This document shows positions 1-64,000 of a stretch of 64,000 bases of DNA, piece after piece; position 1 is the first letter of the stretch; every line of letters starts with the position of its first letter. The notes below the pieces were generated by a model. That model had not been told where the DNA came from, did not search any database, and saw nothing but the letters and a program-made list of their open reading frames with translations. Source of the DNA: Vigna angularis. Taxonomy: Eukaryota; Streptophyta; Magnoliopsida; Fabales; Fabaceae. The translations under genes were made by a program, and so were the position numbers. Where the stretch lies: assembly GCF_016808095.1 (NCBI RefSeq), contig NC_068974.1, positions 2,914,001 through 2,978,000 on the forward strand, written 5' to 3'.

Positions 1-889
1 CCGTTGGTATCGAGTTTCGGCGTCTAGGAGCTTGCGACTCACGAAATAAATTAACCTCGGCTGAGGTCGTTCTTGCATTAGCACGACACTGATGGCCGTC
101 TCTGACACTCCCAGGAAAATATGCAGATCTCCTCCTGGGACCGTGTGGTTCATGACCGGTGGGTTAACAAGGATGATTTTTACGTCCTGAAACGGTCGTT
201 CGCACTCGTCGTCCCAGGGCGGGCCGGCCCCTTTTTTCAATTTTCGTAGGACCAGCCTCATCCTATCCGCCAGGTTGGGGATAAAGCGGGATAAAGCGGT
301 GAGGCGTCCGACCAGTCTTTGGATTTCCTTAAGGGTGGTCAGACTTTGCATTTGTAGTATCGCTTCACACTTGTCCGGGTTGGCCTCGATCCCCCTGGAT
401 GTCAACATGAAGCCCAAGAACTTTCCGGCCGCTACCCCAAATGTACATTTAGCGGGGTTTAGGCGCATGCCAAACTTCCTAACTTGTCGAAACACCTCCT
501 CGAGGTCTCTAAAGTGTCCATTCCCATCCGCAGACCGGACTACCATGTCGTCCACATATACGTCCATGCACCGGCATATTTGTTCCCGGAAAATCCTGTC
601 CATTAAGCGCTGGTACGTCGCCCCGGCATTCTTCAGGCCGAATGGCATGACCTCATAACAGAAGTTGGATTTCTTCGTTATGAATGCCGTCTTCTCGACG
701 TCTGGCCCATACATGGGTATCTGATTGTATCCGGAGTATGCATCCAAAAAACTTAATACTCGATGCCCAGAAGCGCCGTCCACCAAGGCGTCTATACTGG
801 GTAGGGGGTGCGAATCTTTCGGGCAGGCTTTGTTCAGGTCCGTGTAGTCAGTGCACATGCGCCATTTTCCACTGGCCTTTTTCACCATC
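1..889 (-). pseudogene. Host Ty3/gypsy (Tat-lineage) pol, RT to RNase H segment
   Basis: Read on the minus strand from 889 to 1, this is the reverse transcriptase and the start of the RNase H domain of a Ty3/gypsy polyprotein, with no stop seen by hand translation. Visible motifs are GKWRMCTDYTDLNKACPKD, then MPFGLKNAG, the RT catalytic box YVDDMV (plus 541-558), RLTALSRFIP and an RNase H start near FLGVSETAISVVL. These wordings are typical of the Tat lineage. The segment is the third piece of one broken pol. It continues upstream at 32449-32547 and 54722-54823, separated from them by two inserted elements, and it is cut by the left window edge. At 250-300 a short duplication repeats LSRFIP. 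Confidence 0.9.
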
Positions 890-1550
890 ACCACTGTCGC
901 AACCGGAATCGCGACGGGACGACGATCCGAAAAAATAACGAAACAAAGGGTTTTGAAAAAGAGATTGGAGTCGCCACCATAGTTTATTCTGGAAAACTAC
1001 GGAAAAACCATAAAATGATAAGGCATGGTCTATTAGAACCAGATTCTTGGTTCGGGAGTCGGTTACGTGTAGGGAAGGTATTAGCACCCTACAACGCCTG
1101 CCCTAAGGCAGTACCTTTAACTAAATACGCAAATATGATGTGGTTTTCAAAATGTTTAACTTTCCCTTAAAATAAAACTCTAAAGAAACAAACAATATTT
1201 TTTTAGCTTTTTGAGCCCGACAAGGATTGACCTTGTCCTACGTATTCCCATTCAGAATGAGAAATCAGGGTTCCGTAGTTCGTTTAGAAAACTGCTTGAG
1301 AAGTTTGTTTGGAAATTTGTTTGAAAATTTGTTTTGAAATGATTTGGAATAAATTTGGAATTTTGGGAAAATGAACCTAACAAGGACTAGCCTTGCTCCT
1401 ACGTATCTCCACTTTTAATGGAGAATCAAGGATCACGTAGTTCTGTCAGGGCGATATTGTTTGTAGTTTTGAAAAAGGCATGTTTTTTAGTTTTTGATGA
1501 TTTTACATGTTTTTGGTATTTTTATTATAATATTTATATGTTTTGCGTAA

Positions 1551-1800
1551 TGAGTACTAGGCTGATGCGTACGATCGCACGAGCACTCACATAGCTTGTT
1601 CCTTTTATTGTTTTGCGTAATGAGTACTAGGCTGATCCGTACGATCGCACGAGCACTCACACGACTTTTTCCTCTTATTGTTTTGCGTAATGAGTACTAG
1701 GCTGATGCGTACGATCGCACGAGCACTCACACGACTTTTTATTTATTTTATATTTGGGCAATAAGTACTAGGCTGATGCGTACGATCGCACGAGTACTCA
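1551..1800. repeat. Four 70-bp tandem repeats, each a potential hairpin, in the Ogre-type LTR
   Basis: Four copies start at about 1551, 1621, 1691 and 1762 with a period of 70 bp. Each begins TGAGTACT and ends AGCACTCA around GATGCGTACGATCGCACG, so its ends pair. In the fourth copy the ends are AGTACT and AGTACT, which repairs the one mismatch of the others. The other LTR has the same array at 23585-23836. Confidence 0.85.
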
Positions 1801-3669
1801 TACCGATATTTATTACATTAAATGTTTTTTAAAGTTTTATATATTTTTTATTATTTTTTTTTTACAATTTTTATAATTTTTATATAAAACGAAACAAACA
1901 AATCCACGGAAACAAAGAGAGTTACATGCAATAAAAAGCAAAATAATAAAATAAAAATAAGGCAAAACAAAAGCATAGAAAAATAAAACAAGAGAACAAG
2001 CCCAACAGGAATAGGGGTACAAAGATGAGAACCAGGTATGCGAAGTGGAATTGAGACTCTTTTGATTGGGCCAAAATGCTCTTCTTCTCCAACTTTGTAT
2101 CTGCGGGTGTAAGGATGAAATTTGGGGGTGCCATTAAATATTTGCTCGTCAGGCCCAGCTCTCCTTTTGCAAAAACGGAGGGGCTTAAACCCAAATGGAA
2201 GGGGGTGTGCGGGTGAGAACCGGGGGGTGCGGAAGGAGAAATTGTATTTTTATTTTTATTTGTAAATATATTATATGTATTTTTTTTGTTTAAGTGAAAG
2301 CTGGATCAAAAGCAAAGGCCTAAGCCTTTTCGTTCCTTGGATCCGGAAACCCTTAGGGGTTCTTCAATTTTCGTTACCATTTCACTCAACTGAAACCCCA
2401 GGATCTCCTTTTCTCTTCCGCCTGGCCTCCTCTTCGCCGCTGCCACCGGCGACTGCGTCACCGCTTCTGCGAGCAAGCTTTCGCGCCACCACCTCTTCCG
2501 CAGCGTCGCTCCCTTTCTCTTCTTTCGTCTCTCTTCGCGCGCAGCCCAGATTTGGCGTCGGTACACGCGACCAAACCGGAAACCGCCTCGGCTCCACCAC
2601 CAAACGACCTAGGATGCCACCACTGCCACCGCGAATCGTAACCCTTTCCTATCGGACACCGACATTGAAGTTCTCGAGAGGGAGATGAGGATGGTTCGGC
2701 CAAACTGGAAAAGGATTTAAAGGTTCACAGTGACTTAGTCATTTCTGGTTTTTGTGAATTCCTTCTTGCAGGTTTGGATAAACAAAAATCGATGGCGGGG
2801 AGGTATGGTTGATGGGTTGGAGTTGGGTGATGGAATGGGGGTGTTGGTGTTGATGGTAATGATATGGGCTGTGTGTAAGGATGAAGGTGATCAGAGAGGG
2901 TTGAACAGATGAAGAAGGGGTGGTAGCAGAGAGGTTAAGATCGGATGATGAGAGTGAGGAATTGCTTATGGTGGCTGATGATGGTTCGAAGAGGAAGATG
3001 AGGGTGATAGGTGTTAGCTGTGAAGTGTATGGACGAAGATGATGGGTGTTTATGGAGGCTGAGGACGATGATGATGTTGGAGGTGAATATGGATGATGAG
3101 CAGAGAAGCCGTGAGGTAAGGTGAAGATGGACGGGATGTGTTCATCACGGGTATTCCCGGGGTCTTGGAGATGATCACCGGTGAGAGGATCCCCCCCAGG
3201 GAGCCAGTGCCCCCTTCTCCTTTAAATTATGCAGAAGATGAAACTGTCGGTAGCTTTGGATTGGTGGATTGTCTGTCGGTAGCTCTCATTGGAGGATTAG
3301 GAGTGTCGGTAGCTGTGATTGGAGGGTTGTAGAAATTATTGGGTAGAGATAATGGAAGGGTTGGTGAAGTGGGAAACATTAGTGGAAGTTTGTTAAGGTG
3401 GTGTCGGAGCACTCATTGTGGGAGGTTGATGATGGTGAGAATCATTACTGGGCCCTGGAGCGACGACGGGTGATCGGGACGAGCGGTAGGGGGGAAATTA
3501 TGGACGAGCGGTAGAAAGGGGAGGAGCATGGACGAGCGGTAAATGGGGTGATTAGGACGAGCGGTAGAAGAACGGGAGAGAGGGACGAGCGGTAGAAAAG
3601 GCAGGAGTGATCTGGACAAACTCCTCAACACACTGCCGAACGCTGGACAAAAATAAGCACCATTACTAC

Positions 3670-4209
3670 GAATGCTGAAGACAAACGTCATTGAGCCGAA
3701 CGTTCAAATGAAGAACGAACGTTCATTAAACAATATAACCGAACGATCACTAACACATAACATGACCGAACGTTCACTAACACAAAACATATCAAAAACC
3801 GAACGTTCACTCAGAATAATCATGACCGAACGCTATTTGCTGAACACCACAATGGGCCGAACGTCCAAAACTGAACGCTGAAGACATATATCATTGAGCC
3901 CGAACGTTCATCAAATCATTATGACCGAACGGTTGAAGATGAGGACGAACGTCCTAAAGAACCGAAATGCCGAACGGTTGAACAGTGCAAAGGACGAACA
4001 TCCTAAAGGACCGGGACGAACGTCTGTGATATTAATCAATAAAGAACGAACGTTTGCATGCAGAGGGAAGGAACCAATCGTCAAAAAGATTTGGAGCAGA
4101 AAAACGAACGCGTACGAAAGGCAGAGGATGAACAGTCGCATGAGGGCGAGGATGAACGGTCACATAAAGGCGAGGACGAACGTTCGCACTAGGCATAGGA
4201 CGAGCGCTC
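3670..4209. repeat. GAACGTTC-type short repeat array in the Ogre-type LTR
   Basis: The sequence is dense in CCGAACGTTC, GACGAACG and CGAACGGT words at irregular spacings of roughly 25-45 bp. GAACGTTC is its own reverse complement. The array continues after the nested element at 13146-13305. The homologous array in the other LTR is at 31614-32290. Forward reading frames here are by-products of the repeat. Confidence 0.85.
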
Positions 4210-4214
4210 ATGGT

Positions 4215-5432
4215 TGATAGGTGTAAATTTTACTTGTTTTTGTTCCTTAAAATGTTGTGTTTTTGAGTAAGTTTTAGTATTAATTCTCATGAAAAGTATA
4301 TAATTGTTGATGTAAGTATAGTTTGTAATGTTTAAATGTGTGTTTTGATGCTTTTGTGTGTTTATTTTTGCAATAGAATAAGGATTGGATAATATCAAAG
4401 AGACCCTGTGTGCATCAGTGGCCCAGCCAGAGCGCACCAGAAGCCCATCCAGAAGTGAACCAGTGGCCCAGCGACCAGGAACCAGTGGCCCAACGAGCCA
4501 CTGGCCCAGCCAGAGCGCACCAGTGGCCCAGCGAGCAGGAACCAGTGGCCCAGCAAGCAGGAACCAGTGGCCCAGCGAGCCAGCTCGCCCAGCGACCGAC
4601 GCTCGCCCAGCGAGCGTACGTTCGTCGCCCAGCGAAAAATCACTTAAGGTTCTTTCTTTAAAAACGCGATCCAGAGGCAGAAACCAGTCAGTTCTGGAGG
4701 GGAGAAGCTAGGGGAGACTCTGCAGCTCGCGTCCATGCTCGTTTTGGGTGCTCCGGAGTGGCATTTCAACACTTTCTACCATCCAATCCATCCTTTATCA
4801 CTTCTATGATGTATATGTGTAGCTACAACTCCATTTCACTGGGGTTGAGAGTACATTTCTGAAACTCTTTGTAATTTCTATATTAATGCATGATCTTGTA
4901 TGAATTTTGTGTTCTATCTTCATTATTCATGCCTATGATGAAAATCTGAGCTATTTGAACGGTTAAATCATTGAGAAATGTATGAGACCGCGGACCTAGG
5001 ATAGAACTGCTAAAGGATTTTTAGTCCTAGACATAGGAGGAAATTCTTAGTCATCTGTGACATTGTGATTAAGGCAAATCTGATAACTGAATTATCTAAG
5101 AGATTAGGATTTAGTTTGAATGATTCTGAACGGTCATCTGAGAGATCAGGACTGCATGCGCCTAGGATGTTGATGCTTAATTTTGAGGAATTGTGTTAGT
5201 AGAAAAATTACTTGAGTGATGAACTTGAAAATCAACCCCAGTGAACTTTAATTCATCTGTTTTTACCACTTTAATTTCATCTGTATGCAAATCTTACTTG
5301 TGTTGTAAATTTAATCGCTAAATTAGTAAACTTTAATCAATCTGTGAATCAAAACAAATCTCTTGGGAAACGATATTCGGACTTACTAATTTATTACTTG
5401 TACGATTCAGTACACTTGCCGAGGTCTCAACA
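4215..5432 (+). repeat. 5' LTR of the Athila-type gag-protease element
   Basis: This 1218-bp LTR begins TGATAGGTGTAAATTTTAC and ends CGAGGTCTCAACA. It contains an array of roughly 24-bp units built on CAGTGGCCCAGCGAGCAGGAA (about 4415-4640). The right copy at 9562-13139, less its insertion, is 1219 bp and differs at scattered positions. Confidence 0.92.
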
Positions 5433-5438
5433 AGTTTT

Positions 5439-5456
5439 TGGCGCCGTTGTCGGGGA
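5439..5456 (+). other. Primer binding site, tRNA-Asp type
   Basis: TGGCGCCGTTGTCGGGGA lies 6 bp after the 5' LTR. It differs at one base from the TGGCGCCGTTGCCGGGGA used by other Athila-type elements in this window. Confidence 0.88.
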
Positions 5457-5615
5457 TTTGTTTTTGTTTTTGTTGATTGTTTGTTGTTTATCTGGTTTAG
5501 TTGATTTTTGCTATCTTTTGTTTAAGTTTTTATTGTGATCGTATTTGAATTCTTGTGCATATTTGTTATCATCTGTAGAAATTGTGTCTTTTTTTTTATT
5601 GTTTTCTTTTAGTTT

Positions 5616-8327
5616 GTGTTTTGTATGAGAAGCAGAGAACAGGTTGAAAATCTACTTTTTGATCCGGAAATTGAAAGAACTGCTCGAAGAAACAACAACA
5701 GAAGAAGGAGACAAAGTAGAGAATCTAGAGAAGCCTCTGCTATTTCTGAAGAAATTTTGAACTTTTCATCTAGTCAAGACAAAGAAGAAATGGAAGATAA
5801 TCGTACTGGAGAAGGTTATGGGCAAGGAAGACGTACTCTTGCAGATTATAATACTTTCTCAGGACCTCTGCACTTCAACAGTATTGCAAGACCAGTGGTG
5901 AATGCTGCTAACATGGAGATGAAGCCAGCTCTTATTCATCTGGTGCAGAACAATCAATTTCATGGATTATCCCACGAGAATCCATACACTCACTTGGCTA
6001 CTTTCATGGAGATTTGTAATACAGTGAGGATTCATCAGGTTCCAGATGAAGCAATTCGACTCAGCTTATTTCCATTCTCATTGGCTGGTAATGCAAAAAT
6101 GTGGCTGAATTCCTTTCCAGAGAATAGTCTGACAGTATGGGATGATGTGGTTGCTAAATTTTTGAATAAGTTTTTCCCTCAGTCCAAAGTCAATAAGGGA
6201 AAGCAGGAGATCTCTTCTTTCCAACAAGATGCTGATGAAACTCTAGGTCAAGCATGGGATAGATTCAAAGGCCTACTGAGAAAAACCCCTACTCATGGAT
6301 TTGATGAGCCTACAATGTTAAATTTGTTTCTTGGAGGGCTGAAATCCCAAACAAAGTTAATGTTAGATGCATCAGCTGGAGGTAGTATCAGATGGAAGAC
6401 GCTTGAAGAAGCACATGATCTGATTGAAAACATGGCTGCAAATGATAATGAAGTTCAGAGTGAAAGAGCTCAATTTCAACAAAAAAGTGTTCTTCAACTT
6501 CAATCTCAAGATGCTTTACTAGCTCAGAACAAGATTATGACTCAGCAACTTGAGACATTAATGAAGAAGTTATCTCAGCTACCTAAAGAACTGCAGAATG
6601 TTTCTCGAACTCAACATCAGATGGTTCAAAGTTGTGAATTATGCGGAGGAAATCATAATAGTGGTCAATGTGTAGTGCAAAGCATGTCTCATGAAGAAGT
6701 ACATTATATGGGAAATCAAGGTCTTCAGACAAACTATGATCAACGTCAAAGTTTTAATCAAGGATGGAGACCTCATCCGAGTATGGGACAAGTTGTTCCT
6801 TTCAACAGACCACCTCCACAGAACTTTCAGCAACAACCTACTCTGACAGACAGAACTTCAAAACTGGAAGAAACTCTTCAGCAGTTTATGCAGGTATCAA
6901 TTTCCAACCATAAAAGTACAGAAGCCTCACTTAGGAATTTGGAGATTCAGGTGGGTCAATTAGCTAAGAAGTTGGAAGAAAAACCAGTGAAGGACTTTGG
7001 GGCAACCACTGAAGTAAATCCAAAGGAAGACTGCAATGTTATTACTACAAGATCTGGAAGAATGCTAGAAGAAAAAGAGAATGAGAAAAGAGTGAGTGAA
7101 GAAAAAGATAAGATGAGTAAACAGGGAGATGAAGAAGAAGAGAAAGAGGAAAGAGAAATTGAAAAAGAGAGAGAGGGAGAGAAAAGGAAAGAACAGATGT
7201 ATGAGAAACCTCTTCCTTATCCAAAGGTTTTCTCTAGAAACGAGAAGGAAAAACAGTTCAGGAGTTTCATTGATATTTTCAAGAAGCTGGAAATCAAGAT
7301 GCCCTTCTCAGAAGCACTGAAACAAATACCTGCTTACTCAAAATTCATGAAAGATTTGCTCACAAAGAAGAGAAAGTATATTGAGGAAGAAACTATAGAA
7401 GTACAGGGCCAGTGCAGTGCTATCATTCAGAAGTTGCTTCCACCAAAGTTTAAAGATCCAGGCAGTTTTACAATTCCATGCACCATTGGTAAACTGACTA
7501 TTGGGAAAGCGTTAATTGATCTTGGAGCCAACATCAATCTTATGCCTCTGTCAATGTTTAAGAAGATTGGAGAATTAGAGTTGAAGCCCACACGCATGAC
7601 TCTACAATTGGCAGACAAATCAATCAAATATCCGCATGGAGTAGTAGAAGATGTGTTGGTAAAGGTAGACAAATTCTTATTTCCAATGGATTTTGTTGTC
7701 ATGGAGATGGAAGAGGATAAAGAAATTCCTTTGATTTTGGGAAGGCCATTCATGAAGACTGCTCGAGTATTGATTGATGTTGATGATGGAAAGCTTAAAT
7801 TGAGAGTTGAGAATGAAGAAGTAAATTTTAATGTTTTTGAAGCAATGTCTCACCCAAATGATGAAGATACATGCTTTCAAACAGATGAGCTTGAGGAAGT
7901 CTGCATGATGGCACAAAAGACGATGCACATATCATCACCTCTTGAAAGAACTCTTGTTGATGCTTGTGAATTTTTACTTGTAGATGAAGAGAAGTTAATT
8001 GATGAATGTATACAGAGTCTAGATGCTTTGAAGGAGATTCCATTTGATGAAAAAGAGATAAAAGAAAAGAAGCTGGACTTGAAGTTGCTACTTTCAAATT
8101 TGAAGTATGCTTTTCTAGACAAAGATGACAATAAACATGTGATCATCAGCAATGTTGTATCCACTCTAGAGGGAGAAAAGTTAACTGAATTCTTGAAAGT
8201 GGAGAAAGGAGCTGTAGGTTGGTCAAATTCTGATCTGAAAGGAATAAGTCCTTCTTCTTATTCCATGCATATAATATTCATGAAGGATGATTTCAAACTG
8301 TTGGCTCAACCACAGAGTGCTTCTTAG
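5616..8327 (+). CDS. Athila-type gag-protease polyprotein
   Basis: A 903-codon frame, open throughout, encodes the capsid precursor and an aspartic protease of an Athila-type Ty3/gypsy element. Translation may begin at the fourth codon (MRSREQ, 5625). The gag domain covers about residues 95-285, with SLFPFSLAGNAKMWLNS and FLNKFFPQSKV. A CX2CX3HX4C knuckle (CELCGGNHNSGQC) lies near residue 342. A Glu/Lys-rich linker at about 500-530 is followed by the protease near 620-740, with LIDLGANINLMP and a later LILGRPFM. The usual Athila protease wording is DLGAS; here Asn replaces Ser. The frame stops just where RT would begin (LAQPQ then a stop), joining directly to the 3' region, so RT, RNase H and integrase are missing as one clean deletion. 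Confidence 0.9.
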   Translation: MFCMRSREQVENLLFDPEIERTARRNNNRRRRQSRESREASAISEEILNFSSSQDKEEMEDNRTGEGYGQGRRTLADYNTFSGPLHFNSIARPVVNAANMEMKPALIHLVQNNQFHGLSHENPYTHLATFMEICNTVRIHQVPDEAIRLSLFPFSLAGNAKMWLNSFPENSLTVWDDVVAKFLNKFFPQSKVNKGKQEISSFQQDADETLGQAWDRFKGLLRKTPTHGFDEPTMLNLFLGGLKSQTKLMLDASAGGSIRWKTLEEAHDLIENMAANDNEVQSERAQFQQKSVLQLQSQDALLAQNKIMTQQLETLMKKLSQLPKELQNVSRTQHQMVQSCELCGGNHNSGQCVVQSMSHEEVHYMGNQGLQTNYDQRQSFNQGWRPHPSMGQVVPFNRPPPQNFQQQPTLTDRTSKLEETLQQFMQVSISNHKSTEASLRNLEIQVGQLAKKLEEKPVKDFGATTEVNPKEDCNVITTRSGRMLEEKENEKRVSEEKDKMSKQGDEEEEKEEREIEKEREGEKRKEQMYEKPLPYPKVFSRNEKEKQFRSFIDIFKKLEIKMPFSEALKQIPAYSKFMKDLLTKKRKYIEEETIEVQGQCSAIIQKLLPPKFKDPGSFTIPCTIGKLTIGKALIDLGANINLMPLSMFKKIGELELKPTRMTLQLADKSIKYPHGVVEDVLVKVDKFLFPMDFVVMEMEEDKEIPLILGRPFMKTARVLIDVDDGKLKLRVENEEVNFNVFEAMSHPNDEDTCFQTDELEEVCMMAQKTMHISSPLERTLVDACEFLLVDEEKLIDECIQSLDALKEIPFDEKEIKEKKLDLKLLLSNLKYAFLDKDDNKHVIISNVVSTLEGEKLTEFLKVEKGAVGWSNSDLKGISPSSYSMHIIFMKDDFKLLAQPQSAS

Positions 8328-9547
8328 TGTCAAGCTAAAGACGTTAAACAAGCGTTTACTGGGAGGCAACCCAGCTTTTCTAACTCTATCTATTTATGTT
8401 TTCAGTTATTTTGGTTGTGTGGATTGAATCTGAATCTGTTGGTTGTGTGGATTGATTTATGTTTCTGCAATGATTTGAATGTGAATTGTGTGTTTGAAGT
8501 TTGAATTTGAATTTGGAATTCTGTCCATGATAACTGGCATGATTGTGAGATTGTTATTGCAAAATCTGAGTTTTAGAACTTGTGTTATGATTATATATGA
8601 GTTGTTCTTGAATCTGATTGATTGTGACCCAGAAGTTGAATATCTGAGTGTACTGAGAGAGCTTTGAAAGCAAGTGAGAAGTTGTTATTGCTATGAATTC
8701 GATTTTTGCATAATTCTTATTGATACAGATGCATTCTGGTTTAGAAATGAGAAAGGCAGTTTTGTTTGATGAAATTAGCTACTTGGCCAGATGACTACCC
8801 ATATGTGAATATTCATCCTTTGTTATCCTGTTTGAGCCTTATATATATTTGTTGTGAGCCCTGAGCTTCTTACAGAAAAATCTACCTTATCCAACACTCT
8901 AGGAGAAGAGAACAAGAAACATATTTGTCAAGATGATAGGTAGAAATTAAGTTTGGGGGAAATCATAATCAGTTGAATCTTAAACTGATAAAAAAAAAGG
9001 GGGTTATTGTATCATGTAAATATGATAAAGTATCAAAGTTAGAGAAAAATTCAAAAAAAAAATGTGTTATGTGATGAATGAAGAGGTAGTTGATGAATAA
9101 AGTTTCAATGTTGTTATGTTCTTGTTCTCCTCTTCTTTAGTGTTGTTTTGTTTCCCTGTAAAACCATGTTTCTTCTAGCCAAGCCAAGTTATAACCTGAG
9201 AAAGTCCTTTTGATTTAAATCAGAATGTTTGATGTGTATATGAGATGACTTGCAAAAGTTGATGAAGTAGTTGATAACACTTTGAGCATGAATTTGAGTG
9301 TAAACACTTGCAGGTTGAGGTAAACACTGATTGAGCACATTTGTACTATTCTTTTTCTGGTTGTCTTATCATTTCGGATTCAAGAACTTGTTAATATAGA
9401 AGTTATAACATTTGATCTGAATATTTGGAGGTGTAGGTACAATCCTTACTTTTATGACAGAGATTATGTGATGGAATACTAACTGCTTTTGTTGGGTTCG
9501 TTTTTCTTTTGTTTTTGTGTATTTTCATGAGGACACGAAAATATATA
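8328..9547 (+). other. 3' non-coding region of the Athila-type element
   Basis: AT-rich sequence with no supported gene. It begins with a conserved motif GACGTTAAACAAGCG followed by a hairpin, CTGGG (8359-8363), loop AGGCAA, CCCAG (8370-8374). The same motif follows the lost coding region of the element at 25741-31613 (27873-27917). Confidence 0.7.
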
Positions 9548-9561
9548 AGTTTGGGGGAGTT
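9548..9561 (+). other. Polypurine tract
   Basis: AAGTTTGGGGGAGT lies directly before the 3' LTR, in the form usual for Athila-type elements. Confidence 0.85.
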
Positions 9562-9940
9562 TGATAGGTGTAAATTTTACTTGTTTTTGTTCCTTAAAAT
9601 GTTGTGTTTTTGAGTAAGTTTTAGTATTAATTCTCATGAAAAGTATATAATTGTTGATGTAAGTATAGTTTGTAATGTTTAAATGTGTGTTTTGATGCTT
9701 TTGTGTGTTTATTTTTGCAATAGAATAAGGATTGGATAATATCAAAGAGACCCTGTGTGCATCAGTGGCCCAGCCAGAGCGCACCAGAGGCCCAGCCAGA
9801 AGTGAACCAGTGGCCCAGCGACCAGGAACCAGTGGCCCAGCGAGCCAGTGGCCCAGTCAGAGCGCACCAGTGGCCCAGTGAGCAGGAACCAGTGGCCCAG
9901 CGAGTAGGAACCAGTGGCCCAGCGATCGACGCTCGCCCAG

Positions 9941-12294
9941 TGATACGACTGTCGTGGTCATACAAATTTGATACAAAAATTATGCAGTATATTTTCTAGG
10001 AAGTGACTCCTAGGTCGTCTCTCAAGGACCAATTTTGGTGGTTCAGTCTCAGATTTATCACGAAGTGGGGGGTTTGTGAAATTTTGGTTGGGGAAAATAA
10101 AATTAAAAAGTGCAACTTAAACACAACTGAATTTAAAATACTGAAATAAATTTCAAAGCAGTAAAATCAAACGGTAAAAAAAATGTTGAAAACGGTAAAA
10201 ATGGAACAGTAAATATTCAGAAACGGTAAAATTTAACGCAGAAAAAAACATCAGTGAAAATACATTGATAGAAAATAAACCGTAAAAATAACATTTGAAA
10301 ATAAAATGAACTAAAAATTACATTGACATAATTTAACGGTGCAGAAAAACATTAAACGGTAAAATAAAAGAGATAATAAAATTAAAAAAAAAACTTAGTG
10401 AAAGCATTTAAATTAAAATTCAAAACTTCAAATAAAATGAAAATCAAATGATCAAATGAACTACACGCTTCTGCAAAAATAAAATTCATACACTATTTGA
10501 AAATAGAATTGAAAGAACTTAGAACTGGAGAAGGAAACAGGGTCGTGAGTTTTTCTTACTTCCTACTCCTAATTCTAATCTAAAATCTGATTCCCCCTCT
10601 TGAATCTGAAGTACAGCTGCCTTTTATAGAAGCAGTAAGAGCCGTGATTCCTTGGTCCGTATAATGTAGACCTCCATATCATCATGCATTTCATTAATTA
10701 AAAGAAAAGAGGTTCATGACATGTCTCTTTGCTTTTTATGAAGTACACGGTCTTGGCTTCTCCATCTTCACGTGAATCTTGGCTTATTGAATAATTGATA
10801 TTTTGCTCCATTTGCCGTCCATGTGTGCAAGGCTCTACTGTGGACATGTGATACTCTTTCTTTATTCAATCTAGCTCAATGACCGTGTGTTTTTTTCTTG
10901 TGGCCAGCATTAGGCCGTGGGTGCTTTTCCAAATTACAGTCCACTTTTTTTCTTCATTCAATCGTGGGACCCCTTTCTCACTTCCTTGCTATCCAATACG
11001 TGCATACAACATTTCACTCATTCTTGGACACCATTCTTTGCTGCTGGACCGAGTTGGAGGAATGGTGAACGGTGAAGGCTGGTGCAGCTTGTTGGTGGAT
11101 GGAAATCCTTGCTTGAAAAATCAGTTACATCCTCTGCATGGGTGATCCACTTCTAAATGAAATGTCATGATCTTAGGCTAGCGGCTGGAACACCTCTTCC
11201 CCTTGTTTGTGCGTGCTGGATGAAGCTGCTTGTGTTTCTTCCCTTGGAAGGTGTGAATCCATTGATGTGTGCACGGCTGGACTTTTCTTTGTGACAGCAG
11301 CCGTGTGCTTGTGATGATCTCATGGGGCTGCACCTAATGTCTTTACTTGAAGCTCATCAACACAAAGAAAGATGATGCATTCCAATACTGCAGCTTCAAA
11401 AAAAATAAACCGTGAAGTGCTAGTGTGTTGGTGGTGCATTGTTACAAGCTATTTTATGCTTCTTGAAATTGAATAAATGAAGTACTTTCTTCCCATGAAA
11501 GTTGTGCTTATGTGAATGTTTCCAAATGCATGTCTTGCACCTCAAATGATCAATTCCAGCCACCACAAGTACTAAACATCAAGCATGCAAACATTTTAGA
11601 ACACTCAAAACAGTAATTACTGGACTGACATAGGAGAGTAAAACAAATACTGGGAACAGCACAAAACGAATTTTAACAAACGAAAAGCTATACGTGAAAA
11701 TAGACATCTAGACGAAACTATGAAAAAAAATTGCATGCAAAACGGATAAGAATTGAACTCAAACGAAGACACACAAGTTGACACAACATTCACGCAGCAC
11801 TGGTAATCGTTTACAGCACCCCTGTAAACGATTACCCGAGAGGAATTGCAAATTTGTACAGAAAGTCCAACACAGGTACTCAGTCAGGTGAACACAGGTC
11901 ACCATTGGCAAAAAAACTGACTTTTAGGCACTTCTGCCCCTGTCTGAGGCTTGTTCAGGTGTTCCAGTGGTGGGAGAGGGTGGATGGTGATGTGATGTGA
12001 GGCCAAGGAGTGTGGGGTGACCCTCGTTTACAGCACCCCTGTAAACGATTACCCGAGAGGAATTGGGAATTTGTACAGAAAGTCTAAATGTCCAAAAATA
12101 TTTTCCAAAATTTTTTCCTGCACTCAATAATGTAAATAATTCGTTTCAGATAATTCAAATTAATTAAAATAAGAATTTCTGATCGGATTAGGCTCAATTC
12201 AGTAAAATGGGAAAATACTGGACAATTAAGCACAATTCCCTGATTAATTCTAGCACAATAAACTAAATGAAGTGAATAAAATAATGATTCATCA
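9941..12294 (-). mobile_element. Solo LTR of the element-B family
   Basis: The sequence begins TGATACGACTGTCG and ends ATGATTCATCA on the plus strand and is flanked by CCCAG at 9936-9940 and 12295-12299. There is no internal region. The termini match the LTRs at 32548-36545, 52326-54721 and 60759-63047; the central 1.2 kb is divergent. A single LTR with intact target duplication is the normal product of recombination between two LTRs. Confidence 0.93.
11802..11836. repeat. Perfect 15-bp inverted repeat
   Basis: GGTAATCGTTTACAG and CTGTAAACGATTACC are separated by CACCC. The segment is repeated about 220 bp on, where the perfect stem is shorter (12024-12048). Both copies are followed by the same ACCCGAGAGGAATTG tail. 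Confidence 0.85.
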
Positions 12295-13145
12295 CCCAGC
12301 GACCGACGCTCGCCCAGCGAGCGTACGTTCGTCGCCCAGCGAAAAATCACTTAAGGTTCTTTCTTTAAAAACGCGATCCAGAGGCAGAAACCAGTCAGTT
12401 CTGGAGGGGAGAAGCTAGGGGAGACTCTGCAGCTCGCGTCCATGCTCGTTTTGGGTGCTCCGGAGTGGAATTTCAACACTTTCTACCATCCAATCCATGC
12501 TTTATCGCTTCTATGATGTATATGTGTAGCTAGAACTCCATTTCACTGGGGTTGAGAGTACATTTATGAAACTCTTTGTAATTTATATATTAATGCATGA
12601 TCTTGTATGAATTTTGTGTTCTATCTTCATTATTCATGCCTATGATGAGAATCTGAGCTATTTGAACGGTTAAATCATTGAGAAATGTATGAGACCGCGG
12701 ACCTAGGATAAAACTGCTAAAGGATTTCGAGTCCTAGACATAGGAGGAAATTCTTAGTCATTTGTGACATTGTGATTAAGGCAAATCTGATAACTGAATT
12801 ATCTAAGAGATTAGGATTTAGTTTGAATGATTCTGAACGGTCATCTGAGAGATCAGGACTGCATGCGCCTAGGATGTTGATGCTTAATTTTGAGGAATTG
12901 TGTTAGTAGAAAAATTACTTGAGTGATGAACTTGAAAATCAACCCCAGTGAACTTTAATTCATCTATTTTTACCACTTTAATTTCATCTGTATGCAAATC
13001 TTACTTGTGTTGTAAATTTAATCGCTAAATTAGTAAACTTTAATCAATCTGTGAATCAAAACAAATCTCTTGGGAAACGATATTCGGACTTACTGATTTA
13101 TTACTTGTACGATTCGGTACACTTGCCGAGGTCTCAACAATGGTG

Positions 13146-13305
13146 CAGGACGAACGCTTAACAACATATGACCGAACGTTCAACAAACATCAAGACCGAA
13201 CGTTCAATAACATATAACATAAGACCGAACGTTCAACGCATCAAGAACGAACGTTCAACACATCAAGGGCGAACGTTCAACACATCAAGGCCGAACGTTC
13301 GCGAG
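13146..13305. repeat. Second part of the GAACGTTC array
   Basis: Seven or so CCGAACGTTC or GAACGTTC units with ATCAAG or ACACATCAAG spacers. This is continuous with 3670-4209 before the nested insertion; the matching sequence in the other LTR is at about 32120-32290. Confidence 0.85.
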
Positions 13306-13457
13306 ACTGATTGGCTGTTTTTTTTTATTTTTTCATTTTTATTTATATATTATTATTTTTTATCTTTTTTTTAATTTTTATTATTTGTTTTTTTTACTTT
13401 TTTTTTTGTATTTGACACTCATCTATTGGTCAATCCGGACGAAATTGGGTGTTGACA

Positions 13458-13475
13458 GCTGCCCCTCTTTACTTA
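13458..13475 (-). other. Polypurine tract of element A
   Basis: On the minus strand AGTAAAGAGGGGCAGC runs directly into the LTR start TGTCAACACC. It marks the 3' end of the internal region and so fixes the orientation. Confidence 0.85.
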
Positions 13476-13723
13476 GATATTACTGAATAATATGAAAATT
13501 TTGAATTTTCAATTTATTGGAGTAAAACCTAAGTAAAGAAACACTAATTTCGTCTGGATTTCAAAATGGACAATGAATAACAGGAAAAATCAAAACAAGG
13601 CTAACAGAATTGAGGTGTGTAGACATTGTGGAGGGTGTCGTAACCCTGTGGAAGTGAATGAGGTGTCATAACCTCGTGGAGGGTGTCGTAACCCTGTGGA
13701 AGTGAATGATGAGTTTGATTGCT

Positions 13724-14328
13724 GGGCTCGACCATTGCCTTGCAGAGGGCCGAGATGCCAATGACAGAAAGTAAAATTGGGCTCGACCATTGCCTTGCAG
13801 AGGGCCGAGATACCAATGGCAGAAAGGAAAATTGGGCTCGACCATTGCCTTGCAGAGGGCCGAGATACCAATAGCAAAAAGTAAAATTGGGCTCGACCAT
13901 TGCCTTGCAGAGGGCCGAGATACCAATGACAGAAGGTAAAATTGGGCTCGACCATTGCCTTGCAGAGGGCCGAGATACCAATGACAGAAGGTAAAATTGG
14001 GCTCGACCATTGCCTTGTAGAGGGCCGAGATACAAATGACAGAAGGTAAAATTGGGCTCGACCATTGCCTTGCAGAGGGCCAAGATACCAATGACAGAAG
14101 GTAAAATTGGGCTCGACCATTGCCTTGCAGAGGGCCGAGATACCAATGACAGAAAGTAAAATTGGGCTCGACCATTGCCTTGCAGAGGGCCGAGATACCA
14201 ATAGCAGAAAGTAAAATTGGGCTCGACCATTGCCTTGCAGAGGGCCAAGATACCAATGACAGAAAGTAAAAATGGGCTCGACCATTGCCATTTAGAGGGC
14301 CGAGATACCAATAGCAGAAAGTAAAAAT
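13724..14328. repeat. 55-bp tandem repeat, about 11 copies
   Basis: The unit contains GGGCTCGACCATTGCCTTGC followed by AGAGGGCCGAGATACC. Copies start every 55 bp from 13724 to 14274 with a few substitutions each. Since 55 is not a multiple of three and the unit lacks minus-strand stops, all three minus frames stay open. The long frames here are by-products, not genes. Confidence 0.9.
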
Positions 14329-16574
14329 GTTTGATTGTTTTCAATTGGAGAATTTTGAATTTTTTTTTATTTTTTAAGTTTTGCATGAACTTGAAATCAA
14401 TAAGCATGGTTGATATAAGTTTTGAAATTGGAGGAGAAAGCTTTGATGCATGTTGATTTTTTATTTTTTTTTTTATTTTTTTTTTTGAAGGAAGAAGATT
14501 TGATAAACATTCATGAAAACAAATTCAAAGTTTATGAAAATATGTACATGATGTGATTGTTTGTAATGGAAAACTATGATATATTTTTTTTGAGTCAATT
14601 TGCTTTCTTTGAAATCATCAAATTTATGACGATTTAGACTTTCATTTTCCTTTTACGCAAAGGATGTCAAATTTTGAAGTCGAATGTTCAAAATGAAGCT
14701 TTTGTGCTGGACATTTCTTGGTGAAATACTAGCGTGTACATGCTTGATGTCAAGGGTTGGGACAAATATGTGGAAGGATTTGGAAGGTACCGGGTTGGCT
14801 ACTTGGGCCTCTTACTCCTTAAAACGGCTACAAAGGCCAATGTGAGGTAGTAGATACCCAGAAGCTGCTTTGGAACATGGTAAAAGTATTGGTATGGACA
14901 AATGTATCTGTGAATTGTGAGGGAATAGGTCAGGAATCAGGGAGTGAGAATATCATGTGGGATTTGCTAATTGCCCCAATTTTGGTGATTTTAGATTTTT
15001 GAAGTTCGGGGCGAACCAAGATCATGCAAGGCCCAACAAGGGATGCCCCAGTCTTTGTATGAGCTTTGAATATTCAGATAAAAAAATTTGAGATTTGACA
15101 AAGTTGCTCAATACTCTGAATGGGTCAAAACATATGAAAGTCACATAGTCGCCCTGGTTTTGGGTATGAGTCAATTAAGCGAGGTTCAACAAAAGGTTGC
15201 CCCCCATTTGGGTTTACGAATGATAAGATGGACTCAAAATCATACAAAACCCCAAAGTGTCTGCCCCTGTTTTGAGGGTGGATTTATGAATTTCAGTGCG
15301 GACAAATCTGGGAGGCCCAACAAGGGATGCCCCAGTCTTGGTACGAACTTTGAATATACAGATGAAACCAATGTAAGACTAACAAAGTTGCCCTATATTT
15401 TGAATGGGCCAAAACATATGAAACTCACAAAGTTTCCCAAAGTTGCCCCCTAGTTTGGGAATCGGGGGGAAGAGTTTGAATGGGATATGGATTTGAGATG
15501 GATATGGAAATGATTGGCTTGAAAGATTGCCCTAATTGGCTTGATTTTCCTTTGTATAATCTTGATTAATAAGGAGTTCCCTTCTTCCGAGGACATTTAT
15601 TTTTTCATTTTTTTTAACAACTCCATTGTCAGCCATTTTGTCTTGTCTCAAAATTAATCTTTATGAAAAATTAAGCCACCATTATTCAATCTATGTGGAC
15701 TTTTATTGGGCTTGTAATGTGGCTTGGGCTGAAGGGTATTGAAAGAAATGATATAAAGGCTCAAATAAATTTTTGTGGGTTATTTGAAACAAAAGTTACC
15801 ATCTGTACCTTGTATCAGTCATTCGTCAACACTGTTGACTTTCTTTGCTAATTTGCAAATTTCACTCTTTGTTTGTCATCACTTTGTGATTCTTTCCGTT
15901 TTTACTTCAATTTTGAGGAATTCTCTTCATTTGATCACTAAGTGTGTTCCTTTGCAATTTGAGTTGACTTCTACTGTGATGGTAACCCTTGTTTGGGTAA
16001 AATTTGAAAAGAAATTTCTTATTGGCTCAAATTTGGTATCAAAGGATATATTTTTGTTTTTTTTTTTTGGATGAAGAAAGATGGCCACACATCATTTCTA
16101 ATTTTGATTGCTTTATTTTCACAAAATTAATTAGGAGGCAAAGCTAAATGATCTAAACAAGAGTCATTCATTTTCACTCTTTTTTTTTTGTTTTACTCAT
16201 TTTTTTTAACGGATTCCAGGATCTCCCAAATGAAAGCAGTGGAGGTATCGAAAAATCTGCCCCAGTGTAAGGCTTAATGTTTATCATTTGGGCTCAAGAA
16301 CATGATTGGGCCAATCTATTGGTATAGCGAAGGCTGAAGGATGATGTTTTCAAGCAATGCACACACAGATATCTCTTAAGAATATTTGACTCAAACATTT
16401 GACTATAGGAGATTATGACATCCATTACATTTTTTTGAAATCTCATAAAATGGATGATTTGCATCGAAAACAAATGACACAACTTTTGCGTATTTTTTGG
16501 TTTTATGCATGAAGAAAAGTATATGAAATGAAAATGATGATGCTATTTGAAAAACAGATTCTTTTTTTTTTTGG

Positions 16575-17060
16575 TTTGAAAATTGGGCTTTGCAGACCAG
16601 CCTGGAAACTGGACCTTGCGGGCCGATACGAAAAATAGGCTTTGTGAGCCATTGGGGAAATTGGGATTTCTTGGCCAATGGAAACTAGGCCTTGCGGGTC
16701 AGTATGGAAACTGAGCTTTGCAAGCCAGTATGGGAAATGGGCTTTATGAGTTGTTGTGGAAATTGAGATTTTTGGCCTCTGTGGAATCTGGGCCTTGCAG
16801 GTCAGTATGGAAACTGAGCTTTGCAGACCAGTATGGGAAATGGGCTTTCTGAGCCTTGCGGGTCAGCATGGGAACTGAGCTTTGCAGGCCAATATGGGAA
16901 ATGGGCATTCTGAGCTAATGTGGAAATTGAGATTTTTCGGCCATTGTGGAAACTGGGCCTTGCGGGTCAGCATGGAAGCTGGGCTTTGCAAGCCAGTATG
17001 GGAAATAGGATTTGAGAGCTAAAATGGAAACAAGGGCTTGGGAACCAGTGCAGAAACTAG
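16575..17060. repeat. Imperfect short tandem array
   Basis: About 20 variants of a unit near 25 bp, of the form GGGCCTTGCGGGTCAGTATG followed by GAAACT, alternate between CTTGCGGGTCAG and TTTGCAAGCCAG types, suggesting a higher-order pair. No coding is supported. Confidence 0.75.
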
Positions 17061-17399
17061 GCTTGGTGAGCAATGCAAAAATTGATATGAGAAAACTTGA
17101 TTTAGAAAAACGTTTGAAAAATAAAACGTTTTTTTTTTGTTTTTTACTTTCCGACACGGGAAAATCCAGATCGGATCGGACCTGAGGAGAAGTAACAAAG
17201 AAGGAAGTTGGACTTACCAGGCACATTGACCCAATGGATCAGATGACCTGAGCCGTTGAACTTGATACAAGAAGATGACCAAGAAAACATTTTTTCTTTA
17301 TATCTTTTTTTTTATATCTTTCAGTTTATGGAACAAGCTAAAAGAAATTCATTTTTTCATCATTTTTTTTGAGAGGATTTCACAAGATTGAACTAAAGA

Positions 17400-18550
17400 A
17401 AATTTTGCAACATTATTAGACTCAATGGGCCCAACACTATTCTTGTTACAACCATGACAAAATCTTCAGACAAGGGTCTGAATTCCTTTACTTTATTATT
17501 ATATTTTTTTTTGCATAAATACTCGCTCACACAAATGAAAAGGGAAATTATGAATTGAAAACACAAAATCTACATAAACATGCATTTTTTATTTTTCAGA
17601 AATTCAGATGTACTGGTTCAAGAGAAAACACATATGCCACAGGGGCCTAATGGGCTCAAAAACTGTTCATTCTCAGATTTTTTACAAATTCAAAGAAAAT
17701 CACGCATTGACAACTTGGAAGATTGTACTCTAAAGACATTGTTGAAAATTTGCACTTTGATAATTTTTGAGTTTTTTTGCAATGACTTTTACAAGACTTC
17801 GAAGAAAAATGGGTCAAACTTTGACCTAAAATGAATGTAGATAGCAAGCCTAATGGGCCGGACAAACCCAATATCAGAGCGACTCAAGGAACTGAAATTG
17901 CCTTTTACATTTTTTTTTTGTTTTAAATGAAATATGACATATGTGAAAATTATGCAAGGGAAAAAAAAATTCTTTATATACATTTTTTTTTGAGAAAACA
18001 AGCTAAGGAAAACATTACACTGAAAATGGGCCCAGATGGGCTCAACGATAACTATTTCTACTATCACACTGAAAAAATTGAAATCTAACTTGAATTCTTT
18101 TTTCTTCTTTTTTTTTTTGACAAATATCAGAATGATATATCATTCAACAGCAAAAATGTGAAAACAAAATATTTTTGACATATTTTCAAAAGAAGTAGAC
18201 TCGAGAGAAAACCACGAAGGCCATTGGGCCTAATGGGCTCGAGCACTGTTTCAATATTTTTTATTTTTAGATTTATTCAAAATGTAGAAGAAGGAATAAA
18301 ATCAGAAAAAATGGTGTGATATGAAATTACAAACATGCCAAAATAATTCTTCACTCATATTTATATTTCAGAAGAATTTGGTTCAAAGAAGGTAAAGATG
18401 ACAATGAGGCCCAATGAACCTGAAAAATGTCCTTTATCCTGCAAATGAAAAACAATTTTGAACATATTTTTTATATTTTGTTTTATTATTTTTTGGTGAA
18501 ATCGGATCATCTAAGAAGTCTTGTATTGGGCCGGATCGACCCAACAAAAC
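17400..18550. repeat. Diverged repeats carrying TGGGCC sites, upstream of the WOX gene
   Basis: TGGGCC or its complement recurs at about 17425, 17640, 17853, 18027, 18223 and 18526, each in a similar context (AATGGGCTCAA, poly-T tract, GAAAA run), giving a period near 190 bp. TGGGCC/T is the known plant Site II element bound by TCP factors. That these act as promoter elements for the downstream gene is inference. Confidence 0.55.
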
Positions 18551-18619
18551 CCTACCCGTTTTCAAATTTTCAATTTTTTTTATTTTTTATTTTTTGAACT
18601 CAGAAAGAAATCAGACCGA

Positions 18620-18700
18620 CACCAGACGGTTGCAGCGACCGAAACTGTAGCCACAGTGGGTTTGCTCACTATAAAACGGGTATCCCTTCGGCGTCTGAGC
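18620..18700 (+). promoter_or_regulatory. Promoter of the WOX-type gene in element A
   Basis: TATAAAA lies at 18670-18676. Upstream, GACCGAAACTG followed by CCACAGTGGG matches GACCGGAACTG and CTACAGTGGA before the TATA box of the second copy. A pyrimidine-rich leader follows, ending at a splice donor CCAG|GTAAGTC (18855/18856). Confidence 0.65.
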
Positions 18701-19172
18701 GGGATTTTCCCGATCTCGCTCTCTCTCTATCCTTCTCTTTCTCCCTCTTCTCTCTCTTCCTTGAGCGTCTGGATTTCTGCGAGGAGCCTCTGCCCCGTGT
18801 GCTTTCGGAGGCGTCCCAGTGCTGCGACGAGCTTCTGTGTGCCTTGCGCTTCCAGGTAAGTCCTCCGATCTCTTAATCTCACTTTCTTTCCTTAAATTTT
18901 TCGTTCTTCCTTTTTCCTTTCCTCCTCCCCTTTCAGCTTTCTGTTCTTCTTTTCTTTTACGCTTTCGCTTTCTGTTTTTGCTTTCCTTCCCCTCTCCCAT
19001 TTATGTTTTTCTTTTCTGCTTTCCTTTCCTGCAAGCTCTTTCCTCTTTATGCTTTATCTGCTTTTATTTCAATCTCGCCTTTCTCTGCATTTCTTTCTGA
19101 GTCTTCTTTCTTTCTTTTTTTTTTAATTTTCAAAACTTAAAACACTTAAAAACACAACTGTCCTAAATTTAA

Positions 19173-19260
19173 GGGGTATATAGGCTGGAAACCAGACGTT
19201 TATCTCCCTTCGTTTGAAGGTATGGCAGAGACAATCGGGTAGAACAACGCCACGTACCCC
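19173..19260 (+). other. Candidate structured RNA in the 5'-UTR intron, copy 1
   Basis: The outer stem GGGGTA (19173-19178) pairs with TACCCC (19255-19260). Inside are CTGG-AAA-CCAG (19185-19195), CCTTC-GTTT-GAAGG (19207-19220) and a possible third arm closed by GGC (19224-19226) and GCC (19249-19251). The copy at 38652-38739 has the same length and differs at three positions: two unpaired and one reducing the weak third arm by a pair. The strand is assumed from the host gene; the fold is possible on either strand. Confidence 0.6.
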
Positions 19261-19339
19261 ATAAAAACAGAAAACTTAAAAAGAGAAAATATTTGAATGA
19301 ACCGGACATGGACCATATGGACAAGGACAAAAGGACATA

Positions 19340-19381
19340 GATCCGTTTAGGACCCTTTTTGCAAGGACCGTGAAACAGATC
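19340..19381 (+). other. Candidate conserved hairpin in the 5'-UTR intron, copy 1
   Basis: GATC and GTTT (19340-19348) pair with AAAC and GATC (19373-19381) with one mismatch. An inner stem CCTT (19354-19357) pairs with AAGG (19363-19366) around TTTGC. The copy at 38820-38860 keeps all stem bases and has a loop one base shorter. Confidence 0.55.
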
Positions 19382-19552
19382 CGAGACCAGACACTGAAAT
19401 AATAAAGACTGACCGGACAAAATAAACTTAAAAGGAAACAAAAACACATAAAGAAAACACTGAACAAAGAAACTAAAATTTTTGTTATGCTTTTGTTTTG
19501 TTTTTGTTCTTTTTACTTTTTTTTTATGTTTTAGAAAACTTAGAGAGTAAGG

Positions 19553-20093
19553 ATGAGCGAGATGGAAATAGAGAGGTACACCAGTCCGCGATGGCATCCT
19601 ACTGACGATCACATCAAGATGATGACCAACATCTATAATTACGGGGTCACACATCCCAGCAGAGCCCAAGTCGTCGAGATTACGTCTCGACTAAGGGCTT
19701 TCGGAGATGCCAGTGAATATAACGTGCACTGCTGGTTCAACAACCATGGCAATCGGGTCAGGCGCTGGCAAGCGGAGATAGACCCCACTGGCACTCACTT
19801 TTCACAACTGTCGTTATACATGTATGGTAAGAAACCTGATCACCTCTATTTTTTTTGAATTTTACTCTTCCGTCTCTATTATTGACACAAAGTTTTTTTT
19901 TTTGAAAGAATACGACTGGGTAATTATGAGGGCGCCGAGGCTACTGGATTTGTTCCCCGTTCCGATCATCATCGACGACGACAGGGACGAACGACAAATC
20001 CATCCACCCATGCTTCTCGCATTCCGAACCAGAGCTCCCTCGACGGAGCTCTCCCTTAGACCACCACAACCAGCCCGAGAATATTTTCATTGA
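19553..20093 (+). CDS. WUSCHEL-type homeodomain protein carried by element A
   Basis: A predicted DNA-binding transcription factor of 152 residues. Coding exons are 19553-19826 and 19909-20093, spliced at G|GTAAG and AAAG|A in phase 1. An upstream non-coding exon ends at 18855 and the 5'-UTR intron ends at 19534. Residues 13-72 form a WOX homeodomain (RWHPTDDHIK, ITSRLRAFG, NVHCWFNNHGNRVRR) with Trp61, Phe62, Asn64 and Arg68 at the usual helix-3 sites. The usual Gln of WFQN is Asn63 and the usual Lys and Ala are Gly66 and Asn67. LLDLFPVP (103-110) resembles the WUS box and TELSLR (137-142) an EAR motif. The gene runs opposite to the retrotransposon. WOX proteins are usually longer. Nuclear repressor activity is inference. 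Confidence 0.82.
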
Positions 20094-20160
20094 TTTTTTT
20101 TTTGTATTTTAATATTATTTTTTTTTTGTGTTTTTTTTGTATTTTGGACTGTAAGCTTAA

Positions 20161-20176
20161 CGATCATCAATGATCG
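20161..20176 (+). other. Conserved hairpin in the 3' region of the WOX gene, copy 1
   Basis: CGATCA-TCAA-TGATCG lies 68 bp after the stop codon. The second gene has CGATCA-GAAA-TGATCG (39751-39766) at a similar place, so the stem is kept while the loop differs. The surrounding sequence is otherwise poly-T and poorly conserved. Confidence 0.5.
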
Positions 20177-22908
20177 AACCATGAACATCCTTATTTGCTT
20201 TTGTTTTTTCTATTTTCTTTCCTTGTTTTTTTTTACGGTCAGTGGTCGAACTTGGATGAATTCCGTAATATGTATGTTTAATGTTTCCTTTATTATTATG
20301 TGTTTTTTGTTATATTTTTGTTTTTTGATATATAATAAGTTTTGTGCAGACTTTCATCTTACAAAACTCGAGAATACCGGCAGAAGACAAGAACTCCATA
20401 AATATTATTTTTTGTAATTTTCTTTCCTTATTATTTTTTTTGTAATTTGGTTTTTATGTTTCGGCCACCTAAAGGCCTTTATTTGTAGTAATGCAAATTT
20501 AAATGTATATTTTCTTTGTTTTACGTACATGTTCAAAAATATACACAAATTAATTTACACATATTATGCAATCTGGGTTCATGGAACTCTTCTCAAAATT
20601 TTCCTCTGCTTTTACTTGGTCCGAAAGAAAAACAATTAATTTATCATAGAATTTGAAAAAACATCTGAATAATCATGTATAAAATTGTTCAAGATTTTAA
20701 AAATGCTTCAACATTTTTTTGGTAAACAGACATGAACACGAATTTGCCCCTAATCTGGAAAAGCTTATGCGCCCAGAGACTAAAAATTGACCCATATGAA
20801 CTCACATTAAGACAGACGCGGAAATATGCCCCTACACATATTTAACATGACTTGAATGGATGTAAATGGAAAATCAGATTGACACTTAACGACCATGAAA
20901 ATGAATAACACATGTTAATGAGAGCCAAAATAGGCTTAGACAGAGAGAGGTTTAAAAACAAAAATCAGGCTTGACATGGCTGGATTATAACACGGACACG
21001 ATAACGAAAACGATTTGGACAATGTTTAGGCTTAGGCACAGATGATGGGCCGACCATGACAAGGTTAAGGTTAAGACAGGGAGATTAAGACTGACAGTGG
21101 ATTACGATTTGGGCTTCAACAGGATAAACAAGGTTTAAGATAAAAAAACGTTTCTGAACCAGTATGACAAATACATCGGATGACAAAGGAATATGGGGTA
21201 CAAAATGAGAAAATGCCCCTGACACGGTGAACAAACTATAAATTTGATGGACCCTTGAAAGGTGATGATCATTGAGAAAATAATCCAAAAATGGCCCGCA
21301 AGCAAATCTATTAACACATTTTTTTTTCATCAGGGCAACTTATTACACATTTAAACATTTTCTCATGAGTTAAAAAATTTAGAGAACAAACAACCAATCT
21401 ATAATGTGTGCGAACTTTATTGAATTTGTGAAATAACTAAAAATGGATTGAATTACTTTAAAATTTGTTGACAAAATTTCATCTAAATATGCTTCATTTT
21501 CTAAATATTTTTTGAAAACATTTTCTTTGCAAATTTTTCTTTTTATTACATAAATTAGATGCAAAAATCATAATAATCTCCTTGTTCAAAGTAATTTGAA
21601 ATATTTTCTATTATTTTTTTAATATGCCTTTTTTTTTTATTTTTGACCCTAAACTGGATTACAAAAGATGATATAATTTCTAGTAGCAAAGGAATATATT
21701 TTCAATCATTTCAAATTATCATCATTTATTTTCCAGATGGTTTAATGAAAAAAAAAACAAAATTCAGACGCGACTAATTTTCACAAATTATTTTAACAAA
21801 ACTGGAACATTTTTTTTCATTTTTTAATAAAATTAGTACCAAAAGATGATACAATTTTACAAAACAAGTTCGCACATAAACGTAAATCGTGGTTGTTTTA
21901 TTTCTAAATATCTTAAATTACAAGAAAAATTTACAAAATATTGCCCCTATTTTTATTTTTTATTTACTTTGGTGAGAATTGCTTGCGATCATTTACGAAT
22001 AAAGGCCCTTATCTGATGATTCCTCTCTTACGAACGAAAATGGGCGATGGATCAGTGGTCAAACGATGATCTTGAACATTTTCATATCATGAAAGCTGGA
22101 TGAACATTTCAAATCAATGATAAAAATTAAATTGAACGATTGGACCAAAAAATCTTTGTTTTGCCTCAAAAGCATTTTTTTATTTGACAATTTCATTTTT
22201 ATTTTCTTGAGAATTATTCCATGAACTCGATAACAAAATAAATGCAAAACAAAATACATATGAATGAGAACATGTACATTTTTATTGTTCTAATTTTTTA
22301 ATTTTTTTAATTTTTATTTTTTTACATTTTTTATTATGGTACATTTATTTGATGTATACAAAGAAAAGATGAAAAAGAAATGACAAAACGATCTCCCTTT
22401 CGTGTCTTAATCGAAGGATGGTACTTAAAGTTCTAAGACCACATACATGCACTCACCAGGATGGTTTCCTAATTCTTAAATCAAGGTCACCAGAGCTATG
22501 GCTCTTTCCACTGTCTCTCCACAACAGTCAGAGTAATCAACTAGATGTGGAGACACAAATGAAGAGAACAGACTCTAGCTGGAGTTCTCACGATAGCCAG
22601 ACAGGAAGTACATCCCAGAATGACACCGCTACACAACCCCTCTATTTCTATGTTGCGCTCAGACCCGGGTATAGGGCCTCACTCATGATATGCATATTGT
22701 GTGGAGGGAGATTATAATGTAAAACAACAATTGCAAAAATAAATACAGATAAGTAGAAACAATTATTTCAAACATAAATAAAAAGTAAAAGAAACTCACA
22801 TGCAATTATTCCAAATATTAAACATAGATAAAGACAAAGGGAATAAAAACTCAAAGAAAAACCACATCGAATTCGCTCATCTAATTAAATGGCCTGACTC
22901 TCTTCAAT
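20177..22908 (-). other. AT-rich non-coding part of element A (5' leader side)
   Basis: No coding region, RNA gene or repeat array is supported on either strand. The sequence has scattered GCCCC words and poly-A/T runs. It lies between the primer site and the WOX gene. Confidence 0.6.
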
Positions 22909-22926
22909 TCCCCAGTGGAGTCGCCA
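22909..22926 (-). other. Primer binding site of element A, tRNA-Arg type
   Basis: On the minus strand TGGCGACTCCACTGGGGA starts 2 bp after the LTR end. This is the form reported for Ogre elements, primed by tRNA-Arg. Confidence 0.88.
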
Positions 22927-25740
22927 TCTGTCGCAACCGGAATCGCGACGGGATGACGATCCGAAAAAATAACGAAACAAAGGGTTTTGAAAAAGAGATT
23001 GGAGTCGCCACCATAGTTTATTCTGGAAAACTACGGAAAAACCATAAAATGATAAGGCATGGTCTATTAGAACCAGATTCTTGGTTCGGGAGTCGGTTAC
23101 ATGTAGGGAAGGTATTAGCACCCTACAACGCCTGCCCTAAGGCAGTACCTTTAACTAAATACGCAAATATGATGTGGTTTTCAAAATGTTTAACTTTCCC
23201 TTAAAATAAAACTCTAAAGAAACAAACAATATTTTTTTAGCTTTTTGAGCCCGACAAGGATTGACCTTGCTCCTACGTATTCCCATTCAGAATGAGAAAT
23301 CAGGGTTCCGTAGTTCGTTTAGAAAACTGCTTGAGAAGTTTGTTTGGAAATTTGTTTGAAAATTTGTTTTGAAATGATTTGGAATAAATTTGGAATTTTG
23401 GGAAAATGAACCTGACAAGGACTAGCCTTGCTCCTGTGTATCTCCACTTTTGATGGAGAATCAAGGATCACGTAGTTCTGGCAGGGGATATTGTTTGTAG
23501 TTTTGAAAAAGGCATGTTTTTTAGTTTTTGATGATTTTACATGTTTTTGGTATTTTTATTATAATATTTATATGTTTTCCGTAATGAGTACTAGGTTGAT
23601 GCGTACGATCGCACGAGCACTCACACAGCTTGTTCCTTTTATTGTTTTGCGTAATGAGTACTAGGTTGATGCGTACGATCGCACGAGCACTCACATGGCT
23701 TTTTCCTCTTATTGTTTTGCGTAATGAGTACTAGGCTGATGCGTATGATCGCACGAGCACTCACGCAGATTTTTATTTATTTTATATTTGGGCAATAAGT
23801 ACTAGGCTGATGCATACGATCGCACGAGTACTCATACCGATATTTATTACATTAAATGTTTTTTAAAGTTTTATATATTTTTTATTATTTTTTTTTTACA
23901 ATTTTTATAATTTTTATATAAAACGAAACAAACAAATCCACGGAAACAAAGAGAGTTACATGCAATAAAAAGAAAAATAATAAAATAAAAATAAGGCAAA
24001 ACAAAAGCATAGAAAAATAAAACAAGAGAACAAGCCCAACAGGAATAGGGGTACAAAGATGAGAACCAGGTATGCGAAGTGGAATTGAGACTCTTTTGAC
24101 TGGGCCAAAAGGCTCTTCTTCTCCAACTTTGTATCTGCGGGTGTAAGGATGAAATTTGGGGGTGCCATTAAATATTTGCTCGTCAGGCCCAGCTCTCCTT
24201 TTGCAGAAACGGAGGGGCTTAAACCCAAATGGAAGGGGGTGTGCGGGTGAGAACCGGGGGGGGGGTGCGGAAGGAGAAATTGTATTTTTATTTTTATTTG
24301 TAAATATATTATATGTATTTTTTTGTTAAAGTGAAAAATGGATCAAAAGCAAAGGCCCAAGCCTTTTCGTTCCTTGGATCCGGAAACCCTTAGGGGTTCT
24401 TCAATTTTCGTTACCATTTCACTCAACTGAAACCCCAGGATCTCCTTCTGTCTTCCACCTGGCCTCCTCGTCGCCGTTGCCACCGGCGACTGCATCACCG
24501 CTTCTACGAGCAAGCTTCCGCGCCACCACCTCTTCCGCGGCGTCGCTCCCTTTCTCTTCTTTCGTCTCTCTTCGCGCGCGGCCCAGATTTACTGTCGGTA
24601 CACGCGACCAAACCGGAAACCGCCTCGGCTCCACCACCAAACGACCTAGGATGCCACCACTGCCACCGCCAATCGTAACCCTTTCCTATCGGACATCGAC
24701 ATTGAAGTTCTCGAGAGGGAGATGAGGATGGTTCGGCCAAACTGGAAAAGGATTTAAAGGTTCACAGTGACTTAGTCATTTTTGGTTTTTGTGAATTCCT
24801 TCTTGCAGGTTTGGATAAACAAAAATCGATGGCGGGGAGGTATGGTTGATGGGTTGGAGTTGGGTGATGGAATGGGGGTGTTGGTGTTGATGGTGATGAT
24901 ATGGGCTGTGTGTAAGGATGAAGGTGATCAGAGAGGGTTGAACAGATGAAGAAGGGGTGGTAGCAGAGAGGTTAAGATCGAATGATGAGAGTGAGGAATT
25001 GCTTATGGTGGCTGATGATGGTTCGAAGAGGAAGATGAGGGTGATAGGTGTTAGCTGTGAAGTGTATGGACGAAGATGATGGGTGTTTATGGAGGCTGAG
25101 GACGATGATGATGTTGGAGGTGAATATGGATGATGAGCAAAGAAGCCGTGAGGTAAGGTGAAGATGGACGGGATGTGTTCATCACGGGTATTCCCGGGGT
25201 CTTGGAGATGATCACCGGTGAGAGGATCCCCCCCAGGGAGCCAGTGCCCCCTTCTCCTTTAAATTATGCAGAAGATGAAACTGTCGGTAGCTTTGGATTG
25301 GTGGATTGTCTGTCGGTAGCTCTCATTGGAGGATTAGGAGTGTCGGTAGCTGTGATTGGAGGGCTGTAGAAATTATTGGGTAGAGATAATGGGAGGGTTG
25401 GTGAAGTGGGAAACATTAGTGGAAGTTTGTTAAGGTGGTGTCGGAGCACTCATTGTGGGAGGTTGATGATGGTGAGAATCATTACTGGGCCCTGGAGCGA
25501 CGACGGGTGATCGGGACGAGCGGTAGGGGGGAAATTATGGACGAGCAGTAGAAAGGGGAGGAGCATGGACGAGCGGTAAATGGGGTGATTAGGACGAGCG
25601 GTAGAAGAACGGGAGAGAGGGACGAGCGGTAGAAAAGGCAGGAGTGATATGGACGAACGCCTCAACACATTGCCGAACGCTGGACAAAAATAAGCACCAT
25701 TACTACGAATGCTGAAGACAAACGTCATTGAGCCGAACGT

Positions 25741-27301
25741 TGATAATGCTAAATTATACCATATTTTAAGCATCATTTTAGTGGCAAAATCAACTCCTTT
25801 CTTACTTATAACTTGCTTAATCCTCTTGTTTTGCCTTGTTTTCTAAATAATTGTGTTTTTGGCTACTTTGATGTACTTTCAACAATAATCCCTTATTTTG
25901 TAGCTAAAAATGAGCTTGGAAGACTCTCCAACAATGTCTAAGGCTGAACCAACCACTAGAAGCGAGCAGATCTGCAGAAAAAGTGAAAATGATGTAGTAC
26001 TGAAAAGTCAGGCCCAAGCCCCCCCTGGCTGAGGGGCGCCCAAGCGCGACTGCACCAGGGCCAGTTTCTACACAGAAAAGTGACCAGGTGCCAGTTTTGT
26101 GTGCTGGTCAGGCCCAAGCCCCCCCTGGCTAAGGGGCGCCCAAGCGCGACTGCACCAGGGCCAGTTTCTGCACAGAAAAGTGACCAGGTGCCAGTTTTGT
26201 GTGCTGGTCGCGCCCGGGCGTGAAAAAGGGGCGCCCGGGCGTGAGAAATGGGGCGCCCAGGCGTGACTTTTTCCGAGAGGCTCGCGCCCGGGCGCGACTT
26301 TTGTTGATGTGTCAGATCCAGCTTATTTAACCCAGAAACACGAAGGGGTTAGGGCCTTTGGTCATTTGGAGGCACGATTTCACTGAGAGGAGAGCTTGGA
26401 GGACTGCTAGGGTTCGTGGGAACACTCCCTTCTTCCTCTTGGGTTCTTCATCTTCTTCCATGGTCATCTTGTAAGCTTTAGGGCTCTCTATGGAAATGGA
26501 GAGCCAAACCCATCTTGTTGGGATTAGTTGTAGCCTTTGAATTCTTGTGTAATTGTTGAATGATTTGATTATATATATGCCTTTTCTATCAATTGCTAGT
26601 ATTCTTGTTTCCAATCTTAAAGCTTGCATGTAATGGGAACGTTCATGGCTTGATTTTAGGGTTTTATGGATTATGGGAACGTAAGATGAAATCTTGAACT
26701 GAAATAAGAGTCCTTGTGGGTCATTGATTCTAGGAATGGAAGATGATTCACATGTTGTCTTAGATCCCAGCTCTTTAATGCGGGTTTTGCTTGTTAGATT
26801 GCCAAGGAATTGGGGTTTGATAAGGAAAACCTAGGCTCTTTCACCTAAGGAATTAGGGCTAGAGTGTTTTAGTGGATTGACTTTAGTAAATTGATAGAGA
26901 GGAGATAAAATTGGTCATACACAAGAGTGCATTGGTGAAAACTAACCTTAGCAATGTCATTTCATACCATTTCTTGTCTTTTCCATTTCCAAGTGCCTTC
27001 AATACCAAAGTCCAACCTTGTAATTATGTATGAATTTACATTTCTGCACTTGTTCTGTATATTGATGTTATGTTATTGAGTCTATACGAGTTGTTAATCG
27101 CACAATTCTCTAGTATTACGAGTCTCTTGGGAAAACGATACCCGGTCTTACCGGTTTATTACTTGAACGATTCGGTGCACTTGTCGAAATCGAGCCCAAC
27201 AAGTATTTTTTGAGCTAACAAGTTTTTAGCGCTGTTGCCAAGGATTTGGGGATTGAACCCGAGTCCTAGCAACGGCTAACAAGTTAAATTGGGCCTCATC
27301 A
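25741..27301 (+). repeat. 5' LTR of the non-coding Athila-type element
   Basis: At 1561 bp it is 129 bp longer than its partner, mostly because a segment of about 100 bp containing AGGGGCGCCCAAGCGCGAC is present twice (26010-26205). It also contains GCGCCCGGGCG palindromes (26212-26300) and, near its right end, a relic primer site (27227-27244). Confidence 0.9.
27227..27244 (+). other. Relic primer binding site inside the LTR
   Basis: TAGCGCTGTTGCCAAGGA follows CTAACAAGTTTT just as the true site follows its LTR end. It differs from the true site at 27308-27325 at four of 18 positions. The partner LTR has the same relic at 31539-31556. Confidence 0.7.
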
Positions 27302-27307
27302 AGTTTT

Positions 27308-27325
27308 TGGCGCCGTTGCCGGGGA
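27308..27325 (+). other. Primer binding site, tRNA-Asp type
   Basis: TGGCGCCGTTGCCGGGGA lies 6 bp after the LTR end at 27301. Confidence 0.9.
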
Positions 27326-30164
27326 CTCGTGTCAATACTAGACTTTTGTGAGGTTTCTAACTTATGTAGACTTGATTTTGTATATAGAACTAACTCTTTT
27401 GTTGTAAATAGATTTTTAGTTTTACTTGGGCTAATTTGTGGCTTTAGCCTAGTTGTGTCTAAGTGTATGCAGGGGATGTTCATACATGGAGGACTACAGC
27501 CTCAAAAGCATCATGAAGACCCTGAGATTGAAGGAATTATAGGACACAAGGAGACAACTATGTTGAGCACTACAAGCTGCCCAAAATTCTCCCTTCATTG
27601 AAGATGCTCCAAGTGCTAAGTGAAAGATGAAGAAAGGGAGAAGGAAAAGAGAAACACTAGTCATCACCACCCTTTGATGAGAGACAAGGAACTCAAGCCT
27701 AGCAAGCCAAAGTTGATCAAGAGGATTGAGTATTTGAAGATGTCAAGGTAGTGGAAGGGCTAAATAGAAGAATTCAAGCTTTGAGAGTTGATTTGGTGGC
27801 TAGAATGTGATTCAAGAGGAGTTGGTGGAAGGAGCACACCAACATCAAAATCTGCACTTCATTGAGTAATCCGTCAAGCTAATGACGTTAAACAAGCGCT
27901 TTTGGGAGGCAACCCAATTTTCTTACCCTTTTTACTAGTGTTTGTGTGATTTTTGTGTTATTTGCATTAGTAACTTTTGTTTTGCATGTTTGTGTAGTTT
28001 TGCATTGTTGTGATTTTTGAGTTTTGATGTTGTTTTTGTGGTTTGTATAAGTGTATTAGGTTAGTTTTAGCTTGTTTGGTGTGTGAGTGCATTGAATGAA
28101 GGTCTAGAACCAAAAATCACATGGTGAGTGGCCAATTTCGCAGAAATCTGCATTATGCAGAAATCTGACATGGCGCCCAAGCGCCCCCTGCTGAGGGGCG
28201 CCCGGGCGCGAGCTGCACGAGGGCCATCCTGCATCAACCTGACCGAGTGGCGCCCAAGCGCTCCCTGCTGAGGGGCGCCCGAGCGCGACTTGCACCAGTG
28301 GCGCCCAACACCAAAAATTCTGGTTCTGCACTTTTGTTTTTTCTTGATTTATGATGAGTTTCCCATTCTTTTGCACTCTTTAACACACTCCTTTTGATGT
28401 GTTTTTATACCTTTTTGTGTTGTGGTACCTTTGGGAAGCTTAATTCTAAGACTTCCCTCTTTGTTCTTGTACTTTTGTCTTTGTTTGTTTTGGATTTCTC
28501 TGTCTTGTTTCTTTGCTTTCTTGTGCATTTTTCTTTTAGTATGTTTTATGGATTCTTCTCTCCAGTTGTTGAGTATGGGATACTAATTTTGCTTTGAGCT
28601 TTCTTGTTACAGGATAAGATCTTCCTTAAAACTTTACAGGATTTAAAACCACCATTGGCCAACCTTTGAGCCAGGCTAGAGTAGAGCAACCATATGACTT
28701 GAAGATTTTGAAGCTCGTGTAGCATGGCCTGGGGGCCAGGCCCCTACTGATGGGGGAGGTGGAGCAGTTGTGGAGTATAAGCTACTGTGGGAGGAAGATG
28801 TTGCAGATGAAAGTGAAGCTAGTGTCTTACACTGCTGGAGCTGCAAAGAGTCCATTTTAATTCGGTTTTTCAGTTTTAATTTCCAGTTCTTATTTGCTTT
28901 CAGTTTTTTTTTTGTTTTTGGATTTCTTTTTGACTTGCCTAGTGGATAGTTCTTGTGCAATTGGTCTGGTGATTTGAGTGAATCATTAGTTATGCTTGAA
29001 TTGAATACAAATCTGTTGTGCTTGCTCTTTATCCATGAGAATTGTTTTGAAAATCTAATTGGGATTATGTGGTTGAGCCTGTTGAACAGAGATTGTGGTT
29101 GCTTGTATATGTTTAGATAGATGCTTGGTTTTAATTGTGATCAATATTCTTGGCATGATGTTTATCAAATTTTGGAACCTTGAGTAAACCTGTGAGATGT
29201 TGTGCCTCAGAGTTTATTGCTGAATGTTATTACTTTGGAATCACAGTTGATTTTGCCTAAGTTTCTCTATTTGAACTGTTACTTGCATGTTACAAATGAT
29301 CAAGGCCATCTTGTTCTTCCACCTCTTCTACATTTTGAGCCTAAAAGCCAATGTATAACCTTTGAACCTTAAAGAAAACTTTCTCATTCCCGAAACCTTA
29401 AGCCTATTGAAAAATCATTAACCTCCTTACCTTGAGTTGAGATGATCATATATATTAGAGTGAGGAGAATGGTCTAAGTTTGGGGGAGTTCTTCTTGTCA
29501 AAAGGGGAGCATTGAGAAAAATAATAAGTTGAGTTAAAAAGAAAGAAAAAGAAGAAAGAAGAAGAAGAAAAACAAAAACATGAATTCAATGAAAAAGAGT
29601 TGGGAAATAAGTTGAGAGTGGTTTATTCAATTTTGGAGAAAAAGAGGTACTATGTTATATCATGAATTAAATTGTTTGGTCTCTTATCTCAAGGTGCTTT
29701 GTTGTCCAGAAAAACCAAATTTTCTTCTTAGCCCAACCACAATACAAGCTTCAAAAAGTCCTTGTGATGTTACTTGCTTGTTAATGTGTTTGAAATTGTT
29801 GAAACAAAAGGCAAAGTTGATTTATGTAACATTGTGATAGTTGAGAGTTAGACACACATCCTTATACACCATTGTGCTTGAGTGAAACACTTTCCTTGGT
29901 GAGGATTGGTTCCATGCCCTCATTGAAAACAACTTGCCATGTTTGTTGATCTATCATTTGCATCTATCTTGTGATTTTTAATTTGTGAGCACCATGATTG
30001 AAGTTTAGCTTGCTAAGACTATATTGTCTCTTGAATGTGATTTATAAGTTGAGCAAGCACGATTGATTTTGTTTATTTGATTGAAACTATGCTTGAGTTG
30101 CTAGACCATTGTGATTGAATTGTTTGCTAGGAGAAGTACTTTTGCTTGAGGACAAGCAAAGTTG
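27326..30164 (+). other. Internal region of the non-coding Athila-type element
   Basis: No gene is supported. It holds a conserved hairpin TTGGG-AGGCAA-CCCAA (27902-27917), GC-rich GGGGCGCCCGGGCGCGA words (28170-28310) that also occur in the LTR, and AT-rich sequence with a purine-rich stretch at 29530-29580. Confidence 0.75.
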
Positions 30165-30181
30165 TAAGTTTGGGGGTAATT
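30165..30181 (+). other. Polypurine tract
   Basis: AAGTTTGGGGGTAATT lies directly before the 3' LTR of the non-coding Athila-type element. Confidence 0.85.
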
Positions 30182-31613
30182 TGATAATGCTAAATTATAC
30201 CATATTTTAAGCATCATTTTAGTGGCAAAATCAACTCCTTTCTTACTTATAACTTGCTTAATCCTCTTGTTTTGCCTTGTTTTCTAAATAATTGTGTTTT
30301 TGGCTACTTTGATGTACTTTCATCAATAATCCCTTATTTTGTAGCTAAAAATGAGCTTGGAAGACTCTCCAACAATGTCTAAGGCTGAACCAACCACTAG
30401 AAGCGAGCAGATCTGCAGAAAAAGTGAAAATGATGCAGTGCTGAAAAGTCAGGCCCAAGCCCCCCCTAGCTGAGGGGCGCCCAAGCGCGACTGCACCAGG
30501 GCCAGTTTCTGCACAGAAAAGTGACCAGGTGCCACTTTTTTCACGCCCGGGCGTGACTTTTTCCGAGAGGCTCGCGCCCGGGCGCGACTGAGAGGGCGCC
30601 CGGGCGCGACTTTTGCTGATGTGTCAGATCCAGCTTATTTAACCCAGAAACACGAAGGGGTTAGGGTCTTTGGTCATTTGGAGGCACGATTTCACTGAGA
30701 GGAGAGCTTGGAGGACTGCTAGGGTTCGTGGGAACACTCCCTTCTTCCTCTTGGGTTCTTCATCTTCTTCCATGGTCATCTTGTAAGCTTTAGGGCTCTC
30801 CATGGAAATGGAGAGCCAAACCCATCTTGTTGGGATTAGTTGTAGCCTTTGAATTCTTGTGTAATTGTTGAATGATTTGATTATATATATGCCTTTTCTA
30901 TCAATTGCTAGTATTCTTGTTTCCAATCTTAAAGCTTGCATGTAATGGGAACGTTCATGGCTTGATTTTGGGGTTTTATGGATTATGGGAACGTAAGATG
31001 AAATCTTGAACTGAAATAAGAGTCCTTGTGGGTCATTGATTCTAGGAATGGAAGATGATTCACATGTTGTCTTAGATCCCAGCTCTTTAATGCGGGTTTT
31101 GCTTGTTAGATTGCCAAGGAATTGGGGTTTGATAAGGAAAACCTAGGCTCTTTCACCTAAGGAATTAGGGCTAGAGTGTTTTAGTGGATTGACTTTAGTA
31201 AATTGATAGAGAGGAGATAAAATTGGTCATACACAAGAGTGCATTGGTGAAAACTAACCTTAGCAATGTCATTTCATACCATTTCTTGTCTTTTCCATTT
31301 CCAAGTGCCTTCAATACCAAAGTCCAACCTTGTAATTATGTATGAATTTACATTTCTGCACTTGTTCTCTATATTGATGTTATGTTATTGAGTCTATATG
31401 AGTTGTTAATCGCACAATTCTCTAGTATTACGAGTCTCTTGGGAAAACGATACCCGGTCTTACCGGTTTATTACTTGAACGATTCGGTGCACTTGCCGAA
31501 ATCGAGCCTAACAAGTATTTTTTGAGCTAACAAGTTTTTAGCGCTGTTGCCAAGGATTTGGGGATTGAACCCGAGTCCTAGCAACGGCTAACAAGTTAAA
31601 TTGGGCCTCATCA
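30182..31613 (+). repeat. 3' LTR of the non-coding Athila-type element
   Basis: 1432 bp, almost identical to 25741-27301 apart from lacking one copy of the duplicated GC-rich segment and small nearby changes. It has the same relic primer site at 31539-31556. Confidence 0.92.
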
Positions 31614-32448
31614 AACGTTCAAATGAAGAACGAACGTTCATTAAACAATATGACCGAACGATCACTAACACATAACATGACCGAACGTTCACTAACACAA
31701 AACATATAAAAACCGAACGTTCACTAAGAATAATCATGACCGAACGCTATTTGCTGAACACCACAATGGGCCGAACGTCCAAAACTGAACGCTGAAGACA
31801 TATATCATTGAGCCCGAACGTTCATCAAATCATTATGACCGAACGGTTGAAGATGAGGACGAACGTCCTAAAGAACCGAAATGCCGAACGGTTGAACAGT
31901 GCAAAGGACGAACGTCCTAAAGGACCGGGACGAACGTCTGTGATATTAATCAATAAAGAACGAACGTTTGCATGCAGAGGGAAGGAACCGATCGTCAAAA
32001 AGATTTGGAGCAGAGAAACGAACGCGTACGAAAGGCAGAGGACGAACAGTCGCATGAGGGCGAGGACGAACGGTCACATAAAGGCGAGGACGAACATTCG
32101 CACTAGGCATAGGACAAGCGCTCATGGTGCAGGACGAACGCTTAACAACATATGACCGAACGTTCAACAAACATCAAGACCGAACGTTCGATAACATATA
32201 ACATAAGACCGAACGTTCAACGCATCAAGAACGAACGTTCAACACATCAAGGGCGAACGTTCAACACATCAAGGCCGAACGTTCGCGAGACTGATTGGCT
32301 GTTTTTTTTTTATTTTTTCATTTTTATTTATATATTATTATTTTTTATCTTTTTTTTTAATTTTTATTATTTGTTTTTTTTACTTTTTTTTTTGTATTTG
32401 ACACTCATCTATTGGTCAATCCGGACGAAATTGGGTGTTGACAACCAC

Positions 32449-32547
32449 GTTAGCTAGCCACATGGTGTACGTGACTTCCTAAACAAAACCAGCTTTCTTT
32501 AGCTTCCCTACTTCCTCCTCCACAGCTTGTCGTTTCTCCTCGCCCAT
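32449..32547 (-). pseudogene. Host Ty3/gypsy pol, middle segment
   Basis: This 99-bp remnant of the host element sits between element A (with its ACCAC duplication) and element B. On the minus strand it reads GEEKRQAVEEEVGKLKKAGF, then a stop codon (plus 32479-32481), then TMWLANVV, continuing into MVKKASGKW at 889. It joins upstream to 54722-54823. The stop replaces a codon usually for Arg in this family, so the host pol was already or later inactivated. Confidence 0.88.
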
Positions 32548-34635
32548 TGATATGACTGTCGCGGTCATACAAATTTGATTGCACGAAATTAAATGCAGTA
32601 TATCTAGGAAGTGACTCCTAGGTCGTCTCTCAAGGACCAATTTTGGTGGTTCAGTCTCAGATTTAACACGAAAGGGGGGGATTGTTTGTGATTTTTTTGT
32701 TTTGCGGAAAATAAAATAAATTGGACTGGAAATTAAATAACACAGAATTTAAAACACTGAAATAAATTTAAATGACAATAAAAACTGAACAATGAAAGAC
32801 AGTAAAAATGGAATAGTAATTATGCAAAAACGGTAAAAATATTGTAATTAAAATTCATCAAAAGCATCAGTTAAAATAACCGTAAACACGACTCTTGAAA
32901 ATAACATGGACATGAATAGTAAAACACAATCATAAAATTTAACAGTACAGAAAATAGTGAACGGTAAAATTTAACAGATAAAATAAAAACACTTAACTGA
33001 AAACTAAATTTATCAAAGATTCAAAACTTAAAATAAAATGCCGTGGAAATATAAAAATGAAATGAGCAAAACACTCTTACTTGCTTCAGAAATCAAATTA
33101 CAATTGCACTATTTTAAAAATGGAAACTAAGGCAAATTGAATTGAATCACAAAACCTCCCCAAGAGGGGAGGAGAAAACCAGAACGTACTGCTTCCTAAA
33201 TTCCTACTCCTAAAACTCTCATCTCCCTTCACTGACTGCATGCTGCTCTTTTATAACCAATTCTCTGAAGCTACTCCCGTGAGGCTTCTTGTCTTTGAGT
33301 GAGTATCTTTTCCTTGCCTTGTGAGAAAATAGTTACTTGGCCGTGAGAAAATAGGGTGAGGGCCCCTCCATCATCACCTAATCTTGTCATTTTTTTTCAT
33401 TTGCATGGACTAGCTTCTCCATCCCTTCTATTTCCAGCAAGGCCGAGAAGTTGCTGGATGTGCTAGATGGAAGCTGAGTTCTTTCTTGCTCTCGGTGGTT
33501 GCTAGACCGTGTGTCATCTCTGCTTCTGGATTGCTGCCAACATGCTGGGTCAAGAACCGTGAGCTTCTACTGGACCGTGTGAATACTTGAACTTGGATGT
33601 GGCTGCTGGATGCCTCTCCAACAAAACCGTGACAGCACCTTCTGGTGTTGGTCTCTCATGCTGCACCTTCAGCTGCTGGAATTTTAAGATCATTGCTTCT
33701 TCACGTGGACTGTGAGTGCCTCCCAAGCTCTGGATGTTGCAGGCTGTGCTGCTGTCCAAACACTTCTCCTCTTGGTGGCTTCTCTTTGCTTTCTCGGTTG
33801 CTGGTGGTGATGAAGCCTTGCAGGATGATGATGGACCGTGAGTGAAGATGGTGGGCGTGTGCTGGTGCAGCTGCTCCGTTCTCTTCTCTCCCGTGTGCTC
33901 CTCTCCTTGGCCTTGCTGCAGGTGGCTACTCCAGCTTCAAGCTGCTCATGGGTGTGTTGCTTCTTTCCCTCAACGTGATGGCTTTGATGGAATGAATGGG
34001 TACATGTGCTTTTGTTATCAATTGAAGACTCAAAACCGTGTAGTAGAAAAACATGGGAATTAAAATCTGCACATGTAGTCAAAGTGGGCCGTCCACTTCC
34101 CTCTGTGAGTTGCAGCCAAAATGTATAGAAAGTGGTGAAGTGCCCCCTTCTTTCAGCAAGTTTCACGTTAATTATTGGATGTGCAATATGGAAAGCAACG
34201 TGGTCCCTCTCTTTTCTCTTACTTCAAATAAAATTCAGAACTTCTTGGTGCTCACTAGCCATTAACTAAATGCCAAAATAACCTTAAATAGGGAATAAAA
34301 CGTGAGTGGTGGCTTTTGTGGAGTGGAAGAGAGTTAAAAATCTGAACATCTTTTGCACTGGGCCGTGAAACCACTTCCCTTAATAACATTGATTAAATTA
34401 AATTAGATTCAGCATTTCATTCTTGCAACTCTTCCATGTGTGAACGTTAGCTTCCAACGTGGGCCATGAAGCATCTTTCCTTTTCTTGTTAATTGTTGGA
34501 TGGCAAACACGTGGTCCCCTTCATTTCATTTGCCAATGTGAATTGTACACATGGCCATGCTATTGTCTTCCAATTCATTTGATAAAAACCGTGGGCTGAA
34601 TGCAAGGTGTAGGCCGTGTACTTGTTGCTGGTTCC

Positions 34636-36232
34636 TGTTGAGACCTCGGCAAGCGTACCGGATCGTTCAAGTAATAAATCAGTAAGTCCGAATATCGTTT
34701 TCCCAAGGGATTTGTTTTGATTCACAGATTGATTAAAGTTTACTAATTTAGCGATTAATTTTACAACACAAGTAAGATTTGCATACAGATGAAATTAAAG
34801 TGGTAAAACCAGATGAATTAAAGTTCACTGGGGTTGAAATTCAAGTTCATCACTTCGATAATTTTCTACTAACACAATTCCTCAAAATTAAGCATCGACA
34901 TCCTAGGCGCATGCAGTCCTGATTCCTCAGAGACAGTTCTTAATCATTCAAACTAAATTTCTAATTCCTTAGCTAATTCAATTATCAGATTTGCCTTAAA
35001 CACAATGCCACAGATGACTAAAAATTCCCTCCTATGTCTAGGACTCGAAATCCTTTAGCAGTTCAATCCTAGGTCCGCGGTCTCATACATTTTCCAATGA
35101 TTTAACCGTTCAAATAGCTCAGATTTCCATCAAAAGCATGAAAAATAAGGATAGAACACAAAATTCATACAAGATCATGCATTAATAGAGAAATTACAAA
35201 GAGTTCAGAAATTTACTCTCAACCCCAGTGAAATGGAGTTTTAGCTACACATATACAACATAGAAGAGAGAAATGATGGATTGGATGGTGGAAATTGGTG
35301 AATTTCCACCATGGAAGCCCCTTGGACAGCAGCTGGCAGCGTCTCCCTGGTTTCCTCCCCGTCAGATCTCCTCTGCAAATGGCCACTGGATTCTGATATA
35401 AAGAAGATCCAATAATTGAGTCACCGGTGAATTTCTGAACGAGCGTCCAATTTCCTGGACGAGCGTCCAACTTCTGGACGAACGTCCAATTTCCTGGACG
35501 AACGTCCAACTTCTGGACGAACGTCCAATTTCCTGGACGAACGTCCAACTTCTGGACGAGCGTCCTCTCTTAGTCATTTTATGGACGAGCGTCCAAGTGC
35601 TTCTGCTGGACGAACGAGCGTCCTCTCCTGGACGAGCGTCCCATGCTGGACGAGCGTCCCCTGCTGGACGAGCGTCCCTGGACGAGCCTCACTCTGGACG
35701 AGCGTCCCTGGACGAGCGTCCTCACTCTGCTAGGCGAGCGTCCTCTGCCGCTCTGGACGAGCGTCCTCACTCATGACGAGCGTCCCCTTCTGCGCGCTGG
35801 ACGAGCGTCCTCTGCATGCTGGACGAGCGTCCTCTGCACGCTGGACGAGCGTCCTCTTTCTTCTATGTGGCGCCCAGGCGCCCCTTTTTATCTCGCGCCC
35901 GGGCGCGAACCTCTCGGTAAATTTGCGCCCGGGCGCCCTTTTTTCTCGCGCCCGGGTGCGACCCTCTCGGTAAAATCACGCCTAGAGCCCTTTTTCTCAC
36001 GCCCGGGCGCGAAACTTTCGGCAAAAATCATCCATTAAGCCTGGTCCAAGTCTTTAATGATATTCAATCCTTATTTTACATCAAAATAAACAACAAAAGC
36101 ATCAAAAACATTTAAACAGTCAAAATTATACTAATATCAACAATTATACACTTTTCATGAGAATTAACACTAAAACTTACTCAAAAGCCCCACAATATAA
36201 GCAACAAAAACAAGTAAACTTTTCACCTATCA
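34636..36232 (-). mobile_element. Solo LTR of the 4215-13139 family
   Basis: It begins TGTTGAGACCTCGG and ends CACCTATCA on plus, which is the reverse complement of the Athila-type LTR ends at 5432 and 4215. GTTCC is duplicated at 34631-34635 and 36233-36237. Its inner array differs from the 4215 copy: it has GGACGAGCGTCC units and GCGCCCGGGCGC palindromes rather than CAGTGGCCCAGCG units. Confidence 0.92.
35437..36015. repeat. GGACGAGCGTCC array and GCGCCCGGGCGC palindromes in the solo LTR
   Basis: About 20 units of GGACGAGCGTCC or GGACGAACGTCC (35437-35862) are followed by four or five GC palindromes such as TCGCGCCCGGGCGCGA (35868-36015). Reading frames on both strands follow the repeat and are not genes. 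Confidence 0.85.
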
Positions 36233-36545
36233 GTTCCATATGTCCATCATAAAATTTTCAATTTCGAATAAGCTTCTTTACGTATGGAAAGTGAAAATCT
36301 CATTTTAGTTTAGCATGTAATTGATGGGAAATTTCTCTTTGAGTCCCAAATTATTATCCAACAATTTTCCTGCATTCAATAATGTAAATAATTAGTCTCA
36401 GACAATTCAAATTAATTAAAATAAGAATTTCTGATCAAATTAAGCACAATCAGTACAAATGGGAAAATATTGGACAATTAAGCACATTTCCCGATTAAAT
36501 CTAGTACAATAAACTAAGTGAAGTGGAGAAAATAATGATTCATCA

Positions 36546-36562
36546 AAATAGACCACACTTAG
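36546..36562 (-). other. Polypurine tract region of element B
   Basis: On the minus strand CTAAGTGTGGTCTATTT meets the LTR start TGATGAATC. It is a weak purine run identified by position. The core AAGTGTGGTCT recurs inside the element at 37282, 37881 and 40282. Confidence 0.6.
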
Positions 36563-37871
36563 TCTTTTGCACTCCTGGGCAAAATCAAGACGCAAATCAG
36601 GGAATGGTTCAAAGGACTTTAGTGAGGTGAGACAAAACTCAGCAGACAGAAAAATAAACCGAATTTACAGAGTTCTCAAGAATTCTGGACAGATGAGAGA
36701 AGTAGAAATTATCCAACACAAAATCAAATTAAGCAGATACTTACAGAAATCATCCAAGCAATTCAAAACATAGCAAAATGATTAATCAGTTCAAGAGGTG
36801 AATCAAAAATAACAAAACCTCACAGATGCACTACAGTGTTTCTCTCAAGTGTCTAGGATAAATAAATGTCACTCAATGCACTCATGAAAGCAAACACAAG
36901 CAGACTTGGCAAGCTTCTAATATCAACACTTAAAACATATGCATGTTCAGATTTAAAGGTCTTTCAGGGTTGTAATGGGGCCAAGGACAGGGGAGGATAA
37001 ATTTGGATAAGTAGCTATAGACCAAAAGAAATAGAGGAGTACTCGGGAACAAGTGTAAATACAGTGAAATTACGCCAAAACCTCTAATTCAATCCTCTTC
37101 TCGACTCCATTCTTCACAAAATTGTTTTTCATAATTTTTTTTTCTTTTTCTCATCAAATTTTTTCATCCTGTCTTTTTTTCTTTTCTTTTCTCTCTTTAT
37201 CACATAACAGGATATAAATCATATTTTCCAAAACAATACAAGATGAGGAACCAACTTGCCAATTTATCAAAATCCCCAAGGAGACCACACTTTTTCACGA
37301 AACACTTCTATAGCTCCAGACTTTCCTAAGGTGAAGGTAATCATGGTTTTTCACTTAGGATCAGTGTATGAGCTTCAACACAAAGAAATATATACAATAT
37401 AGGCTCAAAAGGGGTTATCAAAGGATAATAACAAGGTAGGCTTATTTGGCTAAAGAGGCTCAAGAATAAAATTGCCTTTATCACTTCTAAACATGCATAT
37501 AAATCAAGTATATCAAAAAGAATCAAGCCAAGGCATATGTGCAAGAAATCAAGAGTCATATCACACAAGAAAGAACATTAAGTGGCTCAAATCTCACACA
37601 GGGTATCCGTGTTATAATCAATTCAACCTCTTGAACACATAATCATCTTTCCAAGCAGAGAAAAGCAAGGATTTCAAACCATAAGTATTAAGTAAGTGAA
37701 GGAAAAATCTACAACTTAGAAATCATCCAGAAATCAAGAGAAAAATGTAAAATTTATTTCACACAAAACACACAAAAATAATCATGAAACAGAAAAAATT
37801 TAACACTCAAAAACAAAAAAATTAACACACAAAATACATACTAACAGAAACTAACAGAAAAATCAGAATTT
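36563..37871 (-). other. 3' non-coding region of element B
   Basis: AT-rich sequence without a supported gene. It is collinear with 63064-64000 in the second family member at the right edge of the window. Confidence 0.75.
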
Positions 37872-37996
37872 CTTCCCATTAGACCACACTTAAATCACAC
37901 AATGTCCTCAGTGTGTTACAATCATCAGATTATCAATTTCAGAGCAGTCAAATAATATAGACAAGTGCAATAAAAAGTAGGAAAACGGGAAGAAAT
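37872..37996. repeat. Direct repeat flanking the WOX cassette, left copy
   Basis: It starts TTCCCATTAGACCACACTT and ends near GAAAACGGGAAGAAA, with GACAAGTGCAATAAAAA before the end. The right copy at 40276-40393 has TTCCCGAGACCACACTT, GACAAGTGCACTAAAAA and GAAAACGGGGAAGAAA in the same order and spacing. The middle 70 bp is poorly conserved. Confidence 0.75.
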
Positions 37997-38003
37997 TTTC
38001 AGT

Positions 38004-38079
38004 AACATCCATCAGTAGATGTTATCATTGACATCCATCAGCAGATGTCGAAATCACCTAGCACCCATCAGTAGATGCT
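38004..38079 (+). repeat. Three tandem mini-hairpins with a constant loop
   Basis: The stems are AACATC/GATGTT (38004-38023), GACATC/GATGTC (38030-38049) and AGCACC/GATGCT (38060-38079), around loops CATCAGTA, CATCAGCA and CATCAGTA. The outer pair changes from A-T to G-C between copies one and two, and A-T becomes G-C at the second pair in copy three; copy three has one mismatch. They lie just upstream of the WOX promoter. Confidence 0.6.
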
Positions 38080-38124
38080 AACTATTTTTTTCAGTTTTTT
38101 TTTTTTTTTTTGAAAAAGGAGAAG

Positions 38125-38230
38125 ACCGGCACTGTGACAATAGTTTCGGTGGCAATGACCGGAACTGTTGCTACAGTGGAAAGAAATCTGGCTATAAATA
38201 GGCCGCTCCTCCGCATCGAGCGCCATTTCT
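38125..38230 (+). promoter_or_regulatory. Promoter of the WOX-type gene in element B
   Basis: TATAAATA is at 38193-38200. GACCGGAACTG and CTACAGTGG upstream match the first copy. A pyrimidine-rich leader with CTCTCTACTCC repeats follows, ending at donor CCAG|GTAAGTC (38395/38396). Confidence 0.65.
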
Positions 38231-38651
38231 GACTTCCCACTCTCTTCCTAACTCTCTCTCTACTCCTCTCTACTCCTCTCTCTACTCCTCTCTCTTCTCC
38301 TCTGAGCGTCTGGAGCCTGCGCGAAGCCTCTGCCACCGCGCCTTCTGAAGAGTCTGAGATCAGCGAGGAGCTCCTCTGCCAGCCTACTACTCCAGGTAAG
38401 TCATCTGCACCTAGATCTACCTTTCTTTCTGCTTTCATTTACATTTTTCTTTCTTCTTGCACTTTCTTAGCTTTTCTCACCCTCTCCCTTTTCTTGCTTT
38501 CTTGTATATTTTTTTTTTCTTTCTTTTCTGCAATACTTGTCCTCTCCCCCTGCCCGATCTATCTTCTTTCTTCTCCTTTTCAATTTTTTTTTTTCATTTT
38601 TCTGAAACTTAAAACACTTAAACACATAAAACACAACTGTCAAAAACGTAA

Positions 38652-38739
38652 GGGGTATATAGGCTGGAAACCAGACGTTAATCTCCCTTCGATTGAAGGT
38701 ATTGCAGAGACAATCGGGTAGAACAACGCCACGTACCCC
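38652..38739 (+). other. Candidate structured RNA in the 5'-UTR intron, copy 2
   Basis: Outer stem GGGGTA (38652-38657) with TACCCC (38734-38739); inner arms CTGG-AAA-CCAG (38664-38674) and CCTTC-GATT-GAAGG (38686-38699). It is 88 nt, the same length as copy 1, with three substitutions. It sits in the intron between 38396 and 39063. Confidence 0.6.
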
Positions 38740-38819
38740 ACTAAAAAAAAATAAAATAAAACACAGAAACTTAATATACAAGAACAATATGGACAAGGAC
38801 AACTGGACAACTGGACGTA

Positions 38820-38860
38820 GATCCGTTTAGGACCCTTTTGCAAGGACCGTGAAACAGATC
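38820..38860 (+). other. Candidate conserved hairpin in the 5'-UTR intron, copy 2
   Basis: The outer stem pairs GATC and GTTT with AAAC and GATC. The inner stem is CCTT-TTGC-AAGG (38834-38845). It matches 19340-19381 except for one loop base. Confidence 0.55.
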
Positions 38861-39072
38861 TGAGACCAAATACAGAAACAATCAAAGACAGACAAGACAA
38901 ATAAATCTAAAAGGAAACAAGAACAAATAAAGAAAACACTCAACTAAGAATCTAATTTATTTTTTATATGTTTTTTTTCTTTTTATTATATATGTTATGC
39001 TTTTATTGCTTTATTTTTGTTCTTATTATTTTTTTGGTTTTTTTTTTTTTTTTTGACTACTAGAGAGGCATG

Positions 39073-39623
39073 ATGAGTGAGATGGAAATCGAGAGATACA
39101 CCAGTCAGCGGTGGCGTCCAACAGATGATCAGGTCAAGATGATGACCAACATCTTCAATTATGGGGTCACTCATCCAAGCCGAGCGCAAGTCGTTGAGAT
39201 CACGTCTCGACTAAGGACCTTCGGAGATGCCAGCGAATACAACGTGCACTGCTGGTTCAACAACCACGGCAATCGGGTCAGGCGCTGGCAAGCGGAGATG
39301 GACCCCACTGGCACTCTCTTTTCACAACTGCCACTATATATGTACGGTAAGATCTCTGATCAAATCTCACTTTTATTGAATTTTTTTTTTTATATTTTTT
39401 TTTATTATTATTAACAAGATTTTTTTTTTGTTTGTTGAAAGAATATGGTTGGGTAGTAATGAGGGCACCGAGGCTGCTGCATCTGTTCCCCATTCCGATC
39501 ATCATCGACGACGACAGAGATGAGCGACAAATCCCGCCACCTACGCCCCCTACATTCCGCACCAAAGCTCCCTCGACGGAGCTTACGCTAAGGTGTCCCC
39601 CCAGCAACAACTTTCAATTTTAA
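39073..39623 (+). CDS. WUSCHEL-type homeodomain protein carried by element B
   Basis: A predicted 151-residue transcription factor, homologous to 19553-20093 along its length. Exons are 39073-39346 and 39442-39623, with the same phase-1 splice point; the 5'-UTR intron runs 38396-39063. A second in-frame ATG lies at 39070, just before the start chosen to match the other copy. The homeodomain (RWRPTDDQVK, ITSRLRTFG, NVHCWFNNHGNRVRR) differs from the first copy at few sites, and the first 91 residues differ at 9. LLHLFPIP is WUS-box-like and TELTLR is EAR-like. The last 10 or so residues are unrelated between copies. No stop, frameshift or splice loss is seen. It lies antisense to element B, between gag and the 3' LTR. 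Confidence 0.82.
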
Positions 39624-39657
39624 TGCTTTATGTTTTTTTTTTTTTTATATGTTTTTG

Positions 39658-39675
39658 CTGGCCGAGTGTGGCCAG
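39658..39675 (+). other. Hairpin after the WOX gene in element B
   Basis: CTGGCC-GAGTGT-GGCCAG, 34 bp after the stop codon, is a perfect 6-bp stem. I do not see a clear counterpart at the same place in the first copy. Confidence 0.4.
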
Positions 39676-39750
39676 AATAAGGATTGTAATATGAACACTT
39701 ATTTTTTTTTATGTTTTTATGTTTTTTTTTTATTTGGCTTGTAATATTAA

Positions 39751-39766
39751 CGATCAGAAATGATCG
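39751..39766 (+). other. Conserved hairpin in the 3' region of the WOX gene, copy 2
   Basis: CGATCA-GAAA-TGATCG, the counterpart of 20161-20176. The stem is identical and the loop differs. Confidence 0.5.
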
Positions 39767-39775
39767 ACCCCCGGA

Positions 39776-40275
39776 CAACTTTAATTTCATATATATCTAC
39801 TGCAATTTCAATTTCAGATCTGTTCAATTTCCAATTTTCCATTACTGTAATTTTTGCATTGATTAATGAAATATTTTCTTAGTCTAAAAATTTTCAATCA
39901 AAAACATGTATGAGACAACTAAGAAAATATATTTACAATGAAGAAAATAAGGAAAAAGATAAGATCGGAAGTGAAAATTTTCAATGACTAATTGGTATGA
40001 AATAATAAGAAACTGAGGGTCGAAATAAAATCATGGACTACGCAAAACAATTTCTGAATTTTTGATTTTTTTTTTTTAATGATAACAATTTGAAAACTAA
40101 GAAAGAAAAATAAATATACATATCAGAATACATATTTGGCACGCTTTTTAACAAAAAAAATTTATCACAAATTTTTTTTTTTTTTATATATATTTTTTTT
40201 ATTTTTAAAAAAAACAATTCGAAAACTAAGAAGAAAAGGAAAAACAAACTTAAAAGAAAAACAAAATGAAGAATC
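39776..40275. other. AT-rich spacer between the WOX gene and gag
   Basis: Poly-A/T-rich sequence. I see no gene; short frames here are low-complexity. Confidence 0.6.
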
Positions 40276-40393
40276 TTCCCGAGACCACACTTAAACTACA
40301 CTGTCCTAAATGTTTTCTAAGCATAAGATCATAAACTAAAACAACAAACAGATAAAGGACAAGTGCACTAAAAATATGAAAACGGGGAAGAAA
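40276..40393. repeat. Direct repeat flanking the WOX cassette, right copy
   Basis: Homologous to 37872-37996, in the same orientation, and ending about 20 bp before the gag stop codon. Together the two copies bracket the promoter, three exons and 3' hairpin of the WOX gene. Confidence 0.75.
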
Positions 40394-40413
40394 GAAAAAG
40401 AAAACTTCCCTGG

Positions 40414-41895
40414 TCAGGGTGGCAGTTGCCAATTTTGGACTTGTAGGGAGATGTTCCCTTCTTCAGGATCCAGCATGAAAGTGTTGAGGACGAACTGCTT
40501 CATCCTCCAAATCTGATCAAGTAGGGAAATATCTTCCACCGCCGGATCTAAACCACAAATATTGTTACTGAGCGGATTCAGTAGGTGCCTTTTGATCTCG
40601 GAACTGCTGTATGTACTAGCACCTTTGTCTTCCAGCGTGGGTGCATGCTGATCAAATTTATATGTACCTCCTGCAATATGGTTAGTACGAAATGGTTCCA
40701 CAGAAATATCATGCAGAGGTATAACACCCAATCCCAATGTAATAGGCTGAACCTTAGATACATCCTCAGAACATGAATCAATTTCAATTTCAGAAACATT
40801 ATCTACCACAAATTCAGATTCATGTTCAGTGCATGGATAAGAAGTATTCAGATATGATGGCAAAAATTTGTTCTCATCATGCACAGAGGGAAAATTAAAA
40901 TCATGCTCAGCAACAATATAGTCATCCGCATACATATCAACAGCATAATTATTAACATAATCATGAATAGCATAATCATACTGAGGTATGCTTACCTCCA
41001 CTTCCTTGAAGATTTGAAAAGTAGTGGAAGATGAAATTGGTCTACCTGGGTCAGAATTACTGCTTATTCTTGCTTGGGCCTCAAAATGTTCATCAGCAGT
41101 CTCCTCAGGTGCAAGAGTGGCCATCTGCCCGATCTGATCACTCAGATTCTGCATGGCAGCTTGAGTTTCCTGTTGGATTTTCATGCTCTCTTGCTTGAAC
41201 TTTAGATTCTGCATGGTTATCTGCTCCAATAACTCCTGCAATGTGGGCTCAGAAGTTGAAGGCTGAGGAGTTAATTGAGTAGGAGCATCATACTGCTGAA
41301 TCTCATATTGTTGGACTGGTGGAGGCATAAAGGTGCTCTGGAATGGTGGTTCTTGGTATTGATGTGGGGCATCGTACCATCCCAAGTTAGGGTCATTCCA
41401 TCCAGGACCGTTGTTGTATCCATCTTGCACAGGGGAAAATTTGCTCAGAAACTGAAGCTCAAGATATCCCCAATTGGTAACGGATCCTAGAGGAAGAGAA
41501 TCTTGCCAATCCTTAGCTGCTCCGTGTAATGAGTGTGGAAATGCCCTCAAGAAAATGTGATCAAGAGGGACATGTGGAGGCTTCATTGAAGAGCACATGT
41601 TGTGGAACTCCTCCAAATGTCTATGTGGGCATTCTCCGGCAAAACCATGAAACTTAGGGAGCAGATATATCAGTCCAGTGCTAAGAACACAATGAATATC
41701 ATCCTTAGGTGGAACCGGCTCCCAAAGGGAGCTCTCAGAAAATTGAGGATGATCATTATAATTTTCATCATAAAATTCAGCAGAATTAAAATCAGAGCAA
41801 TATGCAGAATAAGAATCATTATCACAGACATTGGCAGAATAAGCAGTATTCACATAGCCAGAATAGATAGACATGAAAAAATAAAAATAAAACAA
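40414..41895 (-). CDS. Truncated Athila-type gag protein of element B
   Basis: A 493-codon open frame. The start may be codon 8 (MSIYSGY, near 41874). Residues about 75-155 match the capsid domain of Athila-type gag (LPKFHGFAGECPHRHLEEFH, FLRAFPHSLHGAAKDW, LELQFLSKF). The sequence then jumps to a Gln/Pro-rich stretch (VQDGYNNGP), so part of the capsid domain and any zinc knuckle are missing. A Gln-rich coiled-coil-like segment follows at about 220-265 (QELLEQITMQNLKFKQES), then an acidic tail of over 200 residues with no domain I recognise. The frame has stayed open despite the deletion, so the shortened protein may be functional in a non-autonomous element. There is no protease or RT. Confidence 0.75.
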   Translation of the reverse strand: MFYFYFFMSIYSGYVNTAYSANVCDNDSYSAYCSDFNSAEFYDENYNDHPQFSESSLWEPVPPKDDIHCVLSTGLIYLLPKFHGFAGECPHRHLEEFHNMCSSMKPPHVPLDHIFLRAFPHSLHGAAKDWQDSLPLGSVTNWGYLELQFLSKFSPVQDGYNNGPGWNDPNLGWYDAPHQYQEPPFQSTFMPPPVQQYEIQQYDAPTQLTPQPSTSEPTLQELLEQITMQNLKFKQESMKIQQETQAAMQNLSDQIGQMATLAPEETADEHFEAQARISSNSDPGRPISSSTTFQIFKEVEVSIPQYDYAIHDYVNNYAVDMYADDYIVAEHDFNFPSVHDENKFLPSYLNTSYPCTEHESEFVVDNVSEIEIDSCSEDVSKVQPITLGLGVIPLHDISVEPFRTNHIAGGTYKFDQHAPTLEDKGASTYSSSEIKRHLLNPLSNNICGLDPAVEDISLLDQIWRMKQFVLNTFMLDPEEGNISLQVQNWQLPP

Positions 41896-42028
41896 ATAAA
41901 AACTAAATACTAAAAATTACAAAACAGATAAATCACAACACATTTATACATGTTACACGCACACAAAAGACATAACATAATTTTTTTTTTTAAAAATTTT
42001 TTTTTTTTAATAATTTTTTTTTAATTAA

Positions 42029-44661
42029 TGTGAGAACCTGAATAATTAAGCGCTTTAAGCACACACTCTGAACCCCATTTAATGCACTGTGCCACGTCAA
42101 AACCCACTCTGCATGCGCCGGCCATGTGTCACTGAGGGAACGTCCAAAAACGTTGGTGGAAAACAAGTGGCGTGCAGAGGATGGACGTTCGTCCAGCGCG
42201 GGAAGGGAAATTCACCCTCTGCATGCGCTGACGCCATCTGTCACGTCCGGAGCTTCTAAAAGCTGTAGTGGAAGCCAGGTGGCCGTACGTGGTTGCATGG
42301 TCGTTCGGCGAGGAAGAGAAAATGATTTCTCTGAAAAACACTTTCTCTCATTTCTGCATTCATCTTCTTCTCCACGAAACTCTGGCCATTTCTTTTCTCC
42401 AGCTTCTCTCTAAACTCTTTTCATCTTCTCTCTAAGATCACTCACCACCAGCATCTCTACTTCCATTTCAGAACCGTAGGATCGTTCACTGTGTCGTGGG
42501 CTTTCATTTGAACCGAGCGGAACTGAAATCTGAACTGGTAAGTTTTCGAACCCTAAAACGCTCCGTTCAGAGTTGCATGCGGACGCTGGTCCTGCTGCAT
42601 GTTAGAGTATAAGCTGAGTTTGTCTCCGTTTCTTGTGGTTAGATTTAGTGAAACATTCGAGAAGCACGTTGAGGGTAGGAATCTGTATTTGGACAAGTTA
42701 AACGCATTCGCTTAGGGAGTTCATTGCTAGACCAGGTAAGGGAAGCTTTAGTAATTTAATTTAATGCTTGTTGATGTTTATGAAATGCCTGAAGTATACT
42801 GGATGTCTGAAATGTATGAAATGTTTGATGGTTTGAGCATGCGTGAACGAACTCTGTTGTTGTACTGGATGTATATTTGTAAGATTGGTTGCACTGTATG
42901 TTGAGAATTGAGAATGAAACGTATGATCTGGAATATGATTGAATTCTGTATGAGATGAAATGATAATATGAATTTTGTAATGTATGAGATTTATGGTGGA
43001 GAAAAATCATAAGTTATGAATCGTATGAAATCTGTAAAGTCATTGTAAACTGAAAAATCTGGAACAACATCATTTTCTCTGATTGAACAATTACGCTCGT
43101 CCTTGTACGGTCATATACCGTTCGTCTTCTCTAAAATTGAATTAGAGTTAAATTCTTTATTTTGGAAAGAATTCTGTTTTAGAACGAGCGTCCCCATTTG
43201 AAATGCTAATTGAGTGTTCGTCCTAAGTGGCGTTCGGTCTTAGACCGAACGCTCGTTCAAAAAGATAAATGATAAGTAGCGTTCGACCCTCTGTCGAGCG
43301 TTCGTCTTTGATATCGTTCGACCCTCTGTCGAGCGTTCGTCTTTGATAGCGTTCGACCTTCTGTCGAGCGTTCGTCTTTGATAGCGTTCGACCTTCCGTC
43401 GAGTGTTCGTCTTTGATAGCGTTCGACCTTCTGTCGAGCGTTCGTCTTTGATAGCGTTCGACCTTCTGTCGAGTGTTCGTCTTTGATAGCGTTCGACCTT
43501 CTGTCGAGCGTTCGTCTTTGATAGCGTTCGACCCTCTGTCGAGCGTTCGTCTTTGATAAGCGTTCGGCCTTATGTCGAACGTTCGTCTTAAACGGCGCAC
43601 GGTATTCTACCAAGCGTTCGTCCGAGATAGCGCTCGGCTTTATAACGAGCGTCCGTTTCTAAATCGCGCAAGGTCTCCTATCCAGCGCTCGTATTAATTG
43701 AATAATTATTGATTTCTAAATAGCGTTCGTCCTGATTCTAAATATCGTTCGTCTTTTTAAAGAAGTGTAACTAAGAATGAAAGTGTGATGTTGAGTGAAT
43801 TATGAAGTGTGCGAACCATATATGAGATGAGATTATGATTTTGGAATTTGAACGAGCGTTCCAAGGAGGAACATCTCTATGAAAGATTATGATGAGTTGT
43901 AAAGTGTGACCATGGTAAAATCGCTGATGGCTGATCATCCTGATATTCCGTGAGTGCTCTTCTCATGTAGAGGAGAGTAGGTCATGCGTGGGAATGGCAG
44001 GAGGCCCTAGCCCTATTGAGTACTTTGAGGCTGATAGGGTTAACCTCGGTTGGCAGCTGATGAGGGTCCCAGTTACTACACCAACCGGGTGCATGAACGC
44101 CTGCGGTTACATGGATTCACACAGTCCGGACGGTCGGTCTTAGGAGAGTTTTGGATGAATCATATTATGCTTCGATGTATTGATGCATGTCTTGTGTGTT
44201 AAATTCGTATGTTAAATTGTATGTGATATGTATGAATTAAATTGCCTAAGCTTACCCTTGCAACTTTTTCCTTGTGTTGTATACTGTTTATGTACGTCCG
44301 TCTTGTCAACGCAATGATCATCCGTTGTGGATGTGAGCAGATGGAGAGGCGCCACTTGAGGCTATGCTGGAAGAAGAAAATTTGGAGGACGCCAACCTAG
44401 TCGAAGTGGAAGTTAAGGCCGAGCAGTAGATCGCTCATTTTTGCAGTTGTTAATAGTTTTGTTTATGTTTTAGGACGTTCGGTTACTTATGTTGTAAAAC
44501 CGTTCGTTGTTAGCGTTCGCTATTTTTGGGCTCGACGTTGTAACGCTGTACTCCTAGCCGTTCGGCTTGCGTTCTTGTTTAGTTGTAAAAACTGTTGACT
44601 GTTTACTGTTAATTGTAATTAATTCTAATTAATGGTAATTACTATTTATTGGGATGTTACA
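42029..44661 (+). repeat. 5' LTR of the chromovirus
   Basis: 2633 bp. It contains an eight-unit 35-bp array (43280-43560) built on AGCGTTCGACCTTCTGTCGA. Minus-strand frames over this array are repeat by-products. Confidence 0.95.
43280..43560. repeat. 35-bp tandem repeat in the chromovirus LTR
   Basis: The unit combines GCGTTCGACC, TCTGTCGAGCGTTCG and TCTTTGATA, eight copies with C/T changes, and further degenerate CGTTCG words to 43760. The second LTR has the same array at 50680-50960. Confidence 0.92.
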
Positions 44662-44666
44662 TTTAT

Positions 44667-44678
44667 TGGTATCAGAGC
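44667..44678 (+). other. Primer binding site, tRNA-Met type
   Basis: TGGTATCAGAGC lies 5 bp after the 5' LTR; this is complementary to the 3' end of initiator tRNA-Met. Confidence 0.93.
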
Positions 44679-44816
44679 AGTTTTGTTCTTTTAAGGACGT
44701 GTAGGTTATGAGTACACTATGTTTTCGTTGTGTGCTTGTATTGTGTTTAATGAGTTATGGAATTATTTAACTCTTGAACAATTCTAACGCTCGTTTTCTG
44801 ATGAACCAGAGAACGA

Positions 44817-47800
44817 ATGGCTCCTAGACTTCCTCCCCCACCTCAACCGAGTGAACCTGATGCTTCCAACAACTCTAGATTGTTGGAGAACGTCATTGAG
44901 AGACTCCAACAGCAAAATACCACCCTCATGGAGCAAAACGCCACTCTGATGCAGCAAAACCAAGCTGCTATGCAAGGTTTGGAGGCCTCGCGTGTTAATT
45001 CTGAAAACACGCAAAGGCAATTGATGGAGATTTTGGCTGCCACTAGAGGTGCGACTGGAGCTTCTTCTTCAAACGCCACTCAACATGCTACCCAACCTAA
45101 TGCTGAATGGAGCTTGGAGAGTTTTCTTCAGCACCATCCGTCCAAGTTCAGTGGCAAGTGTCTTCCGGATGAAGCGGACCAGTGGCTGAGAGATATGGAG
45201 AGAATTTTCAACGCCAAGAGATGTCCGGATGAAAACCGCTTGGCATATGCGGAGTACTTGCTGACTGGAGAAGCCAGCCACTGGTGGGCGAGCGCCAGAG
45301 CCATTCTGACGGACGCTCACCAGCAGATTACTTGGGAAGTGTTCAGAAATAAATTCTATGAGGAGTACTTCCCTGACAGTGTCCGTTTTGCAAAGGAGGT
45401 GGAGTTTTTACAACTGGTTCAGGGGGGAATGTCAGTTTCTGAATATACGAACAAGTTCAAACACTTGATTCGCTTCAACACAATGGCCACTAGTGAGGAG
45501 TGGCAGTGTAGAAAATTTGAGAACGGTCTACGCAGTGATTTGAAGGTTGTAGTTTCCAGTTTGTGTATCCGAACGTTCCCTGCTATGGTGGAGAGGGCCA
45601 AGGTGTTGGAGAAGAACCTGGCAGAGGCGGAACGACACAAGAAACAGCAGACAGTAAGGGGGCCGATTGTCTCAAAGGGAAATGTTAATCAGAGAGGATC
45701 CCCTTACGCTCGTCCAGCAGTCCACGCGAGTGGATCCCAAGCCTTGGCTACTGTCGGCCAGTCTGGACAGCCAAGGAGTGTGGCATGTTTCCAGTGTGGA
45801 GGACCACACCTGAGGTGGGCTTGTCCGCAACTGAATGGGGGAAAATACTGCACTAAATGCAGAAGGAATGGGCACTTGGAGAACGAATGCTATGTGGGAG
45901 GACGTGCGGCAATGAGGCCGCCGAACGCTGGAAGAGCCCAACAAGGAAGAGGTGGACGTGCACAAGCTACAGGAAGAGTTTATGCAATTACGGGTGCTGA
46001 AGCTGCTCGATCAGGTACGCTCATCACCAGCACTTGCTTCTTGTTTGGAAAGCCGTGTGTAGTGTTGTATGATTCGGGGGCAACTCATTCCTTCATCTCG
46101 AAGGCATGCGTTGAGAAACTGGGACTAGTGGAGAGTGAATTACAGTTCGACTTGGTGGTGTCAACCCCAGCGGCTGGTGGGATTAAGACGTCTACAGCTT
46201 GTGTGAGATGTCCAATAGAAGTTGAAGGGCGTAGATATAAGGTCAATCTCATTTGCTTACCCCTTCAAGACTTAGAAGTAATTTTGGGGATGGATTGGTT
46301 CGCTACCAATCGGATCCTCATTGATTGTGGAAAGAAGGAGTTAGTCTTCCCAGGTGAAGAAGAGGAGGAGTTGTCTGTCGATTGCGGTCAGTTGAAGGAA
46401 GACATCATGGAAGGGGCGAGCTGTTTTCTGATCATGACGTATGAAGACAACGAAGTGGAACGTTCGTCCAATGATGAGAGCAGTAGAGGACGAACGGTAG
46501 TGGATGACTTTCCGGACGTCTTTCCGGATGAAGTCCCTGGTCTACCTCCTATACGCGAGGTTGAGTTCACGATCGACTTGGTGACCACTGCTGCACCCAT
46601 CTCGGTCCAACCTTATAGAATGGCGCCAGCCGAGTTGTTAGAGCTGAAGAAGCAGATTGAGGAGTTATTAGACAAGAGGTTCATCAGGCCGAGTGTTTCA
46701 CCATGGGGAGCACCTGTGTTGCTGGTCAAGAAGAAGGATGGCAGCTCTCGGCTCTGCATTGATTATAGGCAACTTAATAAGCTGACTATCAAGAACAAGT
46801 ATCCACTTCCAAGGATAGACGACCTGCTGGATCAGTTGCAAGGTGCGTGCGTGTTTTCAAAGATTGATCTACGTTCGGGCTATCATCAGATTAGAGTGAA
46901 GGAGGGAGATATTCATAAGACAGCATTTCGGTCTCGGTATGGTCATTATGAATACGTGGTGATGCCCTTTGGAGTGACGAACGCACCTGCAATTTTCATG
47001 GACTACATGAACAGGATTTTCAGACCGTACCTGGACAAATTTGTAGTGGTGTTTATTGATGACATCCTTATCTATTCCAAGAGCTTTGAGGAGCATGAAG
47101 ACCACTTGAGAATCGTGTTGAGCGTGTTGAGGGAGAAAGAATTGTATGCCAAGCGTTCAAAGTGTGAATTCTGGATGAAGGAAATCCAGTTCTTGGGGCA
47201 CGTCGTTTCTGCAGGAGGTATTGCAGTGGATCCAGCCAAGGTGAAAGCAGTGCTGGATTGGGAGAGCCCACGTTCGGTCACAGAGGTTAGAAGCTTCGTG
47301 GGGCTCGCGGGCTACTATAGGCGGTTCATTGAGGGATTCTCTAAGATAGTAGCCCCTCTGACTTATCTCACCAGGAAGGATCAGCCGTTCGCATGGACTG
47401 ATCGTTGTGAGGAGAGCTTCCAGGAATTGAAGAAGAAATTGACGAGCGCCCCAGTGTTAGTCATTCCAGACACGGCCAAACCTTTTGAAGTGTATTGTGA
47501 TGCGTCGTATCAAGGTTTGGGTTGCGTATTGATGCAGGAAAGGAAAGTAGTGGCGTACGCTTCTAGACAGTTGAAGGTCCATGAGAAGAACTATCCCACA
47601 CACGACTTAGAGCTGGCAGCAGTCGTGTTTGCATTAAAAATCTGGAGGCATCATCTGTATGGAGCAACGTTTCAAGTCTTTAGTGATCACAAGAGTCTTA
47701 AGTATCTCTTTGATCAAAAGGAGCTGAATATGAGGCAAAGGAGGTGGCTAGAATTTTTGAAAGATTATGAATTTGAGTTACTTTACCATCCGGGAAAGGC

Positions 47801-49391
47801 TAACGTAGTAGCGGACGCACTAAGCAGGAAGTCGGTTCATGTTTCAGCTATGATGGTGAAAGAACTCAATCTAGTGGAGAGCTTTAGAGACCTAAAGTTG
47901 CAGTTCGAGTTGGAGCCAAACAGTATCAAATGCTGCACCTTTAGAATAACAAGTGATGTGTTCGACCGAATCTGGATGAAGCAACGTGAGGATGATGAGC
48001 TAGTGAAGATTTTAAGCGCGCTCGGTACGGATCAGGCCAAACATTTCAACGCTGGAACGGACGGTATGTTGCGTTACTTGGGTAGGACGTGCGTTCCTAA
48101 TGATGGCGAGCTGAAGCGAATCATATTGGAGGAAGCACATCATAGTCGTCTTAACATTCATCCTGGTATGACTAAGATGTACCAAGATCTTCGGAGTTCG
48201 TTCTGGTGGCCTGGAATGAAGAGTGATGTCGCACGTTTTGTGGCATCTTGTTTAACCTGTCAACGTGCCAAAGCGGAGTATCAAAGACCGGGCGGCTTAC
48301 TACAACCTTTGGATATTCCCGAATGGAAATGGGACAGCATTTCAATGGACTTCGTGACTCACTTGCCTCGCACGGTCAAGAATCACGATTCTATTTGGGT
48401 AGTAGTGGATCGTCTAACGAAGAGTGCTCACTTCCTAGCGGTCAACTTGAAGATGTCTATGACCAACTTGGCCAAGCTCTATATCAAAGAGATCGTTCGT
48501 CTACATGGAGTACCGTCCAGCATCATTTCAGACCGAGACACGAGATTCACGTCTCGTTTTTGGCAATCGTTGCAAGGAGAATTGGGAAGCAAGTTGCGAA
48601 TGAGTTCTGCTTATCACCCTCAGGCGGACGGCCAATCTGAGCGAACCATCTAGACGCTCGAGGACTTGTTGAGGACGTGCGTCCTAGATCATATGGGAGT
48701 TTGGGATGAAGTTCTGCCGCTCGTTGAATTCACATATAACAACAGTTTTCAAGCAAGCATAGGAATGGCACCGTTTGAAGCTCTTTACGGAAGGAAATGT
48801 CGAACGCCACTGTGTTGGTTCCAAGAAGGCGAGAATGTATTAACCGGACCAGAATTAATCCAGCAAACAACCGAGAAGGTGAAACTGATTCAAGAACGAT
48901 TGAAGACGTCTCAAAGCAGGCAGAAATCCTATGCTGATAAGAGAAGAAGACCCTTAGAGTTTGCTGCTGGAGATCACGTGTTTCTCAGGTTGAATCCCAT
49001 CACTGGAGTGGGAAGAGTCCTTCGTCCAAAGAAGCTTTCACCCAAATTCGTAGGGCCTTATCAAATTCTGAAGAAGATTGGATCAGTGGCGTATGAGTTA
49101 GCCTTACCACCTCAACTGTCCAACCTACATCCAGTCTTTCACGTTTCCCAACTCCGGAAGTATGTAGCTGATCCATCACACGTACTGGAGTTGGAAGATG
49201 TCCAACTTCGCCCAGATCGAACGCTGGAGATGCAACCAGTCTGCATTGAAGACAGCCGCACCAGACTCTACAAAGGGAAGGACGTTCGTCTTGTGAAAGT
49301 GGTGTGGGATGCGAAGACTGGCGACTCAACATGGGAGGTTGCAGAGGCCATGAAGGAGCTATACCCTAAATTGTTCCCTGGTAAGCCCTAG
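44817..49391 (+). pseudogene. Chromovirus gag-pol polyprotein with one in-frame stop
   Basis: One reading frame of about 1,525 codons covers all domains of a Ty3/gypsy chromovirus, broken only by TAG at 48651-48653. A Gln-rich coiled-coil start is followed by the gag domain (about 100-270), two zinc knuckles (324-360, CFQCGGPH and CTKCRRNGH), protease (DSGATHSF near 418), RT (about 600-790, FIDDIL near 745), RNase H (DASYQGLG near 891) and integrase with an HHCC finger (about 1105-1150) and DDE residues near 1176, 1238 and 1274. The stop lies just after the last Glu, removing the integrase C-terminus and a chromodomain-like tail (about 1475-1524, ending near WEVAEAMKELYPKLF). The frame after the stop stays open, which fits a single recent nonsense change. 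Confidence 0.95.
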
Positions 49392-49417
49392 AATTTTCGA
49401 GGACGAAAATTTTTGTA

Positions 49418-49428
49418 GTTAGGGGGAT
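49418..49428 (+). other. Polypurine tract of the chromovirus
   Basis: GTTAGGGGGAT directly before the 3' LTR, after the CGAGGACGAAAATTTTTG stretch common before this site in related elements. Confidence 0.85.
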
Positions 49429-52061
49429 TGTGAGAACCTGAATAATTAAGCGCTTTAAGCACACACTCTGAACCCCATTTAATGCACTGTGCCACGTCAA
49501 AACCCACTCTGCATGCGCCGGCCATGTGTCACTGAGGGAACGTCCAAAAACGTTGGTGGAAAACAAGTGGCGTGCAGAGGATGGACGTTCGTCCAGCGCG
49601 GGAAGGGAAATTCACCCTCTGCATGCGCTGACGCCATCTGTCACGTCCGGAGCTTCTAAAAGCTGTAGTGGAAGCCAGGTGGCCGTACGTGGTTGCATGG
49701 TCGTTCGGCGAGGAAGAGAAAATGATTTCTCTGAAAAACACTTTCTCTCATTTCTGCATTCATCTTCTTCTCCACGAAACTCTGGCCATTTCTTTTCTCC
49801 AGCTTCTCTCTAAACTCTTTTCATCTTCTCTCTAAGATCACTCACCACCAGCATCTCTACTTCCATTTCAGAACCGTAGGATCGTTCACTGTGTCGTGGG
49901 CTTTCATTTGAACCGAGCGGAACTGAAATCTGAACTGGTAAGTTTTCAAACCCTAAAACGCTCCGTTCAGAGTTGCATGCGGACGCTGGTCCTGCTGCAT
50001 GTTAGAGTATAAGCTGAGTTTGTCTCCGTTTCTTGTGGTTAGATTTAGTGAAACATTCGAGAAGCACGTTGAGGGTAGGAATCTGTATTTGGACAAGTTA
50101 AACGCATTCGCTTAGGGAGTTCATTGCTAGACCAGGTAAGGGAAGCTTTAGTAATTTAATTTAATGCTTGTTGATGTTTATGAAATGCCTGAAGTATACT
50201 GGATGTCTGAAATGTATGAAATGTTTGATGGTTTGAGCATGCGTGAACGAACTCTGTTGTTGTACTGGATGTATATTTGTAAGATTGGTTGCACTGTATG
50301 TTGAGAATTGAGAATGAAACGTATGATCTGGAATATGATTGAATTCTGTATGAGATGAAATGATAATATGAATTTTGTAATGTATGAGATTTATGGTGGA
50401 GAAAAATCATAAGTTATGAATCGTATGAAATCTGTAAAGTCATTGTAAACTGAAAAATCTGGAACAACATCATTTTCTCTGATTGAACAATTACGCTCGT
50501 CCTTGTACGGTCATATACCGTTCGTCTTCTCTAAAATTGAATTAGAGTTAAATTCTTTATTTTGGAAAGAATTCTGTTTTAGAACGAGCGTCCCCATTTG
50601 AAATGCTAATTGAGTGTTCGTCCTAAGTGGCGTTCGGTCTTAGACCGAACGCTCGTTCAAAAAGATAAATGATAAGTAGCGTTCGACCCTCTGTCGAGCG
50701 TTCGTCTTTGATATCGTTCGACCCTCTGTCGAGCGTTCGTCTTTGATAGCGTTCGACCTTCTGTCGAGCGTTCGTCTTTGATAGCGTTCGACCTTCCGTC
50801 GAGTGTTCGTCTTTGATAGCGTTCGACCTTCTGTCGAGCGTTCGTCTTTGATAGCGTTCGACCTTCTGTCGAGTGTTCGTCTTTGATAGCGTTCGACCTT
50901 CTGTCGAGCGTTCGTCTTTGATAGCGTTCGACCCTCTGTCGAGCGTTCGTCTTTGATAAGCGTTCGGCCTTATGTCGAACGTTCGTCTTAAACGGCGCAC
51001 GGTATTCTACCAAGCGTTCGTCCGAGATAGCGCTCGGCTTTATAACGAGCGTCCGTTTCTAAATCGCGCAAGGTCTCCTATCCAGCGCTCGTATTAATTG
51101 AATAATTATTGATTTCTAAATAGCGTTCGTCCTGATTCTAAATATCGTTCGTCTTTTTAAAGAAGTGTAACTAAGAATGAAAGTGTGATGTTGAGTGAAT
51201 TATGAAGTGTGCGAACCATATATGAGATGAGATTATGATTTTGGAATTTGAACGAGCGTTCCAAGGAGGAACGTCTCTATGAAAGATTATGATGAGTTGT
51301 AAAGTGTGACCATGGTAAAATCGCTGATGGCTGATCATCCTGATATTCCGTGAGTGCTCTTCTCATGTAGAGGAGAGTAGGTCATGCGTGGGAATGGCAG
51401 GAGGCCCTAGCCCTATTGAGTACTTTGAGGCTGATAGGGTTAACCTCGGTTGGCAGCTGATGAGGGTCCCAGTTACTACACCAACCGGGTGCATGAACGC
51501 CTGCGGTTACATGGATTCACACAGTCCGGACGGTCGGTCTTAGGAGAGTTTTGGATGAATCATATTATGCTTCGATGTATTGATGCATGTCTTGTGTGTT
51601 AAATTCGTATGTTAAATTGTATGTGATATGTATGAATTAAATTACCTAAGCTTACCCTTGCAACTTTTTCCTTGTGTTGTCTACTGTTTATGTACGTCCG
51701 TCTTGTCAACGCAATGATCATCCGTTGTGGATGTGAGCAGATGGAGAGGCGCCACTTGAGGCTATGCTGGAAGAAGAAAATTTGGAGGACGCCAACCTAG
51801 TCGAAGTGGAAGTTAAGGCCGAGCAGTAGATCGCTCGTTTTTGCAGTTGTTAATAGTTTTGTTTATGTTTTAGGACGTTCGGTTACTTATGTTGTAAAAC
51901 CGTTCGTTGTTAGCGTTCGCTATTTTTGGGCTCGACGTTGTAACGCTGTACTCCTAGCCGTTCGACTTGCGTTCTTGTTTAGTTGTAAAAACTGTTGACT
52001 GTTTACTGTTAATTGTAATTAATTCTAATTAATGGTAATTACTATTTATTGGGATGTTACA
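49429..52061 (+). repeat. 3' LTR of the chromovirus
   Basis: Same length as the 5' LTR. Differences seen by eye are near 49948, 51272, 51643, 51681, 51838 and 51964. Confidence 0.95.
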
Positions 52062-52066
52062 ATTAA

Positions 52067-52302
52067 CATACATAATACAAAACATAACACAATATAAAAG
52101 ACAAAACATATATTACCACCACGTAATAACAGAAAAACAGTAAAAATCTAAAAAAGAACCTGGACCGAAGTGACAACGCCGCCAAAATTTGCTGAAGGTG
52201 TCGTTGTCGCCTACAAAAATATACAAAACAAAACACACAAAACAAACATATTAACAGAACAAAAATTTACACAACAAAAATCTAAAACCAAACCTTCATT
52301 GG
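52067..52302 (-). other. Leader of element B beyond the chromovirus insertion
   Basis: AT-rich, with AACAAAACAC-type runs. No gene is seen. It continues at 42028 once the chromovirus is removed. Confidence 0.7.
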
Positions 52303-52320
52303 TCCCCGGCAACGGCGCCA
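52303..52320 (-). other. Primer binding site of element B, tRNA-Asp type
   Basis: On the minus strand TGGCGCCGTTGCCGGGGA starts 5 bp after the LTR end at 52326. It is identical to the site at 27308-27325. Confidence 0.92.
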
Positions 52321-52325
52321 AAATT

Positions 52326-54721
52326 TGATATGACTGTCGCGGTCATACAAATTTGATTGCACGAAATTAAATGCAGTATATCTAGGAAGTGACTCCTAGG
52401 TCGTCTCTCAAGGACCAATTTTGGTGGTTCAGTCTCAGATTTAACACGAAAGGGGGGGATTGTTTGTGATTTTTTTGTTTTGCGGAAAATAAAATAAATT
52501 GGACTGGAAATTAAATAACACAGAATTTAAAACACTGAAATAAATTTAAATGACAATAAAAACTGAACAATGAAAGACAGTAAAAATGGAATAGTAATTA
52601 TGCAAAAACGGTAAAAATATTGTAATTAAAATTCATCAAAAGCATCAGTTAAAATAACCGTAAACACGACTCTTGAAAATAACATGGACATGAATAGTAA
52701 AACACAATCATAAAATTTAACAGTACAGAAAATAGTGAACGGTAAAATTTAACAGATAAAATAAAAACACTTAACTGAAAACTAAATTTATCAAAGATTC
52801 AAAACTTAAAATAAAATGCCGTGGAAATATAAAAATGAAATGAGCAAAACACTCTTACTTGCTTCAGAAATCAAATTACAATTGCACTATTTTAAAAATG
52901 GAAACTAAGGCAAATTGAATTGAATCACAAAACCTCCCCAAGAGGGGAGGAGAAAACCAGAACGTACTGCTTCCTAAATTCCTACTCCTAAAACTCTCAT
53001 CTCCCTTCACTGACTGCATGCTGCTCTTTTATAACCAATTCTCTGAAGCTACTCCCGTGAGGCTTCTTGTCTTTGAGTGAGTATCTTTTCCTTGCCTTGT
53101 GAGAAAATAGTTACTTGGCCGTGAGAAAATAGGGTGAGGGCCCCTCCATCATCACCTAATCTTGTCATTTTTTTTCATTTGCATGGACTAGCTTCTCCAT
53201 CCCTTCTATTTCCAGCAAGGCCGAGAAGTTGCTGGATGTGCTAGATGGAAGCTGAGTTCTTTCTTGCTCTCGGTGGTTGCTAGACCGTGTGTCATCTCTG
53301 CTTCTGGATTGCTGCCAACATGCTGGGTCAAGAACCGTGAGCTTCTACTGGACCGTGTGAATACTTGAACTTGGATGTGGCTGCTGGATGCCTCTCCAAC
53401 AAAACCGTGACAGCACCTTCTGGTGTTGGTCTCTCATGCTGCACCTTCAGCTGCTGGAATTTTAAGATCATTGCTTCTTCACGTGGACTGTGAGTGCCTC
53501 CCAAGCTCTGGATGTTGCAGGCTGTGCTGCTGTCCAAACACTTCTCCTCTTGGTGGCTTCTCTTTGCTTTCTCGGTTGCTGGTGGTGATGAAGCCTTGCA
53601 GGATGATGATGGACCGTGAGTGAAGATGGTGGGCGTGTGCTGGTGCAGCTGCTCCGTTCTCTTCTCTCCCGTGTGCTCCTCTCCTTGGCCTTGCTGCAGG
53701 TGGCTACTCCAGCTTCAAGCTGCTCATGGGTGTGTTGCTTCTTTCCCTCAACGTGATGGCTTTGATGGAATGAATGGGTACATGTGCTTTTGTTATCAAT
53801 TGAAGACTCAAAACCGTGTAGTAGAAAAACATGGGAATTAAAATCTGCACATGTAGTCAAAGTGGGCCGTCCACTTCCCTCTGTGAGTTGCAGCCAAAAT
53901 GTATAGAAAGTGGTGAAGTGCCCCCTTCTTTCAGCAAGTTTCACGTTAATTATTGGATGTGCAATATGGAAAGCAACGTGGTCCCTCTCTTTTCTCTTAC
54001 TTCAAATAAAATTCAGAACTTCTTGGTGCTCACTAGCCATTAACTAAATGCCAAAATAACCTTGAATAGGGAATAAAACGTGAGTGGTGGCTTTTGTGGA
54101 GTGGAAGAGAGTTAAAAATCTGAACATCTTTTGCACTGGGCCGTGAAACCACTTCCCTTAATAACATTGATTAAATTAAATTAGATTCAGCATTTCATTC
54201 TTGCAACTCTTCCATGTGTGAACGTTAGCTTCCAACGTGGGCCATGAAGCATCTTTCCTTTTCTTGTTAATTGTTGGATGGCAAACACGTGGTCCCCTTC
54301 ATTTCATTTGCCAATGTGAATTGTACACATGGCCATGCTATTGTCTTCCAATTCATTTGATAAAAACCGTGGGCTGAATGCAAGGTGTAGGCCGTGTACT
54401 TGTTGCTGGTTCCATATGTCCATCATAAAATTTTCAATTTCGAATAAGCTTCTTTACGTATGGAAAGTGAAAATCTCATTTTAGTTTAGCATGTAATTGA
54501 TGGGAAATTTCTCTTTGAGTCCCAAATTATTATCCAACAATTTTCCTGCATTCAATAATGTAAATAATTAGTCTCAGACAATTCAAATTAATTAAAATAA
54601 GAATTTCTGATCAAATTAAGCACAATCAGTACAAATGGGAAAATATTGGACAATTAAGCACATTTCCCGATTAAATCTAGTACAATAAACTAAGTGAAGT
54701 GGAGAAAATAATGATTCATCA
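52326..54721 (-). repeat. 5' LTR of element B
   Basis: An uninterrupted 2396-bp copy; the partner is 32548-36545. The join TTGTTGCTGGTTCCATATG at 54400-54418 shows the empty site of the solo LTR found at 34636-36232 in the partner. Confidence 0.95.
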
Positions 54722-54823
54722 CCCATTCTTCGCTTTTTCTGAGCGATTGGGCGGGCGTTTTGAAAAAGCGAAAGCTTATGGCACATCACTGCAGGATGGA
54801 TGCCCGACATATCAGCTGCTCCT
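54722..54823 (-). pseudogene. Host Ty3/gypsy pol, first segment
   Basis: On the minus strand it reads DMSGIHPAVMCHKLSLF, then RPIAQKKRRMG, and continues in frame into 32542-32449. It is in a different frame from the end of the gag-protease. The junction appears to have lost part of the sequence usually found between the protease and RT in this family, which explains the frame change. Confidence 0.82.
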
Positions 54824-56984
54824 TTTCCACCTCAGGGTTCAGCTCCCTGGCGATGAGAGTGGTCTGAGCGGGCTCCCTTCCTATCAAGATAGGTTGGGTT
54901 TCTCCAATAGGCTCCAGACGGTCCTCGATATTCGTCCTTGGGTCGAGGTCCGCCATGGCCACCTCAGAGCCGGCCGCCCGCCTCTTTACTGGTCGAAGGT
55001 GCAGCTTCAACCCCGCCGCGTAGCATTCCTGGGCTGTCTTCTGGTCCGCCCGGACCGTGCAGACGGTCCCCTTTCCGGAGGGATACTTCATCGTAATGTA
55101 AGGGGTAGAGACGATTGCCCCAAACGCGTTTAGAGACGGCCTTCCGAGCAGTACGTTGTACGACGTGTTAGCTTCTACCAGCAGGTACCGGACCCTCTTC
55201 TCCTCGCTGGAGCGTCCGGTTCCCAATCTTGTCCTCAATTCTACATACCCCCTAGTGTCGACCCTTTCTCCCGCGAAGCCCACTATCTGCCCATCATAAG
55301 GGACGATGAGGTCCTCCGAGATATCCATCTGCAGGAAGGTCTTCCAATAGAGGATGTTGACCAAGCTTCCCTGGTCAACCAAAACCTTACTGATCCCATA
55401 CCGCGCTATCTCTGCCATTATGACCATCGGGTCGTCCTGGTCAAGATCAGGGGCGTGAAAGTCTTCGTCCGAAAAGGTAATGGGCGGCATGGAGCGGCGT
55501 GGCTTGTCCACCAAATGCACGGATTGGAGGGCCCGAACATGGCGCTTACGGGCGGAGGAAGACGATCCTCTTCCCGCGAATCCTCCAGAAATAGTGTTGA
55601 TATGTCCTCTCAAGGGGCGTTCCCGGCTGCGGCTTCGACTTCGGCTTGGTCGCGTCTCTGAACGGGGTCGCTCCGCTCTCGCGCTCCTCGGCTTATCTTT
55701 TCGGTACGCGGACCTCTGAGCAGGCCGTTCGGTTGATTGTGGCGGGCGCTCATCACGGACGTATTTCTTAAGCTTTCCTGCCCGGATGAGCTCCTCTATC
55801 TTATCCCTGAGGGTCCAACACTCCTCGGTGGTATGGCCCATATTTTTATGGTATGCACAGTGCTTGCTCCAATCAGCATTCTTTGGAGTTGGGTGCCCTT
55901 CCCGCTCCGGTATCAATTCTGCACTCAGGGCCTCTCGGAGAATTTTCTCCCTTGAGGAGTTTAGAGGCGTGTACTGTGGGAAGCGAGGTCCCTTTCTCTC
56001 CGCTCTAGGCCTAGGACCAGACGTTTTTCCCGTCGACGAGCCGGGCTTATTACCGTCCGTCCTTGCTTCCCTGGCTTCTTGATTTTCCTTTTTGTAGGAG
56101 AGCTTCATCTCCTCCACCCTTATCTCATCTGTCGCTCGCTCCCTCAACTCTTCCATGGTTTTGGGCATTCGTCTGCAGACGCTATCCTTAAACGGCCCCG
56201 GCCTTAGAGCCGGCAGGATATAGTGAAGGGCGAGCTCTGGCGTCGGGCTTTTCACGCGCCGGACGGTCTTTTGATACCTGTCCATAAACGTCCGCAGCGC
56301 TTCATCCTTCCCCTGCTTGAGGGTCATTAATTCGAATACGGTCAAGTCTTGGGCACTGCTGGCCGCGAATTGTTTAATGAATAGCTGCTTTAACCCGATA
56401 AAGTTTTCTATTGAATTAGGGGGGAGAGTATTGAACCATTCCAACGCTTCGTCCTCCAATGAGAGTGAGAACGCTCGGCACCAAATGACGTCGTTGCCTG
56501 TTCGAAACGCCATTGCGTTCGAGAACGTTTGGATATGGGACGCAGGATCCGTTGTCCCGTTATACATTTTGAACTGCGGGGCCACAAATTGCTCCGAGAT
56601 TTGGACATTCATTATGTTTTGGGTGAATGGAAGCAATAAGGCGGATGAAGGCTCCGACTTGACTACCATCCGCCCATCCTCAGCCGCGCTCTCCGCATGC
56701 ACCGATCTAGCCTTGCTTCCTTCTGCTTCAGATCCGGTGGGCCTCCAAGTCCTATCACACTCGGTATCCGGGGGCGGGCGCTCTCCCGCCACCTCCTTCC
56801 CTTTATCCTTTACTCGCTCTCCCCCATCTATCCGTCCAACCTCTTGAGCTATCTGGGCTTCGCAGTCGGCCTTCACGGCCGCCATCTCGTCCTCGTGGCG
56901 CTGCTGCATCTCGTCCATTTTCTGCTGCAATTCGCGAATCATCTCAACGGGGTCGTCCATGCTCATGTTTCTCGTGGTCACCAT
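54786..56984 (-). CDS. Host Tat-lineage gag-protease
   Basis: The frame is open from 57221, but codons before 56984 fall in the LTR and primer site, so the start is taken as MVTTRNMS at 56984, giving about 732 residues. It has an N-terminal coiled coil (MIRELQQKMDEMQQRHEDEM), a retrotransposon gag domain (WFNTLPPNSIENF, LKQLFIKQFAAS, LMTLKQGKDEALRTFMDRY), a basic Arg/Ser-rich linker, a Cys/His cluster CAYHKNMGHTTEEC, and a protease with VDQGSLVNILY and LLGRPSLNAFGA. The family usually shows VDxGSSADILY; the catalytic Asp is kept. It ends at a stop caused by the frame change before pol. This element is the substrate for the two large insertions. Confidence 0.85.
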   Translation of the reverse strand: MVTTRNMSMDDPVEMIRELQQKMDEMQQRHEDEMAAVKADCEAQIAQEVGRIDGGERVKDKGKEVAGERPPPDTECDRTWRPTGSEAEGSKARSVHAESAAEDGRMVVKSEPSSALLLPFTQNIMNVQISEQFVAPQFKMYNGTTDPASHIQTFSNAMAFRTGNDVIWCRAFSLSLEDEALEWFNTLPPNSIENFIGLKQLFIKQFAASSAQDLTVFELMTLKQGKDEALRTFMDRYQKTVRRVKSPTPELALHYILPALRPGPFKDSVCRRMPKTMEELRERATDEIRVEEMKLSYKKENQEAREARTDGNKPGSSTGKTSGPRPRAERKGPRFPQYTPLNSSREKILREALSAELIPEREGHPTPKNADWSKHCAYHKNMGHTTEECWTLRDKIEELIRAGKLKKYVRDERPPQSTERPAQRSAYRKDKPRSARAERPRSETRPSRSRSRSRERPLRGHINTISGGFAGRGSSSSARKRHVRALQSVHLVDKPRRSMPPITFSDEDFHAPDLDQDDPMVIMAEIARYGISKVLVDQGSLVNILYWKTFLQMDISEDLIVPYDGQIVGFAGERVDTRGYVELRTRLGTGRSSEEKRVRYLLVEANTSYNVLLGRPSLNAFGAIVSTPYITMKYPSGKGTVCTVRADQKTAQECYAAGLKLHLRPVKRRAAGSEVAMADLDPRTNIEDRLEPIGETQPILIGREPAQTTLIARELNPEVEKEQLICRASILQ

Positions 56985-57004
56985 TGGGTTTTTTAAATCA
57001 CACG

Positions 57005-57022
57005 GCCCCACGGTGGACGCCA
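57005..57022 (-). other. Primer binding site of the host element
   Basis: On the minus strand TGGCGTCCACCGTGGGGC starts 2 bp after the LTR end. It begins with TGG as a tRNA 3'-CCA complement should. I do not assign the tRNA. Confidence 0.75.
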
Positions 57023-57024
57023 AA

Positions 57025-57936
57025 TGTTTCGGATGTGTAGGGCTGTGCTGTTCCAAACCTTCAAGTTCTCCTGCGATTTTGTCCCAGTGGCGGATCTTCT
57101 TCTCAAGCTTTGACTTTCCTCTCGATCCGGAGGGGTGGAGACCTACAAAAGATTCTCCGATGCCAAAGTCAGTTTTAGAGCAGTGGCTTTTCTTAGGGAA
57201 TAACAATAAATGTACATTCAATGTAACCTATCTACCACTTACCGTGAACCTGTATTTATAGTTTTTGCTATGGGCTTGGGATTAGTGAAAAGTTAATCAC
57301 GGCCCAACAGCCCAATAGCTTCTAATTTCTACTTACCTCTAAACCAGGTTAATTTACTTGAGCCACAACGATTAACGATTTGGCCGGTCAGTGTGATACG
57401 GGCGTCCGTCCGAGTGATACGGGCGTCCGCCTTACCTATGGATGATTCAGGCACTAGATTGGGCGGACGATCCTCCATGCGGTTGTCCGGCACTTCCTGG
57501 GCATCCGCCCAAGTGATACGGGTGTCCGCCTTACCTGTGGATCACTCGGGCACTAAATTGGGCGGACGATCCTCCAGACGTTTCGTCTCTCAGCGTTTTC
57601 CTGTAGAACACTTTTTGTGAGTGTAGAGAGTGCGGGGCTATCCCGTGATGATGGAATTCCAAGTGAGTTCTTCAAAGTTTCTCTTACAAACAGAGGTTCT
57701 GCCCATTCGGGCGTGGCATAGGCACCCAGACGGGCGGACGGCCTTATTCGTGGGCGTCCTTACGTACGACGCTCGGCACTTGCTGGTGTAGGAGAGTTTA
57801 TACGGAGTCTAGGTTCAATCCGTACCTACTCGGGCGGTCGAGCATTTATCCCTCCGGATGTGGCATGGGCGCCGAACCGGGCGGACAGCCTTTTTCATGG
57901 GCGTCCTTTGTACGGCGCCCGACACTCCCTGGTACA
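57025..57936 (-). repeat. 5' LTR of the host Ty3/gypsy element
   Basis: On the minus strand it starts TGTACCAGGGAGTG and ends CATCCGAAACA, 912 bp. It contains a direct duplication with GTGATACGGG, GTCCGCCTTACCT and GGGCGGACGATCCTCC (57413-57480 and 57507-57575) and two copies of a CGGGCGGAC-CCTT-GGGCGTCCTT segment. The other LTR is outside the window, so the target duplication cannot be tested; the candidate is GATTC at 57937-57941. Confidence 0.75.
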
Positions 57937-59024
57937 GATTCTATTTTAATATAAACAAACATAATTTAAGACAAAACTAACTTTCCTTACCTTGTAATAA
58001 ACTATCAAAATCAAATAAACGTTCCGTCGATTGCTTGAAACATAAAGAATCTCTAAATGAAATTATGAGACACCAAATTGAAAACGCACAAAGTTCTTAA
58101 CACTGTAGATGAACCAAGAATGACTAGAAGAAACATGATTATACATGCAACAATACAAGATTATTCTAAAAAGATATTTGAAACGAGAGAGGAAAAATGA
58201 GTCTTTTTTATTATTTATTTATTTTGTTGTCTTTCATTTAGTCTTCTTTTTATTTAAAAGAATTCCTTTTGGCCATTTCATTAAGTTGGTAAAGGTAACT
58301 ACTTGTTAATTTCTATCTTTTTTTTTTCATTTCTTTTGTAGTTTTCTTCTCTCCACCCTCCTTCGTGATGGCTCGCTTCCTTGCTGAAGACTTGACCTTA
58401 CGATCTCTTTCTCCTGTCATTGAGGTTGCCATCTGGGACGTGGGTCTTGGACGAAGACTGATTCCTCTTGTAGACTTTGTTGATTGCTTCGTCTTCTCTC
58501 ATCTCGGAGATGATTGTAGCGGTGGTTGTGGTGGCAGAGAAGCTCTCGCTCATGTTGCATGTTTCTAAGAGCTAGAAGATAGGCTCAAAGAGTTCTTCGA
58601 TGAAAGTTTGGTTTCAAAAATGGAAAGTTGGTTTCAAAAGCCTGTGATATAAGTTAGAAGGTTTTCGAACTCAACACAACAAATCGGAGGCAAAATATTG
58701 ATTTAATTTAATATTTATATTATTAGAAGCTCTAATTAAATTCTTCCATTTTAAATTAACCTCAATTTAATCTTTTGTAAATAGTTGTGTGTTCCAAGTG
58801 ACAAGAAAGAATAAAATCGATTTTAATTTACAAAATATAAAATGAAATTAAATAAATTATATAAATATTGGTATTATAGAAGTAATTTAACCAACAATTA
58901 TGCAAAAAGTAATAAGAACCTATATACCACTTCTGCACTGAACCGAACTAAACAACATACACTAGAAAGAAAACCACTGATAAAACCTTATTTTTTTTTC
59001 TTTGCTCTTTTTGGTTTTGCTTCG
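57937..59024. other. Genomic sequence upstream of the exon at 59025
   Basis: Not clearly part of a retroelement. A 67-codon plus frame at 58365-58568 (MMARFLAEDLTLRSLSPVIE) lies in a less AT-rich patch, but I recognise nothing in it. The 200 bp before 59025 should contain the gene's promoter; I see no convincing TATA box. Confidence 0.5.
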
Positions 59025-60513
59025 ATGCTCTCTTTCGCGAAACGGTTTCAGCTTCGGCCACTGACGACGCCGTTTCTCCTTGGACAGCTCCGGTACGCCC
59101 GAACGCGGCCAAAGTCGCCACCGGTGGCACTGAGGAAGACGGAGGAGCGGTCGAAGTGGTGGGCGTTGGACGGCGAAATGCACGAGATCGGCGATCACGT
59201 GCCGCTACGTGAGCGCTTCGTGATTCCCCGAGAAAACATCCCCAACAAGCGCCGCAAGCAGCTCAGAGAACAATTCATGCGCCGAACACGCCTCGTTCTT
59301 AAGGAATCCGTTAGTTTTTTACTCTTTCTCTCGACTTTCTGTTATTTATTTTATAATTATATTTTGCTTAGGATAAAATAGTTTTGTTGAGAAGGATTGT
59401 GCATCATTAGGATATTTGCAGAGTGTGTTACTCCATGTAGAGATTAAGACCGAGGTTTTGCTACTTTTTTTGTGTTTTGGTCTTTGCAAGATTTTTACTT
59501 CTTACACTTAATGTTTTAAATATTAGTCTCAATTTTGGTCGCAATTTTGTAATTGTGGACAGATATTGTGGTTGTAGAGACTTCAGAAGCCTTTGATGTT
59601 GAAGCCCAAGTCAGTGTTGTTTTAAAATGTAGGTTTAGAGTGTATTTGAGTTTTACTTCCGGAAACTGTTTTGTAATTTTTCAAATGCTACTAAACAAGT
59701 TGCTAGATATTTAGTGGAGGGTGGTGCAAGACACAAAGAAGGAGTGGAATCGAGGGAGAGGTTAAATTCGATGAAATTAGACCAAAAGTGAGAGAATATT
59801 TCTTAGCTGATTCTATTATTTTGTTTTCTAAACACTTGTTTTTGTTCTTTTGGAAGCAACGTGCAAAACTTAACAGATTTTGGATGAGAGATGGATTGCC
59901 AAGTTGTGTGACATTATTTTGGAAAAGTAGTTTTTAAAATCAACAGGTGAGAATTGAATCAAACAAACCCTTAGTTTCCTTATGAAGGGTTAAAAACTTG
60001 TGTAATGAAAAAAAAAATCATTTCATTCTGTTAAATGTAGTGACTAAAAATGAATAATTTTTTTTATAGGTATTAAAACAAGATATTGTGATATTTTCAC
60101 AGACCATCAATGTTTTTAAACCTAAGACATTGTTATCCCATTTGTATTTTTTTTGTTTTTCAGTTTGAATTTTTATAATAAGAAGTTGCATTACATGGTT
60201 ATTGCCTTGCTTAAGCGAAAATGTGATGGATATTATAATTCTATTGCATTGTTGACTTGGTAGTTATTGTCAGTTTATGAATTTTTTATGAATAAGAAAT
60301 GTAAAATTCAAAATCATGATTGTTGTCTAACTTGCTTGCGTTGTATTGAAAGGAGCATGATCCTTGGTGTAAAAGGTACATGGAACTGTATAATGAACTT
60401 AGAGAAAACTGGGAGAGGCTTTATTGGGATGAGGGTTACTCCAAAAAGCTTGCTCAGGATCATGCGAACTATGAGTCTGCTGAAGATGATGATAGGGATT
60501 TCTCCCCATACAG
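59025..60513 (+). CDS. Unidentified host gene, exons 1 and 2 (possibly organelle-targeted)
   Basis: Exon 1 (59025-59309) starts MLSFAKRFQLRPLTTP and ends LVLKES before donor GTTAGT. Exon 2 (60353-60513) follows acceptor TTGAAAG and runs from EHDPWCKRYMELYNELREN to DDDRDFSPYR before donor GTTTGC, leaving phase 2, so more exons must follow. The Arg-rich, acid-poor first 40 residues look like a mitochondrial or plastid transit peptide; the rest is charged and helical with KWWALDGEMHEIGDHVPLRE. Codon use and GC content differ from the surrounding AT-rich DNA, and the splice join keeps frame. I do not recognise the family well enough to name it. The frame is open upstream to 58842, but the ATG at 59025 fits the transit peptide. 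The next intron contains a retrotransposon. Confidence 0.72.
59310..60352 (+). other. Intron 1 of the host gene
   Basis: 1043 bp, T-rich, bounded by GT and AG. I see no insertion or RNA gene in it. Confidence 0.7.
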
Positions 60514-60758
60514 GTTTGCCTCCATTATTGATTCTTTCCTCTTTTCCTTTCTTGCCAAGACCTATGACTGCTTGTGTCTTCGAAAATGATATTTTTCTTG
60601 TACTGTCACTTGCATGAAGTTGAGGGCTGCACTGGTCATCTTGCTCAGTTTTATTCAAACAATTATTCTTTGAAGATTCTGAAGAGTCTATTTTTGTGTT
60701 GGCTATATTATTATGGTTCTGAATTCTCTGGTTCAAAATTTTGTGGGGGGTGGGGGAG
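60514..60758 (+). other. Start of intron 2 of the host gene
   Basis: 245 bp of T-rich intron before the LTR. The last bases GGGAG (60754-60758) are the candidate target duplication. Confidence 0.65.
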
Positions 60759-63047
60759 TGATACGACTGTCGCGGCCGATCAAATTTGATGTGCATGAAT
60801 AAATACAGTATAACTAGGAAGTGACTCCTAGGTCGTCTCACAAGGACCAATATTTGTGGTTCGGTCTCAGATTTAACACGTAATGGGGGTTTGTTTGTGA
60901 TTTTTTTTTGTTTTGCGGAAAATAAAATTAAAACTGGAATTTAAACGAGACAGAATTTAAAACACTGAAATAAACTTTAAAGACAATAAAGACTGAACAA
61001 TAAAAGACGGTAAAAACGGAACAATAAATATGTAGAAACGGTAAAATTTAACGATGCAGAAAACAATAGACGGTAAAAATAAAACACTTAAATGAAAATG
61101 AAATTTAACTTTTTCTAAAAACTTAATTTAACTAGTGCAGTGAAAATAAAATTGAGAAACACATGAATGAAGTTTTGAAACCGTAAATAGAAAATTGACA
61201 GAATGGAATTTGCAATTAACATCAATTAAAACCAAATACATGAAATTGTAAAATTAAACAAATCCCAAACCTCCCTAACGGGGAGGAGGAAAAAATGAGC
61301 TGCAGAAAATAAAACACCCGTGGTTGTCTTCCTAAAATTCTCACTGAAATCTAATCTGCTGCTTCTTGCATTTTATAGCTACTTCTGACATACTCCCGTG
61401 AGCCCTCCTTGTTTTTAGCAAGGTTTTTTTTCTTTTGTCCAGTTGCCAGCCTGAATTCCTTCCACTCCTAAATGTGCCAAAGAATTAGGATAGGGGCCCT
61501 CCATTTCTTGTCTTCACGCAGCACACCCTTCCACCCGTGGGCTTCCTTCTTCATTCCTCTCCATTCCATGTTTCTCTTCTTTCACACGTGAACACCTTCT
61601 GGAAGTGACAACAACAGCTCCCTCTTGGTGGCTTCTTCTTTGCTTGCTTCTTCCAATTTGCGTGTGCTAGCAACAAGAAGGTGAAGAAGTCTTCTTCTTC
61701 AACTAGACTAAGACCTTGGAGCATCTCTTCTACTGGACCAGCTACTGGATGTGCTTCCATTCTAAGATTATTGTTTCCTCTTCAAACTCAGCTGCTGGAC
61801 TTTGACGTAAAACATCTCCTTTGCCTTGCTTGTATGCTCCAAGTAGGAAAGCACTACTTCATTCTTCCTTCTTTACGTGAACTGCCCCTTCATTCCAGCA
61901 AGCTTCACTTGTTAATTGTTGGATGGAAGCTTGTGCAAGCCGTGAGTTGGATGTGCAGATTTTCCAATTTAATGTTTGCTAAATCATGTTGCAAGCAAAG
62001 AAAGCCGTGAGGTGCCCCTTCTCCAGCTTTTCGGTTTTCAATTCATAAGGCAAAAGAAAGATTTTCCAATGCTAAATGGTGGATCCCACTTTGATTCCAA
62101 TTGCCTTGTTTTGTCATTTGCAAAATTCTTCAATTGAAACCAAGGAGAAATACATTGCCGTGCCCTTTCATTGGTGGTGGATCCCACTTTCTTCAATTAA
62201 AATGATGATGCTTGATTTCCTTATGCTTCTACGTGAATGTGCTAGCAAGTGGCCATGACCTTCTTTTCGATGTGGCCACTTCCCTTTATAGATACATGTG
62301 GACGTGAGAATGTGGTAAAGGTGGTCCCTCCTTGCAAAACATGTTCTTTTAATGTATTCTTCATTTGAAAGAAATGAGTTGCAGTATAATGCAATTGCCG
62401 TGAGCTTAATTTCAAAGTGGTAGCTCCATTCTCCTTTCATTTCACAAGTCCATTATACCCTTTGATGTTTGCCACGTGAATTGCTATTGTCTTCCAAAAT
62501 TACTTGAGAAAACCGTGGACACTTGCACATGTGATCCGTGTGTTATTCCAACTATGACAAGCATTACAAACAATGCAAACAAATTAGAAGTCACTCAAAC
62601 AGTAAGCACTAGACTGACATATGGGAGTAAACAAAATACTGGGAACAACACGTAATGAATTTGAACAAAATAAAAACTATACGTGAAAATACACATCTAG
62701 ACGAAACTATGAAAAAAAATTGCATGGAAAACGGATAAGAATTGAACTCAAACGAAAACACACAAGTTGACACAACATTCACGCAGCACTGTGCGAAAAT
62801 TGAAGTGGCTGAAATGCATTGGGCTCAATTGTCATTTCTCATTTATCCTTCAAATGTCCCAAATTTTATTTCCAAATTTTCCTTGTAAAATAATTAACTC
62901 AGATAATTCAAATTAATTAAAATAAGAATTTCTAATCGAATTAAGCACAATTAGGAAAACCGGGAAAATACTCGACATTTAAGCACAATTCCTTAATTAA
63001 TTCTAGCACAATAAACTAAGTGAAGTGAATAAAATATTGACTCATCA
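60759..63047 (-). repeat. 3' LTR of the right-edge element
   Basis: Its termini are shared with the other LTRs of this family, including the CTAGGA-AGTGAC-TCCTAG hairpin at 60814-60831. The central 1.1 kb is diverged and holds short frames that I do not support as genes. Confidence 0.88.
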
Positions 63048-64000
63048 AAATAGACCACACTTAGTCTTTTGCACTCCTGGGCAAAATCAAGACACAAATC
63101 AGGGAATGGTTCAAAGGACTTTTAGGGAGGCGACACAAAACTCAGCAAACAGAAAAAATAAAAACTCACAAGAAAACACACAGAATTTACACAATTCTCA
63201 AAAAGTCTAGACAGAGAAAAGGTGTAGACAATCTCCAACACAGAATAACAGAAAGCAGATACTTATAGAAATCTTCCAAGCAATTCACAGTATGGCAAAA
63301 TAATTAATCAGCTCAAGAGGTGATTTAAAAATAACATAACCTCACAGATGCACTAATAGTGTTTCTCTCAAGTGTTTAAGGTAAATAATTTCAACTCAAT
63401 GTACTCAAGAAAACAAACACAAGTAGACTTGGCAAGCTTCTAATATCAACACTTAAAACATATGCATGTTTAGATCTAAAGGTCTTTTATGGGTTGTAAT
63501 GGGGCCAAGGACAGGGGAGGATAAATTTGGATAAGTAGCTATAGCTCAGAGGAAATAGAGGTGCACTAGGGAAAAAATGAAAATACATTGAAATTACGCC
63601 CAAACCTCTAATTCAATCCTCTTCTTGACTCCATTCTCCACAAAATTTATTTATTTTTATTATTTCTTTTTTTCTTTTTCTCATCACTTTTTTTTCATCC
63701 TGTTTCTTCTTTTTTTTTTCTTTATCACACAACAGGATATAATTCATATTTTCAAAACATGATGAGGAACCAACTAGCCAATTTATCAGAATTCCCAAGG
63801 AGACCACACTTATTCACAAAATACTTCTATAGCTCCAGACTTTCTTAAGGTTAAGGTAATCATGGTTTTTCACTTAGGGTCAGTTTATGAGCTTCAAAAC
63901 AAAGAAATGGATACAGTATAGGCTCAAAGGGGTTATCAAAGGATAATAACAAGGTAGGCTTACTTGGCTAAAGAGGCTCAAGAATAAAATTGCCTTTATC
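60759..64000 (-). mobile_element. Second full-length-type member of the element-B family, cut by the window edge
   Basis: A 2289-bp LTR (60759-63047, TGATACGACTG...GACTCATCA) is followed by the purine-tract region AGACCACACTT and then by sequence collinear with 36546-37482. Orientation is minus, opposite to the host gene. The visible internal part has no gene. Its continuation would reach the WOX cassette position of element B about 0.5-2.2 kb beyond the window. Confidence 0.88.

Follow-up and report, generated by a model that had tools for sequence, protein, structure and literature searches.

A WUS-clade WOX gene is, in our main reading (probability about 0.6), the cargo of at least three lineages of LTR retrotransposons in Vigna angularis, and most likely it raises its carriers' own spread. 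It is not a single captured gene; it is a cargo gene common to LTR families that look non-autonomous. Two copies lie in the window, that is, the whole stretch of 64,000 nucleotides that was analyzed (NC_068974.1, positions 2,914,001 to 2,978,000).

The antisense gene and its carriers in the window

Copy 1 of the antisense WOX gene covers 18670-20093 of the plus strand and encodes, once spliced, 152 aa. It is carried by element 1 (895-32443), which has LTR ends TG...CA and the target duplication ACCAC at 890-894 and 32444-32448. Both introns of copy 1 are predictions made from the DNA alone, and its motifs LLDLFPVP and STELSLR are WUS-box-like and EAR-like. The features are the following.

895..13457, minus strand: 3′ LTR of element 1 (element sense), paired with 22929-32443; nested insertion at about 4214-13140
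13458..13470, minus strand: purine-rich tract AAAGAGGGGCAGC beside the 3′ LTR, read from the sequence
18670..18676, plus strand: TATA box (TATAAAA) of the antisense gene, read from the sequence
18700..18855, plus strand: predicted non-coding first exon, start approximate, donor CAG/GTAAGT
18856..19534, plus strand: predicted 5′UTR intron, with the donor at 18855/18856 and the acceptor at 19534, from the sequence
19165..19262, no strand given: conserved non-coding block inside the 5′UTR intron, from sequence matches in other copies
19553..19826, plus strand: coding exon for residues 1-91, including the WUS-type homeodomain; ATG at 19553
19827..19908, plus strand: predicted phase-1 intron after the homeodomain, read from the sequence
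19909..20093, plus strand: coding exon with the WUS-box-like and EAR-like motifs; the stop ends at 20093
22910..22926, minus strand: primer binding site TGGCGACTCCACTGGGG of element 1, read from the sequence
22929..32443, minus strand: 5′ LTR of element 1 (element sense); nested insertion at about 25740-31614

The LTR pair of element 1 (about 3.6 kb net) showed 65 mismatches in 3627 aligned bases, and the insertions that interrupt it are younger than the element. Considering that the primer site reads on the minus strand and that the purine-rich tract lies on the opposite side, copy 1, on the plus strand, is antisense to its carrier. We take the primer site to be tRNA-Arg-like, and tRNA-Arg primer sites are linked to Ogre elements. 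No gag or pol family was matched in the 13 of 28 internal frames (≥70 aa) that were scanned, the remaining frames overlapping the gene or being short or repeated; in the same 13 frames the RT with extra RNase H of the Tat clade was not found. Since the scan gave no gag/pol domain, the label Ogre-type denotes primer site and size only, and the element is Ogre-like in its ends only. PMC6317226 lists tRNA-Arg among non-chromovirus primers.

The LTRs, primer site, 5-bp duplication and antisense carriage described in the original prediction were thus found around copy 1, and the reading of the sequence is also consistent with the spliced frame with two introns that it proposed. Its Ogre-type carrier held for primer site and size, but the gene also resides in Athila-type and chromovirus-like carriers.

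Copy 2 (39073-39623, 151 aa) is antisense in element 2 (32548-54721), whose features are given below.

32548..36545, minus strand: 3′ LTR of element 2 (Athila-type by primer site), element sense, interrupted at about 34635-36233
39073..39346, plus strand: homeodomain exon of copy 2
39442..39623, plus strand: exon of copy 2 with WUS-box-like and EAR-like motifs
40417..41916, minus strand: partial gag frame of element 2, 500 aa, weak Retrotrans_gag match
42029..52065, plus strand: nested chromovirus-like element with a gag-pol frame at 44817-48653
52304..52320, minus strand: primer binding site TGGCGCCGTTGCCGGGG of element 2, read from the sequence
52326..54721, minus strand: 5′ LTR of element 2, element sense, paired with 32548..36545

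The primer site of element 2 is presumably tRNA-Asp-like; its LTRs differ at 1 of 2397 positions and its target duplication is CCCAT. The gag frame matched Retrotrans_gag with E 0.0013 and 19.3 bits, below the cut-off of 24.1, and no pol was detected in 10 further frames scanned. In this element gag lies on the minus strand and the WOX gene on the plus strand, 3′ of gag. The nested element resembles the third carrier described below in LTR end, primer-site leader and purine-tract region; a profile scan found no chromodomain in it, and from its ends and pol we infer that it is a chromovirus. One gag-pol-bearing relative of the third carrier is present in the window.

One gene in three types of carrier

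A 26-base probe from the homeodomain exon matched 477 places in the 448-Mb genome, and its reversed control matched none. All the 35 copies examined, of which 34 came from the score-ranked list or were the given copy and 1 was found by position in the window, fit one of three LTR-element contexts. These carriers differ in primer site: tRNA-Arg-like (Ogre-type), tRNA-Asp-like (Athila-type) and initiator-Met (chromovirus-like). The third one, represented by loci L045 and L046, has the tRNA-Met-type primer site TGGTATCAGAGC. The gene was antisense in 8 of 8 copies with readable carrier ends, as judged in element 1 and in the chromovirus-like carrier by the side of the primer site, and the relative orientation of flank and gene was constant in 30 of 30 loci tested. 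Over the part compared, the LTRs showed 0 mismatches in 1140 bases in L045 and 3 in 1087 in L046; the near-identity of these LTRs and those of element 2 shows that the insertions are recent. In these two loci, a scan for gag-pol and chromodomain that covered 7 of the 9 internal frames with at least 100 aa (3 of 3 in L045, 4 of 6 in L046) gave only the homeodomain above cut-off.

Between carriers, identity drops to a baseline of about 40% beyond about −450 to +650 of the ATG, so it is the gene, and not its flanks, that the carriers have in common; the promoter region is less similar between them than the gene body. Taking together the 477 places and the three carrier types, the gene is therefore a shared cargo and not one captured gene. 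The original prediction had the gene travelling with its element, which the 35 contexts support; the opposite case, in which most copies would share a single locus apart from LTR elements, was contradicted by the dispersed places and by these contexts. A single-locus host gene was likewise rejected, given the number of places and the separate loci of the ordinary host WOX genes.

The product is a WOX-type homeodomain protein, as predicted from copy 1. The 152-residue sequence matched Pfam PF00046 with E 8.5e-5 and 22.7 bits, marginally below the cut-off of 22.9; copy 2 gave E 2.7e-6 (27.5 bits), and L045 and L046 gave E 3.7e-7 and 8.1e-8. The PDB sequence search retrieved WUSCHEL (6ry3, E 3.6e-11) and STENOFOLIA (6wig, E 4.4e-11), and a family profile (alignment A2) retrieved STENOFOLIA at 2.1e-20 and WUSCHEL at 1.3e-19. 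In a structure model of the family protein, the top matches of the predicted fold were the DNA-bound STENOFOLIA and WUS homeodomains. The recognition-helix residues W61, F62 and N64 are invariant across 35 aligned rows (alignment A1). A chance homeodomain match was rejected on these PDB sequence, profile and fold matches together with the genome matches of the probe, none of which its reversed form gave.

Constraint on the gene and its clade

The cargo gene is under protein-level constraint. Between the window copies, codons 1-91 gave dN 0.043 and dS 0.60 (dN/dS 0.07), and the whole gene dN 0.108 and dS 0.686 (dN/dS 0.16). Among the 35 copies the mean dN/dS of the homeodomain exon between carriers was 0.06 (E1-E2), 0.08 (E2-E3) and 0.14 (E1-E3), in a set picked by similarity, which lowers dN, and with exclusion of those pairs whose dS was undefined or very large (for E2-E2, 2 of 378 in exon 1 and 3 of 78 in exon 2); values for exon 2 refer to the 20 of 35 copies that are ungapped. 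The single chromovirus-like pair, L045-L046, gave 0.46 in exon 1 and 0.64 in exon 2, on few changes. The coding-intron donor GGTAAG and acceptor AG were present in 39 of 39 rows (35 distinct copies). At the aligned place of the first-exon donor 33 of 35 copies have GGTAAG and the other 2 AGTAAG, and TATAAA or TATATA stands at the place of the TATA box in 29 of 35. An in-frame stop was seen in 10 rows of the genome copy list, which favors copies with both exons in one open frame and does not contain window copy 2. There may be an excess of coding introns with a length divisible by three; it was set aside because the list favors such copies.

The block in the 5′UTR intron was matched at 93-98% in 26 of 35 S1 copies, at 96-97% in S2 loci L072 and L075, and at 82-84% in S3 loci L067 and L074. 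It gave no match in S3 loci L066, L069 and L073, nor in 3.2 kb of each host locus L047-L057. Since 9 of the 35 S1 copies and 3 of the 5 S3 loci lack it, it is not essential. On the element-sense strand its fold z was −3.64 in element 1, −1.77 in element 2, −2.44 in L045, −1.57 in L072 and −0.80 in L067, and three base pairs were changed on both sides; we claim no RNA structure. A known RNA family was rejected, as a search of Rfam gave nothing up to E 1.

The WUS-box-like motif and the predicted intron that closely follows the homeodomain support WUS-clade membership, which the homeodomain tree leaves undecided. The WUS-box of the WUS (modern) clade is TLxLFP. A scan for it picked up 10 of 11 host WUS-clade loci, none of the 9 other host WOX loci, and 5 of 7 TE-type S2/S3 loci, these last in the form TLDLFP or TLNLFP in L066, L067 and L073, LDLYP in L069 and LLDLFP in L072; the motif scan was negative in L074 and L075. 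The S1 copies have LLDLFP or LLHLFP, with the first residue changed. By pattern search, no intron donor was found within 200 nt past the homeodomain in the 9 other host WOX loci. S3 loci L066, L069 and L073 have a phase-1 donor at 64 nt, and the host WOX5-like genes L057 (64 nt) and L056 (70 nt) have theirs similarly placed. The TE-borne genes have a phase-1 intron after the homeodomain (donors by pattern); candidate host WUS-clade donors, also by pattern only, would be in phase 1 in L047-L049, L056 and L057, in phase 0 in L051-L053, and ambiguous in L050, L054 and L055, and since they vary, phase is not a clade-wide mark. In the tree the TE-borne rows form one group (96/96), which the best tree joins to WOX9/11 types at 86/79; the grouping of TE with WUS has an AU p of 0.16, and WOX9/11 types are the nearest to the S2 homeodomains (51-53%). 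The predicted WUS-clade origin thus agrees with the motif and the intron, but the tree does not place the family inside that clade.

What the gene may do, and known systems

We propose that LTR retrotransposons acquired, as cargo, a WUS-clade WOX gene together with its introns and a TATA promoter, and that it was exchanged among three or more of their lineages, probably through recombination. Owing to antisense carriage, the introns would survive the RNA stage, because they would not be read as introns in genomic RNA, and the gene could be transcribed from a promoter of its own. In the carriers examined, the scanned frames held no pol and element 2 retains a portion of gag; these carriers look non-autonomous and would depend on enzymes of relatives for their movement. 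Homeodomains of this type bind WUS-like sites, and WUS-box and EAR motifs recruit TOPLESS-type corepressors. The product would accordingly be a nuclear repressor-type factor of 151-152 residues whose homeodomain may bind WUS-like sites and whose WUS-box-like and EAR-like motifs would recruit a TOPLESS-type corepressor. That the gene looks intact in the copies studied suggests its use by the carriers, whose spread it would most likely promote by influencing transcription, of the elements or of the host, in cells of the meristem or germ line. Expression, splicing, binding and the benefit to the elements are inferred. A trans-acting factor should also help copies without the gene, and selection at element level should then need a link, through the same cell or meristem-level selection.

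It is possible, if rather unlikely, that the protein binds the LTRs or leaders of its carriers and controls their transcription or silencing, and not host stem-cell programs. The repressor-type motifs would fit, and PMC11963269 considers antisense regulatory proteins in connection with retroviruses and the Retand TRP28 ORFs. However, a common LTR target is not evident, because the chromovirus-like LTR matched the window by blastn over 57 bases only, in the nested element. More doubtful still is that retrotransposons of different lineages keep a stem-cell-identity regulator because it holds expressing cells meristem- or germ-line-competent, so that insertions are inherited; if true, such a gene would parallel oncogene-like cargo in a plant, with selection acting on heritability.

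We consider it improbable that the gene is a passenger, captured by chance and copied with the elements without a role, its constraint being an artefact of choosing intact copies. Copies were indeed chosen by score, 10 listed rows contain stops, and the L045-L046 ratios are 0.46-0.64; against this, copy 2, found by position, gave ratios of 0.07 and 0.16 with copy 1 at dS of about 0.6-0.7, both exons, the splice sites and mostly the TATA box are kept in three carrier types, and the gene is retained in carriers without detected pol. A family of WOX copies serving the host in repeat-rich DNA, or one copy adopted by it, is very improbable: the V. angularis annotation has hypothetical or WUSCHEL-related homeobox 2/4 genes, but the genome has 477 places, the flanks consist of shared element sequence whose orientation is constant in 30/30 loci, LTR pairs with 0-3 mismatches surround three copies, and ordinary host WOX genes lie at loci of their own (L047-L057).

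Plant LTR elements commonly carry antisense genes, for which there is no explanation so far. With the WOX cargo gene their role becomes directly testable, because its product is recognizable as a WUS-type protein and a large body of work exists on the relatives of this protein in the host. That three carrier types share this cargo points to gene exchange between retrotransposon families within one genome. The WOX expansions reported from Vigna genomes may consist of transposon cargo, and the WUSCHEL-related homeobox expansion reported in Vigna reflexo-pilosa may be the same family. Surveys that start from RT or require frames of at least 250 codons would miss this gene. In a limited literature search we found no earlier description of a WOX cargo gene in LTR elements. 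A word-based protein search, which can miss distant or unannotated relatives, listed none outside V. angularis among 57 and 68 cluster representatives (members behind them are not named), and viral_contigs, where records near the genome of the window may be excluded, gave no relatives.

By comparison with known systems, we liken the carriers to terminal-repeat non-autonomous elements, presumably of LARD/TR-GAG-like kind: they have LTRs, primer site and purine tract, pol was not detected and element 2 has a partial gag. Unlike these, they hold a conserved gene of cellular type that has its own promoter. WUSCHEL/WOX5-type genes share with it the homeodomain, a predicted intron soon after, a WUS-box-like motif and C-terminal EAR-like motifs; the cargo gene differs in being mobile and in high copy, with 151-152 aa and a homeodomain that has 41-55% identity with its closest host WUS-clade proteins (six rows compared). 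HBZ is a bZIP protein and not a homeodomain protein. Like the HBZ-type retroviral proteins mentioned in PMC11963269, the product would be a regulatory protein from the antisense strand; unlike them, it has a homeodomain and its TATA promoter is inside the internal region.

The extra ORFs of Retand/Tat elements run antisense to gag-pol in the stretch that separates the coding part from the 3′ LTR; they often contain tandem repeats, and their product is a putative DNA-binding protein (PMC11963269). The cargo gene resembles them in being antisense to gag-pol in the 3′ part (in element 2, gag minus and gene plus). Those ORFs, in RT-found elements, are mostly TRP28, SMC-like or other domains, whereas here there is a WOX homeodomain with introns, in carriers of three types without detected pol; the terms homeo, WUS and WOX are absent from the main text of PMC11963269. 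Captured host domains in Ty3/gypsy include AlkB (Phalaenopsis), LOG/YgdH, B3 and PMD, found by an RT-based screen of 121 genomes, and the homeodomain is not among the domains named in section 12 of PMC9289625. Those elements likewise carry a fixed extra domain, B3 being also a transcription-factor domain (PMC9289625). They differ, as far as described there, from the present case, in which one cargo gene is carried by several lineages, and an RT-based screen would miss carriers that lack RT.

The antisense homeobox gene in elements 1 and 2

As the original prediction had it, a spliced frame of the WOX homeodomain type lies inside an element bounded by LTRs, with a primer site and, on each side of the element, the target duplication ACCAC. 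The features of this element (element 1), of its gene (TATA box read, exons and introns predicted from sequence) and of a second carrier (element 2) are listed below.

Features of elements 1 and 2 in the window
895-13457, LTR of element 1, broken by a younger insertion
22929-32443, LTR of element 1, broken by a younger insertion
22910-22926, minus strand, primer site of element 1, adjoining the right LTR
18670-18676, plus strand, TATA box
18855/18856, plus strand, donor of the 5'UTR intron, end of the non-coding exon
downstream of the non-coding exon, plus strand, 5'UTR intron of 679 nt
19553-19826, plus strand, ATG and homeodomain exon
directly after 19826, plus strand, phase-1 coding intron of 82 nt
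stop ending at 20093, plus strand, second coding exon
32548-36545, LTR of element 2
52326-54721, LTR of element 2
52304-52320, primer site of element 2, differing from that of element 1
minus strand, partial gag frame of element 2, E 0.0013, below the cut-off

The primer site beside the right LTR is on the minus strand, which sets the reading direction of element 1 from right to left and makes the gene antisense. The LTR pair showed 65 differences in 3627 aligned bases (K 0.018). No gag/pol domain was found in the 13 internal frames scanned, out of 28 of at least 70 aa. By its ends element 1 looks like an Ogre/Tat element; the Ogre-type label originally given fits the ends, but the gene is also found in two other carrier types. 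The 3' part of element 1 has tandem repeats at 13613-14439 (55-base unit) and 16587-17041 (steps of about 26 bases). A snoR71 match at 6199-6301 (minus strand, 40.9 bits against a cut-off of 40) lies within a gag-type frame, 5616-8327, and is probably due to chance or derived from a repeat.

The predicted product has 152 residues. Its Pfam homeodomain match (E 8.5e-5) was slightly below the curated cut-off, and the top PDB sequences were WUSCHEL and STENOFOLIA. For a close relative (P0001), the mean pLDDT of the AlphaFold model was 70-89 in the blocks spanning residues 11-70 and low in the rest of the chain; the top structural matches of this model were the DNA-bound homeodomains of STENOFOLIA and WUS. 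LLDLFPVP, which is WUS-box-like, and STELSLR, which is EAR-like, are encoded 3' of the coding intron. The nearest protein was a Vigna angularis "hypothetical protein" with 95% identity; each of the 57 cluster representatives that the protein search found carries the name of this species.

Comparison of the window with itself by blastn revealed a second copy at 38585-39583, with 151 residues, the same structure and a Pfam homeodomain over the cut-off (E 2.7e-6). Its carrier, element 2, is flanked by the duplication CCCAT and is a recent insertion, since its LTRs differ at 1 of 2397 aligned bases; the gene is antisense here too. Ten further frames of element 2 gave no gag/pol match in the domain scan.

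Carrier types and copy number

Carriers were typed by reading 9.8 kb around eight copies (L039-L046, of which L039-L042 cover L010, L013, L015, and L019 at greater length). Two loci (L039, L043) matched element 1, four (L040, L041, L042, L044) matched element 2 and retain its primer site; the remaining two (L045, L046) represent a third type. In both of the latter the gene lies between direct repeats spaced 6.2 kb, identical over 1140 bp in L045 and with 3 differences in 1087 bp in L046 for the part covered by the sequence read, and the primer site, of the initiator Met type, reads TGGTATCAGAGC. A gag-pol-bearing element nested at 42029-52065 of the window is similar to both in its LTR end, leader and purine-tract region. 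The homeodomain (E 3.7e-7 in L045, 8.1e-8 in L046, both over the Pfam cut-off) was the sole domain over cut-off in the 7 of 9 internal frames of at least 100 aa that were scanned. It was also observed that these chromovirus-like elements (L045 2402-9801, L046 2534-9801) have the antisense homeobox gene as the sole gene recognised in the frames scanned, with LTR identities of 100% and 99.7% over the part covered.

The flanks of 30 shorter loci (L009-L038, top-scoring of the search list) matched element 1 in 4 cases and element 2 in 26, with flank and gene strands in agreement in all 30; in some, up to one-fifth of the aligned flank length sits on the opposite side of the gene. Altogether 35 distinct copies were examined: 5 of the element 1 type, 28 of the element 2 type, and 2 of the third. 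Carrier ends, and hence antisense placement, were read directly in eight of them (the two window copies, L040-L042, L044, L045, and L046), which bears out the antisense carriage proposed at the outset. The WUS-type gene is an antisense cargo of three LTR retrotransposon types, a stronger statement than the original one.

The genome search covered 448 Mb in 33 contigs, with the window at G000:C5:2914001-2978000. At the protein level it gave 299 exon matches from the 150 of 1006 candidates that were scored, with an in-frame stop in 10 rows among the matches listed; this list is biased towards copies whose two exons share one open frame, and the second window copy is absent from it. Probing with 26 bases of the homeodomain exon found 477 places with up to 3 mismatches (237 forward, 240 reverse), while the reversed probe, used as control, had no genome match. 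The probe count is the better copy estimate for the subfamily of the window gene (S1). At G000:C6:890951-917599 four homeodomain matches recur at intervals of about 8.8 kb and are possibly a tandem array of carriers.

Sequence shared by the carriers

Identity between carriers is high from about 450 bases 5' of the ATG to about 100 bases beyond the stop; it is lower in the promoter and first exon and drops to near-baseline levels (about 40%) beyond the shared region. None of the 39 rows (35 distinct copies) lacked the donor or the acceptor of the coding intron. TATAAA or TATATA stood at the aligned position in 29 of 35 copies, and the first-intron donor was GGTAAG in 33; the 2 chromovirus-like copies have AGTAAG there. 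The coding intron of S1 had a length of 3n in many score-chosen copies, several with an open frame across it; this excess may be an artefact, since the search list favours such copies.

The homeodomain exon gave mean dN/dS values between types of 0.06 (E1-E2), 0.08 (E2-E3), and 0.14 (E1-E3), where E1, E2, and E3 denote the copies in the three carrier types, and within types of 0.19 (E1), 0.06 (E2), and 0.46 (single E3 pair), values that are optimistic because copies were selected by similarity, which lowers dN. The same holds for exon 2 in 20 ungapped copies, with 0.13-0.17 between types and 0.06 (E1), 0.20 (E2), and 0.64 (E3 pair) within them. The second window copy was picked up by position and not by score; against the first, dN was 0.043 and dS 0.60 over codons 1-91, and 0.108 and 0.686 over the whole gene (NG86). 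Judged from these substitutions, protein-level constraint holds in the copies studied.

Within the 5'UTR intron, a block of about 97 bases (19165-19262 and 38649-38745) was 93-98% identical in 26 of the 35 S1 copies and missing in 9. It reached 96-97% in two loci of S2 and 82-84% in two of the five loci of S3, more distant repeated relatives in this genome, despite the wide divergence of the homeodomain proteins; it had no Rfam match.

Origin, proposed mechanism, and known systems

S2 comprises L072, L075 and, in part, the proteins P0059-P0067; S3 comprises L066, L067, L069, L073, and L074. An integrase-like frame adjoins the homeodomain exon in L075 and an RT/RNase-H-like frame that in L074, as read from sequence. 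In a homeodomain tree of 40 sequences and 64 columns, with host WOX represented by eleven sequences of the WUS clade and eight others, the three subfamilies formed a single group (96/96) separate from host WOX. The best tree joined this group to the WOX9/11 type at 86/79; placement with WUS had p 0.16 and with WOX13 p 0.178. By pairwise identity S1 and S3 were nearest the WUS clade, the second window copy tying with WOX13, and S2 was nearest WOX9/11 types.

Of the host WUS-clade loci, 10 of 11 scored positive in a WUS-box scan, as did 5 of 7 S2/S3 loci; the negative outcome in all 9 other host WOX loci strengthens this argument for the WUS clade. In those 9 loci the 200 nt that follow the homeodomain contained no intron donor. 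A candidate phase-1 donor lies 64 nt after the homeodomain in L066, L069, and L073, and host loci L057 (64) and L056 (70) have one of the same phase at a comparable distance. Candidate donors in L051-L053 are in phase 0, so phase does not characterise the clade as a whole, and the mixed phases weaken the intron argument. It is on architecture that the putative WUS-clade membership rests. The C-terminal end of S3 is VELTLRLPS, against LELRLSF in L056 and LDLRLSF in L057, both WOX5-like; our best guess is that a WOX5-like gene was the donor.

Antisense placement would preserve the introns through the RNA stage, since the genomic strand does not present them as introns, a proposal that agrees with the coding intron present in all copies read. 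The carriers, in which complete enzymes were not found, would borrow those of relatives. The encoded protein looks like a repressor-type homeodomain factor. For a trans-acting gene to be retained by three types of carrier, something must tie it to the elements that bear it; this tie could be action on meristem or germ-line cells or, alternatively, self-regulation of the carrier LTRs.

Among the extra domains named in the relevant section of an RT-based screen of 121 angiosperm genomes there is no homeodomain (PMC9289625), and another survey, in the part consulted, sets a minimum of 250 codons for extra frames (PMC6317226); a spliced gene of 152 codons in RT-less elements would escape such surveys. 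Words starting with homeo, WUS, or WOX are absent from a review of additional ORFs and from the consulted part of a study of Retand elements (PMC11963269). As described in that part, Retand elements also have ORFs in antisense, among whose domains is TRP28. No earlier description of the homeobox cargo was found within this limited literature coverage, and novelty is not proven. Section 22 of the Vigna reflexo-pilosa genome paper reports a significant expansion of WUSCHEL-related homeobox protein genes and does not name transposons for it (PMC10357499); we infer that this expansion may be transposon cargo of the same family.
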